From Marmoricola sp. (lineage in GTDB: Bacteria > Actinomycetota > Actinomycetes > Propionibacteriales > Nocardioidaceae): a DNA stretch of 64,000 nt. The notes beneath the pieces are model-generated. The model ran no database searches, was not told the DNA's origin, and saw only the letters and a list, made by a program, of their open reading frames with translations. Below are positions 1 to 64,000 of this stretch, piece after piece. Made by a program: the position numbers and the translations under genes. The number at the start of each line of letters is the position of its first letter. The first letter of the stretch is position 1. The DNA lies in NCBI GenBank assembly GCA_025964795.1, contig JAOPYC010000101.1, positions 1-64,000 of the forward strand, in the 5' to 3' direction.

Positions 1-890
1 TCGTAGATCCACCGGCGCCACATCTCGGCGTAGCTCTCGCGGTCCTTGCGGCGGTCCTTCGTGCCGTACTCGATGAAGGTGCCGATCGCCGCGTCCACGA
101 CGCGGTGGTTGTTCCACCAGGCGTAGCGCAGGTCCCGCTCCAGGAGCTGGTGGTTGCCCTCGTCGGAGAGGGCCATCAGCAAGGTGGCGTAGCCGTTGCT
201 GATGTGCCGGGACTCGTCGGACTGCACCGAGTGGAACACCGTCGGCAGCAGGTAGTCGCCGTTGGCGGCCGCCTCGGCCGGCATCGCGACGAACAGGGTG
301 TTGGTGAAGGCGGTCTCGGCGACGATGGTGAGGTAGATGCTCGCCGCCGTGATGGCGTCACCGGTGATGAAGCCCTCCGCGAACTGCCGTCCGATCGTGC
401 CGCAGTAGTCGTTCTGGAAGTTGCGCAGACTGCTGTTGAACCCGGCGGGGTCGATGTAGTTGTTCATGTACAGCCGCTTGAGGTTCTGCTGGATCGTCGA
501 GTGCCGCACCTCGTCGATCATCTGGATCGCCTGGCCGTTGTGGAGCTCGGGGTTGGGCACCGTGCGGAAGAGCAGCGGCATCGCTCGCGCCGCCGAGATC
601 TCGGGCAGCGGGATGATGCTGAGGAACAGCTTCTGCCACTCCAGCCAGCGCTCCTGCACCTGGCGGAACATGTTGCCGCGGATGGCTCCGTCGGCAGCTC
701 CGTAGACGCGGTGGTCCTTCTCCTCCTGCATGGGGAAGTACGACCGGAGCACCTGCTTGAGGGGGTCCTTCTTCTTGGCCTTCTGGAACGTGTAGTCGGT
801 CCCGTACTGGGAGACCGGTTCGTGGTAGAGAGGCTCCCAGGCCAGCTCTTGGATCTTCTCGTGAGCCTTGGCCACACTTTGGCGAGTCAT
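1..890 (-). CDS. prmA: Propane/phenol-type soluble diiron monooxygenase, alpha (hydroxylase) subunit; 3' end off the window
   Basis: Large oxygenase subunit of a soluble diiron monooxygenase, closest by eye to PrmA (propane 2-monooxygenase) and MimA (propane/phenol/acetone monooxygenase); with reductase, beta and coupling subunits it would oxidise propane to 2-propanol in the cytoplasm. Translated on the minus strand it opens MTRQSVAKAHEK and shows the two iron-binding ExxH motifs, DEVRH (about residues 128-132) and DESRH, plus the family signatures RGNMFRQVQERWLEW and MNNYIDPAGF. The start is fixed by AGGAG five bases upstream. Only about 296 residues of roughly 540 are present because the gene runs off the left edge, where the other subunit genes would be expected. 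An inverted-repeat operator lies about 70 bp upstream. Propane versus phenol specificity cannot be decided from sequence. Confidence 0.95.
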   Translation of the reverse strand, partial: MTRQSVAKAHEKIQELAWEPLYHEPVSQYGTDYTFQKAKKKDPLKQVLRSYFPMQEEKDHRVYGAADGAIRGNMFRQVQERWLEWQKLFLSIIPLPEISAARAMPLLFRTVPNPELHNGQAIQMIDEVRHSTIQQNLKRLYMNNYIDPAGFNSSLRNFQNDYCGTIGRQFAEGFITGDAITAASIYLTIVAETAFTNTLFVAMPAEAAANGDYLLPTVFHSVQSDESRHISNGYATLLMALSDEGNHQLLERDLRYAWWNNHRVVDAAIGTFIEYGTKDRRKDRESYAEMWRRWIY

Positions 891-956
891 CACTACTCCT
901 TCCTGTAAGTCGAGTAGTTCCGTCTGCAGTCAAGACCCGTTGCGGCGTGGCGGCGG

Positions 957-971
957 GTCTCACATTGAGAC
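957..971. promoter_or_regulatory. Operator copy 1, GTCTCA-N3-TGAGAC, upstream of prmA
   Basis: Perfect 6-bp inverted repeat with spacer CAT, in the gap between the 82-aa gene and prmA, centred about 74 bp before the prmA start codon. The same 15-mer recurs at 3314-3328 and a 7-bp-arm variant at 1327-1343. It is the likely binding site of the neighbouring AcoR/MimR-type regulator; that assignment is inferred from distribution only. Confidence 0.75.
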
Positions 972-997
972 GGACCCGGGACGTGCACCAGGCGCCC

Positions 998-1246
998 TCA
1001 GTCGCCGTCGAACATCGCCTCGCGGATCTCGTCGAGGTGGGCCCGGACGCCGCGCATCACCTCGCGGTTGCCCTCCGGCGCAGGCTCGATCCCGAGCGCC
1101 TCGAGCAGGGCTCGGGCGGGCGGTCCGGGGTCGCCGCTCTCACCGAGGACCGGGTGCAGGCCCTGGTCCGCGAGGTGGGCGAAGACGAGGTTCACGACGC
1201 TCCACGGGTTGTAGCTCTCGGCCTCGCCGCCGTCGCCTGCATCCAT
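998..1246 (-). CDS. 82-aa small protein of the monooxygenase cluster, function unknown
   Basis: Small acidic protein beginning MDAGDGGEAESYNPWSVVNL. It has no membrane segment or cysteine motif and I do not recognise a named family. It has a convincing ribosome binding site (GGAGG about 6 bases before the ATG) and sits between the regulator gene and prmA on the prmA strand. Separate copies of the GTCTCA/TGAGAC repeat precede it (1327-1343) and follow it (957-971), so it appears to be a member of the same regulon and perhaps the first gene of the prm transcript. A regulatory or assembly role is possible but unsupported. Confidence 0.75.
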   Translation of the reverse strand: MDAGDGGEAESYNPWSVVNLVFAHLADQGLHPVLGESGDPGPPARALLEALGIEPAPEGNREVMRGVRAHLDEIREAMFDGD

Positions 1247-1326
1247 CCGGCACCTCCGGGGACCCGCGCCGGAACGGGATCGCTCCAGGCGCTGTGCCGG
1301 ACGCTACGCCGGCCCGGAGCGGTCGC

Positions 1327-1343
1327 TGTCTCAATCTGAGACA
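1327..1343. promoter_or_regulatory. Operator copy 2, TGTCTCA-N3-TGAGACA, between small gene and activator
   Basis: Seven-base perfect arms with spacer ATC, further flanked by GC on the outer left and GC just beyond the right arm. It lies in the divergent intergenic region, about 80 bp before the 82-aa gene (minus) and about 150 bp before the activator gene (plus), so it could serve both. Confidence 0.75.
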
Positions 1344-1490
1344 CAGCGTGGGGCCGCGTTGGGCAAGACTCGACGCGGATATCGAACGCGCTTATCGTGA
1401 ACGAGCGGCCCCAGACCCCGGCCGCCCGTGCAGGGCCGGCTACGGGGGTGGGCGGCCAAGCGCACAACCAGTCTCAGGGGGTGGGGTTGT

Positions 1491-3299
1491 ATGGCGCCGT
1501 CATCGGCAGCACCGAGGCCGGTCGCGCCTGCCCAGAGGGTGGCGGCAGCCGACCGGGTGCGCTTCCTGACCGAGGACTCGCCCGCGCCACGCACCGTCCG
1601 CGACACGATCCTGGCGTCGTGGCGCCGGTCCCAGGCCATGCGCGTGGCGGCCGACAAGATCGAGATGCGCTTCGAGCCCGACATCCACCTCGACACCCGG
1701 CTGACCCGGAGCGCCCAACCCGTCCTGCGCAACCTGAGCGAACAGCTCCAGGGCCAGTCGGTCAGCGTGATCCTGACCGACCAGACCGGACTGGTGCTCA
1801 GCCGGCTGACCGGCGACGGCGAGCTGGAGCGCCACCTCGACCGGGTACTCCTCGCGCCCGGCTTCAACTATGCCGAGGAGTTCGTGGGCACCAACGGGAT
1901 CGGCACGGCCCTGGAGGTCGGCGGCCCGGCCCACGTCTTCGGGCACGAGCACTACGCCGAGAACCTCGAGGAACTCGCCTGCGCCGGCGTACCCATCCAC
2001 CACCCGGTGACCGGTCGCCTGGTGGGCGCCGTCGACCTCACCTGCTGGCGCAAGGACGCCGGAACCCTCCTGCTCACCCTGGCGAAGACGACCGCGGCCC
2101 AGATCCGGCAGGCCCTGCTCACCGACGCCAGTGCCTCCCAGCTCGAGCTCTTCCAGGACTACCTGCGGGCCTGCAACCGCCGAACCGGCATCGTCTTCGC
2201 GATGAACAGCGACGTGGTGATGCTCAACGACCACGCCCGCGCCTCGCTGGAGCCGGCGGACCAGTCGACCCTGCTCGCACAGGCCGCCGAGTCGATGGCC
2301 ACGGCCCGTCGCGGGACGGTGCTGGTCGAGCTGCCCTCGGGGGTGACGGCCAGGATGTACTGCCGCCGCGTGGGCGCCAGCGACGCACCCTCGGGAGTGG
2401 TGGCGCACGTCGTGCTCGACCGGAACACCACCGAGGCGACCCACGCTCGCGAGCTGCGCCGCACGGTCCCGCTGCCCAGCCTCGTCGGCTCGGGTCCGCC
2501 CTGGCTGCACGCGTGCCAGGAGGTGGAGCGGGTCTTCCGGTCCGGCGAGTGGCTGGCGGTCGAGGGCGAGCCCGGGGTCGGCAAGCTGGCGGTCCTGCGC
2601 GCGGTCCAGCTGCGCCGCCAGCCCGTCGGTCGCCTCGAGCTCCTCGAGGCACGGAACGCGGCCTCCGATCCCGAGTGGCTCGCAGGCGCGCGCCAGGCCC
2701 TGACCGGGGGCGCCGAGACCGTGGTGTTCAGGCACGTCGACGAGCTGAGCGCTCCACTGCTCCGCAGCCTGGCCGCGGCGCTCCAGGACGCCCGCGCCAA
2801 GCAGACCTCCCCGACGTGGGTAGCCGTGACGCTGGCTGTGGACAAGCACAGCGCCGCCCTCGAACAGCTGCTGCGCCTGTTCCCGAGCTCGGTGGAGCTG
2901 CCCCCCTTGCGACTCCACCTCGAGGACCTGCCGCCGCTCGTCACCGGGTTCCTGTCCCGGCACGGCCAGGCCGGCCAGCTCACCTGCTCGCCGGAGGCGA
3001 TGCGGCTGCTGATGCGGATGTCGTGGCCTGGGAACGCCCTGCAGCTGCACGACCTGCTGCGCGCGGTGACCACCCACCGTCGGTCCGGCTCCATCACCGC
3101 CGAGGACCTGCCGCCGGAGGTGCACGCCGTGAGCCGTCGGGTGCTGAGCCCGCTGGAGGCCATGGAGCGCGACGCCATCGTCAAGTGCCTCAACGACGCC
3201 CACGGCAACAAGCTCCAGGCCGCACGCTCGCTGGGCATGTCCCGGGCCACGATCTACCGCAAGATCCACGACTACGGGATCGTCCCGCCCACCGTCTGA
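1491..3299 (+). CDS. mimR: AcoR/MimR-family transcriptional activator (GAF, degenerate AAA+, Fis-type HTH)
   Basis: About 602 aa. An N-terminal GAF-like sensor region contains a segment around GTNGIGTALEVG, as in AcoR proteins. It is followed by an AAA+ module whose Walker A reads GEPGVGKL (about residues 358-365) and a C-terminal Fis-type helix-turn-helix (about 553-598, NKLQAARSLGMSRATIYRKI). The GAFTGA loop that contacts sigma-54 is absent and the Walker A ends in Leu, so this is the degenerate sigma-54-independent type known in Actinobacteria next to mim/prm genes. I chose the ATG at 1491, preceded by a GGGGGTG stretch; longer upstream forms are possible. Divergent from the monooxygenase genes, it likely activates them in response to alkane-derived ketone or alcohol, with the GTCTCA/TGAGAC repeats as sites (inference). 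Confidence 0.9.
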   Translation: MAPSSAAPRPVAPAQRVAAADRVRFLTEDSPAPRTVRDTILASWRRSQAMRVAADKIEMRFEPDIHLDTRLTRSAQPVLRNLSEQLQGQSVSVILTDQTGLVLSRLTGDGELERHLDRVLLAPGFNYAEEFVGTNGIGTALEVGGPAHVFGHEHYAENLEELACAGVPIHHPVTGRLVGAVDLTCWRKDAGTLLLTLAKTTAAQIRQALLTDASASQLELFQDYLRACNRRTGIVFAMNSDVVMLNDHARASLEPADQSTLLAQAAESMATARRGTVLVELPSGVTARMYCRRVGASDAPSGVVAHVVLDRNTTEATHARELRRTVPLPSLVGSGPPWLHACQEVERVFRSGEWLAVEGEPGVGKLAVLRAVQLRRQPVGRLELLEARNAASDPEWLAGARQALTGGAETVVFRHVDELSAPLLRSLAAALQDARAKQTSPTWVAVTLAVDKHSAALEQLLRLFPSSVELPPLRLHLEDLPPLVTGFLSRHGQAGQLTCSPEAMRLLMRMSWPGNALQLHDLLRAVTTHRRSGSITAEDLPPEVHAVSRRVLSPLEAMERDAIVKCLNDAHGNKLQAARSLGMSRATIYRKIHDYGIVPPTV

Positions 3300-3313
3300 C
3301 CCTCCGCACGGCC

Positions 3314-3328
3314 GTCTCACATTGAGAC
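3314..3328. promoter_or_regulatory. Operator copy 3, GTCTCA-N3-TGAGAC, upstream of small membrane protein and ADH
   Basis: Identical 15-mer to copy 1, placed 15 bp after the activator stop codon and about 35 bp before the ATG of the 72-aa membrane protein gene. It ties the downstream alcohol dehydrogenase to the monooxygenase regulon. Confidence 0.75.
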
Positions 3329-3362
3329 TCCCCGCCCGGTGCGGGCTGCGTAGCGTCGCCTC

Positions 3363-3581
3363 ATGGAACCCACTCCATCGGTAGCGCTCCCCCTGCTCCA
3401 GCTGGGGCTGCTGATGGGCATCGTCATCGCCGGCCAGAGCTTCGCGGTGCACCGGATGCCGATGGACAGCGTCCCCACGGTGCTCCGGGCACGCGTCCTG
3501 CTGTGCAACCGGATCCGGCCGTGGCTGGCCGTCGCCGCGGCGGCCATCACCGCCGCGGGCCTGCTGCTCCAGTTCACCTGA
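3363..3581 (+). CDS. 72-aa membrane protein in the alkane-oxidation regulon, function unknown
   Basis: Two predicted membrane helices, roughly residues 8-28 (LLQLGLLMGIVIAGQSF) and 53-71 (LAVAAAAITAAGLLLQ), joined by a basic loop. No family recognised. It begins 35 bp after operator copy 3 and is followed after 24 bp by the alcohol dehydrogenase on the same strand, so the two are probably cotranscribed. A role in uptake or membrane association is only a guess. Confidence 0.7.
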   Translation: MEPTPSVALPLLQLGLLMGIVIAGQSFAVHRMPMDSVPTVLRARVLLCNRIRPWLAVAAAAITAAGLLLQFT

Positions 3582-3605
3582 ACCGCTCCCCACCGGAGGG
3601 ACACC

Positions 3606-4655
3606 ATGAAGGCTCTCGTCTATCACGGCCCCGGGAAGAAGGCCTGGGAGGACGTCCCGGACGCCGCCGTCCAGGACCCCACGGATGTCGTCGTGCGGGT
3701 GGACACCACCACCATCTGCGGCACCGACCTGCACATCCTCGAGGGCGACGTGCCCACCGTCGCGGAGGGGCGCGTCCTGGGCCACGAGGCCATCGGCACC
3801 ATCACCGAGGTCGGCGACGCCGTCCACGCCTTCGCGGTCGGTGACCGCGTGCTGGTGCCGGCCATCACCCGCTGTGGCCGCTGCGCCTACTGCCAGCAGG
3901 GCACGCCGTCCCACTGCCAGACGGTGGGCGGCATCGGGTGGATCTTCGGGCACCTCATCGACGGCACCCAGGCGGAGTCGGTCCGGGTACCCTTCGCGGA
4001 CACCTCCCTCTACACGGTCCCGGAGGACGTCCCGGACCAGCAGGCGATCGTCCTGGCCGACTCGCTCCCGACCGGTTACGAGGTCGGCGTGCTGGCGGGC
4101 GGCGTACGACCCGGCGACACCGTCGCGGTGGTCGGCGCCGGAGCCGTCGGGCTCTCGGCCGTGCTCACCACCGGACTGTGGGGAGCGGCCCGGGTCATCG
4201 CCGTGGACACCAACAAGTTCCGCCTCGAGAAGGCACTGGACTTCGGCGCCACCGACATGGTCGAGGTCGGCCCGGACACGGCAGTCGAGGTGCTCGCGCT
4301 CAGCGACGACGGTCTGGGCGTCGACGTCGCCATCGAGGCCGTGGGGTTCCCCGAGACGCTGCTCACCGCCGCGTCCCTGGTGCGCCCGGGCGGCACGGTG
4401 GCCAACGTCGGGGTGCACGGAACCCCGGTCGAGCTGCCCATGCAGGACCTGTGGATCAAGAACATCAGCATCACCATGGGCCTGGTGGACACCGTGTCCA
4501 TCCCGACCCTGCTGAAGATGGTCGCCAGCGGCAAGATCCCGGCCGAGAAGATGGGTACGCACACGTTCGCCCTCGACCAGATCGACCAGGCCTACGACGT
4601 CTTCAAGCATGCAGCGGACAACCTCGCCCTCAAGGTCGTGCTCCAGCCGGCCTGA
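3606..4655 (+). CDS. adh1: Zinc-dependent secondary alcohol dehydrogenase
   Basis: 349-aa medium-chain dehydrogenase. It shows catalytic zinc ligands Cys38 and His60-Glu61 (ICGTD, GHE), a structural zinc set Cys90/93/96/104 and an NAD(P)-binding GAGAVG near residue 172. GGAGGG precedes the ATG. Beside a propane-type monooxygenase the expected reaction is 2-propanol to acetone, as for adh1 of Gordonia propane clusters; the substrate is inferred from context. It ends at a perfect GACCTCG/CGAGGTC hairpin. It probably shares the operator at 3314 through the upstream small membrane protein gene. Confidence 0.9.
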   Translation: MKALVYHGPGKKAWEDVPDAAVQDPTDVVVRVDTTTICGTDLHILEGDVPTVAEGRVLGHEAIGTITEVGDAVHAFAVGDRVLVPAITRCGRCAYCQQGTPSHCQTVGGIGWIFGHLIDGTQAESVRVPFADTSLYTVPEDVPDQQAIVLADSLPTGYEVGVLAGGVRPGDTVAVVGAGAVGLSAVLTTGLWGAARVIAVDTNKFRLEKALDFGATDMVEVGPDTAVEVLALSDDGLGVDVAIEAVGFPETLLTAASLVRPGGTVANVGVHGTPVELPMQDLWIKNISITMGLVDTVSIPTLLKMVASGKIPAEKMGTHTFALDQIDQAYDVFKHAADNLALKVVLQPA

Positions 4656-4670
4656 CCTCGGGGCGAGGTC
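4654..4670 (+). terminator. Terminator-like hairpin after adh
   Basis: Perfect 7-bp stem GACCTCG/CGAGGTC with loop GGG, overlapping the adh stop codon. No U-tract follows, so it may be a GC-rich hairpin of the kind common in actinobacteria rather than a classical intrinsic terminator. Confidence 0.4.
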
Positions 4671-4983
4671 GCTGTCCGCGGACGGCATTCACTCCTGCCT
4701 GACGTTCGGTGAGACCCTGCCCCGCGTGATCATGCCGGTGACGAGGTCCGAGGACCGCGAATCTCTGCTGAGTTCACGGGGAACCTGGAGCATGCATCAA
4801 TCGCGGCTACTAGACGATTCCGTTAGGGCGCGGTGTCTGGCCAGACTCGGTCCAGGTGTCCGGCGGGAAGCTCTCCATGCGGCTGCCCACCTGCTCGCTG
4901 GTGTGGCTCACTTTCGGTCTGCGTCCCGCCGGTCACCGTGACGAGGCGTGGCTCAAGAAGGGACTGCCCTGCTCGTAGTAGCA
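4671..4983. other. Intergenic gap before IS110 element
   Basis: About 310 bases without a convincing gene or hairpin. Composition is visibly less GC-biased than neighbouring coding sequence in places (for example around 4790-4830). It presumably contains the left end of the IS110-family element, but IS110 members lack clear terminal inverted repeats and I could not place the boundary. Confidence 0.5.
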
Positions 4984-6075
4984 ATGCCCACCTCGCCGTC
5001 CATATCGGATCGAGCGCAGGCGGGAGAAGCACTGGAACAGGTCATCATCGGGGTCGATCCCCACAAGCTGTCGGCCACCATCGAGGTCGTTGACCAGAAC
5101 GAGAAGCTGCTCGGCTCGGGGTAGTTCACCACCGACCGGGCCGGCTACGCCGCGATGCGCAAGTACGCCGGCACCTGGCCGGCGCGTCTCTGGGCCGTTG
5201 AAGGCAGCAACGGCGCCGGCCGTCCGCTCGCGCAGCGACTGCTCGAGGACGGCGAGCGCGTTGTCGACGTCCCCGCGAAGCTCGCTGCCCGCGTCCGGCT
5301 GTTCGACACCGGCCACAACCGTAAGACCGACGCCCACGACGCGCACGCAGTCGCCGTGGTCGCGGTCCGCACCAAGAACCTGCGAGTGCTCCAGCTCGAC
5401 GGGGAACTCAAGGCGCTGCGGATGCTGACCAACCGTCGAGAAGCACTCACCCGGCGCCGGGTCCAGACCGTCGACCGGCTCCAGGCCCTGCTCGCGGAAC
5501 TCCTGCCGGGACAGGCGAAACGTGACATCACCACTGGCCAAGCCAAGGCCATGCTGGCATCAGTCCGGCCGCGTGACATCGCCGGCAAGACCCGCCGACA
5601 CATCGCCGCGGAGGAGCTGGCCGAGCTGGTCGCGGTCAGGGCCAAGATCAAGAAGGCCACCGCCGAGCTCAAGGCCATCGTGATCGCCCGCGGCTCACAC
5701 TTGATGGACCTTCATGGCGTCGGCCCAGTCGTCGCAGCCCGGGTGCTCGCCGACGTCGGTGACGTCACCCGGTTCGCGGACCGCAACCGCTTCGCTTCCT
5801 GGACCGGCCCCGCCCCACTCGATGCCTCATCTGGTGAGCAGAACCCTCACCGGCTCTCTCGGGCAGGGAACCGGCGGATGAACCACATGATCCACATCGC
5901 CGCGATCAGCCAGATTCGCCTGGAGACAGACGTCCGCGCCTACTACCGACGCAAGCGAGCCGAGGGCAAGAACCCACTCGAGGCGCTCAGGTGCCTCAAG
6001 CGCAGGATCTCTGACGCCATCTACCGCCAGCTCCTCGACGACGCCTACAGCGACGCCCGGCAGCCGCCGAGATAG
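4984..6075 (+). pseudogene. IS110-family transposase with an in-frame amber stop
   Basis: Reading from the ATG at 4984 gives an IS110 (DEDD) transposase N-terminus with VIIGVDPHK. It is interrupted by TAG at 5122-5124 and continues in the same frame to 6075 with the rest of the DEDD domain (KTDAHDAHA) and the C-terminal Transposase_20 region (LHGVGPVVAARVLADVGDV; SRAGNRRMNHM). Total length without the stop would be about 363 codons, close to normal. The stop lies about 47 codons in and separates the first catalytic Asp from the rest, so the copy is probably inactive unless the stop is suppressed. A restart at 5155 would lack the first catalytic Asp. Confidence 0.9.
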
Positions 6076-6302
6076 GGCTCGGCCTTAGGAGTCCCCTGCG
6101 CTAGATGCACTGAAAAGACATCGTCCGGCGCGTGGTCTCGCGGAGATACGTCCCGAACCTTCCAGGCGCCTAAACACTGATGGCGAGGCTAGGGAGTAGG
6201 AGCGCAAGGGTTCTCGCACTAGTGGTACTGGTTGCGTCCTTCTGGGCAAAAAAAAAGAGTCGCAATCGTAGGAGAAGCCGCACCAAGATCCCCCAGCAGG
6301 AT

Positions 6303-7127
6303 TCAGGTCGCCTTGGGGCTGGCCAGGTTGCAGGTCAGGTGGGTGAGGCGGAGGTTGGCTCGGTCGTCGTTGCCGCCGTGCTGGACCTGCACGATGTGGT
6401 CGACGGAGCCGGCCCTCAGGTTCGGCCAATAGAGGTTCGGGTCGATGGGCTCTTTGCAGAGCTGGCACATCCAGCCGTCCTCGCGAGCCAGCCGTTCGAC
6501 CGACCGCCGGTTGTTGACTCCGACGCTGGCCCGGCTGGGTCGGCAGCGTCGGCCGCAGTACTTCCGCACCGCCGAAGTGCTGGGGTCGAACGTCTCGCCG
6601 CACGTTGCACACTGTCTGGGCGCATACTCGGTCGGCGTCTGGCTGACGCGGGGCCTGTTCTTGGAAAGGAGTGGGTCGCCGTAGCGGCTCCAGCGGTAGT
6701 AGTGCTGGTCGCACAGGCCTCTGGCATTGGTGGGTCGAATGCACCCGTCGATGGAGCACTGCTTGCCCAGGTCGGGAGGGAAGAAGTCGGGCGCCCCGAA
6801 TCGGCGCCAGCGCTGGTAGTGAGCGCCGCACCAGCCGCGCGCGGACGCCACCTGGCCACACCCCTCGACCGAGCACGGTACCGAGACCTTGGCGGCTGGT
6901 GGGTTCGCCGCCAGGAACTCGGCCCGGGCCTGGGCGTAGTAGTGCTTGCGACAGAGGTCCTTGGCGACAGGCCTCCCCTGGCAGCCATCAATGACGCAGA
7001 CCGTGGCTTGCACCCTGCGTCCGGGGGCGTTTGGGTCGCCGAGGTTGAGTAGGCGTCGGTAGTGCATGTCGCAGTAGCCGCGTGTCCTTGCTGGACGATC
7101 GCATCTAGTGGCAGCGCACCTGCTCAT
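6303..7127 (-). CDS. HNH endonuclease with four repeated zinc-knuckle motifs
   Basis: 274 aa. The N-terminal two-thirds carries four similar units of the form C-x4-C-x(8-10)-C-x2-H-Y (starting near residues 4, 44, 84 and 123). A CxxC...CxxxC knuckle follows (CATCGETFD ... CGRRC). The C-terminus is an HNH module with CQLC, DHIVQVQHGG, and N-L-R-L-THLTCN. This resembles phage and mobile-element HNH proteins that bind DNA through zinc knuckles. It lies next to the broken IS110 element and has more A/T-ending codons than its neighbours, consistent with acquisition (inference). A long A-run on the plus strand near 6248 gives a T-tract about 50 bases past its stop. Substrate unknown. Confidence 0.8.
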   Translation of the reverse strand: MSRCAATRCDRPARTRGYCDMHYRRLLNLGDPNAPGRRVQATVCVIDGCQGRPVAKDLCRKHYYAQARAEFLAANPPAAKVSVPCSVEGCGQVASARGWCGAHYQRWRRFGAPDFFPPDLGKQCSIDGCIRPTNARGLCDQHYYRWSRYGDPLLSKNRPRVSQTPTEYAPRQCATCGETFDPSTSAVRKYCGRRCRPSRASVGVNNRRSVERLAREDGWMCQLCKEPIDPNLYWPNLRAGSVDHIVQVQHGGNDDRANLRLTHLTCNLASPKAT

Positions 7128-7172
7128 AGGACCAGGCTAGAACTCAGCACCGACAGCGCTCATGGAATCGGA

Positions 7173-8039
7173 TCAGTCAGGGACGAGCACGATGTCGAAC
7201 CGGGCCCGGGTCCACGGCCCCGCGACCTGGCGGCCGTCGGGCGGCGGCGTGCCGGCAGGCTGCTCGGCGAAGTCCACGACCAGGGACTCCTTGACGCCGA
7301 ACACCGCGTCGGAGCCCTGGTGGGCGTCACCCCGGACGAAGATGTGCGTGACCAGCCGGTGGAACCCGGTCGCGGTGACCATGAAGTGCAGGTGGGCGGC
7401 TCGCATCGGCCCGCGGCCGGTGGCCGAGAGCAGGTCGCCGACCGGCCCGTCGTGCGGGATGGGGTACGGCGTGGGCGTGATCGCCCAGAACGAGTAGCGA
7501 CCGTCCTCGTCGGTGAAGAGGTGCCCCCGGGCCGCGCTGCGGTCGTCGGTGTACTGCACGTCGTACCGGCCGTCGTCGTCCGCCTCCCAGACGTCGAGCC
7601 GCGCGCCACCGACCGGGTGCCCCTCGACGTCGCGGACGGTGCCCTCCACCCAGCACGGCTGGCCACTGGCACCTCGGGCGATGTCGCCGCCGAGCGGCAC
7701 CTCGGGCGCATCCTCGACGAAGAACGGCCCGAAGACCGTGGCCTCGGTTGCCGACGGCACCGGTGGCTGGTTCACCGCGATGGTGAGCATCGACAGCCCG
7801 AGGACGTCGGAGAGCAGGATGAACTCCTGGCGCCGCTCGTCGGTGATCTGGCCGCAGCGGGTCAGGAAGTCGATCCCGGCCTCCCACTCCGCCTCGGTCA
7901 GCCGGACCTCGCGCACGAACGCGTGGGCGTGGCGCACCAGGGCATCCATCACCTCGCGCACCCGCGCGTCGGGCGCTTCCTCGAAGCTCGCCAGCACCTG
8001 GTCGGTCACCTGGCCCTCGCGACGTGCCGCCTCGTCCAT
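7173..8039 (-). CDS. Intradiol ring-cleavage dioxygenase, hydroxyquinol 1,2-dioxygenase-like
   Basis: About 288 aa from the internal ATG at 8039; an in-frame ATG at 8102 would add 21 residues without a better ribosome site. It has a catechol-dioxygenase N-terminal helical domain followed by the intradiol beta-sandwich. The Fe(III) ligands are visible as Tyr in DGRYDVQY, Tyr in [10 protein letters not shown], and two His in RAAHLHF. The [13 protein letters not shown] segment is typical of hydroxyquinol/chlorocatechol enzymes. It would cleave hydroxyquinol to maleylacetate, but no maleylacetate reductase is nearby, so it is an orphan here. Divergent from the TagB-like gene. Confidence 0.85.
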
Positions 8040-8124
8040 GGCAGCGCAGGCTACTAGTTCAGGTCCGGCCGGCCCGGGCAGGCGGCGGTACGTTCGCGAC
8101 ATCTTGGGCGGCTACCATCCCCGC

Positions 8125-9279
8125 ATGCACGCCCCTGTCTCAGTTGTCGCCTACTTCGCGGACGACCCCACGCGGACCTACCAGCTGGGCCAGTGGCTCC
8201 CTGTCCTGGAGATCCTGCACGAGCGTCATCCGGTGGGAATCGTGGTGCGCGACCCCGCCTCGGCGAAGGTCCTGGCGGCCCGCACCTCGCTGCCGATCTT
8301 CACGGTCCCGACGCTCACCGAGCTCACCGGTCTCTACGAAGAGCTCGACCCCGACGTCGTCCTCTACTGCAACAACTCGATCCTCAACTTCCAGTCGCTG
8401 ATCAGCGGCCGGACGCTGCACGTGCACATCAACCACGGCGAGAGCGACAAGCAGAGCATGGCGAGCAACAACGCCAAGGCCTACGACCGCGTCTTCGTCG
8501 CCGGGTCAGCGGCCGTGCAGCGCCACGCCGCGGGGCTGCTCGAGTTCGACCCCGAGCGCCTGGTGCGCATCGGGCGTCCGCAGCTGGACCTGCGGCCCGA
8601 TCCCCTGCTGGAGCCGAGCACCCGACGGACGGTGCTCTACGCGCCGACCTGGGAGGGCGACGCGGCGTACAACGACTACACGTCCCTGGACACCGTCGGG
8701 CGCGAGGTCGTGCTGGCCGTCCTGGCCGTCCCCGACGTACGCCTCGTCTACAAGCCGCACCCGAAGGTCGTGACCAGCACCACCCCGCGGGTCCGGGAGG
8801 CGCACCACGACATCCTGGCGCTGGTCGACCAAGCCGCCCGGGTCGACGCCCGCGCCGGCCACCGGTCGATCCTGAGCGGCGACATCCTGGCGATCATGCC
8901 GGACTGCGACGCGATGGTGACCGACGTGTCCTCGGTGGGGCTCGACTGGCTCTACCTGCGCACCGACAAGCCGATCTTCCTGACCGACCGCCACCACGAC
9001 GCCGACAGGCTGCGCCAGGAGATCCCGGTGAGCCGATGCGCCGACGTGATCGACGACGTCGACGTGGCGGAGCTGACCGCCCTGATCACGGCCCGGCTGG
9101 TGCACGACGAGCACCACCTCGCGCGGGTGGCCATGCGGCACCACTACTTCGACGACCTCCAGGTGGGCGACAGCACCGTCCGCTTCCTGCAGGCCGTCTC
9201 CGAGCTGGTCCTGCTGCGCGACCGGCTGCTGGAGGAGAGATCGGCTCCCGGGGCCGCGGGCACGGCCATCACGGCCTGA
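8125..9279 (+). CDS. CDP-glycerol glycerophosphotransferase (TagB/TagF-like) family protein
   Basis: 384 aa with the GT-B-like fold of the PF04464 family: NHGESDK near residue 110, VLYAPTWEGD near residue 172, VYKPHPK, and DVSSVGLDWLYL near the C-terminal half. Members transfer polyol phosphates in teichoic-acid or capsule synthesis, or act on related cell-surface polymers, at the cytoplasmic face of the membrane. It stands alone, with no teichoic acid genes adjacent, so substrate is unknown. The ATG at 8125 was chosen because homology to the family begins right after it. Confidence 0.8.
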   Translation: MHAPVSVVAYFADDPTRTYQLGQWLPVLEILHERHPVGIVVRDPASAKVLAARTSLPIFTVPTLTELTGLYEELDPDVVLYCNNSILNFQSLISGRTLHVHINHGESDKQSMASNNAKAYDRVFVAGSAAVQRHAAGLLEFDPERLVRIGRPQLDLRPDPLLEPSTRRTVLYAPTWEGDAAYNDYTSLDTVGREVVLAVLAVPDVRLVYKPHPKVVTSTTPRVREAHHDILALVDQAARVDARAGHRSILSGDILAIMPDCDAMVTDVSSVGLDWLYLRTDKPIFLTDRHHDADRLRQEIPVSRCADVIDDVDVAELTALITARLVHDEHHLARVAMRHHYFDDLQVGDSTVRFLQAVSELVLLRDRLLEERSAPGAAGTAITA

Positions 9280-9285
9280 CCACGG

Positions 9286-10440
9286 CTAGGGCGCGAGGTT
9301 CGCAGACCAGCGCTCCTCGATGCGGCCGAACCGCCACACGAGCAGCGCCACGACCCACGAGCCGAGGAAGAGCGCGACGATGCCGTAGCCGGCGTAGTCG
9401 AGCGGGATGTTCGCGATCCCCGCGAGGGGTCCGGTGGTGATCTTGGCCTGGTCGGCGACGACGCCGATCAGCTCGATGGTGCCGATGATCAGGGCGACCG
9501 CGACCGAGATCGACGTGATGGTGATGTTGTAGAACACCTTGCGGACCGGCTTGGCGAAGGCCCAGCCGTAGGCGCCGTTCATGAGTACGCCGTCGATGGT
9601 GTCCATCAGGCACATGCCCGCGGCGAACAGGATGGGGAGCACGAGGATCGCGTAGAACGGCAGGCTGAAGGCGGCCGCTCCCCCGGCCAGCACGAGCAGC
9701 CCGACCTCGGTGGCGGTGTCGAAGCCCAGGCCGAACAGGACCCCGACCGGGTAGATGTGCCACGGCTTGCGGACCGACCTGGTCAGCCCGCCGAGGAAGC
9801 GGTTCATGAAGCCGCGCTTGTTGAGCTGCTCCTCGAGCTCGGCCTCGTCGTAGCGACCCTCACGCATCTCGCGGGCGACCTTCATGATGCCGAGCAGGAC
9901 CATCAGGTTCAGGATGCCGAGCACCCAGAGGAACACCCCGGAGACCGAGGCGCCGATGACGCCGGTGACCGAGTGCAGCACCGAGCTGTCGTCCTCGACC
10001 GGGCCGGCCAGCGCCTTCACGCCGACCGAGAGCAGGAAGGCGAGGCCGAACACGATCGTCGAGTGGCCCAGGGAGAACCAGAACCCGACCGAGAGCGGCT
10101 TGCGGTCGTTGCCGGTGGCCACGTTGTCGGCCATCAGCTTGCGGGTCGTGTTGTCGACCGCGGCGATGTGGTCGGCGTCGAAGGCGTGCCGCAGCCCGAA
10201 GGTGTAGGCCAGGATCCCGACCCCCACCGTGAACACCGGGTGGTCGCCGCCGATGCGGTAGTGCTCGGGGACCACGAAGCCGAGCAGGATCCCGAAGCCC
10301 ACCACGTGCAGCAGGACGATGAAGGCGAACATCCCGCCGAGCGACTTCCAGTCCCGCGGGCTGAGGCTCCTGCGGAACTGCCCGAAGGAGAAGCCCCCGG
10401 CCTCGGTCGGGCTCTCCGGCCGCGTCTGCTGCTGCGTCAT
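9286..10440 (-). CDS. nixA: NiCoT-family nickel/cobalt permease
   Basis: About 384 aa, eight or so hydrophobic segments. The NiCoT signature RHAFDADHIAAVDN is in the second membrane helix, and further motifs are FSLGHSTIV and GLGFDTATEVGLL. It imports Ni2+ and/or Co2+ across the cytoplasmic membrane. The start at 10440 is supported by GGGAG six bases upstream; an upstream in-frame start would run through the operator. A Nur-type box is centred about 27 bp before the start, suggesting Ni-dependent repression. The next genes upstream are CbtA/CbtB, another cobalt uptake system, so the locus concentrates Co/Ni transport. Confidence 0.92.
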   Translation of the reverse strand: MTQQQTRPESPTEAGGFSFGQFRRSLSPRDWKSLGGMFAFIVLLHVVGFGILLGFVVPEHYRIGGDHPVFTVGVGILAYTFGLRHAFDADHIAAVDNTTRKLMADNVATGNDRKPLSVGFWFSLGHSTIVFGLAFLLSVGVKALAGPVEDDSSVLHSVTGVIGASVSGVFLWVLGILNLMVLLGIMKVAREMREGRYDEAELEEQLNKRGFMNRFLGGLTRSVRKPWHIYPVGVLFGLGFDTATEVGLLVLAGGAAAFSLPFYAILVLPILFAAGMCLMDTIDGVLMNGAYGWAFAKPVRKVFYNITITSISVAVALIIGTIELIGVVADQAKITTGPLAGIANIPLDYAGYGIVALFLGSWVVALLVWRFGRIEERWSANLAP

Positions 10441-10458
10441 CCACACTCCCTGAGACTG

Positions 10459-10475
10459 TTGCAAGTCGTTCGCAA
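10459..10475. promoter_or_regulatory. Nur-like box TTGCAA-N5-TCGCAA upstream of NiCoT
   Basis: TTGCAAGTCGTTCGCAA matches the TTGCAA-N5-TTGCAA form described for Nur, the nickel-responsive Fur homologue of Streptomyces, with one mismatch. Its position just upstream of a nickel/cobalt permease start is what a Ni-repressed operator would require. No nur gene is in the window. Confidence 0.65.
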
Positions 10476-10518
10476 CAACCACCGTAGACCCAGAATGGAG
10501 TCGGCAACACCCCGGGGC

Positions 10519-11379
10519 TCAGACGCGCGCGGGCTGACCCCTTCCAGCGCCGGCACGCTCCACCTCTGGGGCGAGCAGCCGCTCTGCCAACGGTGCGAAC
10601 ACGAGTCCGATCGTCGTCCAGAGGATCAGCTGGGCGCCGACCGAGTAGAGCCGGAACTGGGAGAGCACGTCGGCCGGGAAGCCCGGATAGACGATGGCGC
10701 CGTCGGGACCGCGCAGGGGCAGCGGGGTCTCGGTGGCGTGCCGGCCGTACTCCTCCACGTTGGCGCTCAGGTGGCCCAGCTGCGGTAGGACCAGCATCAC
10801 CACGCCGATCGCGACGAGGTAGCCGGCGCCGGCGATCAGGCTGGAGGTCCAGTTGCCGAAGCGTGCCTGCAGCCGCTGACCGGCGTACACCGCGACCATC
10901 ATCAGGAGCACCGCGGCGATCACCATGACCAGGTAGAGCGTGCCGCGGTCGCGGACGGTGTCCTCGTGACCGACGGCGGGCGGGTTCGCGGGGTACTTCA
11001 CGAACGGCACCAGGTAGAGGGTCAGGAATCCCGCCGCCGCGACGAGCAGGGCGAGCGGGCGCGGGCGCAGCCGACCGGTGCGGCCGATGCAGATCACGTA
11101 GGCGATCGCGAACAGCGCACCCATCGCGGCGCCGAACAGGATGAGTCCCACGCCGATGCCGACGTCAGCCTGGATGGTGCGGCTGAACATCTCGTGCTCG
11201 TGGGCGGTGGCCGCGATCCCGGCGGCCTTGTCCAGCGCGGCCTGGGCCGCGTCGCGGCCGGACTCGTAGTCGATGGCCTTCTGGATCACCGGCTCGGCGA
11301 AGATCCGGGCGAACGCGAAGGCGAGCAGGCCGGCGAGGCCGCCGGCGAGCACGCCGCGGCCGATGAGCTTCTTCTCCAT
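10519..11379 (-). CDS. cbtA: CbtA-like cobalt transporter subunit
   Basis: 286-aa integral membrane protein with about five to six hydrophobic helices. It resembles CbtA, the larger subunit of a predicted B12-regulated cobalt transporter: the N-terminal helix is MEKKLIGRGVLAGGLAGLLA and later segments include VGIGVGLILFGAAMGALFA and LVPFVKYPANPPAVGHEDT. It follows cbtB by 30 bp on the same strand and so lies under the same cobalamin riboswitch. Cobalt as substrate is inferred from the family and the riboswitch. Confidence 0.85.
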   Translation of the reverse strand: MEKKLIGRGVLAGGLAGLLAFAFARIFAEPVIQKAIDYESGRDAAQAALDKAAGIAATAHEHEMFSRTIQADVGIGVGLILFGAAMGALFAIAYVICIGRTGRLRPRPLALLVAAAGFLTLYLVPFVKYPANPPAVGHEDTVRDRGTLYLVMVIAAVLLMMVAVYAGQRLQARFGNWTSSLIAGAGYLVAIGVVMLVLPQLGHLSANVEEYGRHATETPLPLRGPDGAIVYPGFPADVLSQFRLYSVGAQLILWTTIGLVFAPLAERLLAPEVERAGAGRGQPARV

Positions 11380-11408
11380 GTCGAGTTGTCTTTCCGTCCT
11401 GTCGCTGG

Positions 11409-11627
11409 TCAGTGACAGGGGTAGCCGAGGAAGTGACGGCCGTCGTGGAAGAACTCGTGGAGAACGGTGCTGTTGCCGAAGACCGAGGTCATCCCCTGGT
11501 CGAGGCCGATGAAGTAGTAGGTCATCAGCGCGAGGAAGCCGACGCCGAGGAGCAGGAGGATCGTCCTGGTCTCGGCCGTGACGATCGGTGTGGCGATGGC
11601 GTGGGGGTGTGCAGCAGCGTTGCTCAT
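11409..11627 (-). CDS. cbtB: CbtB-like cobalt transporter small subunit
   Basis: 72 aa with one membrane helix (TILLLLGVGFLALMTYYFIG) and a His-rich C-terminal tail HEFFHDGRHFLGYPCH, the metal-binding signature of CbtB. A further His pair is near the N-terminus (HPHA). It is the first gene after the cobalamin riboswitch, and its AAGGAGCC ribosome site is in the RNA's 3' region, so translation is probably riboswitch-controlled. Pairs with cbtA. Confidence 0.9.
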   Translation of the reverse strand: MSNAAAHPHAIATPIVTAETRTILLLLGVGFLALMTYYFIGLDQGMTSVFGNSTVLHEFFHDGRHFLGYPCH

Positions 11628-11639
11628 AGTGGCTCCTTC

Positions 11640-11780
11640 GGGAATCCAGCGTTCCGCGATCGGGGTTCGTTGTCGCGTCGGGCCGAAGATCTGACTCGCA
11701 GGCCGAAGCGCTGCTCACAGTGGCGGGACCGTGCTGGATTCACACCAGCTTCCTCGATCCGACGTTCACGCGGAGACTAC
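11640..11780 (-). ncRNA. Cobalamin (B12) riboswitch leader of cbtBA
   Basis: Read on the minus strand, the leader contains the B12-box core: GAGGAAGCTGGTGTGAATCC, then GCACGGTCCCGCCACTGTGA, then GAGTCAGATC. These are the conserved elements of cobalamin riboswitches. A closing stem CGTCGG/CCGACG pairs 11759-11764 with 11676-11681. The 3' part (11640-11670) would form the expression platform before the cbtB ribosome site. Outer limits are approximate. Confidence 0.92.
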
Positions 11781-11782
11781 TA

Positions 11783-12484
11783 CTACTCGGGGGCTCCCCG
11801 GCTACGGCGCAGCCGGTGTTCGGCCACCGGTCTTCCGTGCAGCACGTGTTCCTCGACGATCCGGCCGGCCACGTCGGGCGTGACCTTGCCGTACCAGACG
11901 TCCTCCGGCTGGAGGCTCATCACCGGCGCCTGGTTGCAGGGGAACTGGCAGCCGGTGTGGGTGAGGAGCACGTCGTCGTCGCCGAGGCCGTGCTGCAGCA
12001 TCGCGATGATCAGCGCCTCGGAGCTCGCGTCGGAACCCAGCGCCGTACAGCGGGGGCCGCGGCAGATCAGCACCTGGTGGCGGTGACCGGGCACGTCCTC
12101 CCAGGCCGGCGACGTGAGCGGCGCCTCGGTGCCGGTGATCGGCCGGGCCTGGGCCAGCACCTCGCGGGCGGCCTCTTCCACCAGCACCGTCAGCAGCCGG
12201 GTCGCCACCTCGAGGGCGGGCGGGTCCGTCCGCTCCCGCCACCAGTGCCCGGCGATCCGACGCAGCCACGAGTGCGCGGGGGCGAGGCTGCCGAGGCTGA
12301 CCCCGACGAGCCTCACGCGCACGGCCCCGGCAGTCGCCAGTCGGTCGAGCTCCCGCGTCAGCGAGGGGTCGCCCATCTGCAGGAAGGCCACCGTGGCGCC
12401 GAGGCCCTCGGCCACCCGGGCCAGCCGCTCCCCCGCCTCGACCTCGCGGACGGACATCCCGACGAGGACCAGGGCGTCGTTCAT
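11783..12484 (-). CDS. CbiX-like / (2Fe-2S) ferredoxin-domain protein
   Basis: 233 aa. The N-terminal half resembles the CbiX/sirohydrochlorin-chelatase fold (ALVLVGMSVREVEAGERLARVAEG ... FLQMGDPSLTRELDRL, given here in parts). The C-terminal half is a thioredoxin-like [2Fe-2S] ferredoxin with four cysteines, CRGPRC and GCQFPC, followed by PEDVWYGKV. An ideal GAGGAGG precedes the ATG. Such proteins occur with CbtAB and B12 genes, pointing to cobalt handling or B12 synthesis (inference). The chelatase-like half lacks obvious paired catalytic histidines, so it may not be an active chelatase. The riboswitch leader of cbtB begins right after its stop. Confidence 0.75.
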   Translation of the reverse strand: MNDALVLVGMSVREVEAGERLARVAEGLGATVAFLQMGDPSLTRELDRLATAGAVRVRLVGVSLGSLAPAHSWLRRIAGHWWRERTDPPALEVATRLLTVLVEEAAREVLAQARPITGTEAPLTSPAWEDVPGHRHQVLICRGPRCTALGSDASSEALIIAMLQHGLGDDDVLLTHTGCQFPCNQAPVMSLQPEDVWYGKVTPDVAGRIVEEHVLHGRPVAEHRLRRSRGAPE

Positions 12485-12585
12485 GGATCCTCCTCGGGGG
12501 TGGTGCGCGGTGCACAGATGATGTCCCCCGCCGGATGGCTCCGCGGCGCCGGGGCAGGTGTCGGATGCCAGGGCCGACCACGGTG

Positions 12586-12690
12586 GTTGGTCAGCGAGCG
12601 TCAGCGAGCGTCTCGAAACCCGGCGCGCCAACAGCGCCGGCGAGCCTGAGCACGCCGGTGGCCCCGCCGAGGTGGTGGCACGGCGGGGTC
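12586..12690. repeat. Intergenic repeat copy A with two hairpins
   Basis: The segment 12601-12621 is the reverse complement of GGGTTTCGAGACGCTCGCTGA, matching copy C at 26853. It is followed by two hairpins: CCGGCGC/GCGCCGG (12620-12640) and CCCCGCC/GGCGGGG (12662-12688). It lies at the decayed 3' end of the DUF222 remnant. The TTTCGAGACGCTCGCT sequence is a kind of dispersed repeat I associate with Nocardioides-type genomes. Confidence 0.6.
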
Positions 12691-13059
12691 CGGAGTGATG
12701 CAGTCAGTAGAAGTGCGGTCCCACGTCCTGGGGAGCCGGTACTTCAGCTCGAGGCCGTGGGCGATGAGCAGCTTGCCCGAGTCGGTGGTGCGTCCGATGG
12801 CGGCGGCGAACTCCGCGAGGCACAACTCCGCCACCAGCGGTGCACTCTCGCCGGCGAGCGGGACACCCTCCTCGCCGCCGCCGATCCAGAACGCCGCCTC
12901 GTGGATCGACTCGGGCGGGCGCAGCTCGGCCCAGGAGACGCCGGCGACCAGCACGTCGGCCTCGGCGCGATCGGCATCGGCCCTGCGTCGCCGGGCGAAG
13001 ACCAGCACCTGCGAGGGGCTGTCGAGCTCCTCGAGCTGGGTGTGGCTGGTCGCCGTCAT
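12601..13059 (-). pseudogene. Truncated DUF222/HNH (13E12-like) gene, N-terminal remnant
   Basis: The first about 113 residues match the N-terminal part of DUF222 proteins (DADRAEADVLVAGVSWAELRP, ESIHEAAFWIGGG, VPLAGESAPLVAELCLAEFAA, TDSGKLLIAHGLELKYRLPRTW). Homology stops abruptly at about 12718 and the remaining frame reads through repeat sequence. The rest of DUF222 and the HNH nuclease module are missing, so this is a 3'-deleted gene. Intact members are about 400-500 aa. A second unrelated remnant is at 42719-43024. Confidence 0.8.
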
Positions 13060-13120
13060 GTTGGCAATTCAAGCACCGACCACTGCCAAGGAATCGGGCT
13101 CAGAAGCCCTTGCGCTTAAG

Positions 13121-13147
13121 GGATTCGCTCGCTCCTCAACCGGCGGG
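13121..13147. repeat. Intergenic repeat copy B
   Basis: Contains CGCTCGCTCCTCAACCGGCGG, i.e. the second half of the dispersed repeat seen complete at 26853-26884 (there CGCTCGCTCCTCGACCGGCGG with one difference). Confidence 0.5.
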
Positions 13148-13225
13148 GGCGGGTTCCCGGCAAGGTCTGACCTGGTTCGCGAGCGTCACGCCCTCGCGGA
13201 AAGGCGATCGGGACCTTCGACCTGC

Positions 13226-13250
13226 GGTTGAAGGTTGAGTCGTGGGGTAC
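13226..13250 (+). promoter_or_regulatory. Stress-sigma-like promoter (GGTTG-N14-GGGTAC) of glsB-like gene
   Basis: A GGTTG at 13226-13230 and GGGTAC at 13245-13250 are separated by 14 bases, close to the GTTT-N14/16-GGGTAT consensus of actinobacterial SigB/SigF-type stress sigma factors. The -10 ends nine bases before the ATG at 13260, implying a very short or absent leader. Consistent with the stress-response family of the gene. Confidence 0.5.
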
Positions 13251-13259
13251 TGAGCAACC

Positions 13260-13538
13260 ATGGAAATCATTTTCGTCATCATCGTCGGCGCGGTCATCGG
13301 ACTGCTCGGCAAGCTCATCGCCCCGGGGGACAAGGACAACATCCCGATCTGGCTCACGATCCTGTGCGGCATCGGAGGGGTCGTCATCGGCTGGTACATC
13401 TACAGCGCGTTTGGTGGCGACGGCAGCAACGGGGTCGACTGGGTCCGCTGGATCGTCGCCGTCATCGTGGCCGCCGTCCTCGTGGTCATCGCCTCGTCCG
13501 TGACCGGCCGCAACACCGGCAAGCGCACCCACGCCTGA
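13260..13538 (+). CDS. GlsB/YeaQ/YmgE-family stress-response membrane protein
   Basis: 92 aa with three membrane helices, about residues 2-22, 29-47 and 62-82. It carries the family features GAVIGLLGKLI near the start and GIGGVVIGWYIYSAFG in the second helix. Family members are small general-stress membrane proteins of unknown biochemical function. No good ribosome site precedes the ATG, in line with near-leaderless transcription from the stress-type promoter. Ends at a strong terminator. Confidence 0.85.
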   Translation: MEIIFVIIVGAVIGLLGKLIAPGDKDNIPIWLTILCGIGGVVIGWYIYSAFGGDGSNGVDWVRWIVAVIVAAVLVVIASSVTGRNTGKRTHA

Positions 13539-13551
13539 TCCCACGACCACC

Positions 13552-13585
13552 ACGAACGGCCCCGCCTGCTGGCGGGGCCGTTCGT
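13552..13585. terminator. Strong bidirectional terminator hairpin
   Basis: Perfect 15-bp stem (13552-13566 with 13571-13585) around a TGCT loop, placed between the convergent glsB-like gene and the 13599-14234 gene. The symmetric GC-rich stem would work on both strands. Confidence 0.85.
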
Positions 13586-13598
13586 CGTTCGTGCTCGA

Positions 13599-14234
13599 TC
13601 AGCGGGTGCGGCGGGCCAGCCGGTAGGCCCGTTCCCGCAGTCGTACGACGGTGGGGTACTGCGCCAGCCCGGGGATCTGGTTGACCACGGGGTCGAACGA
13701 GATCTCCGGGTCGGCCGTCACCTGGTGGGTGATCTCCAGCGTGGCGAAAGACTGCCACGGCCCGTCGTACGTCGCCCAGAAGAGCTCGTAGGACTCCGAG
13801 CCCGAAGCCCTGGCGCCGAGCACCAGGGCACCCGACGAGGTCACGTAGGGCAGCAGCGTGGTCAACGGACGTGACCCTGGACCGCGCCCGAGGGTCAGCA
13901 CGAAGCGGCCCACCCGGCCCCAGCCGGTCGAGGCGAACAGCAGGTCGCCGTGCTCTCCGCTCACGGGAACCCGAACGGCCAGGCCGTGGATGTCGGGCAA
14001 CCGCACAGCCAGTCCGATAGCGCGGGAAAGCCGCACCACGACCTCGTCCCGACCCCGCTCGTCGAGCCAAGCGACTCCCGAGGGGATGGTCGAGCCGCGC
14101 CGGTCCAGATGGCCGACGAAGACCGACCCGTCCGGGTGGAGCGGCTTGTCCGCCGGCCGCAGCAGCGCGATCACCCGCGTCGCAGCGGCCAGGACCACAC
14201 CACCCGCGGAGGAGGCTGCCCTCGACGGCTCCAC
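13599..14234 (-). CDS. Conserved hypothetical protein downstream of catalase
   Basis: About 211 aa from a GTG at 14234, eight bases after the catalase stop codon, so probably cotranscribed and translationally coupled with it. Recognisable stretches are HPDGSVFVGHLDRRG, AWLDERGRDEVVVRLSRAIGL, LPDIHGLAVRVP and LLFASTGWGRVGRFVL. Proteins like this are found in actinobacterial genomes under vague names such as phosphodiesterase; I see no metal or phosphoesterase motif that would justify that. The pairing with a large catalase suggests an oxidative-stress role. An upstream start overlapping katE is possible but would have a low-quality N-terminus. Confidence 0.7.
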   Translation of the reverse strand: MEPSRAASSAGGVVLAAATRVIALLRPADKPLHPDGSVFVGHLDRRGSTIPSGVAWLDERGRDEVVVRLSRAIGLAVRLPDIHGLAVRVPVSGEHGDLLFASTGWGRVGRFVLTLGRGPGSRPLTTLLPYVTSSGALVLGARASGSESYELFWATYDGPWQSFATLEITHQVTADPEISFDPVVNQIPGLAQYPTVVRLRERAYRLARRTR

Positions 14235-14239
14235 CGCGT

Positions 14240-16537
14240 TCAGGCGAGCACCTCGCCGAAACGCTCCCACACGCGGTGCGACCCGAGCAGGCCCTGGACC
14301 GAGGTGAACACCGAGCTCGCGTCCTCGCCGGTGACCACTCCAGCCGCATCGGGCAGGATGCCGGCCACCTGGAGCGCGTCGACCCCGGCGCCCCACGCGC
14401 CGATCACCTTGGCGTGGCGGAAGACCTCCTGGAGCAGCAGCGCGACGCGCGGGTCGAGCACCGGGGCGCCCGCCTCACCAGCCTTCGTGTCGCGGACGAC
14501 CACGGCGTCGGGGGCCGGCACCGGGGCACCGGCCAGCAGGACGGCGTCGAACTCGACCGAGCGGGTGGCGCCGAACGAGCGCTGCACGTCGAGGCCGTTC
14601 GGGAGCTTGCCGCCGTGCGGAGCCACCACCAGCGGCACCATGCCGGCCGCCTTCACCGCCGTGACCACCGCCTCGACCCCGGAAAGGTCACCGGACGGGT
14701 CGACGACGATGCCGATCATCCGCCCGTCGGTCGGCCAGCTGCCCCCGACCTGCGAGAGCGCCGGGCTGGGCGTCAGGTCGACCAGCGGGATGGACGGCTC
14801 GGGGGCAGGCAGTCCGAGACCGGCCGCCACCTGCGCGCAGAGGTCCGGGTCGATGTTGGCCAGCGCCCGCAGCTGTCGCTCTTTGATGGCCTGCTCGTAG
14901 CACCGTGCCAGCTCGAACGTGTAGGCGAGCACGATGTGCTCCTTCTCCGGGGGCGTCATGCTCAGCCAGAACTGGCGGACCTGGCTGTAGTGGTCGTCGT
15001 ACGACGCCGGGTTGGCGCGGGTCTTGACCGACTCGGCCACCCGGACGGGCACCTCCACGAACGCGCCGTCCCGGAGACCCTTGGCCGGGAACGGGTTGCC
15101 GCCGTCCAGCGAGTTCGGGTGGTACGGCGCGACTCCCCCGTGCACCGCGCTCTGGTGGAAGCCGTCCCGGAACATGTCGTTGACCGCCGCGTGCGGCCGG
15201 TTGATCGGGATCTGGTGGAAGTTCGGGCCGGCGAGCCGGGTGAGCTGGGTGTCGAGGTAGGAGAACAGCCGTGCCTGGAGCAACGGGTCGTTGGTCACGT
15301 CGATGCCCGGCACCAGGTTGCCCAGGTGGAAGGCGACCTGCTCGGTCTCGGCGAAGAAGTTGACCGGGTTCTTGTTCAAGGTCAACAGGCCGATCGCCTG
15401 CACCGGCGCGACCTCCTCGGGGACGATCTTCGTGGGGTCGAGCAGGTCGATCCCGTCGAAGGTCTCGTCGTCGGTGTCCGGGAACACCTGCACGCCGAGC
15501 TCCCACTGCGGGTAGGCGCCGGACTCGATCGCGTCGGCGAGGTCGCGGCGGTGGTAGTCGGGGTCGATGCCGCCGAGCATCTGCGCCTCCTCCCAGGTCA
15601 GCGAGTGCACGCCGAGGACGGGCTTCCAGTGGAACTTCACCAGCGAGGTCTCACCTTGGGCATTCACCGTGCGGAAGGTGTGCACGCCGAAGCCCTCCAT
15701 CGTCCGGTAGGAGCGCGGGATGCCGCGGTCGGACATGTTCCACATGGTGTGGTGCTGCGCCTCGGTGTGCAGCGAGACGAAGTCCCAGAAGGTGTCGTGC
15801 GCGCTCTGGGCCTGCGGGATCTCGCGGTCGGGATGCGGCTTGCCGGCGTGGATGATGTCGGGGAACTTGATGCCGTCCTGGATGAAGAAGACCGGGATGT
15901 TGTTGCCGACCAGGTCGAAGGTGCCCTCGGCGGTGTAGAACTTCGTGGCGAAGCCGCGGGTGTCCCGCACGGTGTCCGCCGAGCCGCGGGAGCCCAGGAC
16001 GGTCGAGAACCGCACGAAGACGGGGGTCTCCACGTTCCTGGCGAGGAAGCCGGCCTTGGAGATCGGCTTGGCGTTGCCGTAGCCGATGAAGACCCCGTGG
16101 GCGCCGGAGCCGCGCGCGTGCACGACCCGCTCGGGGATGCGCTCGTGGTCGAAGTGGGTGATCTTCTCGCGCAGGTGGTGGTCCTGGAGCAGGGTCGGCC
16201 CGCGATCGCCGGCCTTGAGCGAGTGGTCGGTGTCGCGGAGACGCGCTCCTTGGGACGTGGTCAGAAAGGCACCCTGCTGGGCGACCTCCGTGTCCGGTAC
16301 GGCGGTCTCGGCGCCGGTCGCCGTACGCCGGTCGGGGCCGGCCTGGTCGGGCTTCGGGGGCAGCGGGGGTTTCGGCTTCGTGGGCTCCTCCAGAGACGGC
16401 GTCTTGGGTGATGGCACGCCGGGGATCGGCGGAGGGGTCAGCTCCGCGACCTTCTCGCGCGCTGCCTCGGCGGCCTGGGTGACGGTGCTCTTGACGGCCT
16501 TCTTGACCATCCGTGCGGCTTTGCTGGTGTCTGCCAT
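14240..16537 (-). CDS. katE: Large-subunit (HPII-type) heme catalase with C-terminal class-I GATase-like domain
   Basis: 765 aa, the long clade-2 type. A basic/proline-rich N-terminal extension (about residues 1-85) precedes the catalase barrel. The active-site region has RVVHARGSGAHGVF (catalytic His), distal VGNNIPVFFIQD (Asn), and proximal heme ligand Tyr in ARLFSYLDTQLTR. A C-terminal DJ-1/PfpI-like domain occupies about residues 600-765 and lacks an evident catalytic Cys, as in other HPII enzymes. It disproportionates hydrogen peroxide in the cytoplasm. GGGAGGAA precedes the ATG. A GGGTAC motif lies about 30 bases upstream of the start codon on the minus strand (16565-16570), a possible stress-sigma -10. 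Confidence 0.95.
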   Translation of the reverse strand: MADTSKAARMVKKAVKSTVTQAAEAAREKVAELTPPPIPGVPSPKTPSLEEPTKPKPPLPPKPDQAGPDRRTATGAETAVPDTEVAQQGAFLTTSQGARLRDTDHSLKAGDRGPTLLQDHHLREKITHFDHERIPERVVHARGSGAHGVFIGYGNAKPISKAGFLARNVETPVFVRFSTVLGSRGSADTVRDTRGFATKFYTAEGTFDLVGNNIPVFFIQDGIKFPDIIHAGKPHPDREIPQAQSAHDTFWDFVSLHTEAQHHTMWNMSDRGIPRSYRTMEGFGVHTFRTVNAQGETSLVKFHWKPVLGVHSLTWEEAQMLGGIDPDYHRRDLADAIESGAYPQWELGVQVFPDTDDETFDGIDLLDPTKIVPEEVAPVQAIGLLTLNKNPVNFFAETEQVAFHLGNLVPGIDVTNDPLLQARLFSYLDTQLTRLAGPNFHQIPINRPHAAVNDMFRDGFHQSAVHGGVAPYHPNSLDGGNPFPAKGLRDGAFVEVPVRVAESVKTRANPASYDDHYSQVRQFWLSMTPPEKEHIVLAYTFELARCYEQAIKERQLRALANIDPDLCAQVAAGLGLPAPEPSIPLVDLTPSPALSQVGGSWPTDGRMIGIVVDPSGDLSGVEAVVTAVKAAGMVPLVVAPHGGKLPNGLDVQRSFGATRSVEFDAVLLAGAPVPAPDAVVVRDTKAGEAGAPVLDPRVALLLQEVFRHAKVIGAWGAGVDALQVAGILPDAAGVVTGEDASSVFTSVQGLLGSHRVWERFGEVLA

Positions 16538-16664
16538 GGGTTCCTCCCGGGGTCGGACCCCGCAGTACCCGCAACATCGCGGCCCATGCCGGTGATCTTG
16601 AGTTGTTCCACTTCTGTGCCCGCGAGATGGACACCTTGCCCGCCGGACGGATTAGGGTGCCCGC

Positions 16665-17396
16665 ATGGTGAGCGAGCTGCTGCTGATCCGCCACGGTGAG
16701 AGCCAGGGCAACGTGGCTGCGGCGCAGGCCCACTCGGCCGGCGCACACGAGATCGACGTGCCGGCCCGGGACGCCGACGTCGACCTGTCGGACCTCGGAC
16801 GGGAGCAGGCCAGGGCCGTCGGCGTCGCCCTGGGCGACCTGGCGGCCGCCACCCGCCCCCAGGCGCTGGTGGTCTCCCCCTACGTGCGTGCCCGGGAGAC
16901 AGCCCGCTTGGCCTGCGCCGAGGCCGGCCTGGACCTGCCCACCCTGGTGGACGAGCGCCTGCGCGACCGGGAGCTCGGCGTGCTCGACCGGCTGACCTTC
17001 GCCGGCGTGGAGGCCCGCTTCCCCGAGGAGGCCGAGCGGCGCCGGTGGCAGGGCAAGTTCTACCACCGGCCGGCCGGTGGCGAGTCGTGGTCCGACGTCG
17101 TGCTCCGCCTTCGTACGTGGGTGGCCGACCTCGACCGCACCCTGGACGCAGAGCGGTTGCTGGTGGTGAGCCACGACATCGTGATCGCGCTGATCCGCTA
17201 CGTCTGCGAGGGCCTCGACGAGGAGCATGTCCTCCGGCTGGCCCGCGACACTCCCCTGCGCAACGCCTCCCTGAGCCGGCTCGTCCGGGACGGGGAGGGA
17301 GCATGGAACGTCGCGTCGTACGACGAGGTCTCCCACCTGAGTGAAGTCGGGCTGGAGGCCACCGAGCACCGAGGAGAACGCCGTGCCCAACCCTGA
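16665..17396 (+). CDS. Histidine phosphatase superfamily (phosphoglycerate-mutase-like) protein
   Basis: 243 aa. The phosphohistidine motif LLIRHGESQGN lies at residues 6-16. The second catalytic half shows RDRELG near residue 103 and VVSHDIVIALIRY around 165-177. It is a cytoplasmic phosphatase of unknown substrate. The C-terminus overlaps the start of the next gene by 14 bp, so the two are probably translated together; a housekeeping metabolite-repair link with the NAD(P)HX dehydratase is possible but not established. Confidence 0.85.
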   Translation: MVSELLLIRHGESQGNVAAAQAHSAGAHEIDVPARDADVDLSDLGREQARAVGVALGDLAAATRPQALVVSPYVRARETARLACAEAGLDLPTLVDERLRDRELGVLDRLTFAGVEARFPEEAERRRWQGKFYHRPAGGESWSDVVLRLRTWVADLDRTLDAERLLVVSHDIVIALIRYVCEGLDEEHVLRLARDTPLRNASLSRLVRDGEGAWNVASYDEVSHLSEVGLEATEHRGERRAQP

Positions 17397-18246
17397 GCTC
17401 GTCACCCCTGAGCTGCTGCGCCACTGGTCGCTGCCCGACCCGGCGAGCTCCAAGAAGGCACGCGGACAGGTGATCGTGGTCGGCGGGGCCGCCCGGACCC
17501 CGGGCGGTGTGGCCCTGGCGGGACTCGCCGCGCTGCGCGTCGGCGCCGGCCGCGTGCAGCTCGCCGTCGCGGCCTCGGCTGCCCCCGCCATCGCCGCCGC
17601 CTTCCCGGAGGCGGGTGTGATCCCACTGCCGCACACGGACAAGGGCACCATCTTGGGTGCAGCCGCGGCCGCGGTCTGCGGCGAGGCCGTGGGCTCGGCG
17701 GACGCCGTGCTCATCGGGCCGGGTCTCGACGACGCCGACGAGGCGACGGCCCTGCTCCAGGGACTGCTGCCGCGGCTCGACGACGAGGCCGCACTGGTGC
17801 TGGACGCCTACACCCTCGGGGTGCTGCCCGCGTTCCGAGACGCCCTGCCGGAACGGCACGTCCGTCCCGTGCTGACGCCCAACGGTGAAGAGCTCTCCCG
17901 TCTGCTGGGACGCGACTGCGACCCCGTCCAGGAAGACGTCGCGGACGCCGCCCGGCAGTACTCCTCCTGCGTCACGGCGCAGGGGATGATCGCCGACGCC
18001 GACGGGCAGGACTGGCGAGTGCCGTCGGGTCACCCCGGGCTCGCCACCGCAGGCAGCGGTGACGTGCTGGCCGGGCTCGTCGTCGGGCTGCTGGCCCGAG
18101 GCGCGGAGCCCGCCCAGGCCGCCTGCTGGGGCACCTACCTGCACTCGATGGCTGGCGAACGGCTCGCCTCCGCGGTCGGCGGCCTGGGCTTCTTGGCGCG
18201 TGAGCTCGTCGACCAGGTGCCACCGGTGCTGGCCGAGCTCAGCTGA
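17383..18246 (+). CDS. nnrD: ADP/ATP-dependent NAD(P)H-hydrate dehydratase
   Basis: 287 aa from the GTG at 17383, which has GAGGAG seven bases upstream and overlaps the previous stop. The ribokinase-like YjeF C-terminal domain is evident: GQVIVVGGAARTPGGVALAGLAALRVGAG, IGPGLDD, VLDAYTL (Asp of the dehydratase fold), LTPNGEELSRLLG and ATAGSGDVLAGLV near residue 225. It repairs hydrated NADH/NADPH. No NnrE epimerase domain is fused, so the epimerase must be elsewhere. Confidence 0.9.
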   Translation: MPNPELVTPELLRHWSLPDPASSKKARGQVIVVGGAARTPGGVALAGLAALRVGAGRVQLAVAASAAPAIAAAFPEAGVIPLPHTDKGTILGAAAAAVCGEAVGSADAVLIGPGLDDADEATALLQGLLPRLDDEAALVLDAYTLGVLPAFRDALPERHVRPVLTPNGEELSRLLGRDCDPVQEDVADAARQYSSCVTAQGMIADADGQDWRVPSGHPGLATAGSGDVLAGLVVGLLARGAEPAQAACWGTYLHSMAGERLASAVGGLGFLARELVDQVPPVLAELS

Positions 18247-18284
18247 GCGGTCGACGACCGGACGCACATGCGTCGCGACCTGCC

Positions 18285-18290
18285 GGGTAC
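18285..18290 (+). promoter_or_regulatory. GGGTAC, possible stress-type -10 element
   Basis: GGGTAC 24 bases before the ATG of the 173-aa gene. The -35 region is not convincing. It is one of five GGGTAC motifs immediately upstream of genes between 13 and 21 kb. Confidence 0.3.
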
Positions 18291-18313
18291 CGGCTGCGTC
18301 GAGGAAGGGAGTC

Positions 18314-18835
18314 ATGCCGATGCCGATGCCGAGACCACGTCAGCTGACCCGACGACAGCAGACCCTCGCGACGGCCGCCGGTCGCGGCGCGCTCGCGGGC
18401 GTCGCCGGTGTGCTCGCCATGACCGCGGGCGAGAAGGTCGAGCAGCGGATCACGAGACGCAAGAACTCCTACGTGCCGGGCCGGGCCCTCCTGGTGATCG
18501 CCGGACAGGAGCCGCCCGACTCCGCGACGCCGACGGTGGCGAACCACGCCCTGCACTGGGCGACGGGGGCATTGCTCGGTTCCCTGCGCGGCGTCTGGGC
18601 AGCTACCGGCATCCGCGGTGCCCCGGCCACGGCCACGCACGCGGTGGTCCGGCTCGCCTTCGACCAGACCGTGGAGAACACCACCGGGGCCGGGGCTCCC
18701 CCGTCCACGTGGCCGACGCAGGAACGGGTCCTGGACCTCGCGCTCAAGAGCCTGTACGCCGTGGCCACCGGTCTGGTGGCGGACCGCTGGATCGCACCCG
18801 CCGCGGAGACGAGGCGCGGCGCGCACAGCCACTGA
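18314..18835 (+). CDS. Hypothetical protein, 173 aa, weakly hydrophobic
   Basis: No named family recognised. It has a basic N-terminus (PRPRQLTRRQQTL), a short hydrophobic glycine/alanine-rich segment near residues 20-38 (GRGALAGVAGVLAMTAGEK) and another around 80-95 (LHWATGALLGSLRGVWAA), suggesting a membrane-associated fold. GAGGAAGGG precedes the ATG. Repeated ATGCCG codons at the start (MPMPMP) make the exact start among three ATGs uncertain. It lies convergent to the ankyrin gene. Confidence 0.65.
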   Translation: MPMPMPRPRQLTRRQQTLATAAGRGALAGVAGVLAMTAGEKVEQRITRRKNSYVPGRALLVIAGQEPPDSATPTVANHALHWATGALLGSLRGVWAATGIRGAPATATHAVVRLAFDQTVENTTGAGAPPSTWPTQERVLDLALKSLYAVATGLVADRWIAPAAETRRGAHSH

Positions 18836-18856
18836 CGGCGCGGTAGCGGTGAGTGG

Positions 18857-19246
18857 TCAGCGCCGCAGCAGCGAGAGCATGTCGGGCAGCTCGAAGAACG
18901 TGGCGATCGAGGCCGCCGACCTTGGCCCCAGCTCCGGGTCTGCACCGGCGTCCAGCAGCGCCCGGACGATCTCGCCGTCCTTGCGGAACACCGCAGCAGC
19001 CAACGCGGTCTGGCCCCGGTCGTTGACACGGCCGTGGTCGGCTCCGCGCGCGAGCAGCTCACGCACCACGTCGCCGTGCACGTGGTAGGCACCCAGGATC
19101 AGCAGGGTGTCCCCCGCGCCGTTGGTCAGGTTGACCGGGACACCCGCGTCCAGCACCTCGACCAGCGCGGACAGGTCACCGCTGCGCGCGTGGTCGAAGG
19201 CCGACTGCACGAACGCGAGCTCGTCGGGGGTCAGGTCGTGGGACAC
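18857..19246 (-). CDS. Ankyrin-repeat protein
   Basis: 129 aa with about three ankyrin units: SGDLSALVEVLDAGVPVNLTN, HGDVVRELLARGADHGRVND and DGEIVRALLDAGADPELG, including the G-D-T-L-L / G-Q-T-A-L turns. Small ankyrin proteins next to catalases (AnkB in Pseudomonas and Campylobacter) assist catalase activity; a catalase gene is 2.3 kb away here, which is suggestive only. No signal peptide. Its stop is followed by convergent transcription from the 173-aa gene. Confidence 0.9.
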   Translation of the reverse strand: MSHDLTPDELAFVQSAFDHARSGDLSALVEVLDAGVPVNLTNGAGDTLLILGAYHVHGDVVRELLARGADHGRVNDRGQTALAAAVFRKDGEIVRALLDAGADPELGPRSAASIATFFELPDMLSLLRR

Positions 19247-19252
19247 GGCGGG

Positions 19253-19396
19253 CTAGTTCTGCTGGGTGTTGCTGCTCGTGTTCGAGTTGTTCTTGTCGGT
19301 GCCGTGGTCCCCCACACTCAGCCCGATCGCCAGCAGGATGCCCATCACCACGACGACCCCGACGATGGCCAGGCCGATCTTCAGTCTCGTTGACAT
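19253..19396 (-). CDS. 47-aa single-pass membrane peptide
   Basis: Small gene with an excellent GGAGGAG seven bases before the ATG. It encodes a short basic start (MSTRLK), one membrane helix (IGLAIVGVVVVMGILLAIGL) and a polar Asn/Ser/Thr/Gln-rich tail (NNSNTSSNTQQN). The tail would lie outside the cell if the positive-inside rule holds. Function unknown. It lies just upstream of the ankyrin gene on the same strand, ending seven bases before that start, so the two form an operon. GGGTAC (19441-19446, minus strand) is 45 bases upstream. Confidence 0.75.
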   Translation of the reverse strand: MSTRLKIGLAIVGVVVVMGILLAIGLSVGDHGTDKNNSNTSSNTQQN

Positions 19397-19440
19397 GGCA
19401 GCTCCTCCGCGTAGGTAGATCCAGCAGGTGACGCGCTCAA

Positions 19441-19446
19441 GTACCC
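19441..19446 (-). promoter_or_regulatory. GGGTAC, possible stress-type -10 element
   Basis: GTACCC on the plus strand, i.e. GGGTAC on the minus strand, about 45 bases upstream of the 47-aa gene. No clear -35. Confidence 0.3.
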
Positions 19447-19494
19447 CCGGTCCTGGGCTTCATGCGCCGTACACCTCGCTCTAGGCTGCCGCTC

Positions 19495-20286
19495 ATGCCT
19501 GCCTCGTCGCGTCCCTCCATCGCCGCCCCCGTGCCCGCCGTGACCGAGCTCCCGCCCCTCCTGCTGCTGCCCTGGCGGCTGGCGAGCGCAGGGGTGACCG
19601 TGACCCTCGCGGCCGGCGCGTTCCTCGCCCCCGACGGGCCGCTGCGCCGCCGTGACGGGTACGCCGACCAGCTGGCCGCGCTCCTCGGCGAGAACGGCAT
19701 GATCGGCAAGCTCGACGCCATGTCACGCGACCCCGAGAGCCCTCTCGGGCGGCTCGCCGCGCTGGCCCAGGCCGCCGACCCCAGGCGGCCACTGGGTCGC
19801 GCGATCGCCCGTGGCGGCATCCTCGACCGGGTGCTGTCCGAGGACGGGCCACTGGCCCGCCTGCTCAGTGACGGCGGGGCGGCCGACCGGCTGCTGGCCC
19901 CGGACGGGCCGCTCGACCGGCTCCTGGCGTCGGGAGGCGTGCTGGACCGGCTCCTGGTCGAGAACGGGCCGCTCGAACGACTGGTGGACACCGACGGTGC
20001 CCTCGACCGGATCACCCGACCCGGCGGTGCCCTCGACATCGTGCTGCAGAAGGACGGCCTGCTGGACCGGTTGCTCGAGGAGCGCGGCTTCGTCGAGAAG
20101 CTGGTGGCCGATGGCGGCACCCTCGACCAGCTGGTGGCACTGGGGCCGATCCTCGAGCAGGTCCATCCCCGCCTCCTCGAGCTCGTCGGCACCCTGCCCG
20201 AGCTGCGCGCCTCGATCGAGGTGCTCGGCGAGTCGGTCGGTCCGCTGGCCGACCTGGCGAACCGGATCCCGGGTCGCCGCAAGTAG
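19495..20286 (+). CDS. Leucine-rich decapeptide-repeat protein
   Basis: About 263 aa from ATG 19495 (an in-frame ATG at 19462 would add 11 basic residues). After a hydrophobic stretch near residues 20-45 and a linker, about eleven consecutive 10-residue units run from roughly residue 105 to 220. The pattern is G-x-L-D-R-L-L-x-x-x, with units such as GILDRVLSED, GPLARLLSDG, GPLDRLLASG, GVLDRLLVEN, GLLDRLLEER and GTLDQLVALG. Each unit is encoded by 30 bp but the DNA has diverged, so the repeat is held by selection on protein. A helical solenoid or an amphipathic surface-binding rod is plausible. I recognise no characterised family. Confidence 0.8.
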   Translation: MPASSRPSIAAPVPAVTELPPLLLLPWRLASAGVTVTLAAGAFLAPDGPLRRRDGYADQLAALLGENGMIGKLDAMSRDPESPLGRLAALAQAADPRRPLGRAIARGGILDRVLSEDGPLARLLSDGGAADRLLAPDGPLDRLLASGGVLDRLLVENGPLERLVDTDGALDRITRPGGALDIVLQKDGLLDRLLEERGFVEKLVADGGTLDQLVALGPILEQVHPRLLELVGTLPELRASIEVLGESVGPLADLANRIPGRRK

Positions 20287-20328
20287 CAGCAGGGAAGCCC
20301 GGCGAATCGGCTTCGACCTTCGCGTGGT

Positions 20329-20334
20329 GGGTAC
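20329..20334 (+). promoter_or_regulatory. GGGTAC, possible stress-type -10 element
   Basis: GGGTAC preceded at about 15 bases by GGCTT, a weak match to a stress-sigma -35. It precedes the short leader frame and the GAF-ANTAR gene. Confidence 0.35.
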
Positions 20335-20371
20335 TCACGAGGATCCAAGCACCCGCCAGCAGGAGGACACC

Positions 20372-20404
20372 GTGTCCCACAGGAACGGCGTCGGTCGCCC
20401 GTGA
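20372..20404 (+). CDS. Ten-codon leader frame overlapping the GAF-ANTAR start
   Basis: AGGAGG lies six bases before GTG 20372, which opens VSHRNGVGRP and stops at TGA 20402-20404. That stop overlaps the GTG (20401) of the regulator. The regulator itself lacks a good ribosome site, so this could be a translation-coupling leader. Alternatively a one-base error here hides a longer N-terminus of the regulator. Confidence 0.4.
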   Translation: MSHRNGVGRP

Positions 20405-21093
20405 AGCCGATCGAGCAGACCATCCAGGCCGTGGCGCACGTGAGCCGCTTCGTCGGCGAGGACGACCTGCTCGCCGCCCTGCAGACCGTGGGTGACCAGG
20501 TGCAGGAGCTCGTCCCGGACTGCACCGGTCTGAGCATCGCCTGGCAGGAGCACGGCGTCACCTTCACCCTGGTGGCCTCGGACGAGGAGATCGCGGTGCT
20601 GGACGCCATCCAGCACTACGACGGCGGGCCCCGCGCCGACGCCGTGACGAGTGGGCCGGACCACCCGACGGGGGCGGACGAACCCCTCGACGAGGACCAG
20701 TGGCGGAGGTTCGGGGAGGCCACCGCCGTCCCCGGGGTGCGGAGCACCGTGACCTTCCCCCTGGTCGAGGGCGAGGGGATCATCGGGAGCGTGAACCTCT
20801 ACGGGGCCTCCCGCAACGCGTTCGAGGGCCAGCACGACGAGCTCGCCGGCCTGCTCGGCGCCTGGGCCCCCGGCGCCGTACGCAACGCGGACCTCTCGTT
20901 CGACACCCGGCGGCTGGCTGAGCAGGCCCCGGAGACGCTGCGCGCGCAGGACGTCATCAGCCGCGCGGTCGGGATGATCGTGGTGCACCAGGACATCGAC
21001 ATCAGCACGGCCCACGAGCTCCTCCACGCGACCGCCCATCGCGTCGGCATCAGGCCGGAGCAGCTCGCCGAGGCCCTGATCCAGCTGGGCTGA
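20401..21093 (+). CDS. GAF and ANTAR domain RNA-binding regulator
   Basis: 230 aa. The GAF-like sensor spans about residues 15-160 (DDLLAALQTVGDQVQELV; STVTFPLVEGEGIIGSVNLYG). It is followed by a C-terminal ANTAR helix bundle, about 175-230, with RAQDVISRAVGMIVVHQDID and A-x-L-L-H-A-T-A-H-R. ANTAR proteins bind paired RNA hairpins and cause antitermination; actinobacteria have many GAF-ANTAR stress regulators. The start is a GTG without its own strong ribosome site, overlapped by a short leader frame. Targets unknown. Confidence 0.85.
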   Translation: MKPIEQTIQAVAHVSRFVGEDDLLAALQTVGDQVQELVPDCTGLSIAWQEHGVTFTLVASDEEIAVLDAIQHYDGGPRADAVTSGPDHPTGADEPLDEDQWRRFGEATAVPGVRSTVTFPLVEGEGIIGSVNLYGASRNAFEGQHDELAGLLGAWAPGAVRNADLSFDTRRLAEQAPETLRAQDVISRAVGMIVVHQDIDISTAHELLHATAHRVGIRPEQLAEALIQLG

Positions 21094-21131
21094 GGGCCGG
21101 CCCTGTCAGGTCGAGCGGCGCCTCACGAGCG

Positions 21132-21375
21132 TCAGGTTCGTGCGCGGACCGGCGGCAGGACACCGTCGTACCGCTCGATCCGGACCAGCACGTGCGCACC
21201 GCTCGTGGCCTGCGACAGCGTCGAGGTCGAGACGTCCGGGGCCAGCACGTTCACGTTGCCGTGGACGCAGTCGGCCACGTCCGGGGCCGACGGGTCGTAC
21301 CAGGCGCCGGTGTGCATGTTGGCCACCCCGCCCGGCAGGGCGTCGCTGATCTCCCACGGCCATATCCGGGCGATA
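21132..21375 (-). pseudogene. C-terminal remnant of a molybdopterin oxidoreductase (BisC/TorA/DMSO-reductase type)
   Basis: About 75 residues match the very end of molybdopterin oxidoreductases of the biotin-sulfoxide/TMAO reductase group: ISDALPGGVANMHTGAWYDP, CVHGNVNVLAPDVSTSTLSQ, SGAHVLVRIERYDG. This is the molydop-binding domain's last strands. The frame upstream of about 21375 is unrelated and starts near 21452, so the first 650 or more residues are missing. It is a decayed fragment, not a functional gene. Confidence 0.65.
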
Positions 21376-21469
21376 TACGAGGACGTCTGTCCCATATAAG
21401 GGAAACCGGTGTCAGGCACCGCCAAGGTGGGCACTATCGCGAACACACGCACGACACGAGGGAGAGATC

Positions 21470-21694
21470 ATGGGAATCGGACTTGGAATAGTGCTGCTGC
21501 TGGTCGGGCTGATCTTCGCCTTGGGCGTGGTGGACCTGCCCGCGAGCATCGACGACGCGGTGGCCACGAACACCCTGGGCTGGATCTTCATCGTGGTGGG
21601 CATCCTCGCCATCGTGCTGAGCCTGGCCATGAACGCGCAGCGCTCGCGCAGCACGCGCGTCGTGGAGGAACGCCGGGTCGACCCTCCGGTCTGA
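21470..21694 (+). CDS. DUF6458-like small membrane protein
   Basis: 74 aa with two membrane helices (about residues 3-20 and 37-54) and a charged C-terminal tail (RSRSTRVVEERRVDPP). The GIGLGIVLLLVGLIFALGVV and LGWIFIVVGILAIVLSLAM segments fit the DUF6458 family common in actinobacteria; the assignment is from memory. GGGAGA lies just before the ATG. Six bases separate it from the kinase gene, so they may be cotranscribed. Confidence 0.75.
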   Translation: MGIGLGIVLLLVGLIFALGVVDLPASIDDAVATNTLGWIFIVVGILAIVLSLAMNAQRSRSTRVVEERRVDPPV

Positions 21695-21700
21695 GCCGTC

Positions 21701-23008
21701 ATGACCGGCCCCGAAGGGGAGAGCTCCGAGGCACCCGACAGCGACAGCACGCAGGCCACCGGTCGACGCACTGTCGGGTCCTCGGGCCGCTACGTCCTCG
21801 CCGGACTCCTGGGTCGCGGCGGGATGGCGGAGGTCCACCGGGCCCACGACCGGGTGCTGGGACGCGACGTCGCCGTGAAGCTGCTCCGCGACCGCGCCCC
21901 TGACCCCATCGACCGGGCCCGGTTCCTGGAGGAGGCCCGCACCCTGGCGCTGCTGAACCACGCCAACCTGGTGACGATCCTGGACGCCGGCATCAGCGCC
22001 GAGCACCCGTTCCTGGTGCTCGAGCTGGTCGTCGGGTCCAGCCTCTCCGGCGTGCTCACCGAGCACGGCCAGGGCCTGCCCCCGGACCGCGTGGCGCACC
22101 TCGGAGCCCAGATCGCATCGGCTCTCGCGCACTGCCACGACCACGGAGTCGTCCACCGCGACGTCAAGCCGGGCAACATCCTGGTGGGCGCCGAGGACCG
22201 CGCCCTGCTCACGGACTTCGGCATCTCGCGACTGCTGGACAGCTCGCTGCACCACACCCAGACCGGCTTCACCATCGGCACCGCCGGCTATCTGGCCCCG
22301 GAGCAGGTCCGCGGCGACGTGGTGACGCCTGCGGTCGACCTGTACGCCCTCGGCCTGGTCCTGCTCGAGGCCACGACCGGGCGTCGCGAGTACACCGGCA
22401 CACCGGTGGAAGCTGCCGTCGCACGCCTCCACCGACCCCCGCAGATCCCGGCCGGGCTGCCCGCGGCGCTGTCCGGGATCCTCACGGCCCTCCTGCAGAC
22501 CGACCCCGCGCTGCGCCCCACCGCCGCCGAGGCGGCCCGGGCCCTGACGACCGGCTGGTCGTCGGCCGCGACCGAGGGGTTCGAGCTCTCGGCCGCGGTC
22601 CCCGCACGCCGACGGCTGCCGGCCCTCTCCGGGGGCCTCGCCGCCACCGCCGTCGCGCTGGCGCTGGTGCTCGTCCACCACGGCCTCACGGGCGGGCCCT
22701 CCGAGGCTCCCGCAGGCACGACGTCCGGCCCGGAGAAGCCCGCGGCCGCCACCACCTCGCCCAGCCCGCGGGCCACCCCCCGCGCGGACGCCTCGTCGGC
22801 GGCGGCCACGGTGCGCCCGACCACCGTCGCCGCGGCGACCCGTCCGAGGGGACGCGGCACCGCCGTCCACCGACCGGGCGCGCCCAGGGCAGCCGCCGCG
22901 ACCCAGAAGAAGCCCACGAAAGCCAAGTCGCACGTGGCCGCCAAACCCGCGAAGGCGAACAAGGCGCACGGCCCGGGCAAGGCCAAGCATGGCGGCAAGG
23001 GCACGTAG
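21701..23008 (+). CDS. Membrane-anchored Ser/Thr protein kinase (PknB-like) without PASTA domains
   Basis: 435 aa. The kinase domain covers about residues 31-285: glycine loop LLGRGGMAEVHRA, catalytic Lys60 (VAVK), HRDVKPGN, DFG and APEQ motifs. A predicted membrane helix at about 305-325 (GGLAATAVALALVLVHHGL) is followed by a roughly 105-residue tail rich in Ala/Pro/Thr and, at the end, Lys/His (KKPTKAKSHVAAKPAKANK). The tail lacks PASTA repeats and looks disordered and strongly basic, perhaps binding anionic cell-wall polymer (inference). Substrates unknown; the kinase would phosphorylate cytoplasmic regulators. Confidence 0.92.
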   Translation: MTGPEGESSEAPDSDSTQATGRRTVGSSGRYVLAGLLGRGGMAEVHRAHDRVLGRDVAVKLLRDRAPDPIDRARFLEEARTLALLNHANLVTILDAGISAEHPFLVLELVVGSSLSGVLTEHGQGLPPDRVAHLGAQIASALAHCHDHGVVHRDVKPGNILVGAEDRALLTDFGISRLLDSSLHHTQTGFTIGTAGYLAPEQVRGDVVTPAVDLYALGLVLLEATTGRREYTGTPVEAAVARLHRPPQIPAGLPAALSGILTALLQTDPALRPTAAEAARALTTGWSSAATEGFELSAAVPARRRLPALSGGLAATAVALALVLVHHGLTGGPSEAPAGTTSGPEKPAAATTSPSPRATPRADASSAAATVRPTTVAAATRPRGRGTAVHRPGAPRAAAATQKKPTKAKSHVAAKPAKANKAHGPGKAKHGGKGT

Positions 23009-23107
23009 GGCCCGCTGCGCGACACACAGGTTGCGCACAGGAAGGCCTTATCCGCCTGTCATGGAGGCAGCCGAGACTTCAGGGAGTCACCACCCGGAAG
23101 GCAGCCG

Positions 23108-24520
23108 ATGACCACCCTCTCCCCGCGAGTCGCCAGTCCCCTGGCTCGGGCGGCCTCGACCGACCTCGGCCGCCGCGGGCGGATCGACGCCATCGTACGC
23201 ACCCTGGCGCTGGCGGCCCTGTGGCTGGGGCTGCTGCTCGTGACCTACTGGTGGGTGGCCGACCGAGGGCTGCAGGACCTGACCGGCTGGACCAGCGGGC
23301 TGACCTCGGTCGGCCGCATCAGCGGCTTGGTGGCGACGGTGCTGCTGCTCGCCCAGGTGGTGCTGATGGCCCGGGTGCCGATGCTCGAGCGGGCCTTCGG
23401 GCAGGACCGCCTGGCCCGTGTGCACCGGCTCGTGGGGTTCACCTCGTTCAACCTGATGCTCCTCCACGTCGTCACCATCACGTGGGGGTACGCCGGGGGC
23501 CGGCTGCTCCACACCCCCGCCGAGCTGTGGGACCTGACCCTGCACTCGCCAGGGATGCTGCTCGCCGACGCGGGCACGATCTGCCTGTTCCTGGTGGTGC
23601 TGACCAGCATCAAGGCCGCGCGTCGTCGGCTGCGCTACGAGTCGTGGCACCTGTTGCACCTCTACGCCTACCTCGGCGTCGGCCTCGCCCTCCCGCACCA
23701 GCTGTGGACCGGGCAGCAGTTCATCGACTCCACCGCCAAGACCGTGTTCTGGTGGACGACGTGGGCGCTCGCCGCCGCCAGCGTCCTGGTCTTCCGCGTC
23801 GGAGCTCCGCTCGTCCTGAACCTGCGTCACCGGCTCCGGGTCACCGCCGTGGTCGACGAGGGCTCCGACGTCTGGTCGGTGCACCTCGAGGGCCGCCGGC
23901 TGGACCGGCTCCCGGTCGAGGCCGGCCAGTTCCTCAACTGGCGCTTCCTGGGCCGCTCCGGCTGGACGCGTGCCAACCCCTACTCCCTGTCCGCGGCGCC
24001 GAACGGGCACAGCCTGCGCATCACCGCGCAATCCGTCGGCGACGGCAGCGCCACTCTCCGCCACCTCGTCCCCGGCGCCCGGGTGATCGTCGAGGGCCCC
24101 TACGGGCGCCTCGGTGCCCGCGCGCGCAGCCGCCCGCGGGTGGCCCTGATCGGAGCCGGGGTCGGCATCACCCCGCTCCGTGCCCTGGCCGAGGGCCTGG
24201 CCTACGGACCGGGAGAGGTGATCCTGGTCGAGCGATTCACCAGCCGGCCCCTCTTCGTCGGCGAGGTCGACGACCTGGTCACCCGACGCGGGCTGCAGGT
24301 GCTGCGGCTGCCGGGGCCTCGGCGTTCGCCGGACTCCTGGCTGGGCGACGGCATCGGCACCGCGGACGACCTGACGGCCCTACGGCACTGGATCCCGGAC
24401 GTCGCCGACCGCGACGTCTTCGTCTGCGGGCCACCGGCTTGGACCGACCTCGTCTGCCGGACGCTGACCGCCGCCGGCCTCCACCCCGACCACCTCCATC
24501 TCGAGACCTTTGCCTGGTGA
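23108..24520 (+). CDS. Ferric-reductase-like transmembrane flavoprotein with FAD/NAD(P)H reductase domain
   Basis: 470 aa. The N-terminal half has about six membrane helices with histidines suited to heme (ARVHRLVGF, MLLHVVT, SWHLLHLYAYLGVG, LALPHQ), as in ferric-reductase/NOX-type proteins. The C-terminal half is a ferredoxin-reductase module with FAD motif RANPYSLSAAP and NAD(P) motif LIGAGVGITPLRAL, ending FVCGPPAW...LHLETFAW. It would move electrons from cytosolic NAD(P)H through FAD and heme across the membrane. The following FMN-binding and ApbE genes suggest a common extracytoplasmic flavin electron-transfer chain (inference). Confidence 0.9.
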   Translation: MTTLSPRVASPLARAASTDLGRRGRIDAIVRTLALAALWLGLLLVTYWWVADRGLQDLTGWTSGLTSVGRISGLVATVLLLAQVVLMARVPMLERAFGQDRLARVHRLVGFTSFNLMLLHVVTITWGYAGGRLLHTPAELWDLTLHSPGMLLADAGTICLFLVVLTSIKAARRRLRYESWHLLHLYAYLGVGLALPHQLWTGQQFIDSTAKTVFWWTTWALAAASVLVFRVGAPLVLNLRHRLRVTAVVDEGSDVWSVHLEGRRLDRLPVEAGQFLNWRFLGRSGWTRANPYSLSAAPNGHSLRITAQSVGDGSATLRHLVPGARVIVEGPYGRLGARARSRPRVALIGAGVGITPLRALAEGLAYGPGEVILVERFTSRPLFVGEVDDLVTRRGLQVLRLPGPRRSPDSWLGDGIGTADDLTALRHWIPDVADRDVFVCGPPAWTDLVCRTLTAAGLHPDHLHLETFAW

Positions 24521-24524
24521 CCAC

Positions 24525-25058
24525 ATGAGACGCATCTCCCTGTGGGTGCTCAGCACCCTGTCCGTCCTCGTCCTGCTGTTCGGCTACCACACGTCGACCT
24601 CGGGACCCCAGGCCACCGGCTCCCAGACCTCGATCTACTCCAGCGGCTCGGGCTCGTCCGGCTCGGGCTCGTCGGGCTCGGGCTCGGGCTCCTCGGGCTC
24701 GTCCGACAGCGGGGCGTCCGGCTCGGGGTCGACCGGCAGCAGTGGAACGACGCCACCGGCGTCGGGCTCGACCTCCTCGGGCAGCAAGACCGTGACCGGC
24801 ACGGTGGCCCAGACCCGGTGGGGACCGGTGCAGGTGCAGCTGAAGGTGAGCAACGGGAAGGTCACCAACGTCTCCGTGGTGCAGTACCCGGACGGCAACG
24901 GCCGCGACCAGGAGATCAACAGCCAGGCGCTGCCGATCCTGACCGAGGAGACCATCAACGCCCAGAGCGCCCAGATCGACATGGTCAGCGGCGCGACCGT
25001 GACCAGCGACGGCTACCTCGAATCGCTGCAGAGCGCCCTCGACCAGGCGGGGCTGTGA
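24525..25058 (+). CDS. Secreted/membrane-anchored FMN-binding domain protein with Ser-Gly linker
   Basis: 177 aa from ATG 24525. The N-terminal hydrophobic segment (RRISLWVLSTLSVLVLLFGY) is a signal or anchor. A low-complexity Ser/Gly linker covers about residues 40-92. An FMN_bind domain occupies about 93-177, with the flavinylation motif SGATVTS (about 159-165), whose Thr receives FMN from ApbE. It overlaps the apbE start (GTGA), so modification enzyme and target are coupled. Probably an extracytoplasmic electron carrier fed by the upstream reductase. Confidence 0.9.
   Translation: MRRISLWVLSTLSVLVLLFGYHTSTSGPQATGSQTSIYSSGSGSSGSGSSGSGSGSSGSSDSGASGSGSTGSSGTTPPASGSTSSGSKTVTGTVAQTRWGPVQVQLKVSNGKVTNVSVVQYPDGNGRDQEINSQALPILTEETINAQSAQIDMVSGATVTSDGYLESLQSALDQAGL
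24650..24735 (+). repeat. Short tandem GGCTCGGGCTCGTCC-type repeats coding a Ser-Gly linker
   Basis: Imperfect repeats of GGCTCG and GGCTCGTCC units inside the FMN-binding protein gene. They would be prone to slippage in multiples of three, changing linker length without breaking the frame. Confidence 0.7.
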
Positions 25059-25852
25059 CCACCGCGGCCACCGAGGCCGGCCCGCTGCGTGGCGTGCACC
25101 GCAACGTCGCCCACGTCATGGGCATGCCGATCAGCCTCGCGCTCCGGGGCCTGCACGTCGACGACGAGCGGGCCGAGTCGGCCTGGCAGGGCTGCCTGGC
25201 CGTGCTGCAGGCCGCCGACCGGATGTTCAGCACCTACCGGCACGACTCGGTGGTGTCCCGCCTCCAGCGGGGCGACGTGGACGTCGCGGACTGTCCGGCG
25301 GAGGTGCTCGAGGTCCTCGAACTCGGCGAGCGGGCGCGGCGGGAGTCCCACGGCGCTTTCGACGTACGCCGACCGGGGCCGGACGGCCACCTGGTGCTGG
25401 ACCCCAGCGGTGTGGTGAAGGGCTGGGCCGTCGCCCGCGCAGCCGGGGCCCTGGACCCCCTGCCCGGCACCGACTACTGCCTCTCGGCCGGGGGCGACAT
25501 GGTGTGCAGGACGCAGCGCACGGGCGCTCCGCCCTGGCGGATCGGCATCGAGGACCCGCACGACCCAGGTCGGGTCGTCGCCGTCGTACCCGTGCACAAC
25601 GGGGCCGTCGCCACCTCCGGGCTCGCTCGCCGAGGCGCCCACATCGTCGACGCCCGCACCGGGACCACTCCCGGCGACGTCGCCTCGGTGACGGTCCTCG
25701 GGCCCGACCTGGTGTGGGCCGACATCGACGCCACCGCGGCGTTCGCGCTCGGTGGCGACGCCCTGAGCTGGTTGCGCGGTCGATCCGGGCACAGCGGCCT
25801 CGTTGTGTGGGCTGACGGGACGCGCGAGGTCTTCGGCCCCACGACCCCCTGA
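25055..25852 (+). CDS. apbE: FAD:protein FMN transferase
   Basis: 265 aa from a GTG that overlaps the previous stop (GTGA). ApbE features: NVAHVMGMPISLAL near the N-terminus, AADRMFSTYRHDS, DPSGVVKGWAVARA, YCLSAGGDMVC and the C-terminal HIVDARTGTTP...VTVLGPDLVWADIDATAAFALG. It covalently attaches FMN to Thr of FMN_bind domains; the target is almost certainly the gene just upstream. Somewhat shorter than canonical ApbE (about 330 aa), as common in actinobacteria, and without an evident lipoprotein signal. That raises the question of whether it works in the cytoplasm before export or outside. Confidence 0.92.
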   Translation: MTTAATEAGPLRGVHRNVAHVMGMPISLALRGLHVDDERAESAWQGCLAVLQAADRMFSTYRHDSVVSRLQRGDVDVADCPAEVLEVLELGERARRESHGAFDVRRPGPDGHLVLDPSGVVKGWAVARAAGALDPLPGTDYCLSAGGDMVCRTQRTGAPPWRIGIEDPHDPGRVVAVVPVHNGAVATSGLARRGAHIVDARTGTTPGDVASVTVLGPDLVWADIDATAAFALGGDALSWLRGRSGHSGLVVWADGTREVFGPTTP

Positions 25853-25889
25853 CCGCGCTCTGAGCGGGACCGGTCGAAGAGGCAGGAAG

Positions 25890-25917
25890 AACGACGGCCG
25901 TCGTTGTGTTGCACAAC
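25890..25917. terminator. Compound inverted repeats between apbE and dedA
   Basis: A perfect 16-nt palindrome AACGACGGCCGTCGTT (25890-25905) runs into a second hairpin GTTGTG-TTG-CACAAC (25903-25917). It could terminate the flavin operon or bind a regulator; no T-tract follows. Confidence 0.4.
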
Positions 25918-25995
25918 CTGTGGTCGACGGTCGTCGGCACTCCACCTCGCGTCGGCCCGGCCGGGACGAGCGGCACGTGAACCCGAGGCCCTGCC

Positions 25996-26676
25996 ATGAC
26001 CGACACGCTCGTCCACCTGCTGTCCACGCTCGGACCGGCCGCGCTGGTGCTGCTGATCGTGGTCGCGTTCGCGGAGACGGGGATCCTGGTCGGCTTCCTG
26101 TTGCCCGGCGACACCTTGATGTTCAGTGCGGGCGTGCTGCTCGCCGCCGGTGCGATCGACCTGCCGCTCTGGCTGGTCCTCGTCGTCGTGACGGTCGCCG
26201 CCACCGCGGGTGACCAGGTGGGCTACCTGATCGGCCGGCGGTTCGGGCCCCGCGTGCTGAACCGGCCGAAGTCTCGGCTGTTCTCGCCGCGGCACCTGGA
26301 GCGCGCTCGCGTCTTCTTCGAGCGCTACGGCCCCCGCGCGGTCGTCCTTGCGCGGTTCGTGCCGTTCGCGCGCACGATGACCCCGGTGGTCGCCGGCATG
26401 GGCCGGATGCCTCGCCGCCGGTTCGCCCTCTACAACCTCGGCGGCGCCGGGGCCTGGGCCCTGCTGACCCTCGGCGTCGGCTACTGGTTCGGCGGGATCC
26501 AGATCGTGGCTGACCACCTCGGGCTGATCGCGATCGGGATGGCCTTCATCTCGCTGCTGCCGGTGTTCGTGTCGCTGGCGAGAGCGCGCTTGGGTGGCGG
26601 CAAGCGAGCGCATCCGGTCGCGCCCGAGGTCGCGGATGCCCGGTCCGCTCGCAAGCGGCTGTGCGCCCACGTCTGA
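25996..26676 (+). CDS. DedA-family membrane protein
   Basis: 226 aa with four to five hydrophobic helices. The SNARE-assoc/DedA core is visible: AFAETGILVGFLLPGDTLM, GDQVGYLIGRRFGPRV, then RARVFFERYGPRAVVLARFVPFARTMTPVVAG containing the conserved F/Y-x-R-(F/W)-x-P-x-x-R stretch, and LGGAGAWALLTLGVGYWFG. Homologues are putative lipid scramblases or proton-dependent transporters of the inner membrane, including undecaprenyl-phosphate flippases. The C-terminus has extra basic residues. Confidence 0.92.
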   Translation: MTDTLVHLLSTLGPAALVLLIVVAFAETGILVGFLLPGDTLMFSAGVLLAAGAIDLPLWLVLVVVTVAATAGDQVGYLIGRRFGPRVLNRPKSRLFSPRHLERARVFFERYGPRAVVLARFVPFARTMTPVVAGMGRMPRRRFALYNLGGAGAWALLTLGVGYWFGGIQIVADHLGLIAIGMAFISLLPVFVSLARARLGGGKRAHPVAPEVADARSARKRLCAHV

Positions 26677-26734
26677 GCTCGGTGCCAGGCCACCTTCTTC
26701 CCCGGCGTTCTGACTCAGCCCCCGGGGTTCGAGC

Positions 26735-26825
26735 GCGACACAAGGACGATCAGCTCGGGAAACTCAGCGCCCGATCAAGCCTGGGTGAGGGCCTCGCTAC
26801 GGTGAGTTGATCGTTCTTGTGTCGC
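26735..26825 (+). repeat. 22-bp inverted repeat with 47-nt loop; pairs fully as plus-strand RNA
   Basis: Arm 26735-26756 (GCGACACAAGGACG...) pairs with 26804-26825 (...CGTTCTTGTGTCGC). The two non-Watson-Crick positions are both G-U in plus-strand RNA but C-A on the minus strand, so the structure is preserved for RNA read on the plus strand. It follows dedA by about 60 bp. Candidates are a long 3'-UTR stem, a small RNA or a MITE-like palindrome. Confidence 0.7.
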
Positions 26826-26852
26826 AATGATCCCCGAGCCGCGAGCCTCGTC

Positions 26853-26884
26853 GGGTTTCGAGACGCTCGCTCCTCGACCGGCGG
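26853..26884. repeat. Intergenic repeat copy C (GGGTTTCGAGACGCTCGCT... type)
   Basis: Contains GGGTTTCGAGACGCTCGCT and then CCTCGACCGGCGG, joining the parts seen separately in copies A (12586-12621) and B (13121-13147). It sits between the long inverted repeat and the 3' end of tatA. Confidence 0.6.
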
Positions 26885-26894
26885 TGTCGGGTGA

Positions 26895-27089
26895 CTACGC
26901 GCGGTCGTCCGGGTGGCGCGTGGGGGCGGGCTGGTCGTCGTCCTTGTCCAGGAGTCCGGCGGTCTCGGCCTTGAAGATGCGCAGGGCGCGGCCGCTGCCC
27001 CGGGCCAGCTCGGGGAGCTTCTTGGCACCGAACAACAACACGATGGCCACCAGCAGGATGAGCAGCTCCGGGGTCCCGATGTCTCGCAT
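26895..27089 (-). CDS. tatA: TatA-like twin-arginine translocase subunit
   Basis: 64 aa: one short N-terminal membrane helix ([30 protein letters not shown], given here as 1-30 of the mature pattern, with the conserved FG-x-K-x-L-P motif), an amphipathic helix, then an acidic/polar tail DKDDDQPAP. TatA forms the pore for folded Tat substrates. tatC is not adjacent, so this is an isolated, possibly additional, tatA copy. The start is supported by the conserved length before the helix; the ribosome site is weak. Confidence 0.88.
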
Positions 27090-27118
27090 GTGGCGAGCCC
27101 ACGCCGCGGGCGGTCGCC

Positions 27119-27691
27119 CTAGGCGGGTTCCGGTGAACGAGCCCAGACGAGGCTGCCGAGGGCCACCACCAGGGCGATGTTGACCGGCACCGCGACGGCC
27201 GAGATGTTGCCGATGTGGGCGACCGGCCAGGCCACGATGGCGACGAGCACCAGCGGTCCCTGCCACCGGTGGCCCAGCCTGACCAGCGCCCAGGCGACCA
27301 GGGCGAAGGACACTGGGAAGAACAACCCCAGCGGCTTGATCAGGTTCGCAGCCCCGGGCTGGTCGACGAGCTGGACGTCGCCCAGGGACATGTGGATCGC
27401 CTCGAAGCCATACGCCGCGTTGCCGACCAGCCCGATGATCCCGGTGAACACCACCCAGGCCGTGAGCCGCGCGTCGCGTGGGAGCCAGGCCGCGACGCGC
27501 AGCACCACGAAGCCGTAGCCGATCGCCCCCAGGACGTGGAGCACCCCGGCGGTGGCGTCGTCCCAGCCGCGGGCGGCGTAGGTCGAGTCGGCGGCGAGGT
27601 AGACGAGCGGTGCCACCAGCAGGGCGCCGGTGAGCAGCCGCTCGGTCGGGGACGCCGTGCTGGTCGCTGGCCGGAGGGTGGTGGTGGTCAT
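27119..27691 (-). CDS. Hypothetical six-helix membrane protein
   Basis: 190 aa with about six membrane helices (for example [74 protein letters not shown] and [17 protein letters not shown]). No enzyme motif or named family recognised. GGGAG lies eight bases before the ATG. It is divergent from a membrane-bound LuxR-type regulator starting 157 bp away, a typical arrangement for regulator and target. An 11-bp direct repeat (27707-27738) lies just upstream of its start. Confidence 0.75.
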
Positions 27692-27706
27692 CTGGGGCTC
27701 CCTGAT

Positions 27707-27738
27707 CGTCGAACGGTCGTCGAACGGTCGTCGACGTC
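27707..27738. promoter_or_regulatory. Direct repeats CGTCGAACGGT in divergent promoter
   Basis: Two exact 11-bp copies (27707-27717 and 27718-27728) followed by a partial third, CGTCGACG. The 11-bp period is one helical turn, so bound protomers would stack on one DNA face. It is a candidate site for the adjacent LuxR regulator; this is inference. Confidence 0.4.
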
Positions 27739-27848
27739 GGACCCACGATCGGCGGGCCGGCCCGTCGTACGCACCGGGGCTGACCCTGCGGCGGAGATGC
27801 AGGGAAAATCCTGGACCGCCGGGGACGGCGGCGTGCCACGATGACGAC

Positions 27849-29225
27849 GTGACGCGTACCGACCCACGGGGACTGCGCGGGCTGCTGCCCCTGCTGCTGG
27901 TCAGCGTCGCCGTCGTGCTGGTCGCGTTCGGCCTCTCCCGGGGCGTCTGGCTCCCCAACCTGCACAACGCGCTGCTCGCCCTGGCGCTCCCGGTCGTCGG
28001 CACCTACGTGCTCTTCCAGCGCCCCGGCCATCGCGAGGGCCTGCTGTTCATGGCCGCCGGGATGGTCGAGGCGGTGATGTTCCTCGGGCGCCAGGTCGGC
28101 CACACCCCGACGTCCGAGGCGAGCCGGTGGTGGGGCTGGCTCGGGGTGTGGCCGTTGGTGGTGGCGCTGGCCCTGACCACCTTCGCGGTGATCTGCTTCC
28201 CCGACGGCCGGCTGCCGTCCCCGCGCTGGCGAGGCGTGGCGGCGGTGGTGGTCGCGGTCACCGTCGTGTGTGCGGCGCTGTCCGCCACCTGGCCGGTGGA
28301 GTACGCCGCAGCCGGCCTGGACACCCCCCATCCCTTCCACGCCGGCACCCCCGACGCCGTCGCGCAGGTCTGGGCGGCGATCGCGCATCCGGCGTACGTC
28401 GTCTTCCAGCTGCTCTGGGTGGTCGCCCTCGTGGCGCGGTGGCGCACCTCCGAGGGTCACGTACGGCGACAGCTGACCTGGCTGGTCACCGCCGCGGCGG
28501 TCTCGGTGGTCGTGCTCGTCGTGGGCCTGGTCGCGTGGGGAACCCCGGTGCCCGGCCTCATCTCGGTCACGCTGCTGCCCGTCACCGCGGGGTGGGCGAT
28601 CGTCCACGGGCAGCACGCCGCGGCCTACTCCGCGCTCACGTGGCTGTCGCGGACCGGGCCGGAGGCCCGCGACCTGCCCACGGACATCGCGCGAGCGGCC
28701 GCCGAGGCCCTGGGGACGAGGGGCGCGACCTTGTGGATGGGCGGCGTCGACGACCTCCGCGCGGTGGGCGTCTGGCCCGAGTCAGGCGCGGACATCCCCG
28801 TGGAGTCCCTGCCAGTGCTGGGTTCTGCGGCACACAGCCAGGTCCGAGCTGTGACGAGCCACGGGTCGGTGGTGGGTGCGCTCACCATCGCCCGGTCCCA
28901 GGCGAACCGCCTGTCCTACCCGGAGGGCCGGCTCTTCGACGATCTCGCCGCACAGGCCGCCCTGGTGATCGAGCACCTTGACCTCTCCGACGTCATCGCC
29001 CGGGAACGTCGTGCGGGCCACCTCGACGGCCTGAGTCCTCGCGAGCGCGAGGTGCTCGAGCTGATGGCGCGTGGCCTGTCGAACGCCGCGATCTGCGAGG
29101 AGCTCCACCTGAGCATCAAGACCGTCGAGCCGGTGGTGAGCACCATCTTCACCAAGCTGGGGCTGCACGCGGACGCGACCAGCAACCGCCGCGTCCTGGC
29201 GGTCCTGGCCTTCGTCCGCACGTGA
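27849..29225 (+). CDS. Membrane-associated GAF-LuxR transcriptional regulator
   Basis: 458 aa from a GTG. The N-terminal half (about residues 10-245) has around seven membrane helices. The middle resembles a GAF-like sensor ([21 protein letters not shown] ... [19 protein letters not shown]). The C-terminal LuxR-type HTH is clear: [21 protein letters not shown] and [21 protein letters not shown]. No histidine-kinase motif is seen, so it looks like a one-component membrane sensor with its own DNA-binding domain. The divergent six-helix protein is its likely target. Note [11 protein letters not shown] where most LuxR proteins have KTV(E/D)-x-H-(V/R). Confidence 0.85.
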
Positions 29226-29237
29226 GCCGGCTCCCGG

Positions 29238-30263
29238 TCACACCAGCGTCGGGATGTTGTACGGCGTCACCACGTGGATCGGGGACGGCACCGACTCGAT
29301 GGGACCCTCGATGGCGCCCTGGGCCTGCATGATGATGTGGCACGCGCGGCGCATGTCGTAGCGGAGGTCGTGGTGCAGCACGGCGGTCAGTCGACCCTCG
29401 TGCAGCAGGCGCAGGTTGTCGCGGTCGAGGTCGTGCGCGACGAACACCTGGCAGCGCCGGTCGGCGGCGTCGAACGCCTCGAGGACGGCCTGGTTGCCGC
29501 CGCCGACGGAGTAGACCGAGCTGATGCCGGGATGGCGCTCCAGCGTCCGCAGGGTCGACTCCTTGACGGTCACGTCCAGTCCGTCGGTGTCGGTCTGCTC
29601 CACCAGCACCCGGCCGGTGGACTGGCCGCGCATCGTCGCGCGGAACCCGATCTCGCGTTCCTCCTCGCCCCGGAACACGCTGCGGCTCAGCGCGATCAGC
29701 ACGTCCCCCTCCTGGTCGCCGAGGAACCGGTGGACCAGGTAGGCGGCGGTCGAGCCGGCCGACCGGTTGTCGATCCCGACGTAGGCGACCCGCTGGCTCA
29801 GCGGGATGTCGCTGACCAGGGTGACGACGGGGATCCCGTGCCGGTGCAGCTTGGCGATGGCGTCGCTGATCTCGGGAACGTCCGGGGCCTTCAGCACCAC
29901 GCCCATGGATCCCCGGTGCCGGATGTCCTCCAGCACCTTCACGATGTCCGCCGGTCGCCCCTTCTCGCGGAAGTCGAACCGGGACCGGACCACGGCCGGG
30001 CGCAGCGACGGGAGCTCGGCCTCGAGGGCAGACTTGATCGCCGAGGAGAACCGGTCCGGGGTCTGCATCACCACGTCGACCAGGAAGGTGCGGCCGGTCA
30101 GCCGGAGCTGGCTGCGCTGCTGGTCCAGGTCGGCGATGGCCTGCTGGACGTTGCTCGCGGTGCTGGCCCGCACCCCCGGCCGGTTGTGCAACACCCGGTC
30201 GACGGTCGCCTCGCTCAGCCCGGCCTGACGGGCGATCTCGCGGATGGGGTACGGATGGGCCAT
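29238..30263 (-). CDS. LacI-family regulator divergent from cyclitol operon
   Basis: 341 aa. The HTH at about residues 5-30 (IREIARQAGLSEATVDRVLHNRPGVRAST) is followed by a periplasmic-binding-protein-like effector domain. The HTH reads VDRVLHNRPGV where typical LacI proteins have VSR-LN, as in the LacI subgroup regulating polyol and inositol catabolism. Divergent and 141 bp from the aldehyde dehydrogenase gene, it probably controls the eleven-gene operon. I found no convincing perfect palindrome in the shared gap, only an imperfect CATTG...CAATG pair near 30314-30340. Confidence 0.88.
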   Translation of the reverse strand: MAHPYPIREIARQAGLSEATVDRVLHNRPGVRASTASNVQQAIADLDQQRSQLRLTGRTFLVDVVMQTPDRFSSAIKSALEAELPSLRPAVVRSRFDFREKGRPADIVKVLEDIRHRGSMGVVLKAPDVPEISDAIAKLHRHGIPVVTLVSDIPLSQRVAYVGIDNRSAGSTAAYLVHRFLGDQEGDVLIALSRSVFRGEEEREIGFRATMRGQSTGRVLVEQTDTDGLDVTVKESTLRTLERHPGISSVYSVGGGNQAVLEAFDAADRRCQVFVAHDLDRDNLRLLHEGRLTAVLHHDLRYDMRRACHIIMQAQGAIEGPIESVPSPIHVVTPYNIPTLV

Positions 30264-30404
30264 GCGCGTGAGTGTGATGGGTCGATGAGGTGGGGGTCAA
30301 GCGGCAACCACCACCATTGAGCCGGAACGAGCCCGCCAATGAGGGTTTTTTGATGGGTGCGGACCCGTTGACGTTGATGGGGTGAAGATCACAGGCTTGC
30401 AGGC

Positions 30405-31835
30405 ATGGAGCTCTTGGTCGGTGGACAGTGGACAGCGTCGCACTCGGGTCGTGCGGAGGAGGTGACCTCGCCGTACGACGGTGCGGTCGTCGGCCTCGTC
30501 CCGGTGGCGGACGCCTCGGACGTGGACGCGGCCCTGACGGCGGCCGTGGCCGGGGCGAAGGTGTGGCGCAACACCCCGGGCCACGAGCGGATGCGCATCC
30601 TGCTGGAGGCTGCGTCCCTGGCCGACCAGCGGGCCGAGGTGATCGCCCAGACCATCTCCGCCGAGTCCGGAAAGACCATCACCGAGGCGCGCGGCGAGGC
30701 CGGCCGCTCCGGCGAGATGATCCGGCTGGCCGCCTTCGAGGGCACCCAGCTCTACGGCGACTCGCTGCCCCTGGACGCCAACCGCGGGACGGGCTTCGAC
30801 AAGATCGGGTTCACCGTGCGCCAGCCGGTCGGCGTGGTCGTGGCGATCACCCCGTTCAACTACCCGGCCCTCCTGGTGATGCACAAGCTCGCCCCGGCCC
30901 TGGCCGCGGGCAACGCCGTGGTGCTCAAGCCGGCCCGCGCGACCCCGTTGACCGCCCTCGCCCTGGCCGCGTGCTTCGTCGACGCCGGCCTGCCGGAGGG
31001 TGTGCTGTCCGTCGTGACCGGCGCCGGGGGCGAGCTGGGCGACGCCCTGGTGAGCGACGACCGGGTCGACAAGATCTCCTTCACCGGGTCGACCGGCATC
31101 GGGAACCGGATCACCCAGCTGGCTGGCGTGAAGAGGCTCTCGCTGGAGCTGGGCGCGTCCTGCCCCGTCGTCGTGCTGCCGGACGCGGACGTGGACGCTG
31201 CGGCCGCCGCGGTCGCGATCGGCGGCTACGTGAACGCCGGCCAGGTGTGCATCTCGGTGCAGCGGGTGATCACCCACCCGGCCATCGCCACGGACTTCCT
31301 GGACGCCCTCGTGGTCCAGGTGGAGAAGATCCAGACCGGGGACCCGCAGTCGCCGGGCACCGGGATGGGCACGCTGATCGACGTCAAGGAGGCGACCCGC
31401 GTCGAGCGTTCCATCCGGCAGGCCGTGGACGGCGGCGCCCGGCTGCTCACCGGTGGGGAGCGCGACGGGGCGGTGGTGTCGGCGGCCGTCGTCGCCGACG
31501 TCGACCCGACCTCGCCCTTCAGCCAGGACGAGCTGTTCGGCCCCGCGGTGGCGGTCTCGGTCGCAGACGACTGGCAGAGCGCGATCGCCCAGGCCAACGG
31601 GACGGCGTACGGCCTCGGGGCCGGGGTGTTCACCTCCGACGTCGCCGGCGCGGTGCGCGCCATCCGGGAGATCGACGCCGGGGTGGTCCACATCAACTGG
31701 ACTCCCCTGTGGCGAGCCGACCTGATGCCCTACGGCGGCCTGAAGGGCAGCGGCATCGGCAAGGAAGGTCCCCGCTCCGCCGTCGCCGAGATGACCGACG
31801 TCAAGACCATCATCCTGCACGGAAGGCCCTGGTAG
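30405..31835 (+). CDS. NAD(P)-dependent aldehyde dehydrogenase
   Basis: 476 aa of the ALDH superfamily. It shows the cofactor/active-site elements ITPFNYPALLVMHKLAPALAAGN, KPARATPLT, SFTGSTGIG, catalytic Glu in LELGAS and nucleophile Cys in GYVNAGQVCIS. The ELGASCP variant replaces the usual ELGG. This places it with non-phosphorylating/lactaldehyde-type ALDHs rather than methylmalonate-semialdehyde dehydrogenase (IolA). As first gene of the operon it likely oxidises an aldehyde released by the aldolase two genes downstream (inference). Confidence 0.9.
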   Translation: MELLVGGQWTASHSGRAEEVTSPYDGAVVGLVPVADASDVDAALTAAVAGAKVWRNTPGHERMRILLEAASLADQRAEVIAQTISAESGKTITEARGEAGRSGEMIRLAAFEGTQLYGDSLPLDANRGTGFDKIGFTVRQPVGVVVAITPFNYPALLVMHKLAPALAAGNAVVLKPARATPLTALALAACFVDAGLPEGVLSVVTGAGGELGDALVSDDRVDKISFTGSTGIGNRITQLAGVKRLSLELGASCPVVVLPDADVDAAAAAVAIGGYVNAGQVCISVQRVITHPAIATDFLDALVVQVEKIQTGDPQSPGTGMGTLIDVKEATRVERSIRQAVDGGARLLTGGERDGAVVSAAVVADVDPTSPFSQDELFGPAVAVSVADDWQSAIAQANGTAYGLGAGVFTSDVAGAVRAIREIDAGVVHINWTPLWRADLMPYGGLKGSGIGKEGPRSAVAEMTDVKTIILHGRPW

Positions 31836-31837
31836 CC

Positions 31838-33808
31838 ATGAGCACCACCACCCCACCCACCGTCCGGCTCACCGTCGCGCAGGCGGTCGTCCTGTACCTG
31901 TCCCGGCAGTACTCCGTCGCCGACGGCGTACGCCGCCGGCTGGTCCCCGCCACCCTCGGGATCTTCGGTCACGGCAACGTCGCGGGCCTCGGCCAGGCCC
32001 TCGACCAGCTGGCCGAGCCGATGCCCTTCATCCAGGGGCGCAACGAGCAGGGCCTGGTCCACATGGCGACCGCCTTCGCCAAGCACACCCACCGGCACAG
32101 CACCCTGGCCGTCACCGCCTCCATCGGCCCCGGCGCGATGAACATGGTCACCGGTGCCGCGCTGGCGACCCTGAACCGCCTGCCCGTGCTGCTGCTCCCC
32201 GGGGACACCTACGCGACCCGGCACCAGGGCCCGGTCCTGCAGCAGCTCCAGCACCCGACGGACGCCGACCTCACCGTCAACGACGCGTTCCGGCCCGTCT
32301 CCCGGTTCTTCGACCGGATCACCCGGCCCGAGCAGCTGCTCACCGCGCTCCCGGCGGCGATGCGCACCCTCGTCGACCCGGTGGAGACCGGCGCGGTCGT
32401 GCTCTCACTCCCCCAGGACGTCCAGTCGCACGCCTACGACTTCCCCGCCGCGCTCTTCGACGAACGGGACTGGGTCATCCGCCGGCCGGCCCCCGACCAG
32501 TCCGAGATCGACGCGGTGGCGGCCCTCCTCGCGGCGGCCGAGAAGCCGCTGATCATCGCCGGCGGCGGCGTCGTCTACTCGCAGGCCTCCACCGAGCTGG
32601 AGCGTCTCGCCGCGTCGGTCGGCATCCCGGTCGCCGAGACCTTCGCGGGCAAGGGCGCCGTCCAGCAGGCCGCCTGGTGGCAGCTCGGCGGCATCGGCCT
32701 GGAGGGGACGCCCGCGACGAACACGCTGGCCCGGGAGGCCGACCTGGTCCTCACGGTCGGGTCCCGGCTGACCGACTTCACCACCGGCTCCCACTCGATC
32801 TTCGCCAACCCCGACGTCCGCTTCGCGAGCATCAACGTGAACGTCCACGACGCTGACCGGCTCGGAGCCGTCGGCATCATCGCCGACGCCAAGCGCGCCC
32901 TGGCCGCCCTGGCCGACGCCAGTGCCGGCGTACGCACCTCCGAGGCCTGGCGCGCGCGCACCGAGGAGCTGACCGCGGCGTGGAGCATCGAGCGCAGCGT
33001 CGCGCTCGACCCGGACCAGCTCTTCGACAAGGCGGCCGTGAGCGGCGACTCCGACGTGGTGACGACCACGGACGCGGTCCTCACCCAGGGACAGGTCATC
33101 GGTGTCCTCCAGGAGCACGCCCAATCCGGCGACGTGATCATCGCGGCTGCCGGAGGGCCTCCCGGGGACCTGCAGAAGGTGTGGGACGCGACCGACGGTC
33201 GCACCTGCCACCTCGAGTTCGGCTTCTCCTGCATGGGCTACGAGATCCCGGCGGCGATCGGCGTGCGCCTGGCCCACCCCGACCCCGACGCCCGGATCAC
33301 CGCGTTCCTCGGGGACGGCACCTTCCTGATGGCGCCCACCGAGCTGGTCACCGCGGCCCAGGAGGGTCTCCCGATCACCCTGGTCATCCCGGAGAACCAC
33401 GGCTACCAGGTCATCCACCGGTTGCAGATGGGGCGCAGCGGCCGCGAGTTCGGCAACGAGTTCCGCTACCGCACCACCGGCCTGCAGATCGCCGGGGCCG
33501 AGGCCGCGGACAAGGCCGCCCGCCTGGACGGCGACTACCTGTCCGTCGACCTGGTCCAGGTCGCGGCCGGCCTGGGGGCACGCGCCGTCCGCGCGGTCAC
33601 CGCCAGAGACCTGCGTACGGCGCTGCAGGAGACCCGCGGCCACCAGGGCACGGTCGTCATCGTCGTCGACGCGATCCCGCACGCCGACCTCCCCGGGGCC
33701 GGTGTCTGGTGGGACGTCGCGCCGGCCGAGGTGTCCGAGATCCCGACCGTGCCCCCGTTGCGCGCGGACTACGAGGTCGGGCGCCAGACCCAGCGGTTCT
33801 TCGGATGA
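31838..33808 (+). CDS. iolD: IolD-like ThDP-dependent trihydroxycyclohexane-1,2-dione hydrolase
   Basis: 656 aa from ATG 31838, two bases after the ALDH stop. It has the acetolactate-synthase-like three-domain fold. IolD signatures are PATLGIFGHGNVAGLGQAL, FIQGRNEQGLVHMATAFAK (catalytic Glu region), ASIGPGAMNMVTGAALAT and LLLPGDTYATR, with a ThDP motif GDGTFLMAPTEL near residue 491 and a trailing EN. IolD hydrolytically opens the diketo-cyclitol ring in inositol catabolism. Its presence defines the operon as a ring-opening cyclitol pathway, although the following steps here differ from the standard iol route. Confidence 0.93.
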   Translation: MSTTTPPTVRLTVAQAVVLYLSRQYSVADGVRRRLVPATLGIFGHGNVAGLGQALDQLAEPMPFIQGRNEQGLVHMATAFAKHTHRHSTLAVTASIGPGAMNMVTGAALATLNRLPVLLLPGDTYATRHQGPVLQQLQHPTDADLTVNDAFRPVSRFFDRITRPEQLLTALPAAMRTLVDPVETGAVVLSLPQDVQSHAYDFPAALFDERDWVIRRPAPDQSEIDAVAALLAAAEKPLIIAGGGVVYSQASTELERLAASVGIPVAETFAGKGAVQQAAWWQLGGIGLEGTPATNTLAREADLVLTVGSRLTDFTTGSHSIFANPDVRFASINVNVHDADRLGAVGIIADAKRALAALADASAGVRTSEAWRARTEELTAAWSIERSVALDPDQLFDKAAVSGDSDVVTTTDAVLTQGQVIGVLQEHAQSGDVIIAAAGGPPGDLQKVWDATDGRTCHLEFGFSCMGYEIPAAIGVRLAHPDPDARITAFLGDGTFLMAPTELVTAAQEGLPITLVIPENHGYQVIHRLQMGRSGREFGNEFRYRTTGLQIAGAEAADKAARLDGDYLSVDLVQVAAGLGARAVRAVTARDLRTALQETRGHQGTVVIVVDAIPHADLPGAGVWWDVAPAEVSEIPTVPPLRADYEVGRQTQRFFG

Positions 33809-34596
33809 GCACCGTCTCCCTGACGCCGCTCGACGGTGGCGCCCTGGCAGGGTCCGTCCGTGGCGGTGAGACCACCCTGGGCACCTTCATCGGCATGGCC
33901 ACCCCGGTCAGCGCCGAGGTATGCGCGGCCTCCGGGTTCGACTGGGTGCTGCTCGACCTCGAGCACGGCGCCGGGGGCGAGGAGCAGGTGCGTGACGTCG
34001 TCCCGGCCGCCGGCAGCTACGGCGTCCCGACCCTCGTCCGCGTCGAGGCCGCGGAGCGGATCCGCATCGGCCGGGCGCTGGACTGCGGGGCTGCGGGCAT
34101 CATGCTGCCGCGGCTGAACAGCGCCGCGGAGGTCGAGAGCGCCCTGGCCCACCTGCGCTACCCGCCGGCCGGCGACCGCGGGGTCGCCACCTACAACCGG
34201 GCCTGCCGGTTCGGCCTGGACCCCGACGCGCTGGACCGCGCCGACCAGGAGACGCTCTGCGTGGTCCAGATCGAGTCCGCCGCGGCCGTGGACGCCGCTG
34301 ACGACATCGCCGCCCTCGACGGGGTCGACGTGCTGTTCATCGGCCCCCGTGACCTCAGCCACGACCTCGGCGTACCCGGCGACCTCACCGCCCCCGCCTA
34401 CGTCGAGGCCCTGAAGACGGTCCTGGCCGCCGCGCGTCGCCACGACAAGTCCGCCGGGATGCTCGTGCCCGACGGCGCCGCGGCCGCCGCGCGCCTCGCC
34501 CAGGGATGGTCGTTCCTGGCCATCGGCTCGGACTCCACCCTGCTCGCCGCGACCATCCGGGCCGAGCTCGACCAGGCCCTCTCCACCACCTCCTGA
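33805..34596 (+). CDS. HpcH/HpaI-family (2-keto-3-deoxy acid) aldolase
   Basis: 263 aa, ATGA overlap with iolD. Class II HpcH/HpaI aldolase features: LGTFIGMATPVSAEVCAASGFDWVLLDLEHG, LVRVEAAERIRIGRALDCGAAGIMLPRL, metal-binding Glu in VVQIESAAAV and Asp in FIGPRDLSHDLG. These enzymes retro-aldol cleave 4-hydroxy-2-keto acids to pyruvate plus an aldehyde. In place of the IolC/IolJ kinase-aldolase pair of classical inositol degradation, this gene suggests a non-phosphorylative lower pathway after ring opening (inference). Confidence 0.9.
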   Translation: MSTVSLTPLDGGALAGSVRGGETTLGTFIGMATPVSAEVCAASGFDWVLLDLEHGAGGEEQVRDVVPAAGSYGVPTLVRVEAAERIRIGRALDCGAAGIMLPRLNSAAEVESALAHLRYPPAGDRGVATYNRACRFGLDPDALDRADQETLCVVQIESAAAVDAADDIAALDGVDVLFIGPRDLSHDLGVPGDLTAPAYVEALKTVLAAARRHDKSAGMLVPDGAAAAARLAQGWSFLAIGSDSTLLAATIRAELDQALSTTS

Positions 34597-34629
34597 ACCG
34601 CCTCCCCCCTCACCGAAAGAAGACACCCC

Positions 34630-35880
34630 ATGGTTGGACACGTCACCGCCGACGGCTACACCGAGCTGGGCATCGGCCTGATCAGCGTGGGCTGGATGGG
34701 CAAGCTGCACACCAAGGCCTACCAGGCCGTCTCGACGGTCTACCCGGAGCTGAAGATCAGGACCCGGCTGGTCCACGCCGCCGACAACGCGCCGGACCGC
34801 GCCGACTACGCCCGCGAGGTGCTGGGCTACGCCAAGGGCAGCACCGACTACCGGGCGGTCCTCGCCGACCCGGACGTCGACGTGGTCTCGATCTGCGCCC
34901 CCAACCTGCTGCACCGCGAGATCGGCATCGCGGCCGCCGAGGCCGGGAAGCCGTTCTGGATCGAGAAGCCGGTCGGCCGTGACTCCGACGACACCGGAGC
35001 CGTGGCGGACGCGGCCCGCGCCGCCGGCGTCGTCACCTCGATCGGCTACAACTACCGGCACGTCCCGGCGGTGGAGCGGATCCGCGACCTGATCGCGAAC
35101 GGCGACCTGGGCCGGATCACCAACGTGCGTGCGGTGTTCTTCAACGGCTACGCCTCCGAGCCCAACGGCGCGCTGTCGTGGCGGTTCAAGAAGGACCTGG
35201 CCGGCAGCGGCGCCCTGGGCGACCTGCTCAGCCACGTCGTAGACCTCGTCCAGTACGTCGTGGGACCCATCACCGACGTCACCGCCCTCCTCTCGACGAT
35301 CCACCAGCAGCGCCCGATCCTGCCAATGGGCTCGGGCACGCACTTCGTCGTGATCGAGGAGGGGGAGCTCGGCGACGTCGAGAACGACGACTACGCCGGC
35401 GCGCTCGTCCGGTTCGCGGCGGACTCGCCGGGCGCCGGAGCCGTCGGCACCCTCGAGGCGTCCCGGGTCATCGTCGGTCCGCAGTGCGGCCTCGGCTTCG
35501 AGATCTACGGCACCGAGGGGTCGGCGTCGTGGAACTTCGAGCGGATGAACGAGCTCCAGCTCGCGATCGGGCGCACCGGTCCCAACCAGGGCTACACGAC
35601 CATCCTGGGCAACCAGTCCCAGGGGGACTACGCGCACTTCCAGCCCGGCCCCGGCAACGCCCTGGGGTACGACGACCTCAAGATCGTCGAGGCCAAGAAG
35701 TTCCTGGTCGCCGTCACCGGTGGGGAGCAGCACAACTCCACCATCGAGGAGGCCCTGGCCGACGCCGAGGTCATCTCGGCCGCCGCCGCCTCGGCGCTCG
35801 ACGGCCAGTGGCACCGGGTCCCCGAGGTTCCCGGCGCCACGTTCGGCCACCCACGCGCAGCCGTCCCGGCCCATGCCTGA
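34630..35880 (+). CDS. Gfo/Idh/MocA oxidoreductase 1
   Basis: 416 aa. It has an N-terminal Rossmann region (GIGLISVGWMGKLHTKAYQ), an EKP motif (FWIEKPVGRDSDD), and the C-terminal alpha/beta domain with SGALGDLLSHVVDLVQYVVG containing the catalytic G-x-x-x-D-x-x-x-H pattern. It is longer than canonical IolG (about 340 aa). NAD(P)-linked oxidation of a cyclitol or sugar hydroxyl is expected. GAAAGAAG lies about nine bases before the ATG. One of three paralogous but divergent members in the operon. Confidence 0.9.
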   Translation: MVGHVTADGYTELGIGLISVGWMGKLHTKAYQAVSTVYPELKIRTRLVHAADNAPDRADYAREVLGYAKGSTDYRAVLADPDVDVVSICAPNLLHREIGIAAAEAGKPFWIEKPVGRDSDDTGAVADAARAAGVVTSIGYNYRHVPAVERIRDLIANGDLGRITNVRAVFFNGYASEPNGALSWRFKKDLAGSGALGDLLSHVVDLVQYVVGPITDVTALLSTIHQQRPILPMGSGTHFVVIEEGELGDVENDDYAGALVRFAADSPGAGAVGTLEASRVIVGPQCGLGFEIYGTEGSASWNFERMNELQLAIGRTGPNQGYTTILGNQSQGDYAHFQPGPGNALGYDDLKIVEAKKFLVAVTGGEQHNSTIEEALADAEVISAAAASALDGQWHRVPEVPGATFGHPRAAVPAHA

Positions 35881-36835
35881 GCCGTTGCCGCTGGTGGTCG
35901 GGCTCGGGGTGGTGGATCCTGAGCTGGTCGCCGGGGCCTTCGCCGGTCGGTGCCGCTTCGCCGCGGACCCGGACGAGGCCGAGCTGCTCGAGGCGCAGGG
36001 CGCCATCGCGCGTGCCGACGCCACCATCGACCGCGCCTTCCTCGACCGCACCCCCCGGCTGCGTGTGGTCGCGCGCACCGGCGTCGGCGTGGACCGCGTC
36101 GACCTGGACACGGCCACCGCTCGTGGGATCGCGGTCGTGGTCACGCCCGGCAGCGGTGCCGTCGCGGTCGCGGAAGGCGCCATCGCCATGGCCATGCACC
36201 TGGTCAAGAGGTTCGGGCGGCTGACCGAGCTGGTCCGCTCCGGGCGCTGGGCCGACCGTGGCTCGGTCACCGTGGGCGACCTCGCCGGGTCCACCCTCGG
36301 CGTGGTCGGGTTCGGCCGGATCGGTCGGCACGCGGCGACGCTGGGTGAGGCCCTGGGCATGAAGGTCCTGGCCTACGACCCCGTCGCCGAACCACCGGCG
36401 GCCCACCGCTGCGCCACGTTGACCGAGCTGGTGTCCCACAGCGACGTGATCACCCTGCACCTGCCGCTGACCCCGGACACCCACCACCTGCTCGACGCCG
36501 AGATGCTGGCCCTGACCAAGCCGGGCGCGATCCTCGTCAACTGCGGTCGCGGGTCGCTGATCGACAACGACGCGGCGTACGGCGCGCTGCTCGCCGGTCG
36601 CCTCGGCGGCGTCGGGCTGGACGTGTTCGACCCGGAGCCGCCGCAGCACCACCCGCTGTTCGACCACCCCGACGTCGTGCTCACCCCGCACCTGATGGGC
36701 CTGAGCACCCAGGCGACGGCGGCCACCTTCACCGCGGCGGCCACCGGCGTCGTGGACGTCCTCGAGGGGCGCGAGCCCGCGGCCGTGGCCAACCCGGACT
36801 GGCGGCACGTCCCGGCGACCGGGGGCACGCGATGA
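35873..36835 (+). CDS. D-isomer-specific 2-hydroxyacid dehydrogenase
   Basis: 320 aa, starting eight bases inside the end of the previous gene. NAD-binding motif LGVVGFGRIGRHAATLG (about residues 142-158), catalytic Arg in VNCGRGSLID, Glu in FDPEPPQHHPLF and His in LTPHLMGLS. It would interconvert a 2-keto acid and D-2-hydroxy acid. In this operon it may reduce or oxidise a hydroxy-acid intermediate from the aldolase branch. Confidence 0.9.
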   Translation: MPEPLPLVVGLGVVDPELVAGAFAGRCRFAADPDEAELLEAQGAIARADATIDRAFLDRTPRLRVVARTGVGVDRVDLDTATARGIAVVVTPGSGAVAVAEGAIAMAMHLVKRFGRLTELVRSGRWADRGSVTVGDLAGSTLGVVGFGRIGRHAATLGEALGMKVLAYDPVAEPPAAHRCATLTELVSHSDVITLHLPLTPDTHHLLDAEMLALTKPGAILVNCGRGSLIDNDAAYGALLAGRLGGVGLDVFDPEPPQHHPLFDHPDVVLTPHLMGLSTQATAATFTAAATGVVDVLEGREPAAVANPDWRHVPATGGTR

Positions 36836-37614
36836 AGGACCTGCTCCACGACAAGGTCGTGCTGGTCACGGGGGCCACGCAGGGACTGGGGGCCGGGATC
36901 GCCCGCGCCGCCGCCCGGGAGGGCGCCACGCTCGTCCTCTCCGGCCGCCACACGGAGCGAGGCGAGCAGGTCGCCGCCGAGCTCGCAGCTGCCGGGGCCG
37001 AGGCGAGCTTCGTGCGGGCCGACATCACGGACGTGACCCAGGCCGTCTCCGCGGTGGAGGAGACGGTACGACGGCACGGGCGGATCGACTCCCTCGTCAA
37101 TTCCGCCGGGCTGACGTCACGCGGCACCCTGCTGGACACCACCGAGGAGCTGTTCGACGAGCACGTCGCGGTCAACCTGAAGGCGCCGTTCTTCCTGATG
37201 CAGGCCGCCGTCGCCGACATGGTGCGGCGCGGAGCACCCGGGACGATCGCCAACATCATCTCCATCGACTCCCACGGTGGGCAGTCCTTCCTCGCGCCGT
37301 ACGTCGCCGCCAAGGCCGGTCTCGCCGGCCTGACCCGCAACGCCGCGCACGCCCACCGCTGGGACCGCATCCGGATCAACGGCCTGAACATCGGCTGGTC
37401 GGCCACCGACGGCGAGGACCTGACCCAGCGGCAGTCCCACGACGCCGACCCCGACTGGCAGCAGCGAGCCGGCAAGGCACTGCCCATGGGCAAGCTCGGC
37501 CAGGTCGACGAGATCGCCGACTTCGTGGCGTTCCTGCTCTCCGAGCGCAGCGGCGTCGTCACCGGTTCCGTCATCGACTGGGACCAGAACGTCATCGGTG
37601 GTCTCGGTGACTGA
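36832..37614 (+). CDS. Short-chain dehydrogenase/reductase
   Basis: 260 aa, ATGA overlap with the preceding gene. Classical SDR: cofactor motif VTGATQGLGAGIARAAA (about 11-27), NSAG at about 90-93, catalytic Ser in IISIDSHGG, and YVAAKAG (YxxxK). The C-terminal GVVTGSVIDWDQNVIGG is typical of SDRs acting on sugars and polyols. Probable fourth cyclitol/sugar oxidoreductase of the operon. Confidence 0.9.
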   Translation: MKDLLHDKVVLVTGATQGLGAGIARAAAREGATLVLSGRHTERGEQVAAELAAAGAEASFVRADITDVTQAVSAVEETVRRHGRIDSLVNSAGLTSRGTLLDTTEELFDEHVAVNLKAPFFLMQAAVADMVRRGAPGTIANIISIDSHGGQSFLAPYVAAKAGLAGLTRNAAHAHRWDRIRINGLNIGWSATDGEDLTQRQSHDADPDWQQRAGKALPMGKLGQVDEIADFVAFLLSERSGVVTGSVIDWDQNVIGGLGD

Positions 37615-37656
37615 GCAACTCCCTGCCCCGCACCGTCTCTCGCAAAGGAAACCGCC

Positions 37657-38658
37657 ATGCGTCTAGGTCTCATCGGGCTCGGCCGGATCGGCGCGTTCCA
37701 CGCCGACACCCTGTCCCACCTCGAGGGCGTCGACTCGCTCGTCGTCACCGACGCGGTGCCGGCGGTCACCGCCTCCGTCGCAGAGCGCTTCGGCGCCGAG
37801 GTCGCCGACTCACCGGAGGCGCTGATCGCCAGCGGCGTCGACGGGATCGTGATCGCCGCGGCCACGGGGGCCCACACCGCGCTGATCAGGGCGGGCGTCG
37901 ACGCCGGCCTCCCGGTCTTCTGCGAGAAGCCGTTGTCCGGCGTCGTCGACGAGGCCGTCGCCATCGCCGCCCATGTCACCGCCAGTGGCGTTCCCGTCCA
38001 GATCGGCTACCCCCGGCGGTTCGACCCGGCCTACCTCGCAGCCCGCAACGCGGTGGCCGACGGTGAGCTCGGCTGGGTGCACACCGTGCGGTCGACGACC
38101 CTCGACCCCGCGCCGCCGCCCCGTGACTACATCGCCGGCTCGGGCGGGATCTTCCGCGACTGCTCGGTCCACGACTTCGACACCGTGCGCTGGGTCACCG
38201 GCCGGGAGGTCGTCGAGGTCTACGCCACCGGAAGTGCCCGCGGTGACGACTTCTTCGCCGAGCTGGGCGACGTCGCCACCGCCCAGACCCTGCTCACCTT
38301 CGAGGACGGCGCCACCGCGGTGGTCTCCAACACCCGCTACAACCCCAGCGGGCACGACGTACGCCTCGAGCTGCACGGGACCGCGGACAGCGTCGCCGCC
38401 GGCTGGTCGGACCACACGCCGCTGCGCAACCTCGAGCCTGGCTCGAGCTGGCCGACCGGCAAGCCCTGGACGTTCTTCATGGACCGGCTGGCCGACGCGT
38501 TCGTCGCCGAGCTGACCGCCTTCACCGACGTCGTCGCCGGGCGCCGGCCCAGTCCCTGCACCGTCGACGACGCCCTCGCCGTGACCTGGATGGCCGAGGC
38601 GGCAACCCTTTCCCTGCAACAGCACCGTCCGGTGCAGATCACCGAGGTACAGAAATGA
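37657..38658 (+). CDS. iolG: IolG-like inositol 2-dehydrogenase (Gfo/Idh/MocA 2)
   Basis: 333 aa, length typical of IolG. Rossmann motif LIGLGRIGAFHADTLSHLEGV, EKP motif FCEKPLSGVV, QIGYPRRFDPAYLAARNAV, and FRDCSVHDFDTVRWVTGREVVEVYATG with the catalytic D-x-x-x-H-D pattern. These are close to myo-inositol 2-dehydrogenases. AAAGGAAA precedes the ATG after a 42-bp gap, and the gene overlaps iolE by ATGA. Would oxidise the cyclitol to an inosose. Confidence 0.85.
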   Translation: MRLGLIGLGRIGAFHADTLSHLEGVDSLVVTDAVPAVTASVAERFGAEVADSPEALIASGVDGIVIAAATGAHTALIRAGVDAGLPVFCEKPLSGVVDEAVAIAAHVTASGVPVQIGYPRRFDPAYLAARNAVADGELGWVHTVRSTTLDPAPPPRDYIAGSGGIFRDCSVHDFDTVRWVTGREVVEVYATGSARGDDFFAELGDVATAQTLLTFEDGATAVVSNTRYNPSGHDVRLELHGTADSVAAGWSDHTPLRNLEPGSSWPTGKPWTFFMDRLADAFVAELTAFTDVVAGRRPSPCTVDDALAVTWMAEAATLSLQQHRPVQITEVQK

Positions 38659-39563
38659 CCACCACGCCCACCCCCTCCGCAGCCGGTCAGCCCCGGATCG
38701 CCGGCGCGCCGATCTCCTGGGGCGTCTGCGAGGTCCCCAACTGGGGCTACCAGCTCACCCCGGGCCGTGTGCTCGCCGAGATGCGCGACGTCGGCCTGTC
38801 CGCCACCGAGCTCGGCCCGGAGGGCTTCCTGCCCGCCGACCCCGGGCAGATGGCCGACGTGCTGGGAGCACATCAGCTCAGCGCCGTCGGCGGCTTCACC
38901 CCCGTGGTGATGCACCAACCGGGTCACGACCCGCTGCCGGCCATCGACCGGATCCTCGACCAGTACCAGGCCACCAACGCCGAGGTCCTCGTGCTCTCCG
39001 CGACGTCGGGACTCGACGGCTACGACAGCCGTCCCACCCTCGACCACGACGGCTGGGACCTGTTGCTCGGCAACCTGAACCGGATCAGCGCCCGCGCTGC
39101 CGAGCGCGGGGTGCGTGCCGTCCTGCACCCCCACGTGGGCACCATGGTGGAGAACGGCGAGGAGGTGCAGCGCGTGCTCAGCGGCTCGTCCGTCTCCCTG
39201 TGCCTCGACACCGGTCACCTGCTGATCGGCGGCACCGACCCCGCGGACCTCACCCGGCAGGCCCCCGAGCGCATCGCGCACACCCACCTCAAGGACGTCG
39301 ACAGCCAGATCGCGGCCAAGGTCCAGGCCGGCCGGCTCAGCTACACCGAGGCCGTGGTCGAGGGGATGTACCGGCCGCTGGGCACCGGGGACGTCGACGT
39401 CGAGTCCATCGTCAGCACCCTGCAGGACAACGGGTACGCCGGCTGGTACACCCTCGAGCAGGACACCATCCTCACCGAGGAGCCCCGCGCAGAGGGACCT
39501 GTGACCGACGTACGCACGAGCGCCGACTACGTCCGCAGCCTGCTCGCGCTCGCGACGAGGTGA
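38655..39563 (+). CDS. iolE: IolE-like inosose dehydratase / TIM-barrel isomerase
   Basis: 302 aa xylose-isomerase-like TIM barrel. It begins with IAGAPISWGVCEVPNWGYQL, the hallmark of inosose dehydratases, and shows AVLHPHVGTMVENGEEV, LCLDTGHLLIGG, HTHLKDVDS and GWYTLEQDTIL, which provide the metal-binding Glu/Asp/His/Glu set. It dehydrates 2-keto-inositol to the diketone that IolD hydrolyses. Together with iolG and iolD it completes the first three steps of an inositol-type route. Confidence 0.88.
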   Translation: MTTTPTPSAAGQPRIAGAPISWGVCEVPNWGYQLTPGRVLAEMRDVGLSATELGPEGFLPADPGQMADVLGAHQLSAVGGFTPVVMHQPGHDPLPAIDRILDQYQATNAEVLVLSATSGLDGYDSRPTLDHDGWDLLLGNLNRISARAAERGVRAVLHPHVGTMVENGEEVQRVLSGSSVSLCLDTGHLLIGGTDPADLTRQAPERIAHTHLKDVDSQIAAKVQAGRLSYTEAVVEGMYRPLGTGDVDVESIVSTLQDNGYAGWYTLEQDTILTEEPRAEGPVTDVRTSADYVRSLLALATR

Positions 39564-39571
39564 CCGGAACC

Positions 39572-40609
39572 ATGGAACCGCTGCGCGTCGGGGTGCTGGG
39601 GGCGGCCCGCATCAGCGAGCTGTCCATCATCGGGCCGGCGGCGGCCACCGGGACGCGGCTCGTCGCGGTGGCCGCGCGGGACCGGGGCCGGGCCGAGGCC
39701 TTCGCCAGCACCCACGGCGTCGAGCGGGTCCTGGACTCCTACGCGGACGTGGTGGACGACCCCGAGGTCGAAGCGGTCTACAACCCGCTGGCGAACAGCC
39801 TGCACGCCCCGTGGAACAAGGCGGCGATCCTCGCCGGGAAGCACGTGCTGACCGAGAAGCCGTTCGCCAGCAACACTGCTGAGGCCGCGCAGGTGCGCGA
39901 CCTGGCGCGCGGTCGCTCGCTCGTGCTGTTCGAGGGGTTCCACTACCTCTACCACCCGCTGATGAAGCGGCTGATGTCGCTGCTCGCCGGCGGGGAGCTG
40001 GGCACGCTGCGACGTGTCGAGAGCACCATGCTCATGTCCGCGCCCGACGCGAGCGACCCGCGATGGTCGCTCGACCTCGCCGGCGGGGCGCTGATGGACC
40101 TCGGCTGCTACGCCCTGCACGCCCAGCGCGTCCTCGGAGACTTCGCCGGGGGCGAGCCCACGCTCGTCGACGCCATGGGCGCCGAGGGGGACGGCTTCCC
40201 CGGCGTGGACGCCTGGGCCGACGCCTACCTGGAGTTCCCCTCCGGAGCCACCGGCCTCGCACGGTGCAGCATGACCAGCGACCACTGGGACATGTCGCTG
40301 CGGGTGGTCGGATCCGCCGGCGAGGCATACATCCCCGACTTCCTCTACCAGAAGTACGACGACCGGATCATCGTGCGGACCGGCGCCGGCGAGCGCACGG
40401 AGCACTGCGGCGACGCCACGTCGTACACCTACCAGCTCGAGGCCTTCGTCGACGCCGTCCGCCAGGGTGCGCCCTACCGCACCGGCGCCGACGACGCGGT
40501 CGCGACGATGGCGCTGATCGACAGCTGCTACCGCTCGATCGGCCTCCAGCCCCGCCCGTCGTACGCCGGACAGCTCATCACTTCCACCCCAGGAGGCACG
40601 ACTCCATGA
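39572..40609 (+). CDS. Gfo/Idh/MocA oxidoreductase 3
   Basis: 345 aa. Motifs: RVGVLGAARISELSIIGPA, VYNPLANSLHAPWNKAAILAG, VLTEKPFASN, LFEGFHYLYHPLMKRL and AGGALMDLGCYALHAQRVL. The EGFHYRYHP-type segment is found in the dimeric dihydrodiol dehydrogenase/glucose-fructose oxidoreductase branch, distinct from IolG. Therefore it probably acts on a different hydroxyl or different ring isomer. Overlaps the following dioxygenase gene by ATGA. Confidence 0.88.
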   Translation: MEPLRVGVLGAARISELSIIGPAAATGTRLVAVAARDRGRAEAFASTHGVERVLDSYADVVDDPEVEAVYNPLANSLHAPWNKAAILAGKHVLTEKPFASNTAEAAQVRDLARGRSLVLFEGFHYLYHPLMKRLMSLLAGGELGTLRRVESTMLMSAPDASDPRWSLDLAGGALMDLGCYALHAQRVLGDFAGGEPTLVDAMGAEGDGFPGVDAWADAYLEFPSGATGLARCSMTSDHWDMSLRVVGSAGEAYIPDFLYQKYDDRIIVRTGAGERTEHCGDATSYTYQLEAFVDAVRQGAPYRTGADDAVATMALIDSCYRSIGLQPRPSYAGQLITSTPGGTTP

Positions 40610-41799
40610 CCACGTCCACGACTGCCCGCACGACCGGGTGGCTCTCCACGGCCGACTGCTCGCTCGACGACTTCAAGGCCGTGGTGGGTCGGCAGACCGA
40701 CCTCGCGGACTACCCGCACGCCGACGCCGTCGAGCGCAACGTCCTGGTCTACGGCGAGAAGCTGCGCGCCGCGGTCGGATCGGCGGCTGGGCGCACCGCC
40801 GGGCAGACCGAGCTGATCCGCGCCCTGACCGACGGTCCGGGGATCGTGGTGTTCAAGCAGGCCTTCGTCGACCTGTCGGTCATCGACCGCGCCACCGACG
40901 CCTTCCTGGCCCAGATCGACGTCGAGAAGGCCGCCGGCAGCGCCGCCGGGGACCACTTCGCCAAGCCCGGCGCGAACGACCGTGTCTGGGGCGCGCTCGA
41001 CAAGCTGGCGGTCGCCGCACCCGAGGTCTTCGCCGACTACTACGCCAACGACGTCATCGCGCTGGTCAGCGAGGCCTGGCTCGGCCCGGACTACCAGGTG
41101 ACCTCGCAGGTCAACGTGGTCAACCCCGGCGGCAAGGCCCAGACCGCGCACCGCGACTACCACCTCGGCTTCATGGACGCCACGGACTCCGCCCGCTTCC
41201 CCGCCCAGGTCCACCGGCTCTCCCCCACGCTGACCCTGCAGGGCGCGGTCGCCCACTGCGACATGCCGATCGAGACCGGCCCGACGCTCTACCTGCCCTA
41301 CTCCCACCAGTACGAGCCCGGCTACCTCGCCTTCCACCTGCCGGAGTTCACCGAGTACTTCCTCCAGAACTTCACCCAGCTGCCGCTGGAGAAGGGGGAC
41401 GCCGCGTTCTTCAACCCCGCCCTGTTCCACGGCGCGGGCACGAACGTCACCACCGACGTACGCCGGATGGCCAACCTGCTGCAGGTGTCCTCACCCTTCG
41501 GCCGTGCCATGGAGACCGTCGACCGGGTCGCGATGTGCCGGGCGCTGTTCCCGGTGCTCCTGGAGCGTCGAGCCGCCGGCGTACCCGAGCGGGCGCTGAA
41601 CAACGTCGTCGCTGCGTCGGCCGAGGGCTACGCCTTCCCGACCAACCTCGACCGGGACCAGCCCATCGACGGGCTGACGCCCCAGACACAGGCCGACCTG
41701 GTCCGCCGAGCGCTCGCGGAGGAGTGGGCCCAGGAGGAGTTCGAGGCCGCCCTGGACGCCCAGACCGCTCGCACCCGCCCCGCCCCCACCCGTGGCTGA
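40606..41799 (+). CDS. Phytanoyl-CoA dioxygenase (PhyH)-family Fe(II)/2-oxoglutarate oxygenase
   Basis: 397 aa; AGGAGG precedes the ATGA-overlapping start. The Fe(II) site reads AHRDYHLGF (H-x-D near residue 182) with the distal His in NPALFHGAGTN and an Arg (DVRRMANLLQ) to bind 2-oxoglutarate. PhyH members hydroxylate, and can oxidatively demethylate or deaminate, small molecules. Its presence inside a cyclitol operon is unusual and may indicate removal of an O-methyl or other substituent before dehydrogenation (inference). Confidence 0.85.
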   Translation: MTTSTTARTTGWLSTADCSLDDFKAVVGRQTDLADYPHADAVERNVLVYGEKLRAAVGSAAGRTAGQTELIRALTDGPGIVVFKQAFVDLSVIDRATDAFLAQIDVEKAAGSAAGDHFAKPGANDRVWGALDKLAVAAPEVFADYYANDVIALVSEAWLGPDYQVTSQVNVVNPGGKAQTAHRDYHLGFMDATDSARFPAQVHRLSPTLTLQGAVAHCDMPIETGPTLYLPYSHQYEPGYLAFHLPEFTEYFLQNFTQLPLEKGDAAFFNPALFHGAGTNVTTDVRRMANLLQVSSPFGRAMETVDRVAMCRALFPVLLERRAAGVPERALNNVVAASAEGYAFPTNLDRDQPIDGLTPQTQADLVRRALAEEWAQEEFEAALDAQTARTRPAPTRG

Positions 41800-42667
41800 G
41801 ACCCCCATGCCCACTGAGCTCCTGGCCACCTGCTGGACGCACACCGGTAACGCGCTGCCGGTGCCCGGACGCAACCTGAGCCCGATCGATGTCCGTGCCC
41901 GGGCGGAGGCCGTGGCCGCGGCGGGCTTCACCGGCATCGGCTTCACCATCGACGACCTGCACGCCGCCGAGGCGGCCTACGGCCTGGCGGACGTACGCCG
42001 GATCTGCGACGACCTCGGACTCGTCCACCTCGAGGTCGAGCTGCTCGAGCAGTGGTGGACGAGCGGGGCGCAACGCGCGGAGTCGGACCGGAAACGGCAG
42101 GCGCTGCTGCACGCCGCCGAGACGCTCGGTGCTCGCCAGGTCAAGATCGGGCCGGACACGTCCCTCGTCGAGCCCCTGACCGACGTCGCGCACTGGGCCT
42201 CAGAGCTCCACCTCCTGGCCACGCAGGCCGCCGAGTTCGGGACCCGGGTGGCGCTGGAGCCGCTGCCCTTCTCCAACATCGCGGACTTCCTGCTCGCCGC
42301 CGACCTCGTCGCCGCCGCCGACCACCCCGCCGCCGGCCTCGTGGTGGACACCTGGCACCTGGAACGCGGACCGTCCACGCTCGCCGACCTGGCGGAGGTC
42401 CCCGGCGAGAAGGTGTTCGTGGTCGAGCTCAACGACGCGCCCGCCCTGCAGTCGGATGACCTGTTCCACGACACCATCCACCACCGGGTGCTGTGCGGCG
42501 CAGGCACCTTCGACGTCAGCGGCTTCGTCACCACGCTCCAGGAGATCGGCTTCACCGGCCCCTGGGGGGTCGAGATCATCTCCGACGCCCACCGCGGGCG
42601 ACCCCTGTCGGAGTCGCTGCCGGAGGTGTATCGGACGGCGATGGCGTTGTTCGACGCACGCCCCTGA
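41792..42667 (+). CDS. Sugar phosphate isomerase/epimerase-like TIM-barrel protein
   Basis: 291 aa from GTG 41792 (alternatively ATG 41807), overlapping the dioxygenase stop. It has the xylose-isomerase-like barrel: GFTGIGFTIDDLHAAEAA, HLEVELLEQWW, VALEPLPFSNI, GLVVDTWHLERG, VFVVELNDAP and WGVEIISDAHRG, giving Glu/Asp/Glu-type metal ligands. It differs clearly from the IolE-like gene 3 kb upstream and could be an epimerase or 2-keto isomerase (IolI/IolH-like). Last gene of the operon. Confidence 0.85.
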   Translation: MAETPMPTELLATCWTHTGNALPVPGRNLSPIDVRARAEAVAAAGFTGIGFTIDDLHAAEAAYGLADVRRICDDLGLVHLEVELLEQWWTSGAQRAESDRKRQALLHAAETLGARQVKIGPDTSLVEPLTDVAHWASELHLLATQAAEFGTRVALEPLPFSNIADFLLAADLVAAADHPAAGLVVDTWHLERGPSTLADLAEVPGEKVFVVELNDAPALQSDDLFHDTIHHRVLCGAGTFDVSGFVTTLQEIGFTGPWGVEIISDAHRGRPLSESLPEVYRTAMALFDARP

Positions 42668-42718
42668 CGTGGGTCTTCAGCTGCCGGCGCTGAGGCCTCT
42701 CGGACTTTCGTCCGTTGT

Positions 42719-43024
42719 TCAGCCGCCTGGTGGGGGCGGCCGCTCAGCAGACGCCGTACGTCGGGCGGTGGGGTGGACGGCGCGTTCCTCGCGGTCCAGC
42801 TCTCGTTCTTCGCGGCGGGCCTGGTCGTCCGGGTCCACGGTGCCGACGAGGTGGCGTCCGGCCTTGGCAAGCTCTGTGGCGTCGAGCTTCTTGGCATGGT
42901 CGAGCATGAACTCCACACCACGTCGGCGGACGTCGAGGTCGCCGGGGAGCCGGTCGATGGACCTGGTGATCACCTGAGCCTTCGCCGACGACAGCCACCG
43001 GTCGCGCGACACCTGGCTGGACAC
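42719..43024 (-). pseudogene. DUF222/HNH gene, internal remnant
   Basis: The frame reads SRDRWLSSAKAQVITRSIDRLPG, then RRRGVEFMLDHAKKLDATELAKAGRHLVGTVDPDDQARREERELDREERA (quoted in parts). This is the middle of a DUF222 domain. Both the N-terminal third and the HNH nuclease part are missing, and the 3' end runs into unrelated Pro-rich sequence. With the fragment at 12601-13059 it shows repeated decay of this abundant actinobacterial family. Confidence 0.75.
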
Positions 43025-43106
43025 CTGTCCGACCTAGAACGTGTTCTCGTCCCTGGCCAGGGTCCCCCCCACCTGGGAGGCTCGTCCTCCACGAGGAGGA
43101 GCTGAC

Positions 43107-43988
43107 ATGGAGACCTGGTCCGTCAACGGCGTCGACCTGGCCGTGCGCGCCGAGGGCTCGGGACCGCTCGTGGTGCTCGCGCACGGGTTCCCCGACCTCG
43201 CGCTGACCTGGCGACTGCAGGTGCCGGCGCTGGTCGCGGCCGGCTACCGCGTGCTCGCCCCCGACATGCGTGGCTATGGCGCCAGCGCGCGACCCGAGAC
43301 CGTCGAGGCCTACCGGAGCGACGTGATCGGCGAGGACCTGGTCGGGCTGCTCGACCACGAGGGGGTGGAGCATGCGCACTTCGTCGGGCACGACTGGGGC
43401 GCCGCCAGCGTGTGGCCGCTGGGGCTGACCCACGCCGACCGGGTGCTGTCGCTGACCGGGCTCAGCGTCCCCTACGCGCCGCCCTCCCCGGCCCCGCCGA
43501 CCGAGATCTTCCGGCGCCGGCTCGGCGAGGACTTCTACATGCTCCGGTTCCACCGCGACGACGCGGTCCCGGTGCTGGAGCGGGACGTGGCCCACACGCT
43601 CGCCCTGATCCTGAACGGCCGCCTCGAGGACCTGGGGCCCGGGGCCGGGGCCGACCGGCCGACGTGGCTGCCCGAGGACGTCTTCGACGACTACGTCGCG
43701 GCGTTCGCGCGCACCGGCTTCGCCGCCGCGCTGCGCTACTACCGCAACCTCGACGCCAACTGGCGGCTCGCGACCCAGCGGGACGCCATTCTGATCGAGG
43801 CGCCGTCGATGTTCGTCACCGGCTCGCTGGACCCGGTCGCCCGGTTCATGCCGGGCACGCAGGGGTCCGACGCCTTCCGTCATCTCGAGCAGCACCTCGT
43901 CGACGGCGCCGGCCACTGGGTGCAGCAGGAGGCGCCCGAACAGGTCAACGCCCTGTTGCTCGCCCACCTGGCCGCTTCCGCGTCGTAG
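43107..43988 (+). CDS. Alpha/beta hydrolase, epoxide-hydrolase-like
   Basis: 293 aa; GAGGAGGAG precedes the ATG. The fold motifs are VLAHGFPDLALTWR (oxyanion HGFP), nucleophile Asp in FVGHDWGAA, RGYGAS, capping-domain tyrosines, catalytic His in GAGHWVQQEAPE and charge-relay Asp in VTGSLDPV. The HGFPD-GHDWG combination is characteristic of soluble epoxide hydrolases and related haloalkane-type hydrolases. The P450 1.4 kb downstream could supply epoxides, but the genes are separately transcribed. Confidence 0.85.
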   Translation: METWSVNGVDLAVRAEGSGPLVVLAHGFPDLALTWRLQVPALVAAGYRVLAPDMRGYGASARPETVEAYRSDVIGEDLVGLLDHEGVEHAHFVGHDWGAASVWPLGLTHADRVLSLTGLSVPYAPPSPAPPTEIFRRRLGEDFYMLRFHRDDAVPVLERDVAHTLALILNGRLEDLGPGAGADRPTWLPEDVFDDYVAAFARTGFAAALRYYRNLDANWRLATQRDAILIEAPSMFVTGSLDPVARFMPGTQGSDAFRHLEQHLVDGAGHWVQQEAPEQVNALLLAHLAASAS

Positions 43989-44237
43989 CCGGGCGTCCGG
44001 CCCGGCCCGAAGCGTGCTTTGATGGATGCAGGTTGCTGTGCCCAGACCCCGCGCACCGACGACGATCTCCGGCGAGCCCGCTCGCCGGTACCACGTCAGC
44101 CTGCGGGGTCCGGTGTTGAGCAGCCAGCCCCTGCCCGTGGGCTGGCGGTGGATCACTGCGGTCGACCGACACCGGTCTCAGCAGCGTCAGCCGCAACGCC
44201 GCAGAGGCGTGCTCCGGCACGGCCGGGTGGGCTGGGC
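43989..44237. other. Intergenic gap, nothing recognised
   Basis: About 250 bases between convergent genes. Several frames are open by GC bias, including one on the minus strand, but none has a ribosome site or recognisable protein. I see no strong terminator. Confidence 0.5.
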
Positions 44238-45263
44238 TCACCACGGGTTCCGGGGTGGACCCGTCGTGCCTCTGGTCGCGAGGTACGGCGGGACGAGGAT
44301 CTCCGCCGGGGCCGTCTCGCCCGCGTCGATCCGCGCCACCGCCCGTCGTACGGAGTGGTGGGCAGTCGCCCTCGCGTCCTGCCCGACGGTGGTGAGGTCG
44401 ATGAACGGGAGCCGCGCCATGCTCACGTCGTCGTAGCCGACCACGCTGACCTGACCCGGCACGTCGACCCCCGCCGCGCGCAGCCCGAACATCAGGCCCA
44501 CGGCGGTGCGGTCGTTGAACGCGACCACCGCGGTCGGCAGCTTCCCCTCGTCGAGGAGCCGGGTGGCCGCGGCCAGGCCGTCCTCCTCGGTGGCGCCGCC
44601 CGTGACCACCCGCGTGTGCGCCTCGAGGCCGTTCCGCCTCATCAGGGTCCGGTAGCCGCGGCGCCGGTCGGCGGAGCTGCGGAAGCTCGCCCCGTCGACA
44701 TGGGCGATCTGCACGTGGCCGAGTCCGACCAGGTGGTCGAGGGCCGTGGCGACGACCTCGTGGTCCGAGGTCCGCACCACGTCGGCCTCGGACGCGCGCA
44801 CCCGGCGGGACATCACGATGGTCGGTGACCGGCTGGTCAGCGTGGCCAGCTTCGAGGCCGGCATCTGGGGCGCCACGAGGAGCAGCGCCTCGCAGCGCTC
44901 GTCCAACAGCGCATCGGCTGCGCGCAGCTCCCCCCGGTCCGGCGTCGTGGCACCGAGCACCAGGTGGTAGCCGGCCGCCTCGGCCTCAGGGTAGAGCGCC
45001 TCGACGAGATCGCAGTGGAAGTCGTCCTGCACCTGGAACACCACCCCGAGCAGCTGGGTCCGGCTGCGCCGCAGCATCCGGGCACGGTTGTCCATGCGGT
45101 AGCCGAGCTCGGACGCGGCGGCCAGCACCCGCTCGCGGGTCTCGGGGCCGGCTCCGGGGACGTTGCGGAACACGGTCGAGACCAGCGCTCGGGAGACTCC
45201 TGCCCGGGCGGCCACGTCAGCCATCGTGGGTGGTCGCGTGCGGGGACCCGGGGGTTGGGCCAC
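44238..45263 (-). CDS. LacI-family repressor divergent from P450
   Basis: About 341 aa from the GTG at 45263, chosen because GGAGG ends five bases before it; a GTG two codons further upstream overlaps that site. HTH: TMADVAARAGVSRALVSTVFRNVPGAGPETRERV. It is followed by a LacI effector domain (LLGVVFQVQDDFHCDLVEALYPEAE; VVAFNDRTAVGLMFGLRAAG; VSVVGYDDVSMARL). The HTH has VSTVFRN where most have VSRVLNG. It faces the P450 gene across about 165 bp containing two near-identical 12-bp palindromes, so it most likely represses both itself and the P450. Confidence 0.9.
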   Translation of the reverse strand: MAQPPGPRTRPPTMADVAARAGVSRALVSTVFRNVPGAGPETRERVLAAASELGYRMDNRARMLRRSRTQLLGVVFQVQDDFHCDLVEALYPEAEAAGYHLVLGATTPDRGELRAADALLDERCEALLLVAPQMPASKLATLTSRSPTIVMSRRVRASEADVVRTSDHEVVATALDHLVGLGHVQIAHVDGASFRSSADRRRGYRTLMRRNGLEAHTRVVTGGATEEDGLAAATRLLDEGKLPTAVVAFNDRTAVGLMFGLRAAGVDVPGQVSVVGYDDVSMARLPFIDLTTVGQDARATAHHSVRRAVARIDAGETAPAEILVPPYLATRGTTGPPRNPW

Positions 45264-45326
45264 GTCCACCTCCGTGCGCTCGCCTGATCGGCACCATGCC
45301 AGAACCGGACGTTAGCGCACCCGGAC

Positions 45327-45338
45327 TGGATCGATCTA
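45327..45338. promoter_or_regulatory. LacI operator 1, TGGATCGATCTA
   Basis: Matches the palindrome TAGATCGATCTA at 11 of 12 positions. It lies about 64 bp upstream of the lacI-type gene start and 77 bp (centre to centre) from operator 2. The central ATCGAT/CG step is typical of LacI-family sites. Confidence 0.65.
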
Positions 45339-45403
45339 GAAACAGTGGCGCCGGGTCGTTGACCCGCTCCCGGGACGCGGCCTATCGTCGTCGTACCACC
45401 TTG

Positions 45404-45415
45404 TAGATCGATCTA
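45404..45415. promoter_or_regulatory. LacI operator 2, TAGATCGATCTA
   Basis: Perfect 12-bp palindrome ending 15 bp before the P450 ATG, i.e. over the likely transcription start or leader. Paired with operator 1, it would allow DNA looping and tight repression of the P450. Confidence 0.7.
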
Positions 45416-45430
45416 TACGCGGAGACGCCA

Positions 45431-47674
45431 ATGGCCACCACCCCCACGGCGATGGAGTACGACCCCTTCAGCCCGGACTTCCAGAGCAACGACCCGTTCG
45501 CCGTCTACCGCTGGATGCGGGACGAGGCGCCGGTCTACTACAGCGAGAAGTGGAACTGGTGGGCCCTCTCCCGCTTCGACGACGTTCGCGCGGCGGCCCT
45601 GGACCCGGACACGTTCCGCAGCTTCGAGGGCATCGACATCGACGACACGGCCAAGGACCAGAGCGGACCGGGGTTCCTGCCCGACATCGACAACCCCCGT
45701 CACGACCAGGTCCGCGCCGTGGTGCAGCCGTTCTTCCTGCCTCGTCGCATCGCCACCCAGGAGGACAGCATCCGGGCGACCGTTCGCCAGCTGATCGGCC
45801 GGTGGCGGGAACGGGGTTCGGTCGACCTGGCGGAGGAGCTGTCCTGGCCGATGCCCAACGCGGTGTTCTTCGACCTGCTGGGACTGCCCACGGCCGCGGA
45901 GTCCGCGGCGGACCGCGTCCAGCTCGAGCAGTGGGTGCACGAGCTGAAGGACCGGGCGCCGAACGACCCGCACCTGACCCCGAAGGCCAAGGCCGCCACC
46001 CGCGGCATCCAGGCCTACTTCGTCGAGCTGCTCGAGGAGCGCCGTCGCCACCCCCGCAACGACCTCGTGACCGGCCTGGTCACCAGCGACATCGACGGCA
46101 CCCCCTTCGCCGATGCCGACCTCACGCCCGCCTCGGAGATCCTGGGCCTGATGATGGTGCTGTTCCTGGGTGGGGTGGAGACCACCGCCGGGCTCACCTC
46201 CACCGTCTTCAAGCTGCTCGCCGAGAACCCCGACCAGCGCGCCCTGCTCCTCGCGGACCCCTCGCTGATCCCGTCCGCGGTCGAGGAGACCGTCCGGATG
46301 GCGACCCCGCTCCAACTGTCCGGCCGGACCACCTCGCGTGAGGTCACGCTGCACGGGGTCACGATCCCGAAGGGTGGCCGGGTCGTGCTCGTCTACGGCG
46401 CCGCGAACCGCGACGAGCGGAAGTTCGCCGACCCGGACCGCTTCGACGTACGCCGGGAGCGGCTGCGCCACCTGGGCTTCTCCGAGGGGATGCACGGCTG
46501 TCTCGGGGCTCCCCTGGCCCGGTTGGAGGTCAAGGTCGCCCTGGAGGAGGCGCTGCCCCTGCTCGGCGACTACGAGCTCGCCGCTCCTGCCGTGCGCTAC
46601 CGCTCCACCCCCAACATGTACGTGTGGTCCAGCCTGCCGCTGTCCTTCACGCCTTCCGGGACCCCGGTCGACGCACCCCCCGAGACAGGGGTCCTCTCCG
46701 AGCGCGCCACCGACCTCACCGTGCAGGCCCGCGAGCTCGAGGCCGAGGTGACGGTGGAGGGCAAGGACCTGACCGCCGACGGGGTCGTCACGCTCCGGTT
46801 GCGCGAGAGGTCGGGTCGCGCCCTGCCACCGTGGGCACCGGGAGCGCACGTCGACCTGGTGCTCGACGGCGCCCCCACCCGCCAGTACTCGCTGTGCGGT
46901 GACCCCACGGACCGGCGCGAGTACCGGATCGGCGTGCTCCGCGACCCCGACGGCAGTGGTGGGTCGCTCTACGTGCACGACACCCTCGCCGTGGGGCAGG
47001 ACGTCAGGATCCGAGGGCCACGCAACCACTTCCGGTTCCTCGACTCCCCCCGCTACCTCTTCATCGCCGGCGGCATCGGGATCACTCCCCTGCTTCCCAT
47101 GATCGCCGCGGCCGAGGCGGCCGGGCACGACTGGGAGCTCGTCTACGGGGGCCGCCGACGCGAGTCGATGGGGTTCCTCGACGAGCTCGCGGCGTACGGC
47201 GACAAGGTCCGCGCCTGGCCCCAGGACGAGAACGGCTTTCTCCCGCTCGCCGACCTCCTCGGCCAGCCCCGGGCCGACACCCTGGTCTACTGCTGCGGCC
47301 CGGAGCCGCTCCTGGACGCCGTCGAGCAGGCCTGCCAGGCCTGGCCCCACGGCAGTCTGCACCTCGAGCGGTTCACCCCCAGGACCCTCACCGAGCCCGT
47401 CCGCTCCGACTCCTTCGAGGTCGTCCTGGCGCGCAGCGACCTGAAGCTCGTCGTCCCACCGGAGCGGTCCATCCTCGACGTGGTCGAGGAGGCCGGCGTC
47501 GGGGTGCTGTCGTCCTGCGCGGAGGGCACCTGCGGAACCTGCGAGACAGCGGTGCTCGAAGGTGTGCCGGACCACCGCGACTCCGTCCTGGACGAGGACG
47601 CGCAGAAGGCGGGCGACTGCATGATGATCTGCATCTCCCGCTCCTGCACCGACCGTCTGGTGCTCGATCTCTGA
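45431..47674 (+). CDS. Self-sufficient cytochrome P450 fused to FMN reductase and [2Fe-2S] ferredoxin (CYP116-like)
   Basis: 747 aa. The P450 domain (about 1-410) has heme-ligand motif FSEGMHGCLG with Cys at about residue 357, I-helix LGGVETTAGL and K-helix EETVR. A linker leads to a phthalate-dioxygenase-reductase-type module (about 430-650): RQYSLCGDP for FMN and IAGGIGITPLLPMI plus YCCGPEPLL for NAD(P)H. The C-terminal plant-type [2Fe-2S] ferredoxin shows CAEGTCGTCETAVLEG with the fourth Cys near the end (GDCMMICIS). This architecture is class VII (P450RhF/CYP116B), catalytically complete with NAD(P)H alone. Substrate unknown. AGACG precedes the ATG closely; expression is probably LacI-controlled. 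Confidence 0.93.
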   Translation: MATTPTAMEYDPFSPDFQSNDPFAVYRWMRDEAPVYYSEKWNWWALSRFDDVRAAALDPDTFRSFEGIDIDDTAKDQSGPGFLPDIDNPRHDQVRAVVQPFFLPRRIATQEDSIRATVRQLIGRWRERGSVDLAEELSWPMPNAVFFDLLGLPTAAESAADRVQLEQWVHELKDRAPNDPHLTPKAKAATRGIQAYFVELLEERRRHPRNDLVTGLVTSDIDGTPFADADLTPASEILGLMMVLFLGGVETTAGLTSTVFKLLAENPDQRALLLADPSLIPSAVEETVRMATPLQLSGRTTSREVTLHGVTIPKGGRVVLVYGAANRDERKFADPDRFDVRRERLRHLGFSEGMHGCLGAPLARLEVKVALEEALPLLGDYELAAPAVRYRSTPNMYVWSSLPLSFTPSGTPVDAPPETGVLSERATDLTVQARELEAEVTVEGKDLTADGVVTLRLRERSGRALPPWAPGAHVDLVLDGAPTRQYSLCGDPTDRREYRIGVLRDPDGSGGSLYVHDTLAVGQDVRIRGPRNHFRFLDSPRYLFIAGGIGITPLLPMIAAAEAAGHDWELVYGGRRRESMGFLDELAAYGDKVRAWPQDENGFLPLADLLGQPRADTLVYCCGPEPLLDAVEQACQAWPHGSLHLERFTPRTLTEPVRSDSFEVVLARSDLKLVVPPERSILDVVEEAGVGVLSSCAEGTCGTCETAVLEGVPDHRDSVLDEDAQKAGDCMMICISRSCTDRLVLDL

Positions 47675-47791
47675 GGTGTCCGAAAAGTGCTCTTGCCACC
47701 CGGCGCGAGGAGCGGAAAGGTATCTGGGAGGTGGCGAGACTCGTCTTGGGCTCTGAAAGAGACCGGTGCCGGGGAGGCTCCGTGAGCGCAC

Positions 47792-50275
47792 ATGACCGAT
47801 CTACCGCTGGTGCTGGCCGGTCCGATCCTGCGACGCGTCGACGCGAAGCGGGTGTGCGTGTGGATGGCCCTGAGCAAGCCCGGGGACGTGGCGGTCACGG
47901 TGTTCTCGGGCCGGGCCACGTCGACCGGCGCCGGCACCGCCGACAAGCCGAGCATCGGTACCCAGAGCCGCGCCACCCGCCCGTTCGGCGCCCACCTGCA
48001 CGCGGTCACGGTCGACGTCGAGTGCGCCGGGCTGGCACCGCTGACGCGGCACTCCTACGACGTCGTGGTCACCGCCGCCGGGCCGACGCAGGGGCTGAAG
48101 TCCCTCGGCCTGCTGAAGGACGGCACCGGCACCCCGAAGCCACTGGCCCTCGGCTACGGCCCCGACCTGCTGCCGGGCTTCGTCACCCCGGCCTCCGCGA
48201 TCGAGGACCTGCGCCTCGCGCACACGTCCTGCCGCAAGTCCAACGGCCCTGGCCCGGACGCGCTGGCCTGGCTGGACGACCGGGTCCAGGACGGCCTCTC
48301 CGACCTCGCCAAGGCGCCGCAACAGCTGTTCCTCACCGGTGACCAGATCTACGCCGACGACGTCGGCGGGGTGCTGCTCCCGCTGCTCTCGTCCCTGGCC
48401 CAGGACATCATCGGCACCGAGCAGCTGCCGGTCGGCGGGGCGAACCTCCCGGCGACGTACGAGCGCTTCCCCGCGCTGCGGCGGCAGGCCGTCGTCCGCA
48501 AGCTCGGGCGGCTGACCACCACGGACGGGCACAACCACCTGCTGACCTACGGCGAGTTCGTGGCGATGTACTGCGCCGCCTTCAGCCCCACAGTCTGGCA
48601 GGGCCGCACCCTGACGGCGCCGGCGGACCTGTTCGTCCCGCCACCCGCCGACGCGGGGCTGACCTTCGCCACCGCCTGGGAGGACGCGTACGACGGCAGC
48701 ACCACCGAGTGGAGGTCGCGCAAGGACCAGGCCGGTCGCTGCCACCTCGACGACACCACCGACGAGGCCAGGCTCGTGGAGACCTGGCGGGACGCGGTGC
48801 CGAAGGTGGCCCGGGCCCTGGCCAACGTGCCGACCTACATGATCCTCGACGACCACGAGATCACCGACGACTGGAACATCTCCGACCGCTGGCGCGGCCG
48901 CGTCGTCAGTGCCCCGTTCGGCCGGTCCATCCTGCGCAACGGCCTGATGGCCTACCTCGTGTTCCAGGGCTGGGGCAACGACCCGCTGAAGTTCCTGCAC
49001 AACTCCGTGGTCGACGCCAACGGCAACCCGGTCGTCGTGCCGGAGGCCGAGCGCGACCCCAACGACAAGGTGCTCGACGTCATCGGCGAGGTCGCCGCCG
49101 GAGTCGCGGCACCGACGTCCGCGAACCTCGACAAGCTCGACGTCCTGCTCGGTCTCGACAAGCCGATCAGCGTGCCGAAGGTGCAGTTCAGCTATGAGGT
49201 GCCCGGCCCGAAGTTCACGGTGCGCGTCCTCGACACCCGCACCCGCCGCACCTACAAGGCCACCGGCAACACACCCCCGCGCCTCCTCGGCAGCAGCCTG
49301 GACGCCCAGGTGCCCAAGGGCCCGTTCACCGACGGGCGCGAGCTGCTGGTCGTCATCTCCGCCGTACCCGTGCTCTTTCCACAGATCTTCGAGTCCGTGC
49401 TGCAGCCGGTCGCGGCGCTCGCGTTCGACCTGAAGACCCACCTGGCCGGGCGCGAGGACGACACCGTGCCCGGCAACGTCACCGGGCTGGTCGGCACCGA
49501 GCAGCGCGACGTCGAGGGCTGGCGCAGCGACGAGGAGCACCACGAGGCCGTCCTCGCCCGGCTCGGCACCTACCGCCGGGTGGTGGTGCTGTCGGGAGAC
49601 GTGCACTTCGCGAGCACGCTGCAGATGGACTACTGGGGCAAGGACGACGACGTCCTCGACTCGCGCATCGTGCAGTGCACCTCGTCGGCCGCGCGCAACC
49701 AGCCCGACGAGGGCATGCGTGGACTGCTCCGCACCCTGCGCATCGGGCAGCAGCTCCTGCGCGGCGTCCCGTGCGAGCGGCTCGGGTGGACCGCCGAGAA
49801 CGGCGTGGTGCTCCCCGCGGGCGCCTCGATCCGGCCCGGCCGGCGAGCGCGCCTGCGCCGCAAGCCCACCGTGCTCCCTGCCAACGGCTGGCCCGCCGGC
49901 ACCACGGTGAACAAGCCGCCCGACTGGCGCTGGCGCGTCGAGGTGGTCCGCGACGACCGCGCGAAGACGGCGCTGCCCGCCGGAGCTCCCGACATCCCGC
50001 TCGTCACCTGGAACGCGGGCGACAAGGTCGCGTCGTACGCCGTCATCGCGGGCCAGCACCAGCAGGTCACGCTGGCGCCGAAGGACCCGGTGCGGCTGAT
50101 GGTGTTCCGCAACAACCTGGGGCTGGTGTCCTTCGCGACCGACGGCAGCGACTTCCGGGTCTCGCACACGCTGCTCTCCAGCGCCGACGACCAGACCGGT
50201 GACGAGTTCACGCAGCACACCGCCCGGTTCGCGCCCTCGCCGGCGCCGGTCGCACCGGTCCTCAGGAGCGTCTGA
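47792..50275 (+). CDS. PhoD-like metallophosphatase-family protein, first gene of the large five-gene module
   Basis: 827 aa. A PhoD-like calcineurin phosphoesterase core is recognisable: FLTGDQIYADDVGG (metal Asp/Tyr), YMILDDHEITDDWN (DDHE) and VVVLSGDVHFAST (GDVH). The N-terminal 120 residues look like the Ig-like domain that precedes PhoD domains (GPILRRVDAKRVCVWMALSKPG). The C-terminal 150 residues are an extra domain without a recognised family. Unlike secreted PhoD enzymes there is no Tat or Sec signal peptide, so it should act in the cytoplasm or be exported by another route. The stop overlaps the next ATG (TGATG), fixing it as part of the downstream operon. Confidence 0.85.
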   Translation: MTDLPLVLAGPILRRVDAKRVCVWMALSKPGDVAVTVFSGRATSTGAGTADKPSIGTQSRATRPFGAHLHAVTVDVECAGLAPLTRHSYDVVVTAAGPTQGLKSLGLLKDGTGTPKPLALGYGPDLLPGFVTPASAIEDLRLAHTSCRKSNGPGPDALAWLDDRVQDGLSDLAKAPQQLFLTGDQIYADDVGGVLLPLLSSLAQDIIGTEQLPVGGANLPATYERFPALRRQAVVRKLGRLTTTDGHNHLLTYGEFVAMYCAAFSPTVWQGRTLTAPADLFVPPPADAGLTFATAWEDAYDGSTTEWRSRKDQAGRCHLDDTTDEARLVETWRDAVPKVARALANVPTYMILDDHEITDDWNISDRWRGRVVSAPFGRSILRNGLMAYLVFQGWGNDPLKFLHNSVVDANGNPVVVPEAERDPNDKVLDVIGEVAAGVAAPTSANLDKLDVLLGLDKPISVPKVQFSYEVPGPKFTVRVLDTRTRRTYKATGNTPPRLLGSSLDAQVPKGPFTDGRELLVVISAVPVLFPQIFESVLQPVAALAFDLKTHLAGREDDTVPGNVTGLVGTEQRDVEGWRSDEEHHEAVLARLGTYRRVVVLSGDVHFASTLQMDYWGKDDDVLDSRIVQCTSSAARNQPDEGMRGLLRTLRIGQQLLRGVPCERLGWTAENGVVLPAGASIRPGRRARLRRKPTVLPANGWPAGTTVNKPPDWRWRVEVVRDDRAKTALPAGAPDIPLVTWNAGDKVASYAVIAGQHQQVTLAPKDPVRLMVFRNNLGLVSFATDGSDFRVSHTLLSSADDQTGDEFTQHTARFAPSPAPVAPVLRSV

Positions 50276-53200
50276 TGCCCGAGGAAGAGAAGAAGAAGAA
50301 GAACGTCTTCCAGAAGATCGCGGGGTTCTTCAAGGACGTCGTGGACTGGGTGGAGGAGACCTTCAGCGACCCGGCGATCGCCACGGAGGTCCGCGAGGAC
50401 CTCGGGATGAACACCGACAACCCGGCGACGCCGAAGGCGACCGACCCGGCCGTCCGGCAGAAGATCGACGACTTCCTCGGCAAGGAGGACGTCGACAAGG
50501 CGGCCCTGCTGGCCACCGTGGCCGAGATCAAGGCGCTGGCCGACACGATCATGACCTTCGCGGACGCGGTGAAGGCCGACGGGGTGAGCGCGGCGGACGT
50601 CTTCTGGCTGATCCTCAAGGTGTGGGGCGCCGACTCGTTGCGGTTGCGCAACCCCAGCGCCTACGCCGTGTGCGTGCTCGCCGGGGTGATCCTCGAGGAC
50701 GACGAGCTGCTGCCCCAGCTGGACCCGGCGCCGGTGACCCGGCTGCTCAAGGGCGAGACGACCGGCGCCGACGCCGACGCGCTGGTGGACCGCCTCTCCG
50801 CCGCGAGCGGCGCCCTCGTGGTGGTCCTGGACCAGATGGTCACCTCGATCGGCGGCTCCATCGACGCGATGTACGGCTGGGACCCCGAGCCCGGCTCCGA
50901 CGTCGACGCCTCGGTCGCCGCCTCGCGCGCGTTGACGGTGAAGTTCCGCATCGGCGGACCCGTCGACCCGGTCCTCACCCTGATCCCGGTCACGTCCGGT
51001 GACGGCGGGCCGGGACTGCTGGTCAGCATCGGGGCGCACCTGCTGATCGAGCACGACACGGGGGACACGGTCTACACGACCGACATCGGCGCCAACGGCG
51101 CGTTCAGCCTCTTCTTCCGCTTCTCCACCCACGATCCCGGCTTCCGCGTGCTCGGTCCCGGGGTCCCGTCCCTCGGCATCTCGGTCGCGCCCAAGGTCGA
51201 GGAGGGCAACCCGTCGCTCGTGCTGGGGACCACCGACGGGACCCGGCTCGAGGTCGGCGCCTTCTCCTTCGGGGTCGAGCTGGGCGCCGACCACGCCGGC
51301 TTCCGGACCAACCTGCACAAGGGCAAGCTGGTCATCTCCCTCGGTGACGGCGACGGGTTCCTCTCGAAGCTGCCGGGCGGCAAGGTCGAGGTGCCGTTCG
51401 AGCTCGGGCTGATCGCCGACACCGCCCACGGCGTCCGCTTCGACGGTGGCACCGGGCTGAAGGTCGACCTGCCGGTCGCGGCGTCGCTGTTCGGGGTCTT
51501 CACCGTGCAGTTCATCGCCCTCGAGCTGAAGCTGGCCGGCGACCCCTCCCTGGAGATCCGAGGGGGCTTCTCACTGGGGCTGGGCCCGTTCCAGGCCTCG
51601 ATCGACCAGCTCGGCACGGCGCTCGACCTCGCCGCCGTCGCCAAGGGCGTCGACGACATCAGCGACCTCGTGACCTTCCTGCCCCCCAAGGGGATCGGCC
51701 TGGCCCTCGACATCGGGCCCGTCAAGGGGGGTGGCTACCTCTTCATCGATGCCGAGAAGGGCGAGTACGCCGGCGCGCTGGAGCTGAAGATCTTCGCCTT
51801 CAGCATCAAGGCCATCGCCCTGGTCACCACCAAGCGCCCCGACGGCTCGGAGGGCTGGTCGCTGCTGATCTTCGTCTTCGGGCAGTTCAAGGTGCACATC
51901 GCGTTCGGCATCTTCTGGACCGGCCTGGGCGGGATGATCGGGCTGCACCACCGGGCCGACCTCGACGCGCTCACAGCGGGCATGAAGACCGGTGCCTTGG
52001 ACGACGTGCTCTTCCCCGACGACCCGGTGGCGAACGCGGCCCGGATCATCAACCGCTACAAGCAGCTCTTCCCGGTCGAGCCCGACAGCCTGCTGCTCGG
52101 GCCGATGCTGGAGCTGTCCTTCTCGGAGCCGCCGATCGTCTTCGTCCGGCTCGGTCTGATCTTCGAGATCCGCAACGCCCTCGGGGGTGACAAGCCCGCC
52201 GAGCTGACCAAGGTGATCCTGCTGGGCCAGCTGCTCGTGCAGCTCCCGCCCAAGGACCTGGGTGTCCCGGCGATCGTCAAGCTGCTGGTCGACGTGGTCG
52301 GGTTCTACGACGCGGTCGAGAAGTTCCTGATGATCCGCGCGCGGCTGCGCGACTCGTTCGTCGGCATCGAGGGGTTCGCCAAGCTCGACCTCACCGGGGA
52401 GCTGCTGCTGGCCATGCGCTTCGGCGACGACCCGTCCTTCGTGCTGTCCGCCGGCGGTTTCCACCCGGCGTTCAAGGACGTGCCTCCCGGCGTACCCCTC
52501 CAGCTGGACCGGCTCGCCGTCTCGTTCGGCATCGGCCCGATCAAGCTGCGCAACGAGAACTACTTCGCGATCACCAGCAACAGCGTGCAGACCGGCTGCA
52601 AGATGATGCTCTCGGCCGACATCGACGTGGCGGCCATCGAGGGTCACCTCTCCTTCGACGCGCTGCTCTACCTCTCCCCGAAGTTCCACTTCCTGGTGGG
52701 GCTCGACTTCCAGGTGAAGCTCTCGGCGTTCGGCGAGGACTTCGCCTCGGTCACGGTGAAGCTGTCCCTGGAGGGACCGGGCGAGTGGCACGCCATCGGC
52801 ACCTTCAGCTTCTCCCTGCTCTTCTGGGACGTCGACATCGGCTTCGACGAGAGCTGGGGGCACGCCCCCGCGGTCGAGGCCCCGACCACCAGCGCGATCG
52901 AGATGGTCGAGCGGGAGCTGGGCGACCCCGCCCGCCTGCTGCCCGGGCCACCCGTGGGCGGCAGCTCGCTGGTCACGCTGGCGGACCCTCCCAAGGGCCT
53001 CGCACTCGCGCACCCGCTGGGACTGGTCACGATCGCGCAGAAGGCCGTGCCCTTCGACGTGCAGATCGACCGCATCGGCACGAAGCGGCTCACCGAGGGC
53101 ACCCCGAAGTTCACCATCGACGACGTGCTCGTCGGCGGTGTCAGCACCTCGGGTCGGGAGATGGTCACCGACCACTTCGCGCGCGGCCAGTTCATGGCGC

Positions 53201-53646
53201 TCACCGAGCAGCAGAAGCTCGAGGGCCGGTCCTTCGAGACCTTCACCAGCGGGGTGCAGATCGGCACCACCGACTACACCGTTCCCACGGCCGGGACCGC
53301 GGTGAAGGCGGACTACGAGGTCGAGATCCTGGAGCCCGAGCCCGTGTTGAACCTGCACTGGAAGGTCGTCTCCCGGTTCACCGAGGTGCTCGACTCCGGA
53401 ACAGCCGTCACCCTCTCGGCGTACGGCGCGGCCGCGGGCTCGGCGAGGGCGACCTCCGCCGCGCTGCACGCCGAGGCGACCGGCCGGGCCACCGTCCGGC
53501 AGGCGCCGATGGCCGTCGTCGACCCGGGGAGCCTGCTCGAGCAGGTGACGGTGATCAACGGTCCCGCCTCGTCCGAGGCCATCGCCTCGCAGGCCGCCTC
53601 GGTCAGCGGGGGGCTCGTGGTCGAGGCCTACGAGGTGGCGCGATGA
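50275..53646 (+). CDS. Giant beta-rich protein (DUF6603-like), module gene 2
   Basis: 1123 aa. It starts with a Lys-rich stretch (PEEEKKKKNVFQKIAGFFKD). An acidic helical region follows to about residue 210. Then comes a very long stretch (about 220-880) of alternating hydrophobic segments such as GVELGADHAGFRTNLHKGKL, GGFSLGLGPFQASIDQLG, LIFVFGQFKVHIAFGIFWTG and FHFLVGLDFQVKLSAFGEDF. This pattern suggests repeated amphipathic beta strands. It resembles what I remember as DUF6603 proteins, but that is not certain. No signal peptide or single clear membrane helix. Overlaps the genes on both sides (TGATG, ATGA), so it is made stoichiometrically with them. Confidence 0.85.
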   Translation: MPEEEKKKKNVFQKIAGFFKDVVDWVEETFSDPAIATEVREDLGMNTDNPATPKATDPAVRQKIDDFLGKEDVDKAALLATVAEIKALADTIMTFADAVKADGVSAADVFWLILKVWGADSLRLRNPSAYAVCVLAGVILEDDELLPQLDPAPVTRLLKGETTGADADALVDRLSAASGALVVVLDQMVTSIGGSIDAMYGWDPEPGSDVDASVAASRALTVKFRIGGPVDPVLTLIPVTSGDGGPGLLVSIGAHLLIEHDTGDTVYTTDIGANGAFSLFFRFSTHDPGFRVLGPGVPSLGISVAPKVEEGNPSLVLGTTDGTRLEVGAFSFGVELGADHAGFRTNLHKGKLVISLGDGDGFLSKLPGGKVEVPFELGLIADTAHGVRFDGGTGLKVDLPVAASLFGVFTVQFIALELKLAGDPSLEIRGGFSLGLGPFQASIDQLGTALDLAAVAKGVDDISDLVTFLPPKGIGLALDIGPVKGGGYLFIDAEKGEYAGALELKIFAFSIKAIALVTTKRPDGSEGWSLLIFVFGQFKVHIAFGIFWTGLGGMIGLHHRADLDALTAGMKTGALDDVLFPDDPVANAARIINRYKQLFPVEPDSLLLGPMLELSFSEPPIVFVRLGLIFEIRNALGGDKPAELTKVILLGQLLVQLPPKDLGVPAIVKLLVDVVGFYDAVEKFLMIRARLRDSFVGIEGFAKLDLTGELLLAMRFGDDPSFVLSAGGFHPAFKDVPPGVPLQLDRLAVSFGIGPIKLRNENYFAITSNSVQTGCKMMLSADIDVAAIEGHLSFDALLYLSPKFHFLVGLDFQVKLSAFGEDFASVTVKLSLEGPGEWHAIGTFSFSLLFWDVDIGFDESWGHAPAVEAPTTSAIEMVERELGDPARLLPGPPVGGSSLVTLADPPKGLALAHPLGLVTIAQKAVPFDVQIDRIGTKRLTEGTPKFTIDDVLVGGVSTSGREMVTDHFARGQFMALTEQQKLEGRSFETFTSGVQIGTTDYTVPTAGTAVKADYEVEILEPEPVLNLHWKVVSRFTEVLDSGTAVTLSAYGAAAGSARATSAALHAEATGRATVRQAPMAVVDPGSLLEQVTVINGPASSEAIASQAASVSGGLVVEAYEVAR

Positions 53647-56600
53647 CCGACACCGTCTACCGCTTCCTGCCATGGTCCCGACGCGGACTGGCGGCCGCGA
53701 TCCCGCCCGGCGCCGACGGTGCGCCGATCCCGGCCCGCGCCACGGTCGACATCCAGGTCGTCGTCGGAGGCGCCGGCACCGTGCCCACGTCGACGACGCT
53801 GAACGGCCCGGGCGACGTGATCGGCCTGGACCCGACCGTCATTGTCCGCACCATCCCCCGGGCCGGCTCCACCAACGTCGAGCCGAACTACCTGGCCGCC
53901 GTCGACTTCGACCAGCCCGAGCTGCCGTGGCTGTTCACGCCGAGCGGCGTACCGGCGTCGGGCCACCTCAAGCCCTGGCTGGTGCTGATCGTGGTCCGCG
54001 ACCGTCCGGGGGTCTCCGTCGACGTACGGCCCGGGACCCCGCTCCCCCAGCTGACCATCGCGGACCACGCGGCCGCCGAGCTCCCCGACCTCGCGGACTC
54101 GTGGGCCTGGGCGCACGTCCAGCTCCTCGACGAGGACTCCGGCCCGACGCCCACGGCGGTGGGGCAGGCGCTGGTCGACCACCCGGACCGCAACGTCTCG
54201 CGACTGGTCTGTCCGCGGCGGCTCGACCGCGACACCCGCTGGATCGCCTGCCTGGTGCCGGCCCTCGACGCCGGCGTGGTCCGCGGCTTCGGCGGGACCC
54301 CGCCTGCCGGCGACCTGGAGCCGGCCTGGACGACGCCCGGACCGGACTCGATCACGCTCCCGGTCTACTACCACTGGCAGTTCCAGACCGGGGCCCAGGG
54401 CGACTTCGAGTCACTGGCCCGGCGGCTCAAGCCCTACGAGGCGAGCGCCCGCATCGGCCGGGTCAAGATGCACGTCGGGGACGCGTCCCCCTTCGTCGAC
54501 CTCCCCCTGGACGACCCCGGCCGCTTCCTCGACATGGACGGCGCCCTCCAGGCGCCGGCGGTGGCCCGGACCAGCGCCACGCCGCCGGTGCCCGAGCCGT
54601 CGCTCGCGGAGGTGCCGGCCGCGCTGGTGACCGGCCTCCAGGACGTCTCCCGGGTCCTGGCCGACGCCGCCGACGGCACGCTCGACGGACAGGCCGCGGG
54701 AGACGGCGACGCCCTCGGGCCGCCGGTCTACGACGGCGCCCACGTGCGGCGTACGACGGTCACCGAGCAGGACGCCACCTGGTTCCGCGAGATCAACACC
54801 GACCCCCGCGGCCGGGTGGCCGCCGGGCTGGGGGCCGAGGTGATGCGGAAGTTCCAGGAGGACGTGATGGAGGCCGCCTGGCAGCAGGTGGGCGACGTGC
54901 TGACCCTCGAAGCGGCCCTCTCCCGGGCCCGGCTCTCCCTGGAGGCGGTGCTGCGGTTCCGGGACCGACACCTCGTCCCGCTGACGGAGGGGCGGTTCCT
55001 GCAGGTCACGGCCCCCTTGGCCGATCACACCCTGCTCGCGGGCCAGAGCCTTCCGCACGCGATCGACCCCACGTCCTTCCCGACCCGCACCACGGACGCC
55101 GCCATGCGTCGCTACACCGCGGCGACCGGGCGGGTGCTCTCCGGCGTCGCCCGGCGCTCGGGCGACGGTGCCGGGAGGACCGCCGCCCGCCGGGCCGGCG
55201 AGCAGCTGGTGTCCTCGCTCGCGGCCGGGCGCGCCGACGTCGACGCCACCCGGTTCCCGGTGCTGGCGATCGACGGCCTCACCGGCTCGATGCCGACCGC
55301 CGAGGCGGACGGCCAGGTCAGCCTGGACAGGTTCCGGGTCGCGCTGAGGCTCGACAAGCAGAGCGCGGCCGCCCTGTCGCGCGCCTCCCGCGACCTCACC
55401 ACCTCGCCGGCGGTCCCGGCCGCCGACCTGGTCAGGCTCCGGGGCGACCTGCGCCAGACGGGGATCCTCACCGAGGTGCACGTGCGCACGGCGAGGGAGG
55501 CCTCCGTGGAGCAGCTGAGCACCCGGGAGAGCTCGGTCGAGCCCGGCGCACACCTGGAGCTGACCGACGTGCTCACCGCCTCCTCGACCCAGGTCCTCGA
55601 CTCCGTGCTGACCAGCGCGGCCGAACGTCCCGCGGACGCCGGCTTCCTGATCGAGACCGGGCCCACGATGAAGTTCCACTCGCTGGCCCTGCAGTCCGGC
55701 GGGCGGCTCGTCGTCTCGTCGAGACCAGGCACCCCCAACGTCCCGCTCGCGACCCTCGACGTGCGGCTCAGCGGGGACGCCCGGCACATCGGGGACCTCG
55801 TCGGGTCCCTGCCCAACGGGGCCTTCTCGCCGGTGGTGACCAGGCGAGGTGGAGCGGCCGCGCCGCGCGCCCAGCTCGAGCTGGTCCCCGGCGCCGCCCA
55901 CGGTGAGGTCGTCCTGCGTCCGCCGGGCGGCGTCGTCGTCGTGGACCCCCCGGCCGGCGCCTCCGTCGGCACGACGGTGACGATGCCGCCGCTCGTCAAG
56001 GACTCCGCCACCATCGCCCGCTACGAGTCGGCCGTGGGCGAGTTGACCCGGCGTACGGCGCTGGCGGTCGACCCGCTGGTGCCGCAGCTGGTGCCGTTCG
56101 CGATCACCGGGGCGGTCGCGGCCACCCAGCACCGGGTCGACCCCCTGGTGGTCCACCCGGCGCGGCTGGACACCATGGTCAGCGTCGCCGGCCATCCCCT
56201 GTCGGCGATCCTGGCCGACCCCTCCCTGGTGGCGGGCTGGCGGCTGCCCCGGCTCTTCGACCGGGTGATGGCCTTCCCTCAGCTCGACCTCCCGGCGTAC
56301 TCCTACCTGGCGGCCTACGACCGGACCCGGTTCTGCCCCGGCGTCGACGAGGTCCCGCCGGACTCGATCACCCTGCTGGAGACCAACCCCCGGTTCATCG
56401 CCGGGTTCATGGGGGGCCTCAACCACGAGACCAACAAGGAGCTGCTCTGGCGGAGCTATCCGACCGACGGGCGGGGCACTCCGTGGCGGAAGTTCTGGAG
56501 ACGCACCGACGACCGGCCCGACATCTTCGACATCCACACGTGGGGGAACCACGGCGGCCACGACGAGCTCGCCTGGCAGACCTCCGACCCCCGCGGCAAC

Positions 56601-57074
56601 CTGGTGCTGCTGCTGCGCGGCGACCTGCTGCGGCGCTACCCCAACACGATGGCCGTCGCGCTCAGGGCGGTCCGCGTCAACGGCGTCCAGAAGCCGAGCG
56701 ACAACCTGGCCGACCTGCGCACCCCGGTGTTCGCCGGGCTCTTCGACCCCGACGTCTCGTTCTTCGGGTTCCCGCTCGTCAGCGACGACCTCACCCAGGG
56801 CGAGGGCTGGTTCTTCGGCCTGATGGAGCCGGTGACCGAGCCCCGCTTCGGCTTCGACGAGACCGTCGGCCGCGAGACGGCCACGGCCACCAGCTGGAAC
56901 GACGTCGCGTGGCCGGACCTCGGCGTCGCGCCGGCCGGGATGCTCCGGGTGACCCAGCTCGCAGCCCTCGGCCTGCCCCCGTCGGTCGGCCAGGCCGACG
57001 GGATCGCCGCGGCGCTGTTCCAACGGCCGTTCAAGCTGCTGGTCCACGCCCGCCACCTCGTGGAGGGGATCTGA
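53643..57074 (+). CDS. Large protein of unknown function, module gene 3 (1143 aa)
   Basis: No characterised family recognised. The N-terminal third has structured segments (WLFTPSGVPASGHLKPWLVL; AWAHVQLLDEDSGPTP; WIACLVPALDAGVVRGFGG; VYYHWQFQTGAQGDFESLARRL). The C-terminal quarter is strikingly conserved-looking: ETNPRFIAGFMGGLNHETNK, ELLWRSYPTDGRGTPWRKFW, then LVLLLRGDLLRRYPNTMAVA. I recall similar phrases from other uncharacterised bacterial proteins, but cannot verify it. No signal peptide or membrane helix. ATGA overlap with gene 2 and a one-base gap to gene 4. Confidence 0.85.
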   Translation: MTDTVYRFLPWSRRGLAAAIPPGADGAPIPARATVDIQVVVGGAGTVPTSTTLNGPGDVIGLDPTVIVRTIPRAGSTNVEPNYLAAVDFDQPELPWLFTPSGVPASGHLKPWLVLIVVRDRPGVSVDVRPGTPLPQLTIADHAAAELPDLADSWAWAHVQLLDEDSGPTPTAVGQALVDHPDRNVSRLVCPRRLDRDTRWIACLVPALDAGVVRGFGGTPPAGDLEPAWTTPGPDSITLPVYYHWQFQTGAQGDFESLARRLKPYEASARIGRVKMHVGDASPFVDLPLDDPGRFLDMDGALQAPAVARTSATPPVPEPSLAEVPAALVTGLQDVSRVLADAADGTLDGQAAGDGDALGPPVYDGAHVRRTTVTEQDATWFREINTDPRGRVAAGLGAEVMRKFQEDVMEAAWQQVGDVLTLEAALSRARLSLEAVLRFRDRHLVPLTEGRFLQVTAPLADHTLLAGQSLPHAIDPTSFPTRTTDAAMRRYTAATGRVLSGVARRSGDGAGRTAARRAGEQLVSSLAAGRADVDATRFPVLAIDGLTGSMPTAEADGQVSLDRFRVALRLDKQSAAALSRASRDLTTSPAVPAADLVRLRGDLRQTGILTEVHVRTAREASVEQLSTRESSVEPGAHLELTDVLTASSTQVLDSVLTSAAERPADAGFLIETGPTMKFHSLALQSGGRLVVSSRPGTPNVPLATLDVRLSGDARHIGDLVGSLPNGAFSPVVTRRGGAAAPRAQLELVPGAAHGEVVLRPPGGVVVVDPPAGASVGTTVTMPPLVKDSATIARYESAVGELTRRTALAVDPLVPQLVPFAITGAVAATQHRVDPLVVHPARLDTMVSVAGHPLSAILADPSLVAGWRLPRLFDRVMAFPQLDLPAYSYLAAYDRTRFCPGVDEVPPDSITLLETNPRFIAGFMGGLNHETNKELLWRSYPTDGRGTPWRKFWRRTDDRPDIFDIHTWGNHGGHDELAWQTSDPRGNLVLLLRGDLLRRYPNTMAVALRAVRVNGVQKPSDNLADLRTPVFAGLFDPDVSFFGFPLVSDDLTQGEGWFFGLMEPVTEPRFGFDETVGRETATATSWNDVAWPDLGVAPAGMLRVTQLAALGLPPSVGQADGIAAALFQRPFKLLVHARHLVEGI

Positions 57075-57075
57075 C

Positions 57076-60000
57076 GTGCCCGGACCCGACCTCGTCGCCG
57101 ACCTCCAGGCCATCGGCCGCGCCCGCGTGGACGTGGCGGAGCACGAGCGCACCATCGAGGAGACCAGGATCGAGCGCGCCGGCCTCGCCGAGCGGCGGGA
57201 CCAGCTGCTCGCCGCCGGCCAGGTCGACAGGGCCGAGAGCCTCGCCCAGAGGATCGAGGCGGCGGAGTCGCGGCTGGGGGCCCTGCAGTCCGGCCGGGCC
57301 GACCTGCTCGGGCAGATCACCGACCTCTCCGACGGGCTGCTGACGGTCTTCACCCCCGAGTCCCTCACCGCGACCCTCGACGGCACCCGTCCGGTCGCGA
57401 TGCTGCCCGTCCGGATCGAGACCCGCTTCGAGACGGCGACCAGGCTCCGCGTGCGGGTCTTCCCCGACCAGCTGCACGTCGACGCGCACGACCCCGCCCT
57501 CACGGCGGACGAGTCGGAGGGTGCGCAGTGGTACTGGAACCAGCGCTGGGCCGCCGGCCTCGACGACCTCGACGCCGGCCGAGTCGCGTGGACCGGTCTC
57601 ACCCAGCGCTTCCGGCCCGGCCGGGCGGCGTACCTCGTCCGGGCGATGACCCCGACGAACGCGCCCGCCGACGGCGCCCCCGACTTCCCGGCGCCGCCGG
57701 CCCGTGAGTCGACCTGGAACCGGGCCCCGCTCGCGACCGCCCTGCCGGACCGGTTCTGCGTCGTCGGCCTGGCCCGGCAGGACGGAGCGTGGGTCGAGCG
57801 GTTCCGGCAGTGGGGCAGCGCGGTCCCGGACACCCTCGCCGTCGGGATCGACCCCCACGACCTGCAGGAGGCGCCCGAGAAGGGCGGCCTGCCGGTCGAC
57901 GAGGGCACGAGGTGGCTGCGGGAGCCCGACCGGGCCCGGCAGGTGGGCGCGCTGATCGAGGTCGACCACCCGTCCCTGGCGCAGGGTGTCGAGCGGCTGG
58001 TCGTCCTCGGGGTCGACTGGACCCAGCAGCCCGACCAGGCGGCCGCGTCGCTGGAGACGCTGCTGGAGGCGCAACGCTGGGCCGGCCACCTCGGCTTCGT
58101 GCCCCAGGGGACGCCGACCAACAACACCTCCGACACCCGCACCGGCTACACCACCGACCCGGCCGCGGAGGCTGCTGCGCTCGACCCGTCGGCCACGTCC
58201 GCCGGAGGTGACGAATGGACGGCCGGGCCCCGCCTGGCCGCCGCCCTGGGCCTCGACCCGTCGACGTTCGACGGGCTCCCCGGCGCCACCACCAGGGAGC
58301 ACGCCTGGGCCTCGGCGCTGACCGACACGCTCTGGCGCGGCACGGCCGGCTACTACCTGACCGACCTGCTCGACCCGCTGGCCAAGGACGACCCCCAGGT
58401 CGACGCCGACCTGCGCGAGTTCGCCCGGTCCAGCCTGTTCGCGGCCGGGCCACTGCCCACCCTTCGCGTCGGCGCCCAGCCGTACGGCGTGCTGCCGGTC
58501 GTGTCCTCGCGGTCCTACGAGCCCGGCGCCGGCCGGGCCGAGCAGCTCGTGCACCGGGTGGCCACGCTGATGCGCCAGATCACCAGCCCGGCCGTCGCCG
58601 ACGTGCCGCACCTGCGCCGCGCTGGCGAGGACCAGGACGTCGACACCGTCCTGCTCAAGCTCCTGCAGCGCACGCCAGTGCCGTGGACCTTCCGGTTCCG
58701 GCCGATCACCGGACCGTTGGAGCGCAAGAACATGAGCGTGCGCTGGGACCTCACCAACGCCTGGCAGCGCACCTGGACCTCGGCGATGTGGGTCGGTCTC
58801 GGGGTCTTCACGAGCACCCGGCTCAACGAGCTGACGCACGGCAAGGACAGTCCGCTCCCGGTCCCGCTCGTCGCCAGGCCCGGGGGGGAGAACCCCACGG
58901 CCTACCTCGGCGAGATCGCCGAGCTGATGAAGGACGTCAACGGCCGCAAGGCCCTCAACCTCCGGGAGGACTCCATCGCCCTGCTCGAGGCGATGGCCGC
59001 GCACAGCGGCGTCCTCGAGCTCGACCGCTGCGCGCTGCACACCACCCGCGACGGCCTGGGTCTGTCGGCGGCGCAGCTCGCCACCCTGCCCGCGCTGGCG
59101 AACCTGTCCATCGCGACGCCGGACTCGGTCCGGGTGGAGCAGGCGCCGACCGTGCCCGTCGCGTCGCTCGACTTCACGTCGGGCCGGCAGCTGGCCGACG
59201 CTGTGGTGCCCCAGGTCTCGTCGAAGCCGCTGGGCGAGTTCGTGACCACCGAGTTCGCCGACCGGTTCGGTGACCTCGCCGCGCTGCTCGGGGCGCCGAC
59301 CGATCCGTTCTACTGGCTGGGGCACCACCAGGTCGCCCTGCAGGAGCTGGCCGCGGCACCGCCCGACCAGCTCGAGTGGACCTTCCGTGGCTACCTCGAC
59401 CTCTTCTCCACGCGGCTCGACGCCTGGTTCACCGGGCTCTCGACGCGCCGGCTGACCGACCATCGCGAGGCTGCCCCGACCGGCGTACACCTGGGGTGCT
59501 GGGGGTTCGTCGAGGACCTGCACCGCGACATCGGGGCCGGCGCCGAGAGCCTCGGCTTCGTGCACACCCCGTCGCTCGCCCACGCCGCGAGCACGGCCCT
59601 GCTGCGCAACGGCCGGCTGGCCAACCGCGGCGACGACGGAACGGTGTTCGACCTGCAGGTCACCTCCGACCGCGTACGCCGGGCCCGGTGGCTCCTCGAA
59701 GGGGTCGCCCAGGGACAGCAGCTCGCCGCCCTGCTCGGCTACCGCATCGAGCGCGGGCTGCAGGACGCCGGCCTGGACCTGATGCGCTACCAGATGCCGC
59801 TGCGCCGCACGGCTCCGCTGCGCGGCCCGGACGTGGCACCCGACGAGTCGGTGGAGGTGCTGGCCGCCCGCGACGTGGTCGACGGCGTGGCGCTGCTCGA
59901 CCGCTGGCGCACCGACCCGTCCGGGGTGCTCGGCGCCGTGGCGAGCCAGGCCGGCCTGGCCAGCCTGCCGGGCACCGACGCCAGCCGGCTGCGGGCAGTG

Positions 60001-61710
60001 ATCGACGCCGTCCACGACACCTACGACGCAGTGAGCGACCTGCTCGTGGCCGAGAGCGTCCACCAGGCCGCGATCGGCAACCTGGACCGCTCGGGCGCCT
60101 CGCTGTCGGCCCACGATCGTCACGGCAGCGTGACCGAGCTCGACTACGTCGGGTCTCCCCGCTCCGGTCACACGATCGGGCACCGGGTGGTGGTCGCGCT
60201 CCAGGACCAGGCCCTGGCGACCGGCTGGAAGCGCGACGCGCGGGGCGTGGCCGAGCCGCTGCTCGACGCCTGGCTCTCCCGGCTCCTGGGCCCGCCGTCG
60301 CAGTGGCAGTTCGGGGCGCTGCTGCACGCCCCCGACGGGACCGCCACCGTGCTGAGCCCGATCACGCTGGCCGACCTCGGCCTGGGCCCGCTGTCGGTCG
60401 CCCTCGCGACGCAGAAGACCGGCGCGGGCCGACCGAGCGAGCTGGAGCAGCGGATCGGACTGGCCTTCGCCGCCCAGGCGGTCGCCGACCCCGCGGCCGA
60501 GCTCGAGCTGCTCGCCGAGGCCCCGTCGGGCAGCGCCGCCGGCGGACTGGCGCTCCTGGACACGCTGGGCGACTGGGCGGCGAAGGTGACCGGCGCCTCC
60601 CCGCTGGCCCCGGGTGACCTCGCCTCGGGTGCCGACCTCAGCGGGGCCCTCGCGGCACCCGGCACCGTCGACGTCACCGAGCTGGCCGCCCGGGTCGCGG
60701 GCACCCGGACGAGGCTCACCGCCGTGGTGACGGCCCTCCGCAAGGCCTCGACCCCGAAGCAGCGCAGCAAGGCCCTCCTCGACGCGGTCGCCTTCGACGG
60801 CCCCGACGCGCTGCCGGTCGTGCCCGAGAACCACGCGCAGGCTGCCGAGGAGCTCGAGATGCAGGCGGCCGAGGTGGTGGCCCGACTCACCCTGCTCGAC
60901 GCAGCCGTGGACAAGGCGGTGGCCGAGCCCCTGCCCGAGGGCGACCAGCAGGTCGCCGCCCGGCACACCGCACTGCTGCGCTCCCTGCTCGGGGCGCCCC
61001 AGCCGGTGCTGCCGCGGCTGACGCTGGCCGACAGCGCACCCCTGGCGGCCTCGCTCGCCGACCGGGCCGCACTCCTCGGCGGTGACCCGGTCGCCCCGGC
61101 CGCCTGGCTGCAGCGCGCGGCGCTGGTCCGGCCGGAGCTCGACGCGTTCGCCGGCCTGCTGCTGCACGCCGAGGCCGCCGGGCAGGACGTCCCGGCCCAG
61201 CTGCAGATCGCCCAGCTCCCCCATCGTCCGGGGGTGCCCTGGACCGCCCTCCCCCACGGCGACGCCGGCCCGCCGCCACACGGCTCCGTCGCGTTCGCGG
61301 TGCACTCCTGGAAGCCCCTCGACGCGGGCAAGGCGTTCGCCGGCCTGGTGGTGGACGGCTGGACCGAGACCCTGCCCGCCACGACGGAGACCACGGCCGT
61401 CACCTTCCACTACGACGCTCCCGGCGCCCGGGCGCCGCAGTCGGTGCTGCTCGCCGTGCACCCGGCGGTGCGGCCGGAGAAGTGGAGCTTCGACCTGCTG
61501 CTCGAGACGGTCAACGAGGCCGCCGACCTGGCCCAGCTGCGGATGCTCTCCTCGGCCGAGCTCGCGCCGATGGGGTCGTTCCTGCCGGCGCTCTACCTGC
61601 CGGACGACTACACCCACGACGTCCCGTCGGTGTCGCTGACCGAGCTGCTGAAGTCCGCGCAGGCCGCCGGCTTCGCGGTGCTGCACGCCGACGTCCTCGG
61701 GAAGGCGTGA
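57076..61710 (+). CDS. Very large protein of unknown function, module gene 4 (1544 aa)
   Basis: GTG start one base after the previous stop. Residues about 15-85 form a coiled coil (EHERTIEETRIERAGLAERR, AESLAQRIEAAESRLGALQS). The next region opens VAMLPVRIETRFETATRLRV, RVFPDQLHVDAHDPALTADE, WYWNQRWAAGLDDLDAGRVA and LPDRFCVVGLARQDG, suggesting a discrete N-terminal domain. The central 900 residues are Leu/Ala-rich and helical in look, and the C-terminus returns to beta-type sequence (AVTFHYDAPGARAPQSVLLA; WSFDLLLETVNEAADLAQLR). No enzymatic motif recognised. Its size and coupling suggest a structural or scaffold component. Confidence 0.85.
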   Translation: MPGPDLVADLQAIGRARVDVAEHERTIEETRIERAGLAERRDQLLAAGQVDRAESLAQRIEAAESRLGALQSGRADLLGQITDLSDGLLTVFTPESLTATLDGTRPVAMLPVRIETRFETATRLRVRVFPDQLHVDAHDPALTADESEGAQWYWNQRWAAGLDDLDAGRVAWTGLTQRFRPGRAAYLVRAMTPTNAPADGAPDFPAPPARESTWNRAPLATALPDRFCVVGLARQDGAWVERFRQWGSAVPDTLAVGIDPHDLQEAPEKGGLPVDEGTRWLREPDRARQVGALIEVDHPSLAQGVERLVVLGVDWTQQPDQAAASLETLLEAQRWAGHLGFVPQGTPTNNTSDTRTGYTTDPAAEAAALDPSATSAGGDEWTAGPRLAAALGLDPSTFDGLPGATTREHAWASALTDTLWRGTAGYYLTDLLDPLAKDDPQVDADLREFARSSLFAAGPLPTLRVGAQPYGVLPVVSSRSYEPGAGRAEQLVHRVATLMRQITSPAVADVPHLRRAGEDQDVDTVLLKLLQRTPVPWTFRFRPITGPLERKNMSVRWDLTNAWQRTWTSAMWVGLGVFTSTRLNELTHGKDSPLPVPLVARPGGENPTAYLGEIAELMKDVNGRKALNLREDSIALLEAMAAHSGVLELDRCALHTTRDGLGLSAAQLATLPALANLSIATPDSVRVEQAPTVPVASLDFTSGRQLADAVVPQVSSKPLGEFVTTEFADRFGDLAALLGAPTDPFYWLGHHQVALQELAAAPPDQLEWTFRGYLDLFSTRLDAWFTGLSTRRLTDHREAAPTGVHLGCWGFVEDLHRDIGAGAESLGFVHTPSLAHAASTALLRNGRLANRGDDGTVFDLQVTSDRVRRARWLLEGVAQGQQLAALLGYRIERGLQDAGLDLMRYQMPLRRTAPLRGPDVAPDESVEVLAARDVVDGVALLDRWRTDPSGVLGAVASQAGLASLPGTDASRLRAVIDAVHDTYDAVSDLLVAESVHQAAIGNLDRSGASLSAHDRHGSVTELDYVGSPRSGHTIGHRVVVALQDQALATGWKRDARGVAEPLLDAWLSRLLGPPSQWQFGALLHAPDGTATVLSPITLADLGLGPLSVALATQKTGAGRPSELEQRIGLAFAAQAVADPAAELELLAEAPSGSAAGGLALLDTLGDWAAKVTGASPLAPGDLASGADLSGALAAPGTVDVTELAARVAGTRTRLTAVVTALRKASTPKQRSKALLDAVAFDGPDALPVVPENHAQAAEELEMQAAEVVARLTLLDAAVDKAVAEPLPEGDQQVAARHTALLRSLLGAPQPVLPRLTLADSAPLAASLADRAALLGGDPVAPAAWLQRAALVRPELDAFAGLLLHAEAAGQDVPAQLQIAQLPHRPGVPWTALPHGDAGPPPHGSVAFAVHSWKPLDAGKAFAGLVVDGWTETLPATTETTAVTFHYDAPGARAPQSVLLAVHPAVRPEKWSFDLLLETVNEAADLAQLRMLSSAELAPMGSFLPALYLPDDYTHDVPSVSLTELLKSAQAAGFAVLHADVLGKA

Positions 61711-61715
61711 CGACG

Positions 61716-63533
61716 ATGGCCCTCTACGACCTCGCGCACCTGGTCTCCCTCGAGACGGAGCTCCGCATCAGGCCGACCGTCGTCAGCTACTCCCGGCTGG
61801 AGCCGGTGAACCTCAGCTCCGGTGACCTGACCCCCGGGCTCGAGGTCCGGCTCGCCGACCCGCTGTGGATGATCGGTCGCCAGTGGCAGTTCGAGGAGCT
61901 CCGCGGCGAGGACGGCGGCTCCCCGGTCGTGGCCGAGGTGAACGCCGAGCGTGGGCCGGTCACCCGCTTCCACCCCGGGTCGCCACTCGGCACCCCCGAC
62001 TCCGCGGGTGAGTCCGTCGACGTGCCCCCGGCCACGCCGGTCGAGGTCGCCGTCGAGGCCGAGACCCCCGACGTGCACCCGGAGCGGGTGCGCTCCCAGC
62101 TCGGGCTGCACCTGCTCCGCCTGACGCGCGCGCTGGGGCTGCCCACGACGATCCTGGCCAAGGTGGAGGCGGCGTACGTCGCGGAGTGGCCGTTCGCAGG
62201 CGACCTCGACGCGGAGGTCGACCCGGTGGGCGCCTCGCGGCGGCGGGTGCTGACGGGGCGGGTGCCCGACGGCGCGGCCGCGGTGGCCGCGCTCCGGGCG
62301 TCGGGCGGGGACCTGCCGTCGTCGGTGAGCACGGCCGCTGGCACGGCCGCTCGTCGTACGGCGGTGAAGGAGGTGCTCGCCACCTGGCGGACCTGGGCCG
62401 AGCAGCTCGTCGCCGTGCCCACCGGGTCGTCGTGGGACCCGCACCGGCTGGAGTACTCCTTCGCCGTCCAGGCCACGCTCTCCACGGGCGACGTGGTGCT
62501 CCGCTCCGACGAGTACGTCGGCGGCACGGTCGACTGGTACTCCTTCGACGCCGCGGCCTCCCCCGCCCTCGGCGCCCCCGCCCAGCCGGTCCCGCCCGAG
62601 GTGGTCAGGCAGACCCTGGTGCCCACGCCGGTGAAGTACCCCGGGATGCCCAACGACCGGCTCTGGGCGTTCGAGGACTCCAACGTCTACCTCGGCGGCC
62701 TCAAGGCGGGGTCGACCGACCTGGCCCGGCTCGCCCTCGTCGAGTTCTCGCTCGTCTTCGGCAACGACTGGTTCCTGCTCCCCTTCCAGATGGAGTACGG
62801 CGACGTGGCCCGGGTGCACAGCCTCCGGGTGGTCGACACCTTCGGGGCGAGCATCGACGTGGGACCGTCCCGTGAGGTCGGCCGCCCCGGCTGGACCGTC
62901 TTCCAGAACACCCCGGTCGACGACGGGTCGGCGCTGGCGGACGTGTTCGTGCTGCCGGCCACGCTGCGTCACGCCCTGGAGGGTCCGCCGCTCGAGGAGG
63001 TCGCGCTGTTCCGCGACGAGATGGCCAACCTGGTCTGGGGGGTCGAGCGCGTCGTACAGGGGCCCAGCGGCGAGCCGGTCAAGCGCGGCCTGGTCGAGTC
63101 GAGGTCGCTGCGCCAGCAGCTGCCCGGCGACCTCGACGACGCGGCGATCGTCTACCGGCTGATGACGCCGGTGCCCGACCACTGGATCCCGTTCGTCTCG
63201 GTGCCGCTCGCGGGCGTCCCGCTGAACCGGTTCGCGACCGAGCTCGAGCGCCGCCCGATGGTGCGGTTCCTGCCCGGCGGGACGGTCGAGGTGGTGCACC
63301 CGCACGGCGTGCTGCTGCGCACGTCGCCCGAGGGGGACGTGGCCGCCGACCGGCTCCGGATCGCCGAGCAGGAGGTGCCGCGGGACGGCGTCGTGCTCAC
63401 CCGCCGCTACCAGCTCGCGCGCACCACCGACGGCGGCACGGTGCTGTGGATCGGCCGCCGCAAGGAGGCCGGCCAGGGCGAGGGCTCCTCGGGCCTGAAG
63501 TTCGACACCGCGCTGCCACCCGACGGGCTCTGA
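61716..63533 (+). CDS. Protein of unknown function, module gene 5 (605 aa)
   Basis: Start at ATG 61716; an in-frame GTG at 61707 overlapping the previous stop (GTGA) would add three residues. Distinctive segments are VSLETELRIRPTVVSYSRLE, LADPLWMIGRQWQFEELRGE followed by DGGSPVVAE, LWAFEDSNVYLGGLKAGSTD, FGNDWFLLPFQMEYGDVARV and TRRYQLARTTDGGTVLWIGR. No known domain identified by eye, no signal peptide, mixed alpha/beta. Last gene of the tight operon; the next gene begins 39 bp later but is a regulator with its own spacing. Confidence 0.85.
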   Translation: MALYDLAHLVSLETELRIRPTVVSYSRLEPVNLSSGDLTPGLEVRLADPLWMIGRQWQFEELRGEDGGSPVVAEVNAERGPVTRFHPGSPLGTPDSAGESVDVPPATPVEVAVEAETPDVHPERVRSQLGLHLLRLTRALGLPTTILAKVEAAYVAEWPFAGDLDAEVDPVGASRRRVLTGRVPDGAAAVAALRASGGDLPSSVSTAAGTAARRTAVKEVLATWRTWAEQLVAVPTGSSWDPHRLEYSFAVQATLSTGDVVLRSDEYVGGTVDWYSFDAAASPALGAPAQPVPPEVVRQTLVPTPVKYPGMPNDRLWAFEDSNVYLGGLKAGSTDLARLALVEFSLVFGNDWFLLPFQMEYGDVARVHSLRVVDTFGASIDVGPSREVGRPGWTVFQNTPVDDGSALADVFVLPATLRHALEGPPLEEVALFRDEMANLVWGVERVVQGPSGEPVKRGLVESRSLRQQLPGDLDDAAIVYRLMTPVPDHWIPFVSVPLAGVPLNRFATELERRPMVRFLPGGTVEVVHPHGVLLRTSPEGDVAADRLRIAEQEVPRDGVVLTRRYQLARTTDGGTVLWIGRRKEAGQGEGSSGLKFDTALPPDGL

Positions 63534-63572
63534 GTCCCCGGCTCACGGTCCCGGTCGTGGGAGCATCGGCGC

Positions 63573-64000
63573 ATGCGTGACGAAGGCGAGGACCAGGCTC
63601 CCGTACGCCGGGGCCGGCCCGGCTACGACCAGGAGACGGTGCTGCGGCGCGCGATCGACCTCTTCAACGCGCAGGGGTACGACGCGACCAGCATGGGCGA
63701 CCTCGCCCGGGAGCTGGGGCTGTCCAAGTCGGCGATCTACCACCACGTCCCCAGCAAGGAGACGCTGCTCTCCGCGGCCCTCGACGAGGCGCTGGACGGG
63801 CTGACCGCGGCCTTCGACACGGCTGTCGACGCCGACCCTGGTGGGGACGCCTATCAACGGCTCCGGGGGGTCGTCGAGGCCTCGGTGCACCTGCTCGCCG
63901 AGCACCTGCCGGCCGTCACCCTGCTGCTCCGGGTGCGCGGCAACAGCGCTGTGCAGCTGGCCGCGCTCGAGCGCCGCCGGGCCATCGACGAGAAGCTCAC
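63573..64000 (+). CDS. TetR-family regulator, PaaR-like; truncated by right edge
   Basis: 142 residues are visible. The N-terminal HTH is RRGRPGYDQETVLRRAIDLFN, then QGYDATSMGDLARELGLSKS and AIYHHVPSKETLLSAALDEAL. The GYDATSM...LSKSAIYHHV stretch resembles PaaR, the repressor of phenylacetate catabolism in actinobacteria; if so, paa genes should lie just beyond the window. It may alternatively regulate the upstream module. Effector domain incomplete. Confidence 0.85.
   Translation, partial: MRDEGEDQAPVRRGRPGYDQETVLRRAIDLFNAQGYDATSMGDLARELGLSKSAIYHHVPSKETLLSAALDEALDGLTAAFDTAVDADPGGDAYQRLRGVVEASVHLLAEHLPAVTLLLRVRGNSAVQLAALERRRAIDEKL

What the first reader, a model, noticed from the sequence alone, without database searches (positions are those of the whole stretch)
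47792..63533. Five-gene, 15.7-kb tightly coupled module of giant uncharacterised proteins with a PhoD-like phosphatase
Seen: five consecutive genes with 1-4 bp overlaps or a 1-base gap. They encode an 827-aa PhoD-like metallophosphatase without signal peptide, a 1123-aa beta-rich protein, and proteins of 1143, 1544 and 605 aa, none with a recognised domain. About 4,400 of 5,250 residues have no assignable function. Such strict coupling of huge proteins implies a stoichiometric assembly. Recurrent phrases (ELLWRSYPTDGRGTPWRKFW; LADPLWMIGRQWQFEELRGE) look conserved rather than random. Inference: a multi-protein machine, polymer-binding or storage particle, or defence/antagonism apparatus, with the phosphatase as enzyme component.
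Basis: partly seen in the sequence, partly recalled or inferred. Interest (0 to 1): 0.88.

Follow-up and report, generated by a model that had tools for sequence, protein, structure and literature searches.

The report
Unknown mobile enzyme-carrying protein machine
Four giant proteins, often preceded by an interchangeable enzyme, are encoded side by side in the same order in scattered bacteria and archaea, which points to an undescribed, horizontally spreading protein machine whose job is not yet known.

Summary
The five genes are real, and their co-occurrence is far beyond chance. P2-P5 form a fixed four-gene core, in the same order in all 64 loci where all four were called, across 11 labelled phyla including a haloarchaeon, yet P3 is in only 9 of 396 genomes of the window's phylum. 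P2 is a DUF6603 protein; P3-P5 have no significant Pfam, NCBIfam, PHROGs or PADLOC match. The PhoD-like phosphatase is not the core. It is the commonest occupant (40 of 82 loci) of an exchangeable first slot that elsewhere holds phospholipase D, peptidase M64, Het-C, beta-lactamase-like, DUF2515, ferritin-like or fused alpha/beta-hydrolase proteins, or nothing recognised. A crude scan saw almost no signal peptides. A few P5 relatives carry PA14, F5/8C, Kelch or lamin-tail extensions. P2 is predicted to be a very large amphipathic beta-sheet resembling porins, LptD and ApoB; P5 gave no fold match. A phage or contractile-tail origin was not upheld. Best reading: a cytosol-built complex that carries a swappable enzyme to a surface or membrane. 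The architecture is shown; the function is inferred.

The parts
47792..50275 (+). P1: PhoD-like metallophosphoesterase with N-terminal DUF7800; exchangeable first-slot enzyme
   Evidence: PhoD 26.2 bits and DUF7800 25.5 bits, both under the cut-off of 27; 35 of 39 aligned members (window included) match PhoD at E<=1e-3; GDQxYADD-type motif in 38, DDHE-type in 37 and GDVH-type in 24 of 40; profile matches B. subtilis PhoD 2yeq, E 7.3e-4
50275..53646 (+). P2: DUF6603 protein, giant amphipathic beta-sheet; likely partner of the first-slot enzyme
   Evidence: PF20248 E 8.7e-98; AlphaFold model with strands through residues 195-861; fold searches; amphipathicity
51490..53211 (+). DUF6603 domain inside P2
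53643..57074 (+). P3: core protein, no known domain; middle part tolerates insertions, with FG-GAP repeats in some relatives
   Evidence: alignments; FG-GAP_3 in 9 of 12 long relatives
56439..56498 (+). conserved P3 phrase ELLWRSYPTDGRGTPWRKFW
   Evidence: E933, P940, F951, W952 invariant, L934, L935, W936, R937, T946 nearly so, in 48 rows
57076..61710 (+). P4: core protein, largest, no known domain; fused to P5 in one relative (L049)
   Evidence: fusion
61716..63533 (+). P5: core protein; no fold match detected; C-terminal adhesion-type extensions in a few relatives
   Evidence: model pLDDT 82.3, pTM 0.79; no PDB or viral match at E<=1e-3; PA14 in 3 and F5/8C in 3 of 62 rows
61851..61910 (+). 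conserved P5 phrase LADPLWMIGRQWQFEELRGE
   Evidence: D48, P49, R55, Q56, Q58, E61 invariant in 62 rows

Best explanation
SHOWN: P2-P5 are a conserved, horizontally spread core operon, and the gene before P2 is exchangeable (PhoD-like here, other enzymes elsewhere). INFERRED: the proteins form one complex made in the cytoplasm. P2 (DUF6603), an unusually large amphipathic beta-sheet, engages lipid or membrane and carries the enzyme encoded next to it. P3, P4 and P5 form an invariant scaffold, and optional lectin-like or propeller extensions on P5 and P3 let it bind surfaces. The complex would bring a swappable enzyme to a membrane or cell surface outside the producing cell, released by lysis or an unknown route, most likely in microbial antagonism.
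For: Fixed order in 64 of 64 loci where P2-P5 were all called; of the other 23 of 87, 20 stop at a contig edge, L049 has a P4/P5 fusion, L046 has a P4 that my caller missed, and L068 is broken. In 396 phylum genomes P3 is in 9, P2 in 12 and P5 in 10; all 9 with P3 have P2 and 8 of 9 have P5. Enzyme/DUF6603 pairing: in Nitrospira defluvii a PLD gene overlaps one DUF6603 gene and an M64 peptidase gene overlaps a second, upstream of one P3-P4-P5 set; an alpha/beta hydrolase shares one open frame with DUF6603 in L071. Unrelated first-slot families: PhoD, PLD, M64, Het-C, beta-lactamase2, DUF2515, ferritin-like; in the sister type also protein glutaminase. Adhesion-type extensions: PA14, F5/8C, Kelch, LTD, TIG on P5, FG-GAP on P3, PG_binding_1 on 5 of 39 P1. 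DUF6603 strands: mean face difference 2.74 against a shuffled mean of 1.10, maximum 1.72. Patchy spread: phylum labels need 23 changes on the P3 tree, least possible 10. PhoD-family enzymes include a phospholipase D and a phosphodiesterase proposed to act on teichoic acid (PMC4223295, abstract and passages); Het-C is a predicted phospholipase or nuclease toxin domain (PMC3482391, passages).
Against: No experiment and no structure of the complex. No secretion, lysis or immunity-like gene was seen to recur beside the module, although flanks beyond P1-P5 were mostly only 3-4 kb. The five proteins diverge at broadly similar rates (spread within a pair 2-13 points in 17 close pairs; P1 present in 12 of them; 72, 74, 69, 68, 71% for window against L008), so nothing shows the fast evolution expected in a toxin or recognition arms race. 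In 17 of 34 assessable loci without PhoD I recognised no coupled first-slot gene, so the core must do something without it. Some occupants (ferritin-like L110, WD40 L095) are not obvious effectors. Adhesion-type extensions are rare on P5, so extracellular action rests on a few cases. Amphipathic strands also occur in ordinary soluble beta-sheets.
Confidence: 0.4

Rival explanations
1. An internal lipid- or polymer-handling body: DUF6603 is an ApoB-like lipid-binding belt or lipid conduit, the first-slot enzyme processes lipid or phosphate polymer, and P3-P5 coat the particle.
For: Almost no signal peptides by a hydropathy scan; Foldseek hits of P2 to ApoB100 (E 1.2e-4) and LptD (2.1e-4); DUF6603 core GRAVY 0.48, Phe-rich (8.5%) and Tyr-poor (1.3%), unlike typical outer-membrane barrels as I recall them; 18 of 80 P2 have an internal hydrophobic 19-residue stretch; PhoD, PLD, Het-C and alpha/beta hydrolases can act on lipids.
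Against: M64 peptidase, beta-lactamase-like, ferritin-like and protein-glutaminase occupants do not fit lipid work; adhesion-type extensions and PG_binding_1 suggest an outside surface; patchy spread suggests an accessory function.
Confidence: 0.25
2. An extracellular nutrient-acquisition complex (cellulosome-like): enzymes on an adhesive scaffold break down phosphate esters, lipids or proteins outside the cell.
For: Varied hydrolases; carbohydrate-binding-type extensions in a few P5.
Against: Almost no signal peptides in P1-P5; PhoD is one of many occupants; phosphate-regulation context was not examined.
Confidence: 0.15
3. A derived phage tail or contractile injection system, or effectors loaded by one.
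For: 26 of 37 module-bearing genomes have a sheath-family protein against 36 of 396 in the phylum sample; within that sample DUF6603 carriers show 4 of 12, Fisher P 0.017; in Cellulomonas humilata the module lies 17 kb from a sheath gene, with probable eCIS genes (by eye) starting about 5 kb away.
Against: The 37 genomes were not matched for taxon or size; P3 carriers show 2 of 9, P 0.19; no sheath found in the window's draft genome; 11 of 37 carriers show no sheath; of the 26 with a sheath only two have sheath and DUF6603 within 50 kb on one contig, with other genes between, though many are draft genomes in pieces; no PHROGs match with E below 0.1; no viral fold match for P5 at E<=0.001.
Confidence: 0.07
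4. An intracellular anti-phage or abortive defence system with a swappable effector.
For: Patchy, horizontally mobile, effector-slot design; one TIR-domain gene upstream in L014.
Against: No PADLOC match for P1-P5 at E<=0.1; no NTPase or sensor domain in the window proteins; adhesion-type extensions; the TIR gene is about 250 bases away and its relative L015 has another gene there.
Confidence: 0.1

Closest known systems
DUF6603 (Pfam PF20248)
   Same: P2 is a clear member (E 8.7e-98)
   Different: The family has no known function; no paper in the searched library names it
PhoD family (PF09423; B. subtilis PhoD 2yeq, S. chromofuscus phospholipase D)
   Same: P1 has GDQ-Y-DD, DDHE and GDVH motif regions and a weak profile match
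   Different: Below the Pfam cut-off in the window; no signal peptide seen; sits in an operon with DUF6603
Polymorphic toxin systems (PMC3482391, passages)
   Same: Swappable enzyme against a constant carrier; Het-C shared
   Different: No known trafficking domain in the window proteins, no recurring immunity gene seen, enzyme mostly in a separate gene at the 5' end, the five proteins diverge at similar pace
Extracellular contractile injection systems (PMC8213781, passages)
   Same: Found in bacteria and archaea; particles there are released by lysis, a route that would also suit proteins without signal peptides
   Different: No sheath, tube, baseplate or AAA ATPase family among P1-P5; carriers without detected sheath genes exist
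Outer-membrane beta-barrels / LptD / ApoB100
   Same: Long antiparallel amphipathic strands; VIA best Z 13.7 over 263 residues
   Different: rmsd 11 A; Foldseek TM-score by query length 0.16 or less, by target length 0.34 or less in the 50 rows shown; hosts include Gram-positive bacteria and archaea with no outer membrane (recalled)

Membership tests
DUF6603 (PF20248) | Score over Pfam's cut-off of 27 bits | tested here: met
   328.5 bits
PhoD family (PF09423) | Score over Pfam's cut-off of 27 bits | tested here: inconclusive
   Window protein 26.2 bits, just under; 35 of 39 aligned members match at E<=1e-3
PhoD family (PF09423) | Metal-site motif regions (motif names recalled) | tested here: met
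   GDQxYADD-type 38, DDHE-type 37, GDVH-type 24 of 40; all three in the window protein
PhoD family (PF09423) | Phosphodiesterase or phosphatase activity with Fe and Ca | not testable with these tools
   Needs an assay
Contractile injection system / phage tail | Module proteins match phage protein families | tested here: not met
   No PHROGs match with E below 0.1 for P1-P5
Contractile injection system / phage tail | Sheath gene in the same genome | tested here: not met
   0 in G000, a 92% complete draft; present in 26 of 37 other carriers
Polymorphic toxin system | Variable enzyme against a constant carrier | tested here: met
   First-slot families
Polymorphic toxin system | Known trafficking domain and immunity gene | tested here: inconclusive
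   No trafficking domain in window proteins; no neighbour family shared by more than 11 loci, with short flanks
Anti-phage defence systems in PADLOC-DB 2.0.0 | HMM match | tested here: not met
   0 families at E<=0.1 for all five
Transmembrane beta-barrel (porin/LptD type) | Closed barrel of amphipathic antiparallel strands | tested here: inconclusive
   Strand pattern fits; closure could not be checked, rmsd 11 A
Transmembrane beta-barrel (porin/LptD type) | Signal peptide for export to the outer membrane | tested here: inconclusive
   1 of 80 P2 with a hydrophobic N-terminal stretch, but this is a crude hydropathy scan and some starts are my own guesses

The most novel reading that the evidence does not exclude
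A previously undescribed class of protein-delivery machine shared by bacteria and archaea and not derived from phage tails. A giant membrane-active beta-sheet protein (DUF6603) carries whichever enzyme is encoded beside it onto or through a target membrane, docked on a three-protein scaffold of unrecognised families. At least two sister types exist: type I with P3, P4, P5, and type II with a P3 homologue and a different large partner. Both have exchangeable enzymes.
Probability: 0.22. Interest if true: 0.93.

Novelty: categorically new. Interest (0 to 1): 0.78.

Why it matters
A four-gene core of about 4,400 residues, kept in one order across 11 labelled phyla in two domains while moving between them, must do something useful that needs a fixed set of parts. 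Three of its proteins belong to no family in the libraries searched and the fourth is a DUF. If it is a delivery machine, it would be a new kind beside contractile and secretion systems, with a natural swappable-cargo slot. If it is a lipid-carrying body, it would be a prokaryotic counterpart in kind to lipoprotein particles. Either way the pairing rule (enzyme gene next to DUF6603) makes function directly testable.

Tried and rejected
Homology among P1-P5: profile comparison gave none. The one strong P4/P5 hit aligned window gaps and is best explained by the natural P4-P5 fusion in L049, which was in that alignment. Known families: Pfam, NCBIfam, PHROGs and PADLOC gave only DUF6603 and borderline PhoD/DUF7800. 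PDB by sequence: P3 no match at E<=1; P5 best E 0.067; P2 only designed helical and similar proteins, best E 0.016; P1 2yeq; P4 was not searched. PDB by fold for P5: no Foldseek match at E<=0.001, VIA best Z 4.0 over 64 residues; viral best E 0.019. Absence from these lists does not show a new fold. P3 and P4 were not modelled because only two structure jobs were allowed.

Phage or contractile-system origin: tested and not upheld. The higher count of sheath genes among carriers is unmatched for taxon and genome size, so I do not build on it.

Conserved neighbours outside the module: all-against-all comparison found no family in more than 11 loci. The PLD-like cluster from that search led to the exchangeable first slot.

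Diversifying evolution: the five proteins evolve at broadly similar pace in 17 close pairs, which counts against an arms race and was not what I expected.

Papers: searches for DUF6603 and DUF7800 gave 0 papers. Combined-term searches listed none whose title or abstract start describes this operon; only listings were seen for these. I read passages of PMC3482391, PMC4223295 and PMC8213781, not the whole texts. Preprints and most subscription journals are not held, so an earlier description elsewhere is possible.

My gene caller missed P4 in L046 and P3 in L032; tblastn found them.
Full report
WHAT IS THERE. The window is a stretch of a 4.32-Mb, 204-contig draft genome, 68-76% GC along the window. 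Of its five nearest P3 relatives on the tree three are actinobacterial. Five + strand genes run from 47792 to 63533 with overlaps or gaps of a few bases. P1 (827 aa) is PhoD-like. P2 (1123 aa) is a DUF6603 protein (E 8.7e-98). P3 (1143), P4 (1544) and P5 (605) match nothing significant in Pfam, NCBIfam, PHROGs or PADLOC. A cytochrome P450-reductase fusion ends 117 bases upstream.

IT IS A SYSTEM. Searching the P3 profile against genome contigs gave 187 relatives after a pattern filter, of which the best 80 were kept, so the spread described here is a capped view. With six loci from plasmid and phage records and the window, 87 loci were examined. P2-P5 were all called in 64, and all 64 have them in the same order. 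Of the other 23, 20 stop at a contig edge: 19 by the script, plus L032, whose P3 runs close to the contig end by tblastn. One (L049) has P4 and P5 fused, one (L046) has a P4 found only by tblastn, and one (L068) is broken. Loci were chosen by P3 or P5, so P2 and P4 were not selected for. The same 13 of 72,556 plasmid records appear in the lists for P2, P3, P4 and P5, including haloarchaea, Rhizobium, Paraburkholderia, Nocardia and Gemmatirosa. In 396 genomes of the window's phylum (the window's own included), P3 is in 9, P2 in 12 and P5 in 10. All 9 with P3 have P2, and 8 of 9 have P5; three have P2 without P3 and P5, and two have P5 alone.

IT MOVES. Only 7 of 149 genomes of the same family, the window's own included, carry P3. 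On a tree of 79 P3 rows, 72 rows with phylum labels fall in 11 phyla, and the labels need 23 changes where 10 is the least possible. Rubellimicrobium (Pseudomonadota) lies within a strongly supported, otherwise actinobacterial group that holds the window. That tree used the quick method, some rows have long branches, and more than one change is no proof of transfer. With the P5 query no relative was found in IMG/VR (23 pattern matches, none a relative). One unverified phage record of 50,697 carries P3-P5.

THE FIRST GENE IS EXCHANGEABLE. Of 82 loci with P2, 40 have P1 upstream. Of the 42 others, 8 have P2 within 1.5 kb of a contig edge and 34 can be judged. Among those 34: phospholipase D-like in L054, L074, L083; peptidase M64 in L036 and L084; beta-lactamase2 in L038; DUF2515 in L072 and L079; Het-C in L076; long coupled genes without a family in L057, L058, L080; no coupled gene that I recognised in 17, mostly Betaproteobacteria; and 5 unclear (sorted by reading the listing). 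Only 14 of the upstream genes of those 34 were scanned with Pfam. In L020 the upstream gene is RNase E, a bystander, and L014 has a TIR-domain gene about 250 bases upstream where its relative L015 has another gene. In Polyangium L071, one of the edge cases, an alpha/beta hydrolase shares one open frame with DUF6603. A second Streptomyces wedmorensis copy has a ferritin-like gene in the slot (L110), and L095 a WD40 gene. In Nitrospira defluvii, PLD overlaps a first DUF6603 gene and M64 a second, upstream of one P3-P4-P5 set. That is one locus, but it is the clearest sign that the enzyme pairs with DUF6603. PhoD presence or absence needs at least 9 changes on the P3 tree.

THE PROTEINS. A hydrophobic N-terminal stretch was seen in 2 of 40 P1, 1 of 80 P2 and 0 of 85 P3, 74 P4 and 68 P5. 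This is a hydropathy scan, not a dedicated predictor, and some starts are my own guesses. Internal hydrophobic stretches occur in 18 of 80 P2. Extensions of adhesion type occur: in 62 P5, PA14 in 3, F5/8 type C in 3, Kelch, LTD and TIG in 1 each; in 12 long P3, FG-GAP_3 in 9; in 18 long P4, FG-GAP_3 in 2; in 39 P1, PG_binding_1 in 5. P5 was modelled well (pLDDT 82.3, pTM 0.79), but no solved or viral structure matched at E<=0.001. P2 (pLDDT 77.4, pTM 0.49) is a run of long antiparallel strands from residue 195 to 861, with block pLDDT of 79-96 between 501 and 860. Foldseek's best hits are outer-membrane barrels (SlpA 9.6e-5, LptD 2.1e-4) and ApoB100 (1.2e-4), with low TM-scores. VIA gives porins with Z up to 13.7 over 263 residues at rmsd 11 A. 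Of 27 longer strands tested, 20 have faces differing by more than 1.5 hydropathy units; the mean difference is 2.74 against 1.10 in shuffles, maximum 1.72. Ordinary soluble sheets can be amphipathic too, and I could not check whether the sheet closes into a barrel. A crude reading of composition (Phe-rich, Tyr-poor) leans to a lipid-holding face over a classical porin; that is inference.

A SISTER TYPE. I looked at eight DUF6603 loci outside type I: the three P2-only genomes of the phylum sample, four in Streptomyces klenkii and one in Rugosimonospora africana, whose genome also has type I. All eight carry beside DUF6603 a protein of one family whose N-terminal part is related to P3 (hhalign 97.2%, E 2.8e-11 over 201 columns), and seven of eight a different large protein with no detected relation to P4. 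In front of DUF6603 stand a weak metallo-beta-lactamase match in L092 (below cut-off), a gene without Pfam match in L108 and two protein-glutaminase genes in L111. Streptomyces klenkii has five DUF6603 genes: one of type I and four of this type.

MECHANISM. The safest statement is a mobile core of four proteins that is used with an interchangeable enzyme, probably held by DUF6603. My preferred reading is delivery of that enzyme to a surface or membrane outside the cell, because the enzymes are mostly hydrolases of unrelated kinds, the extensions bind surfaces in other proteins (recalled), and the distribution is that of an accessory trait. An internal lipid or storage body is the main rival. 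Evidence against delivery is given above: no immunity or release gene seen, similar divergence across the five proteins, and many loci without a recognised enzyme.

CONTRACTILE SYSTEMS. Sheath-family genes occur in 26 of 37 carriers but in 36 of 396 phylum genomes. The sets are not matched. Within the phylum sample, DUF6603 carriers show 4 of 12 (Fisher P 0.017) and P3 carriers 2 of 9 (P 0.19). Two carriers have sheath and DUF6603 within 50 kb on one contig, with other genes between. None was found in the window's genome. I do not regard the module as part of such a system.

VERDICT.

Noticed in passing
L092 5511-18378; L093; L094; L105-L108; L111: A sister system: DUF6603 plus a P3-related protein plus, in seven of eight, a different giant protein; two protein-glutaminase genes stand in front in L111, a weak metallo-beta-lactamase match in L092.
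   Followed up: partly
L109 9501-17920 and L036: Nitrospira defluvii has two tandem enzyme/DUF6603 pairs (PLD, then peptidase M64) upstream of one P3-P4-P5 set.
   Followed up: partly
L049 4656-11162: P4 and P5 fused into one 2168-aa frame in a Pyrinomonadaceae genome.
   Followed up: yes
L014 4909-6375: TIR-domain gene about 250 bases upstream of P2 in a Vicinamibacteria genome; its relative L015 has another gene there.
   Followed up: partly
L110 12887-13960: Ferritin-like gene (PF12902) in the first slot of a second Streptomyces wedmorensis module.
   Followed up: partly
window 45431-47674: Cytochrome P450 fused to a ferredoxin-reductase module (747 aa), 117 bases upstream of P1 on the same strand; it could share a transcript.
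   Followed up: partly
window 44238-45269 (-): LacI-family regulator divergent from the P450 gene.
   Followed up: partly
window 63574-64000: A regulator-like reading frame (TetR-like by eye) starts after P5 and runs off the window.
   Followed up: no
L007 (MT835531.1): A record labelled Bacteriophage sp. (unverified, human faeces) carries P3-P5; perhaps a bacterial contig, not checked further.
   Followed up: no
L068: Streptomyces nymphaeiformis copy with broken or missing frames in P3-P5; looks like a decaying module.
   Followed up: no
L099-L100 (Cellulomonas humilata): The module lies 17 kb from a sheath gene, with probable contractile-injection genes (by eye) from about 5 kb away and unrelated genes between.
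   Followed up: partly
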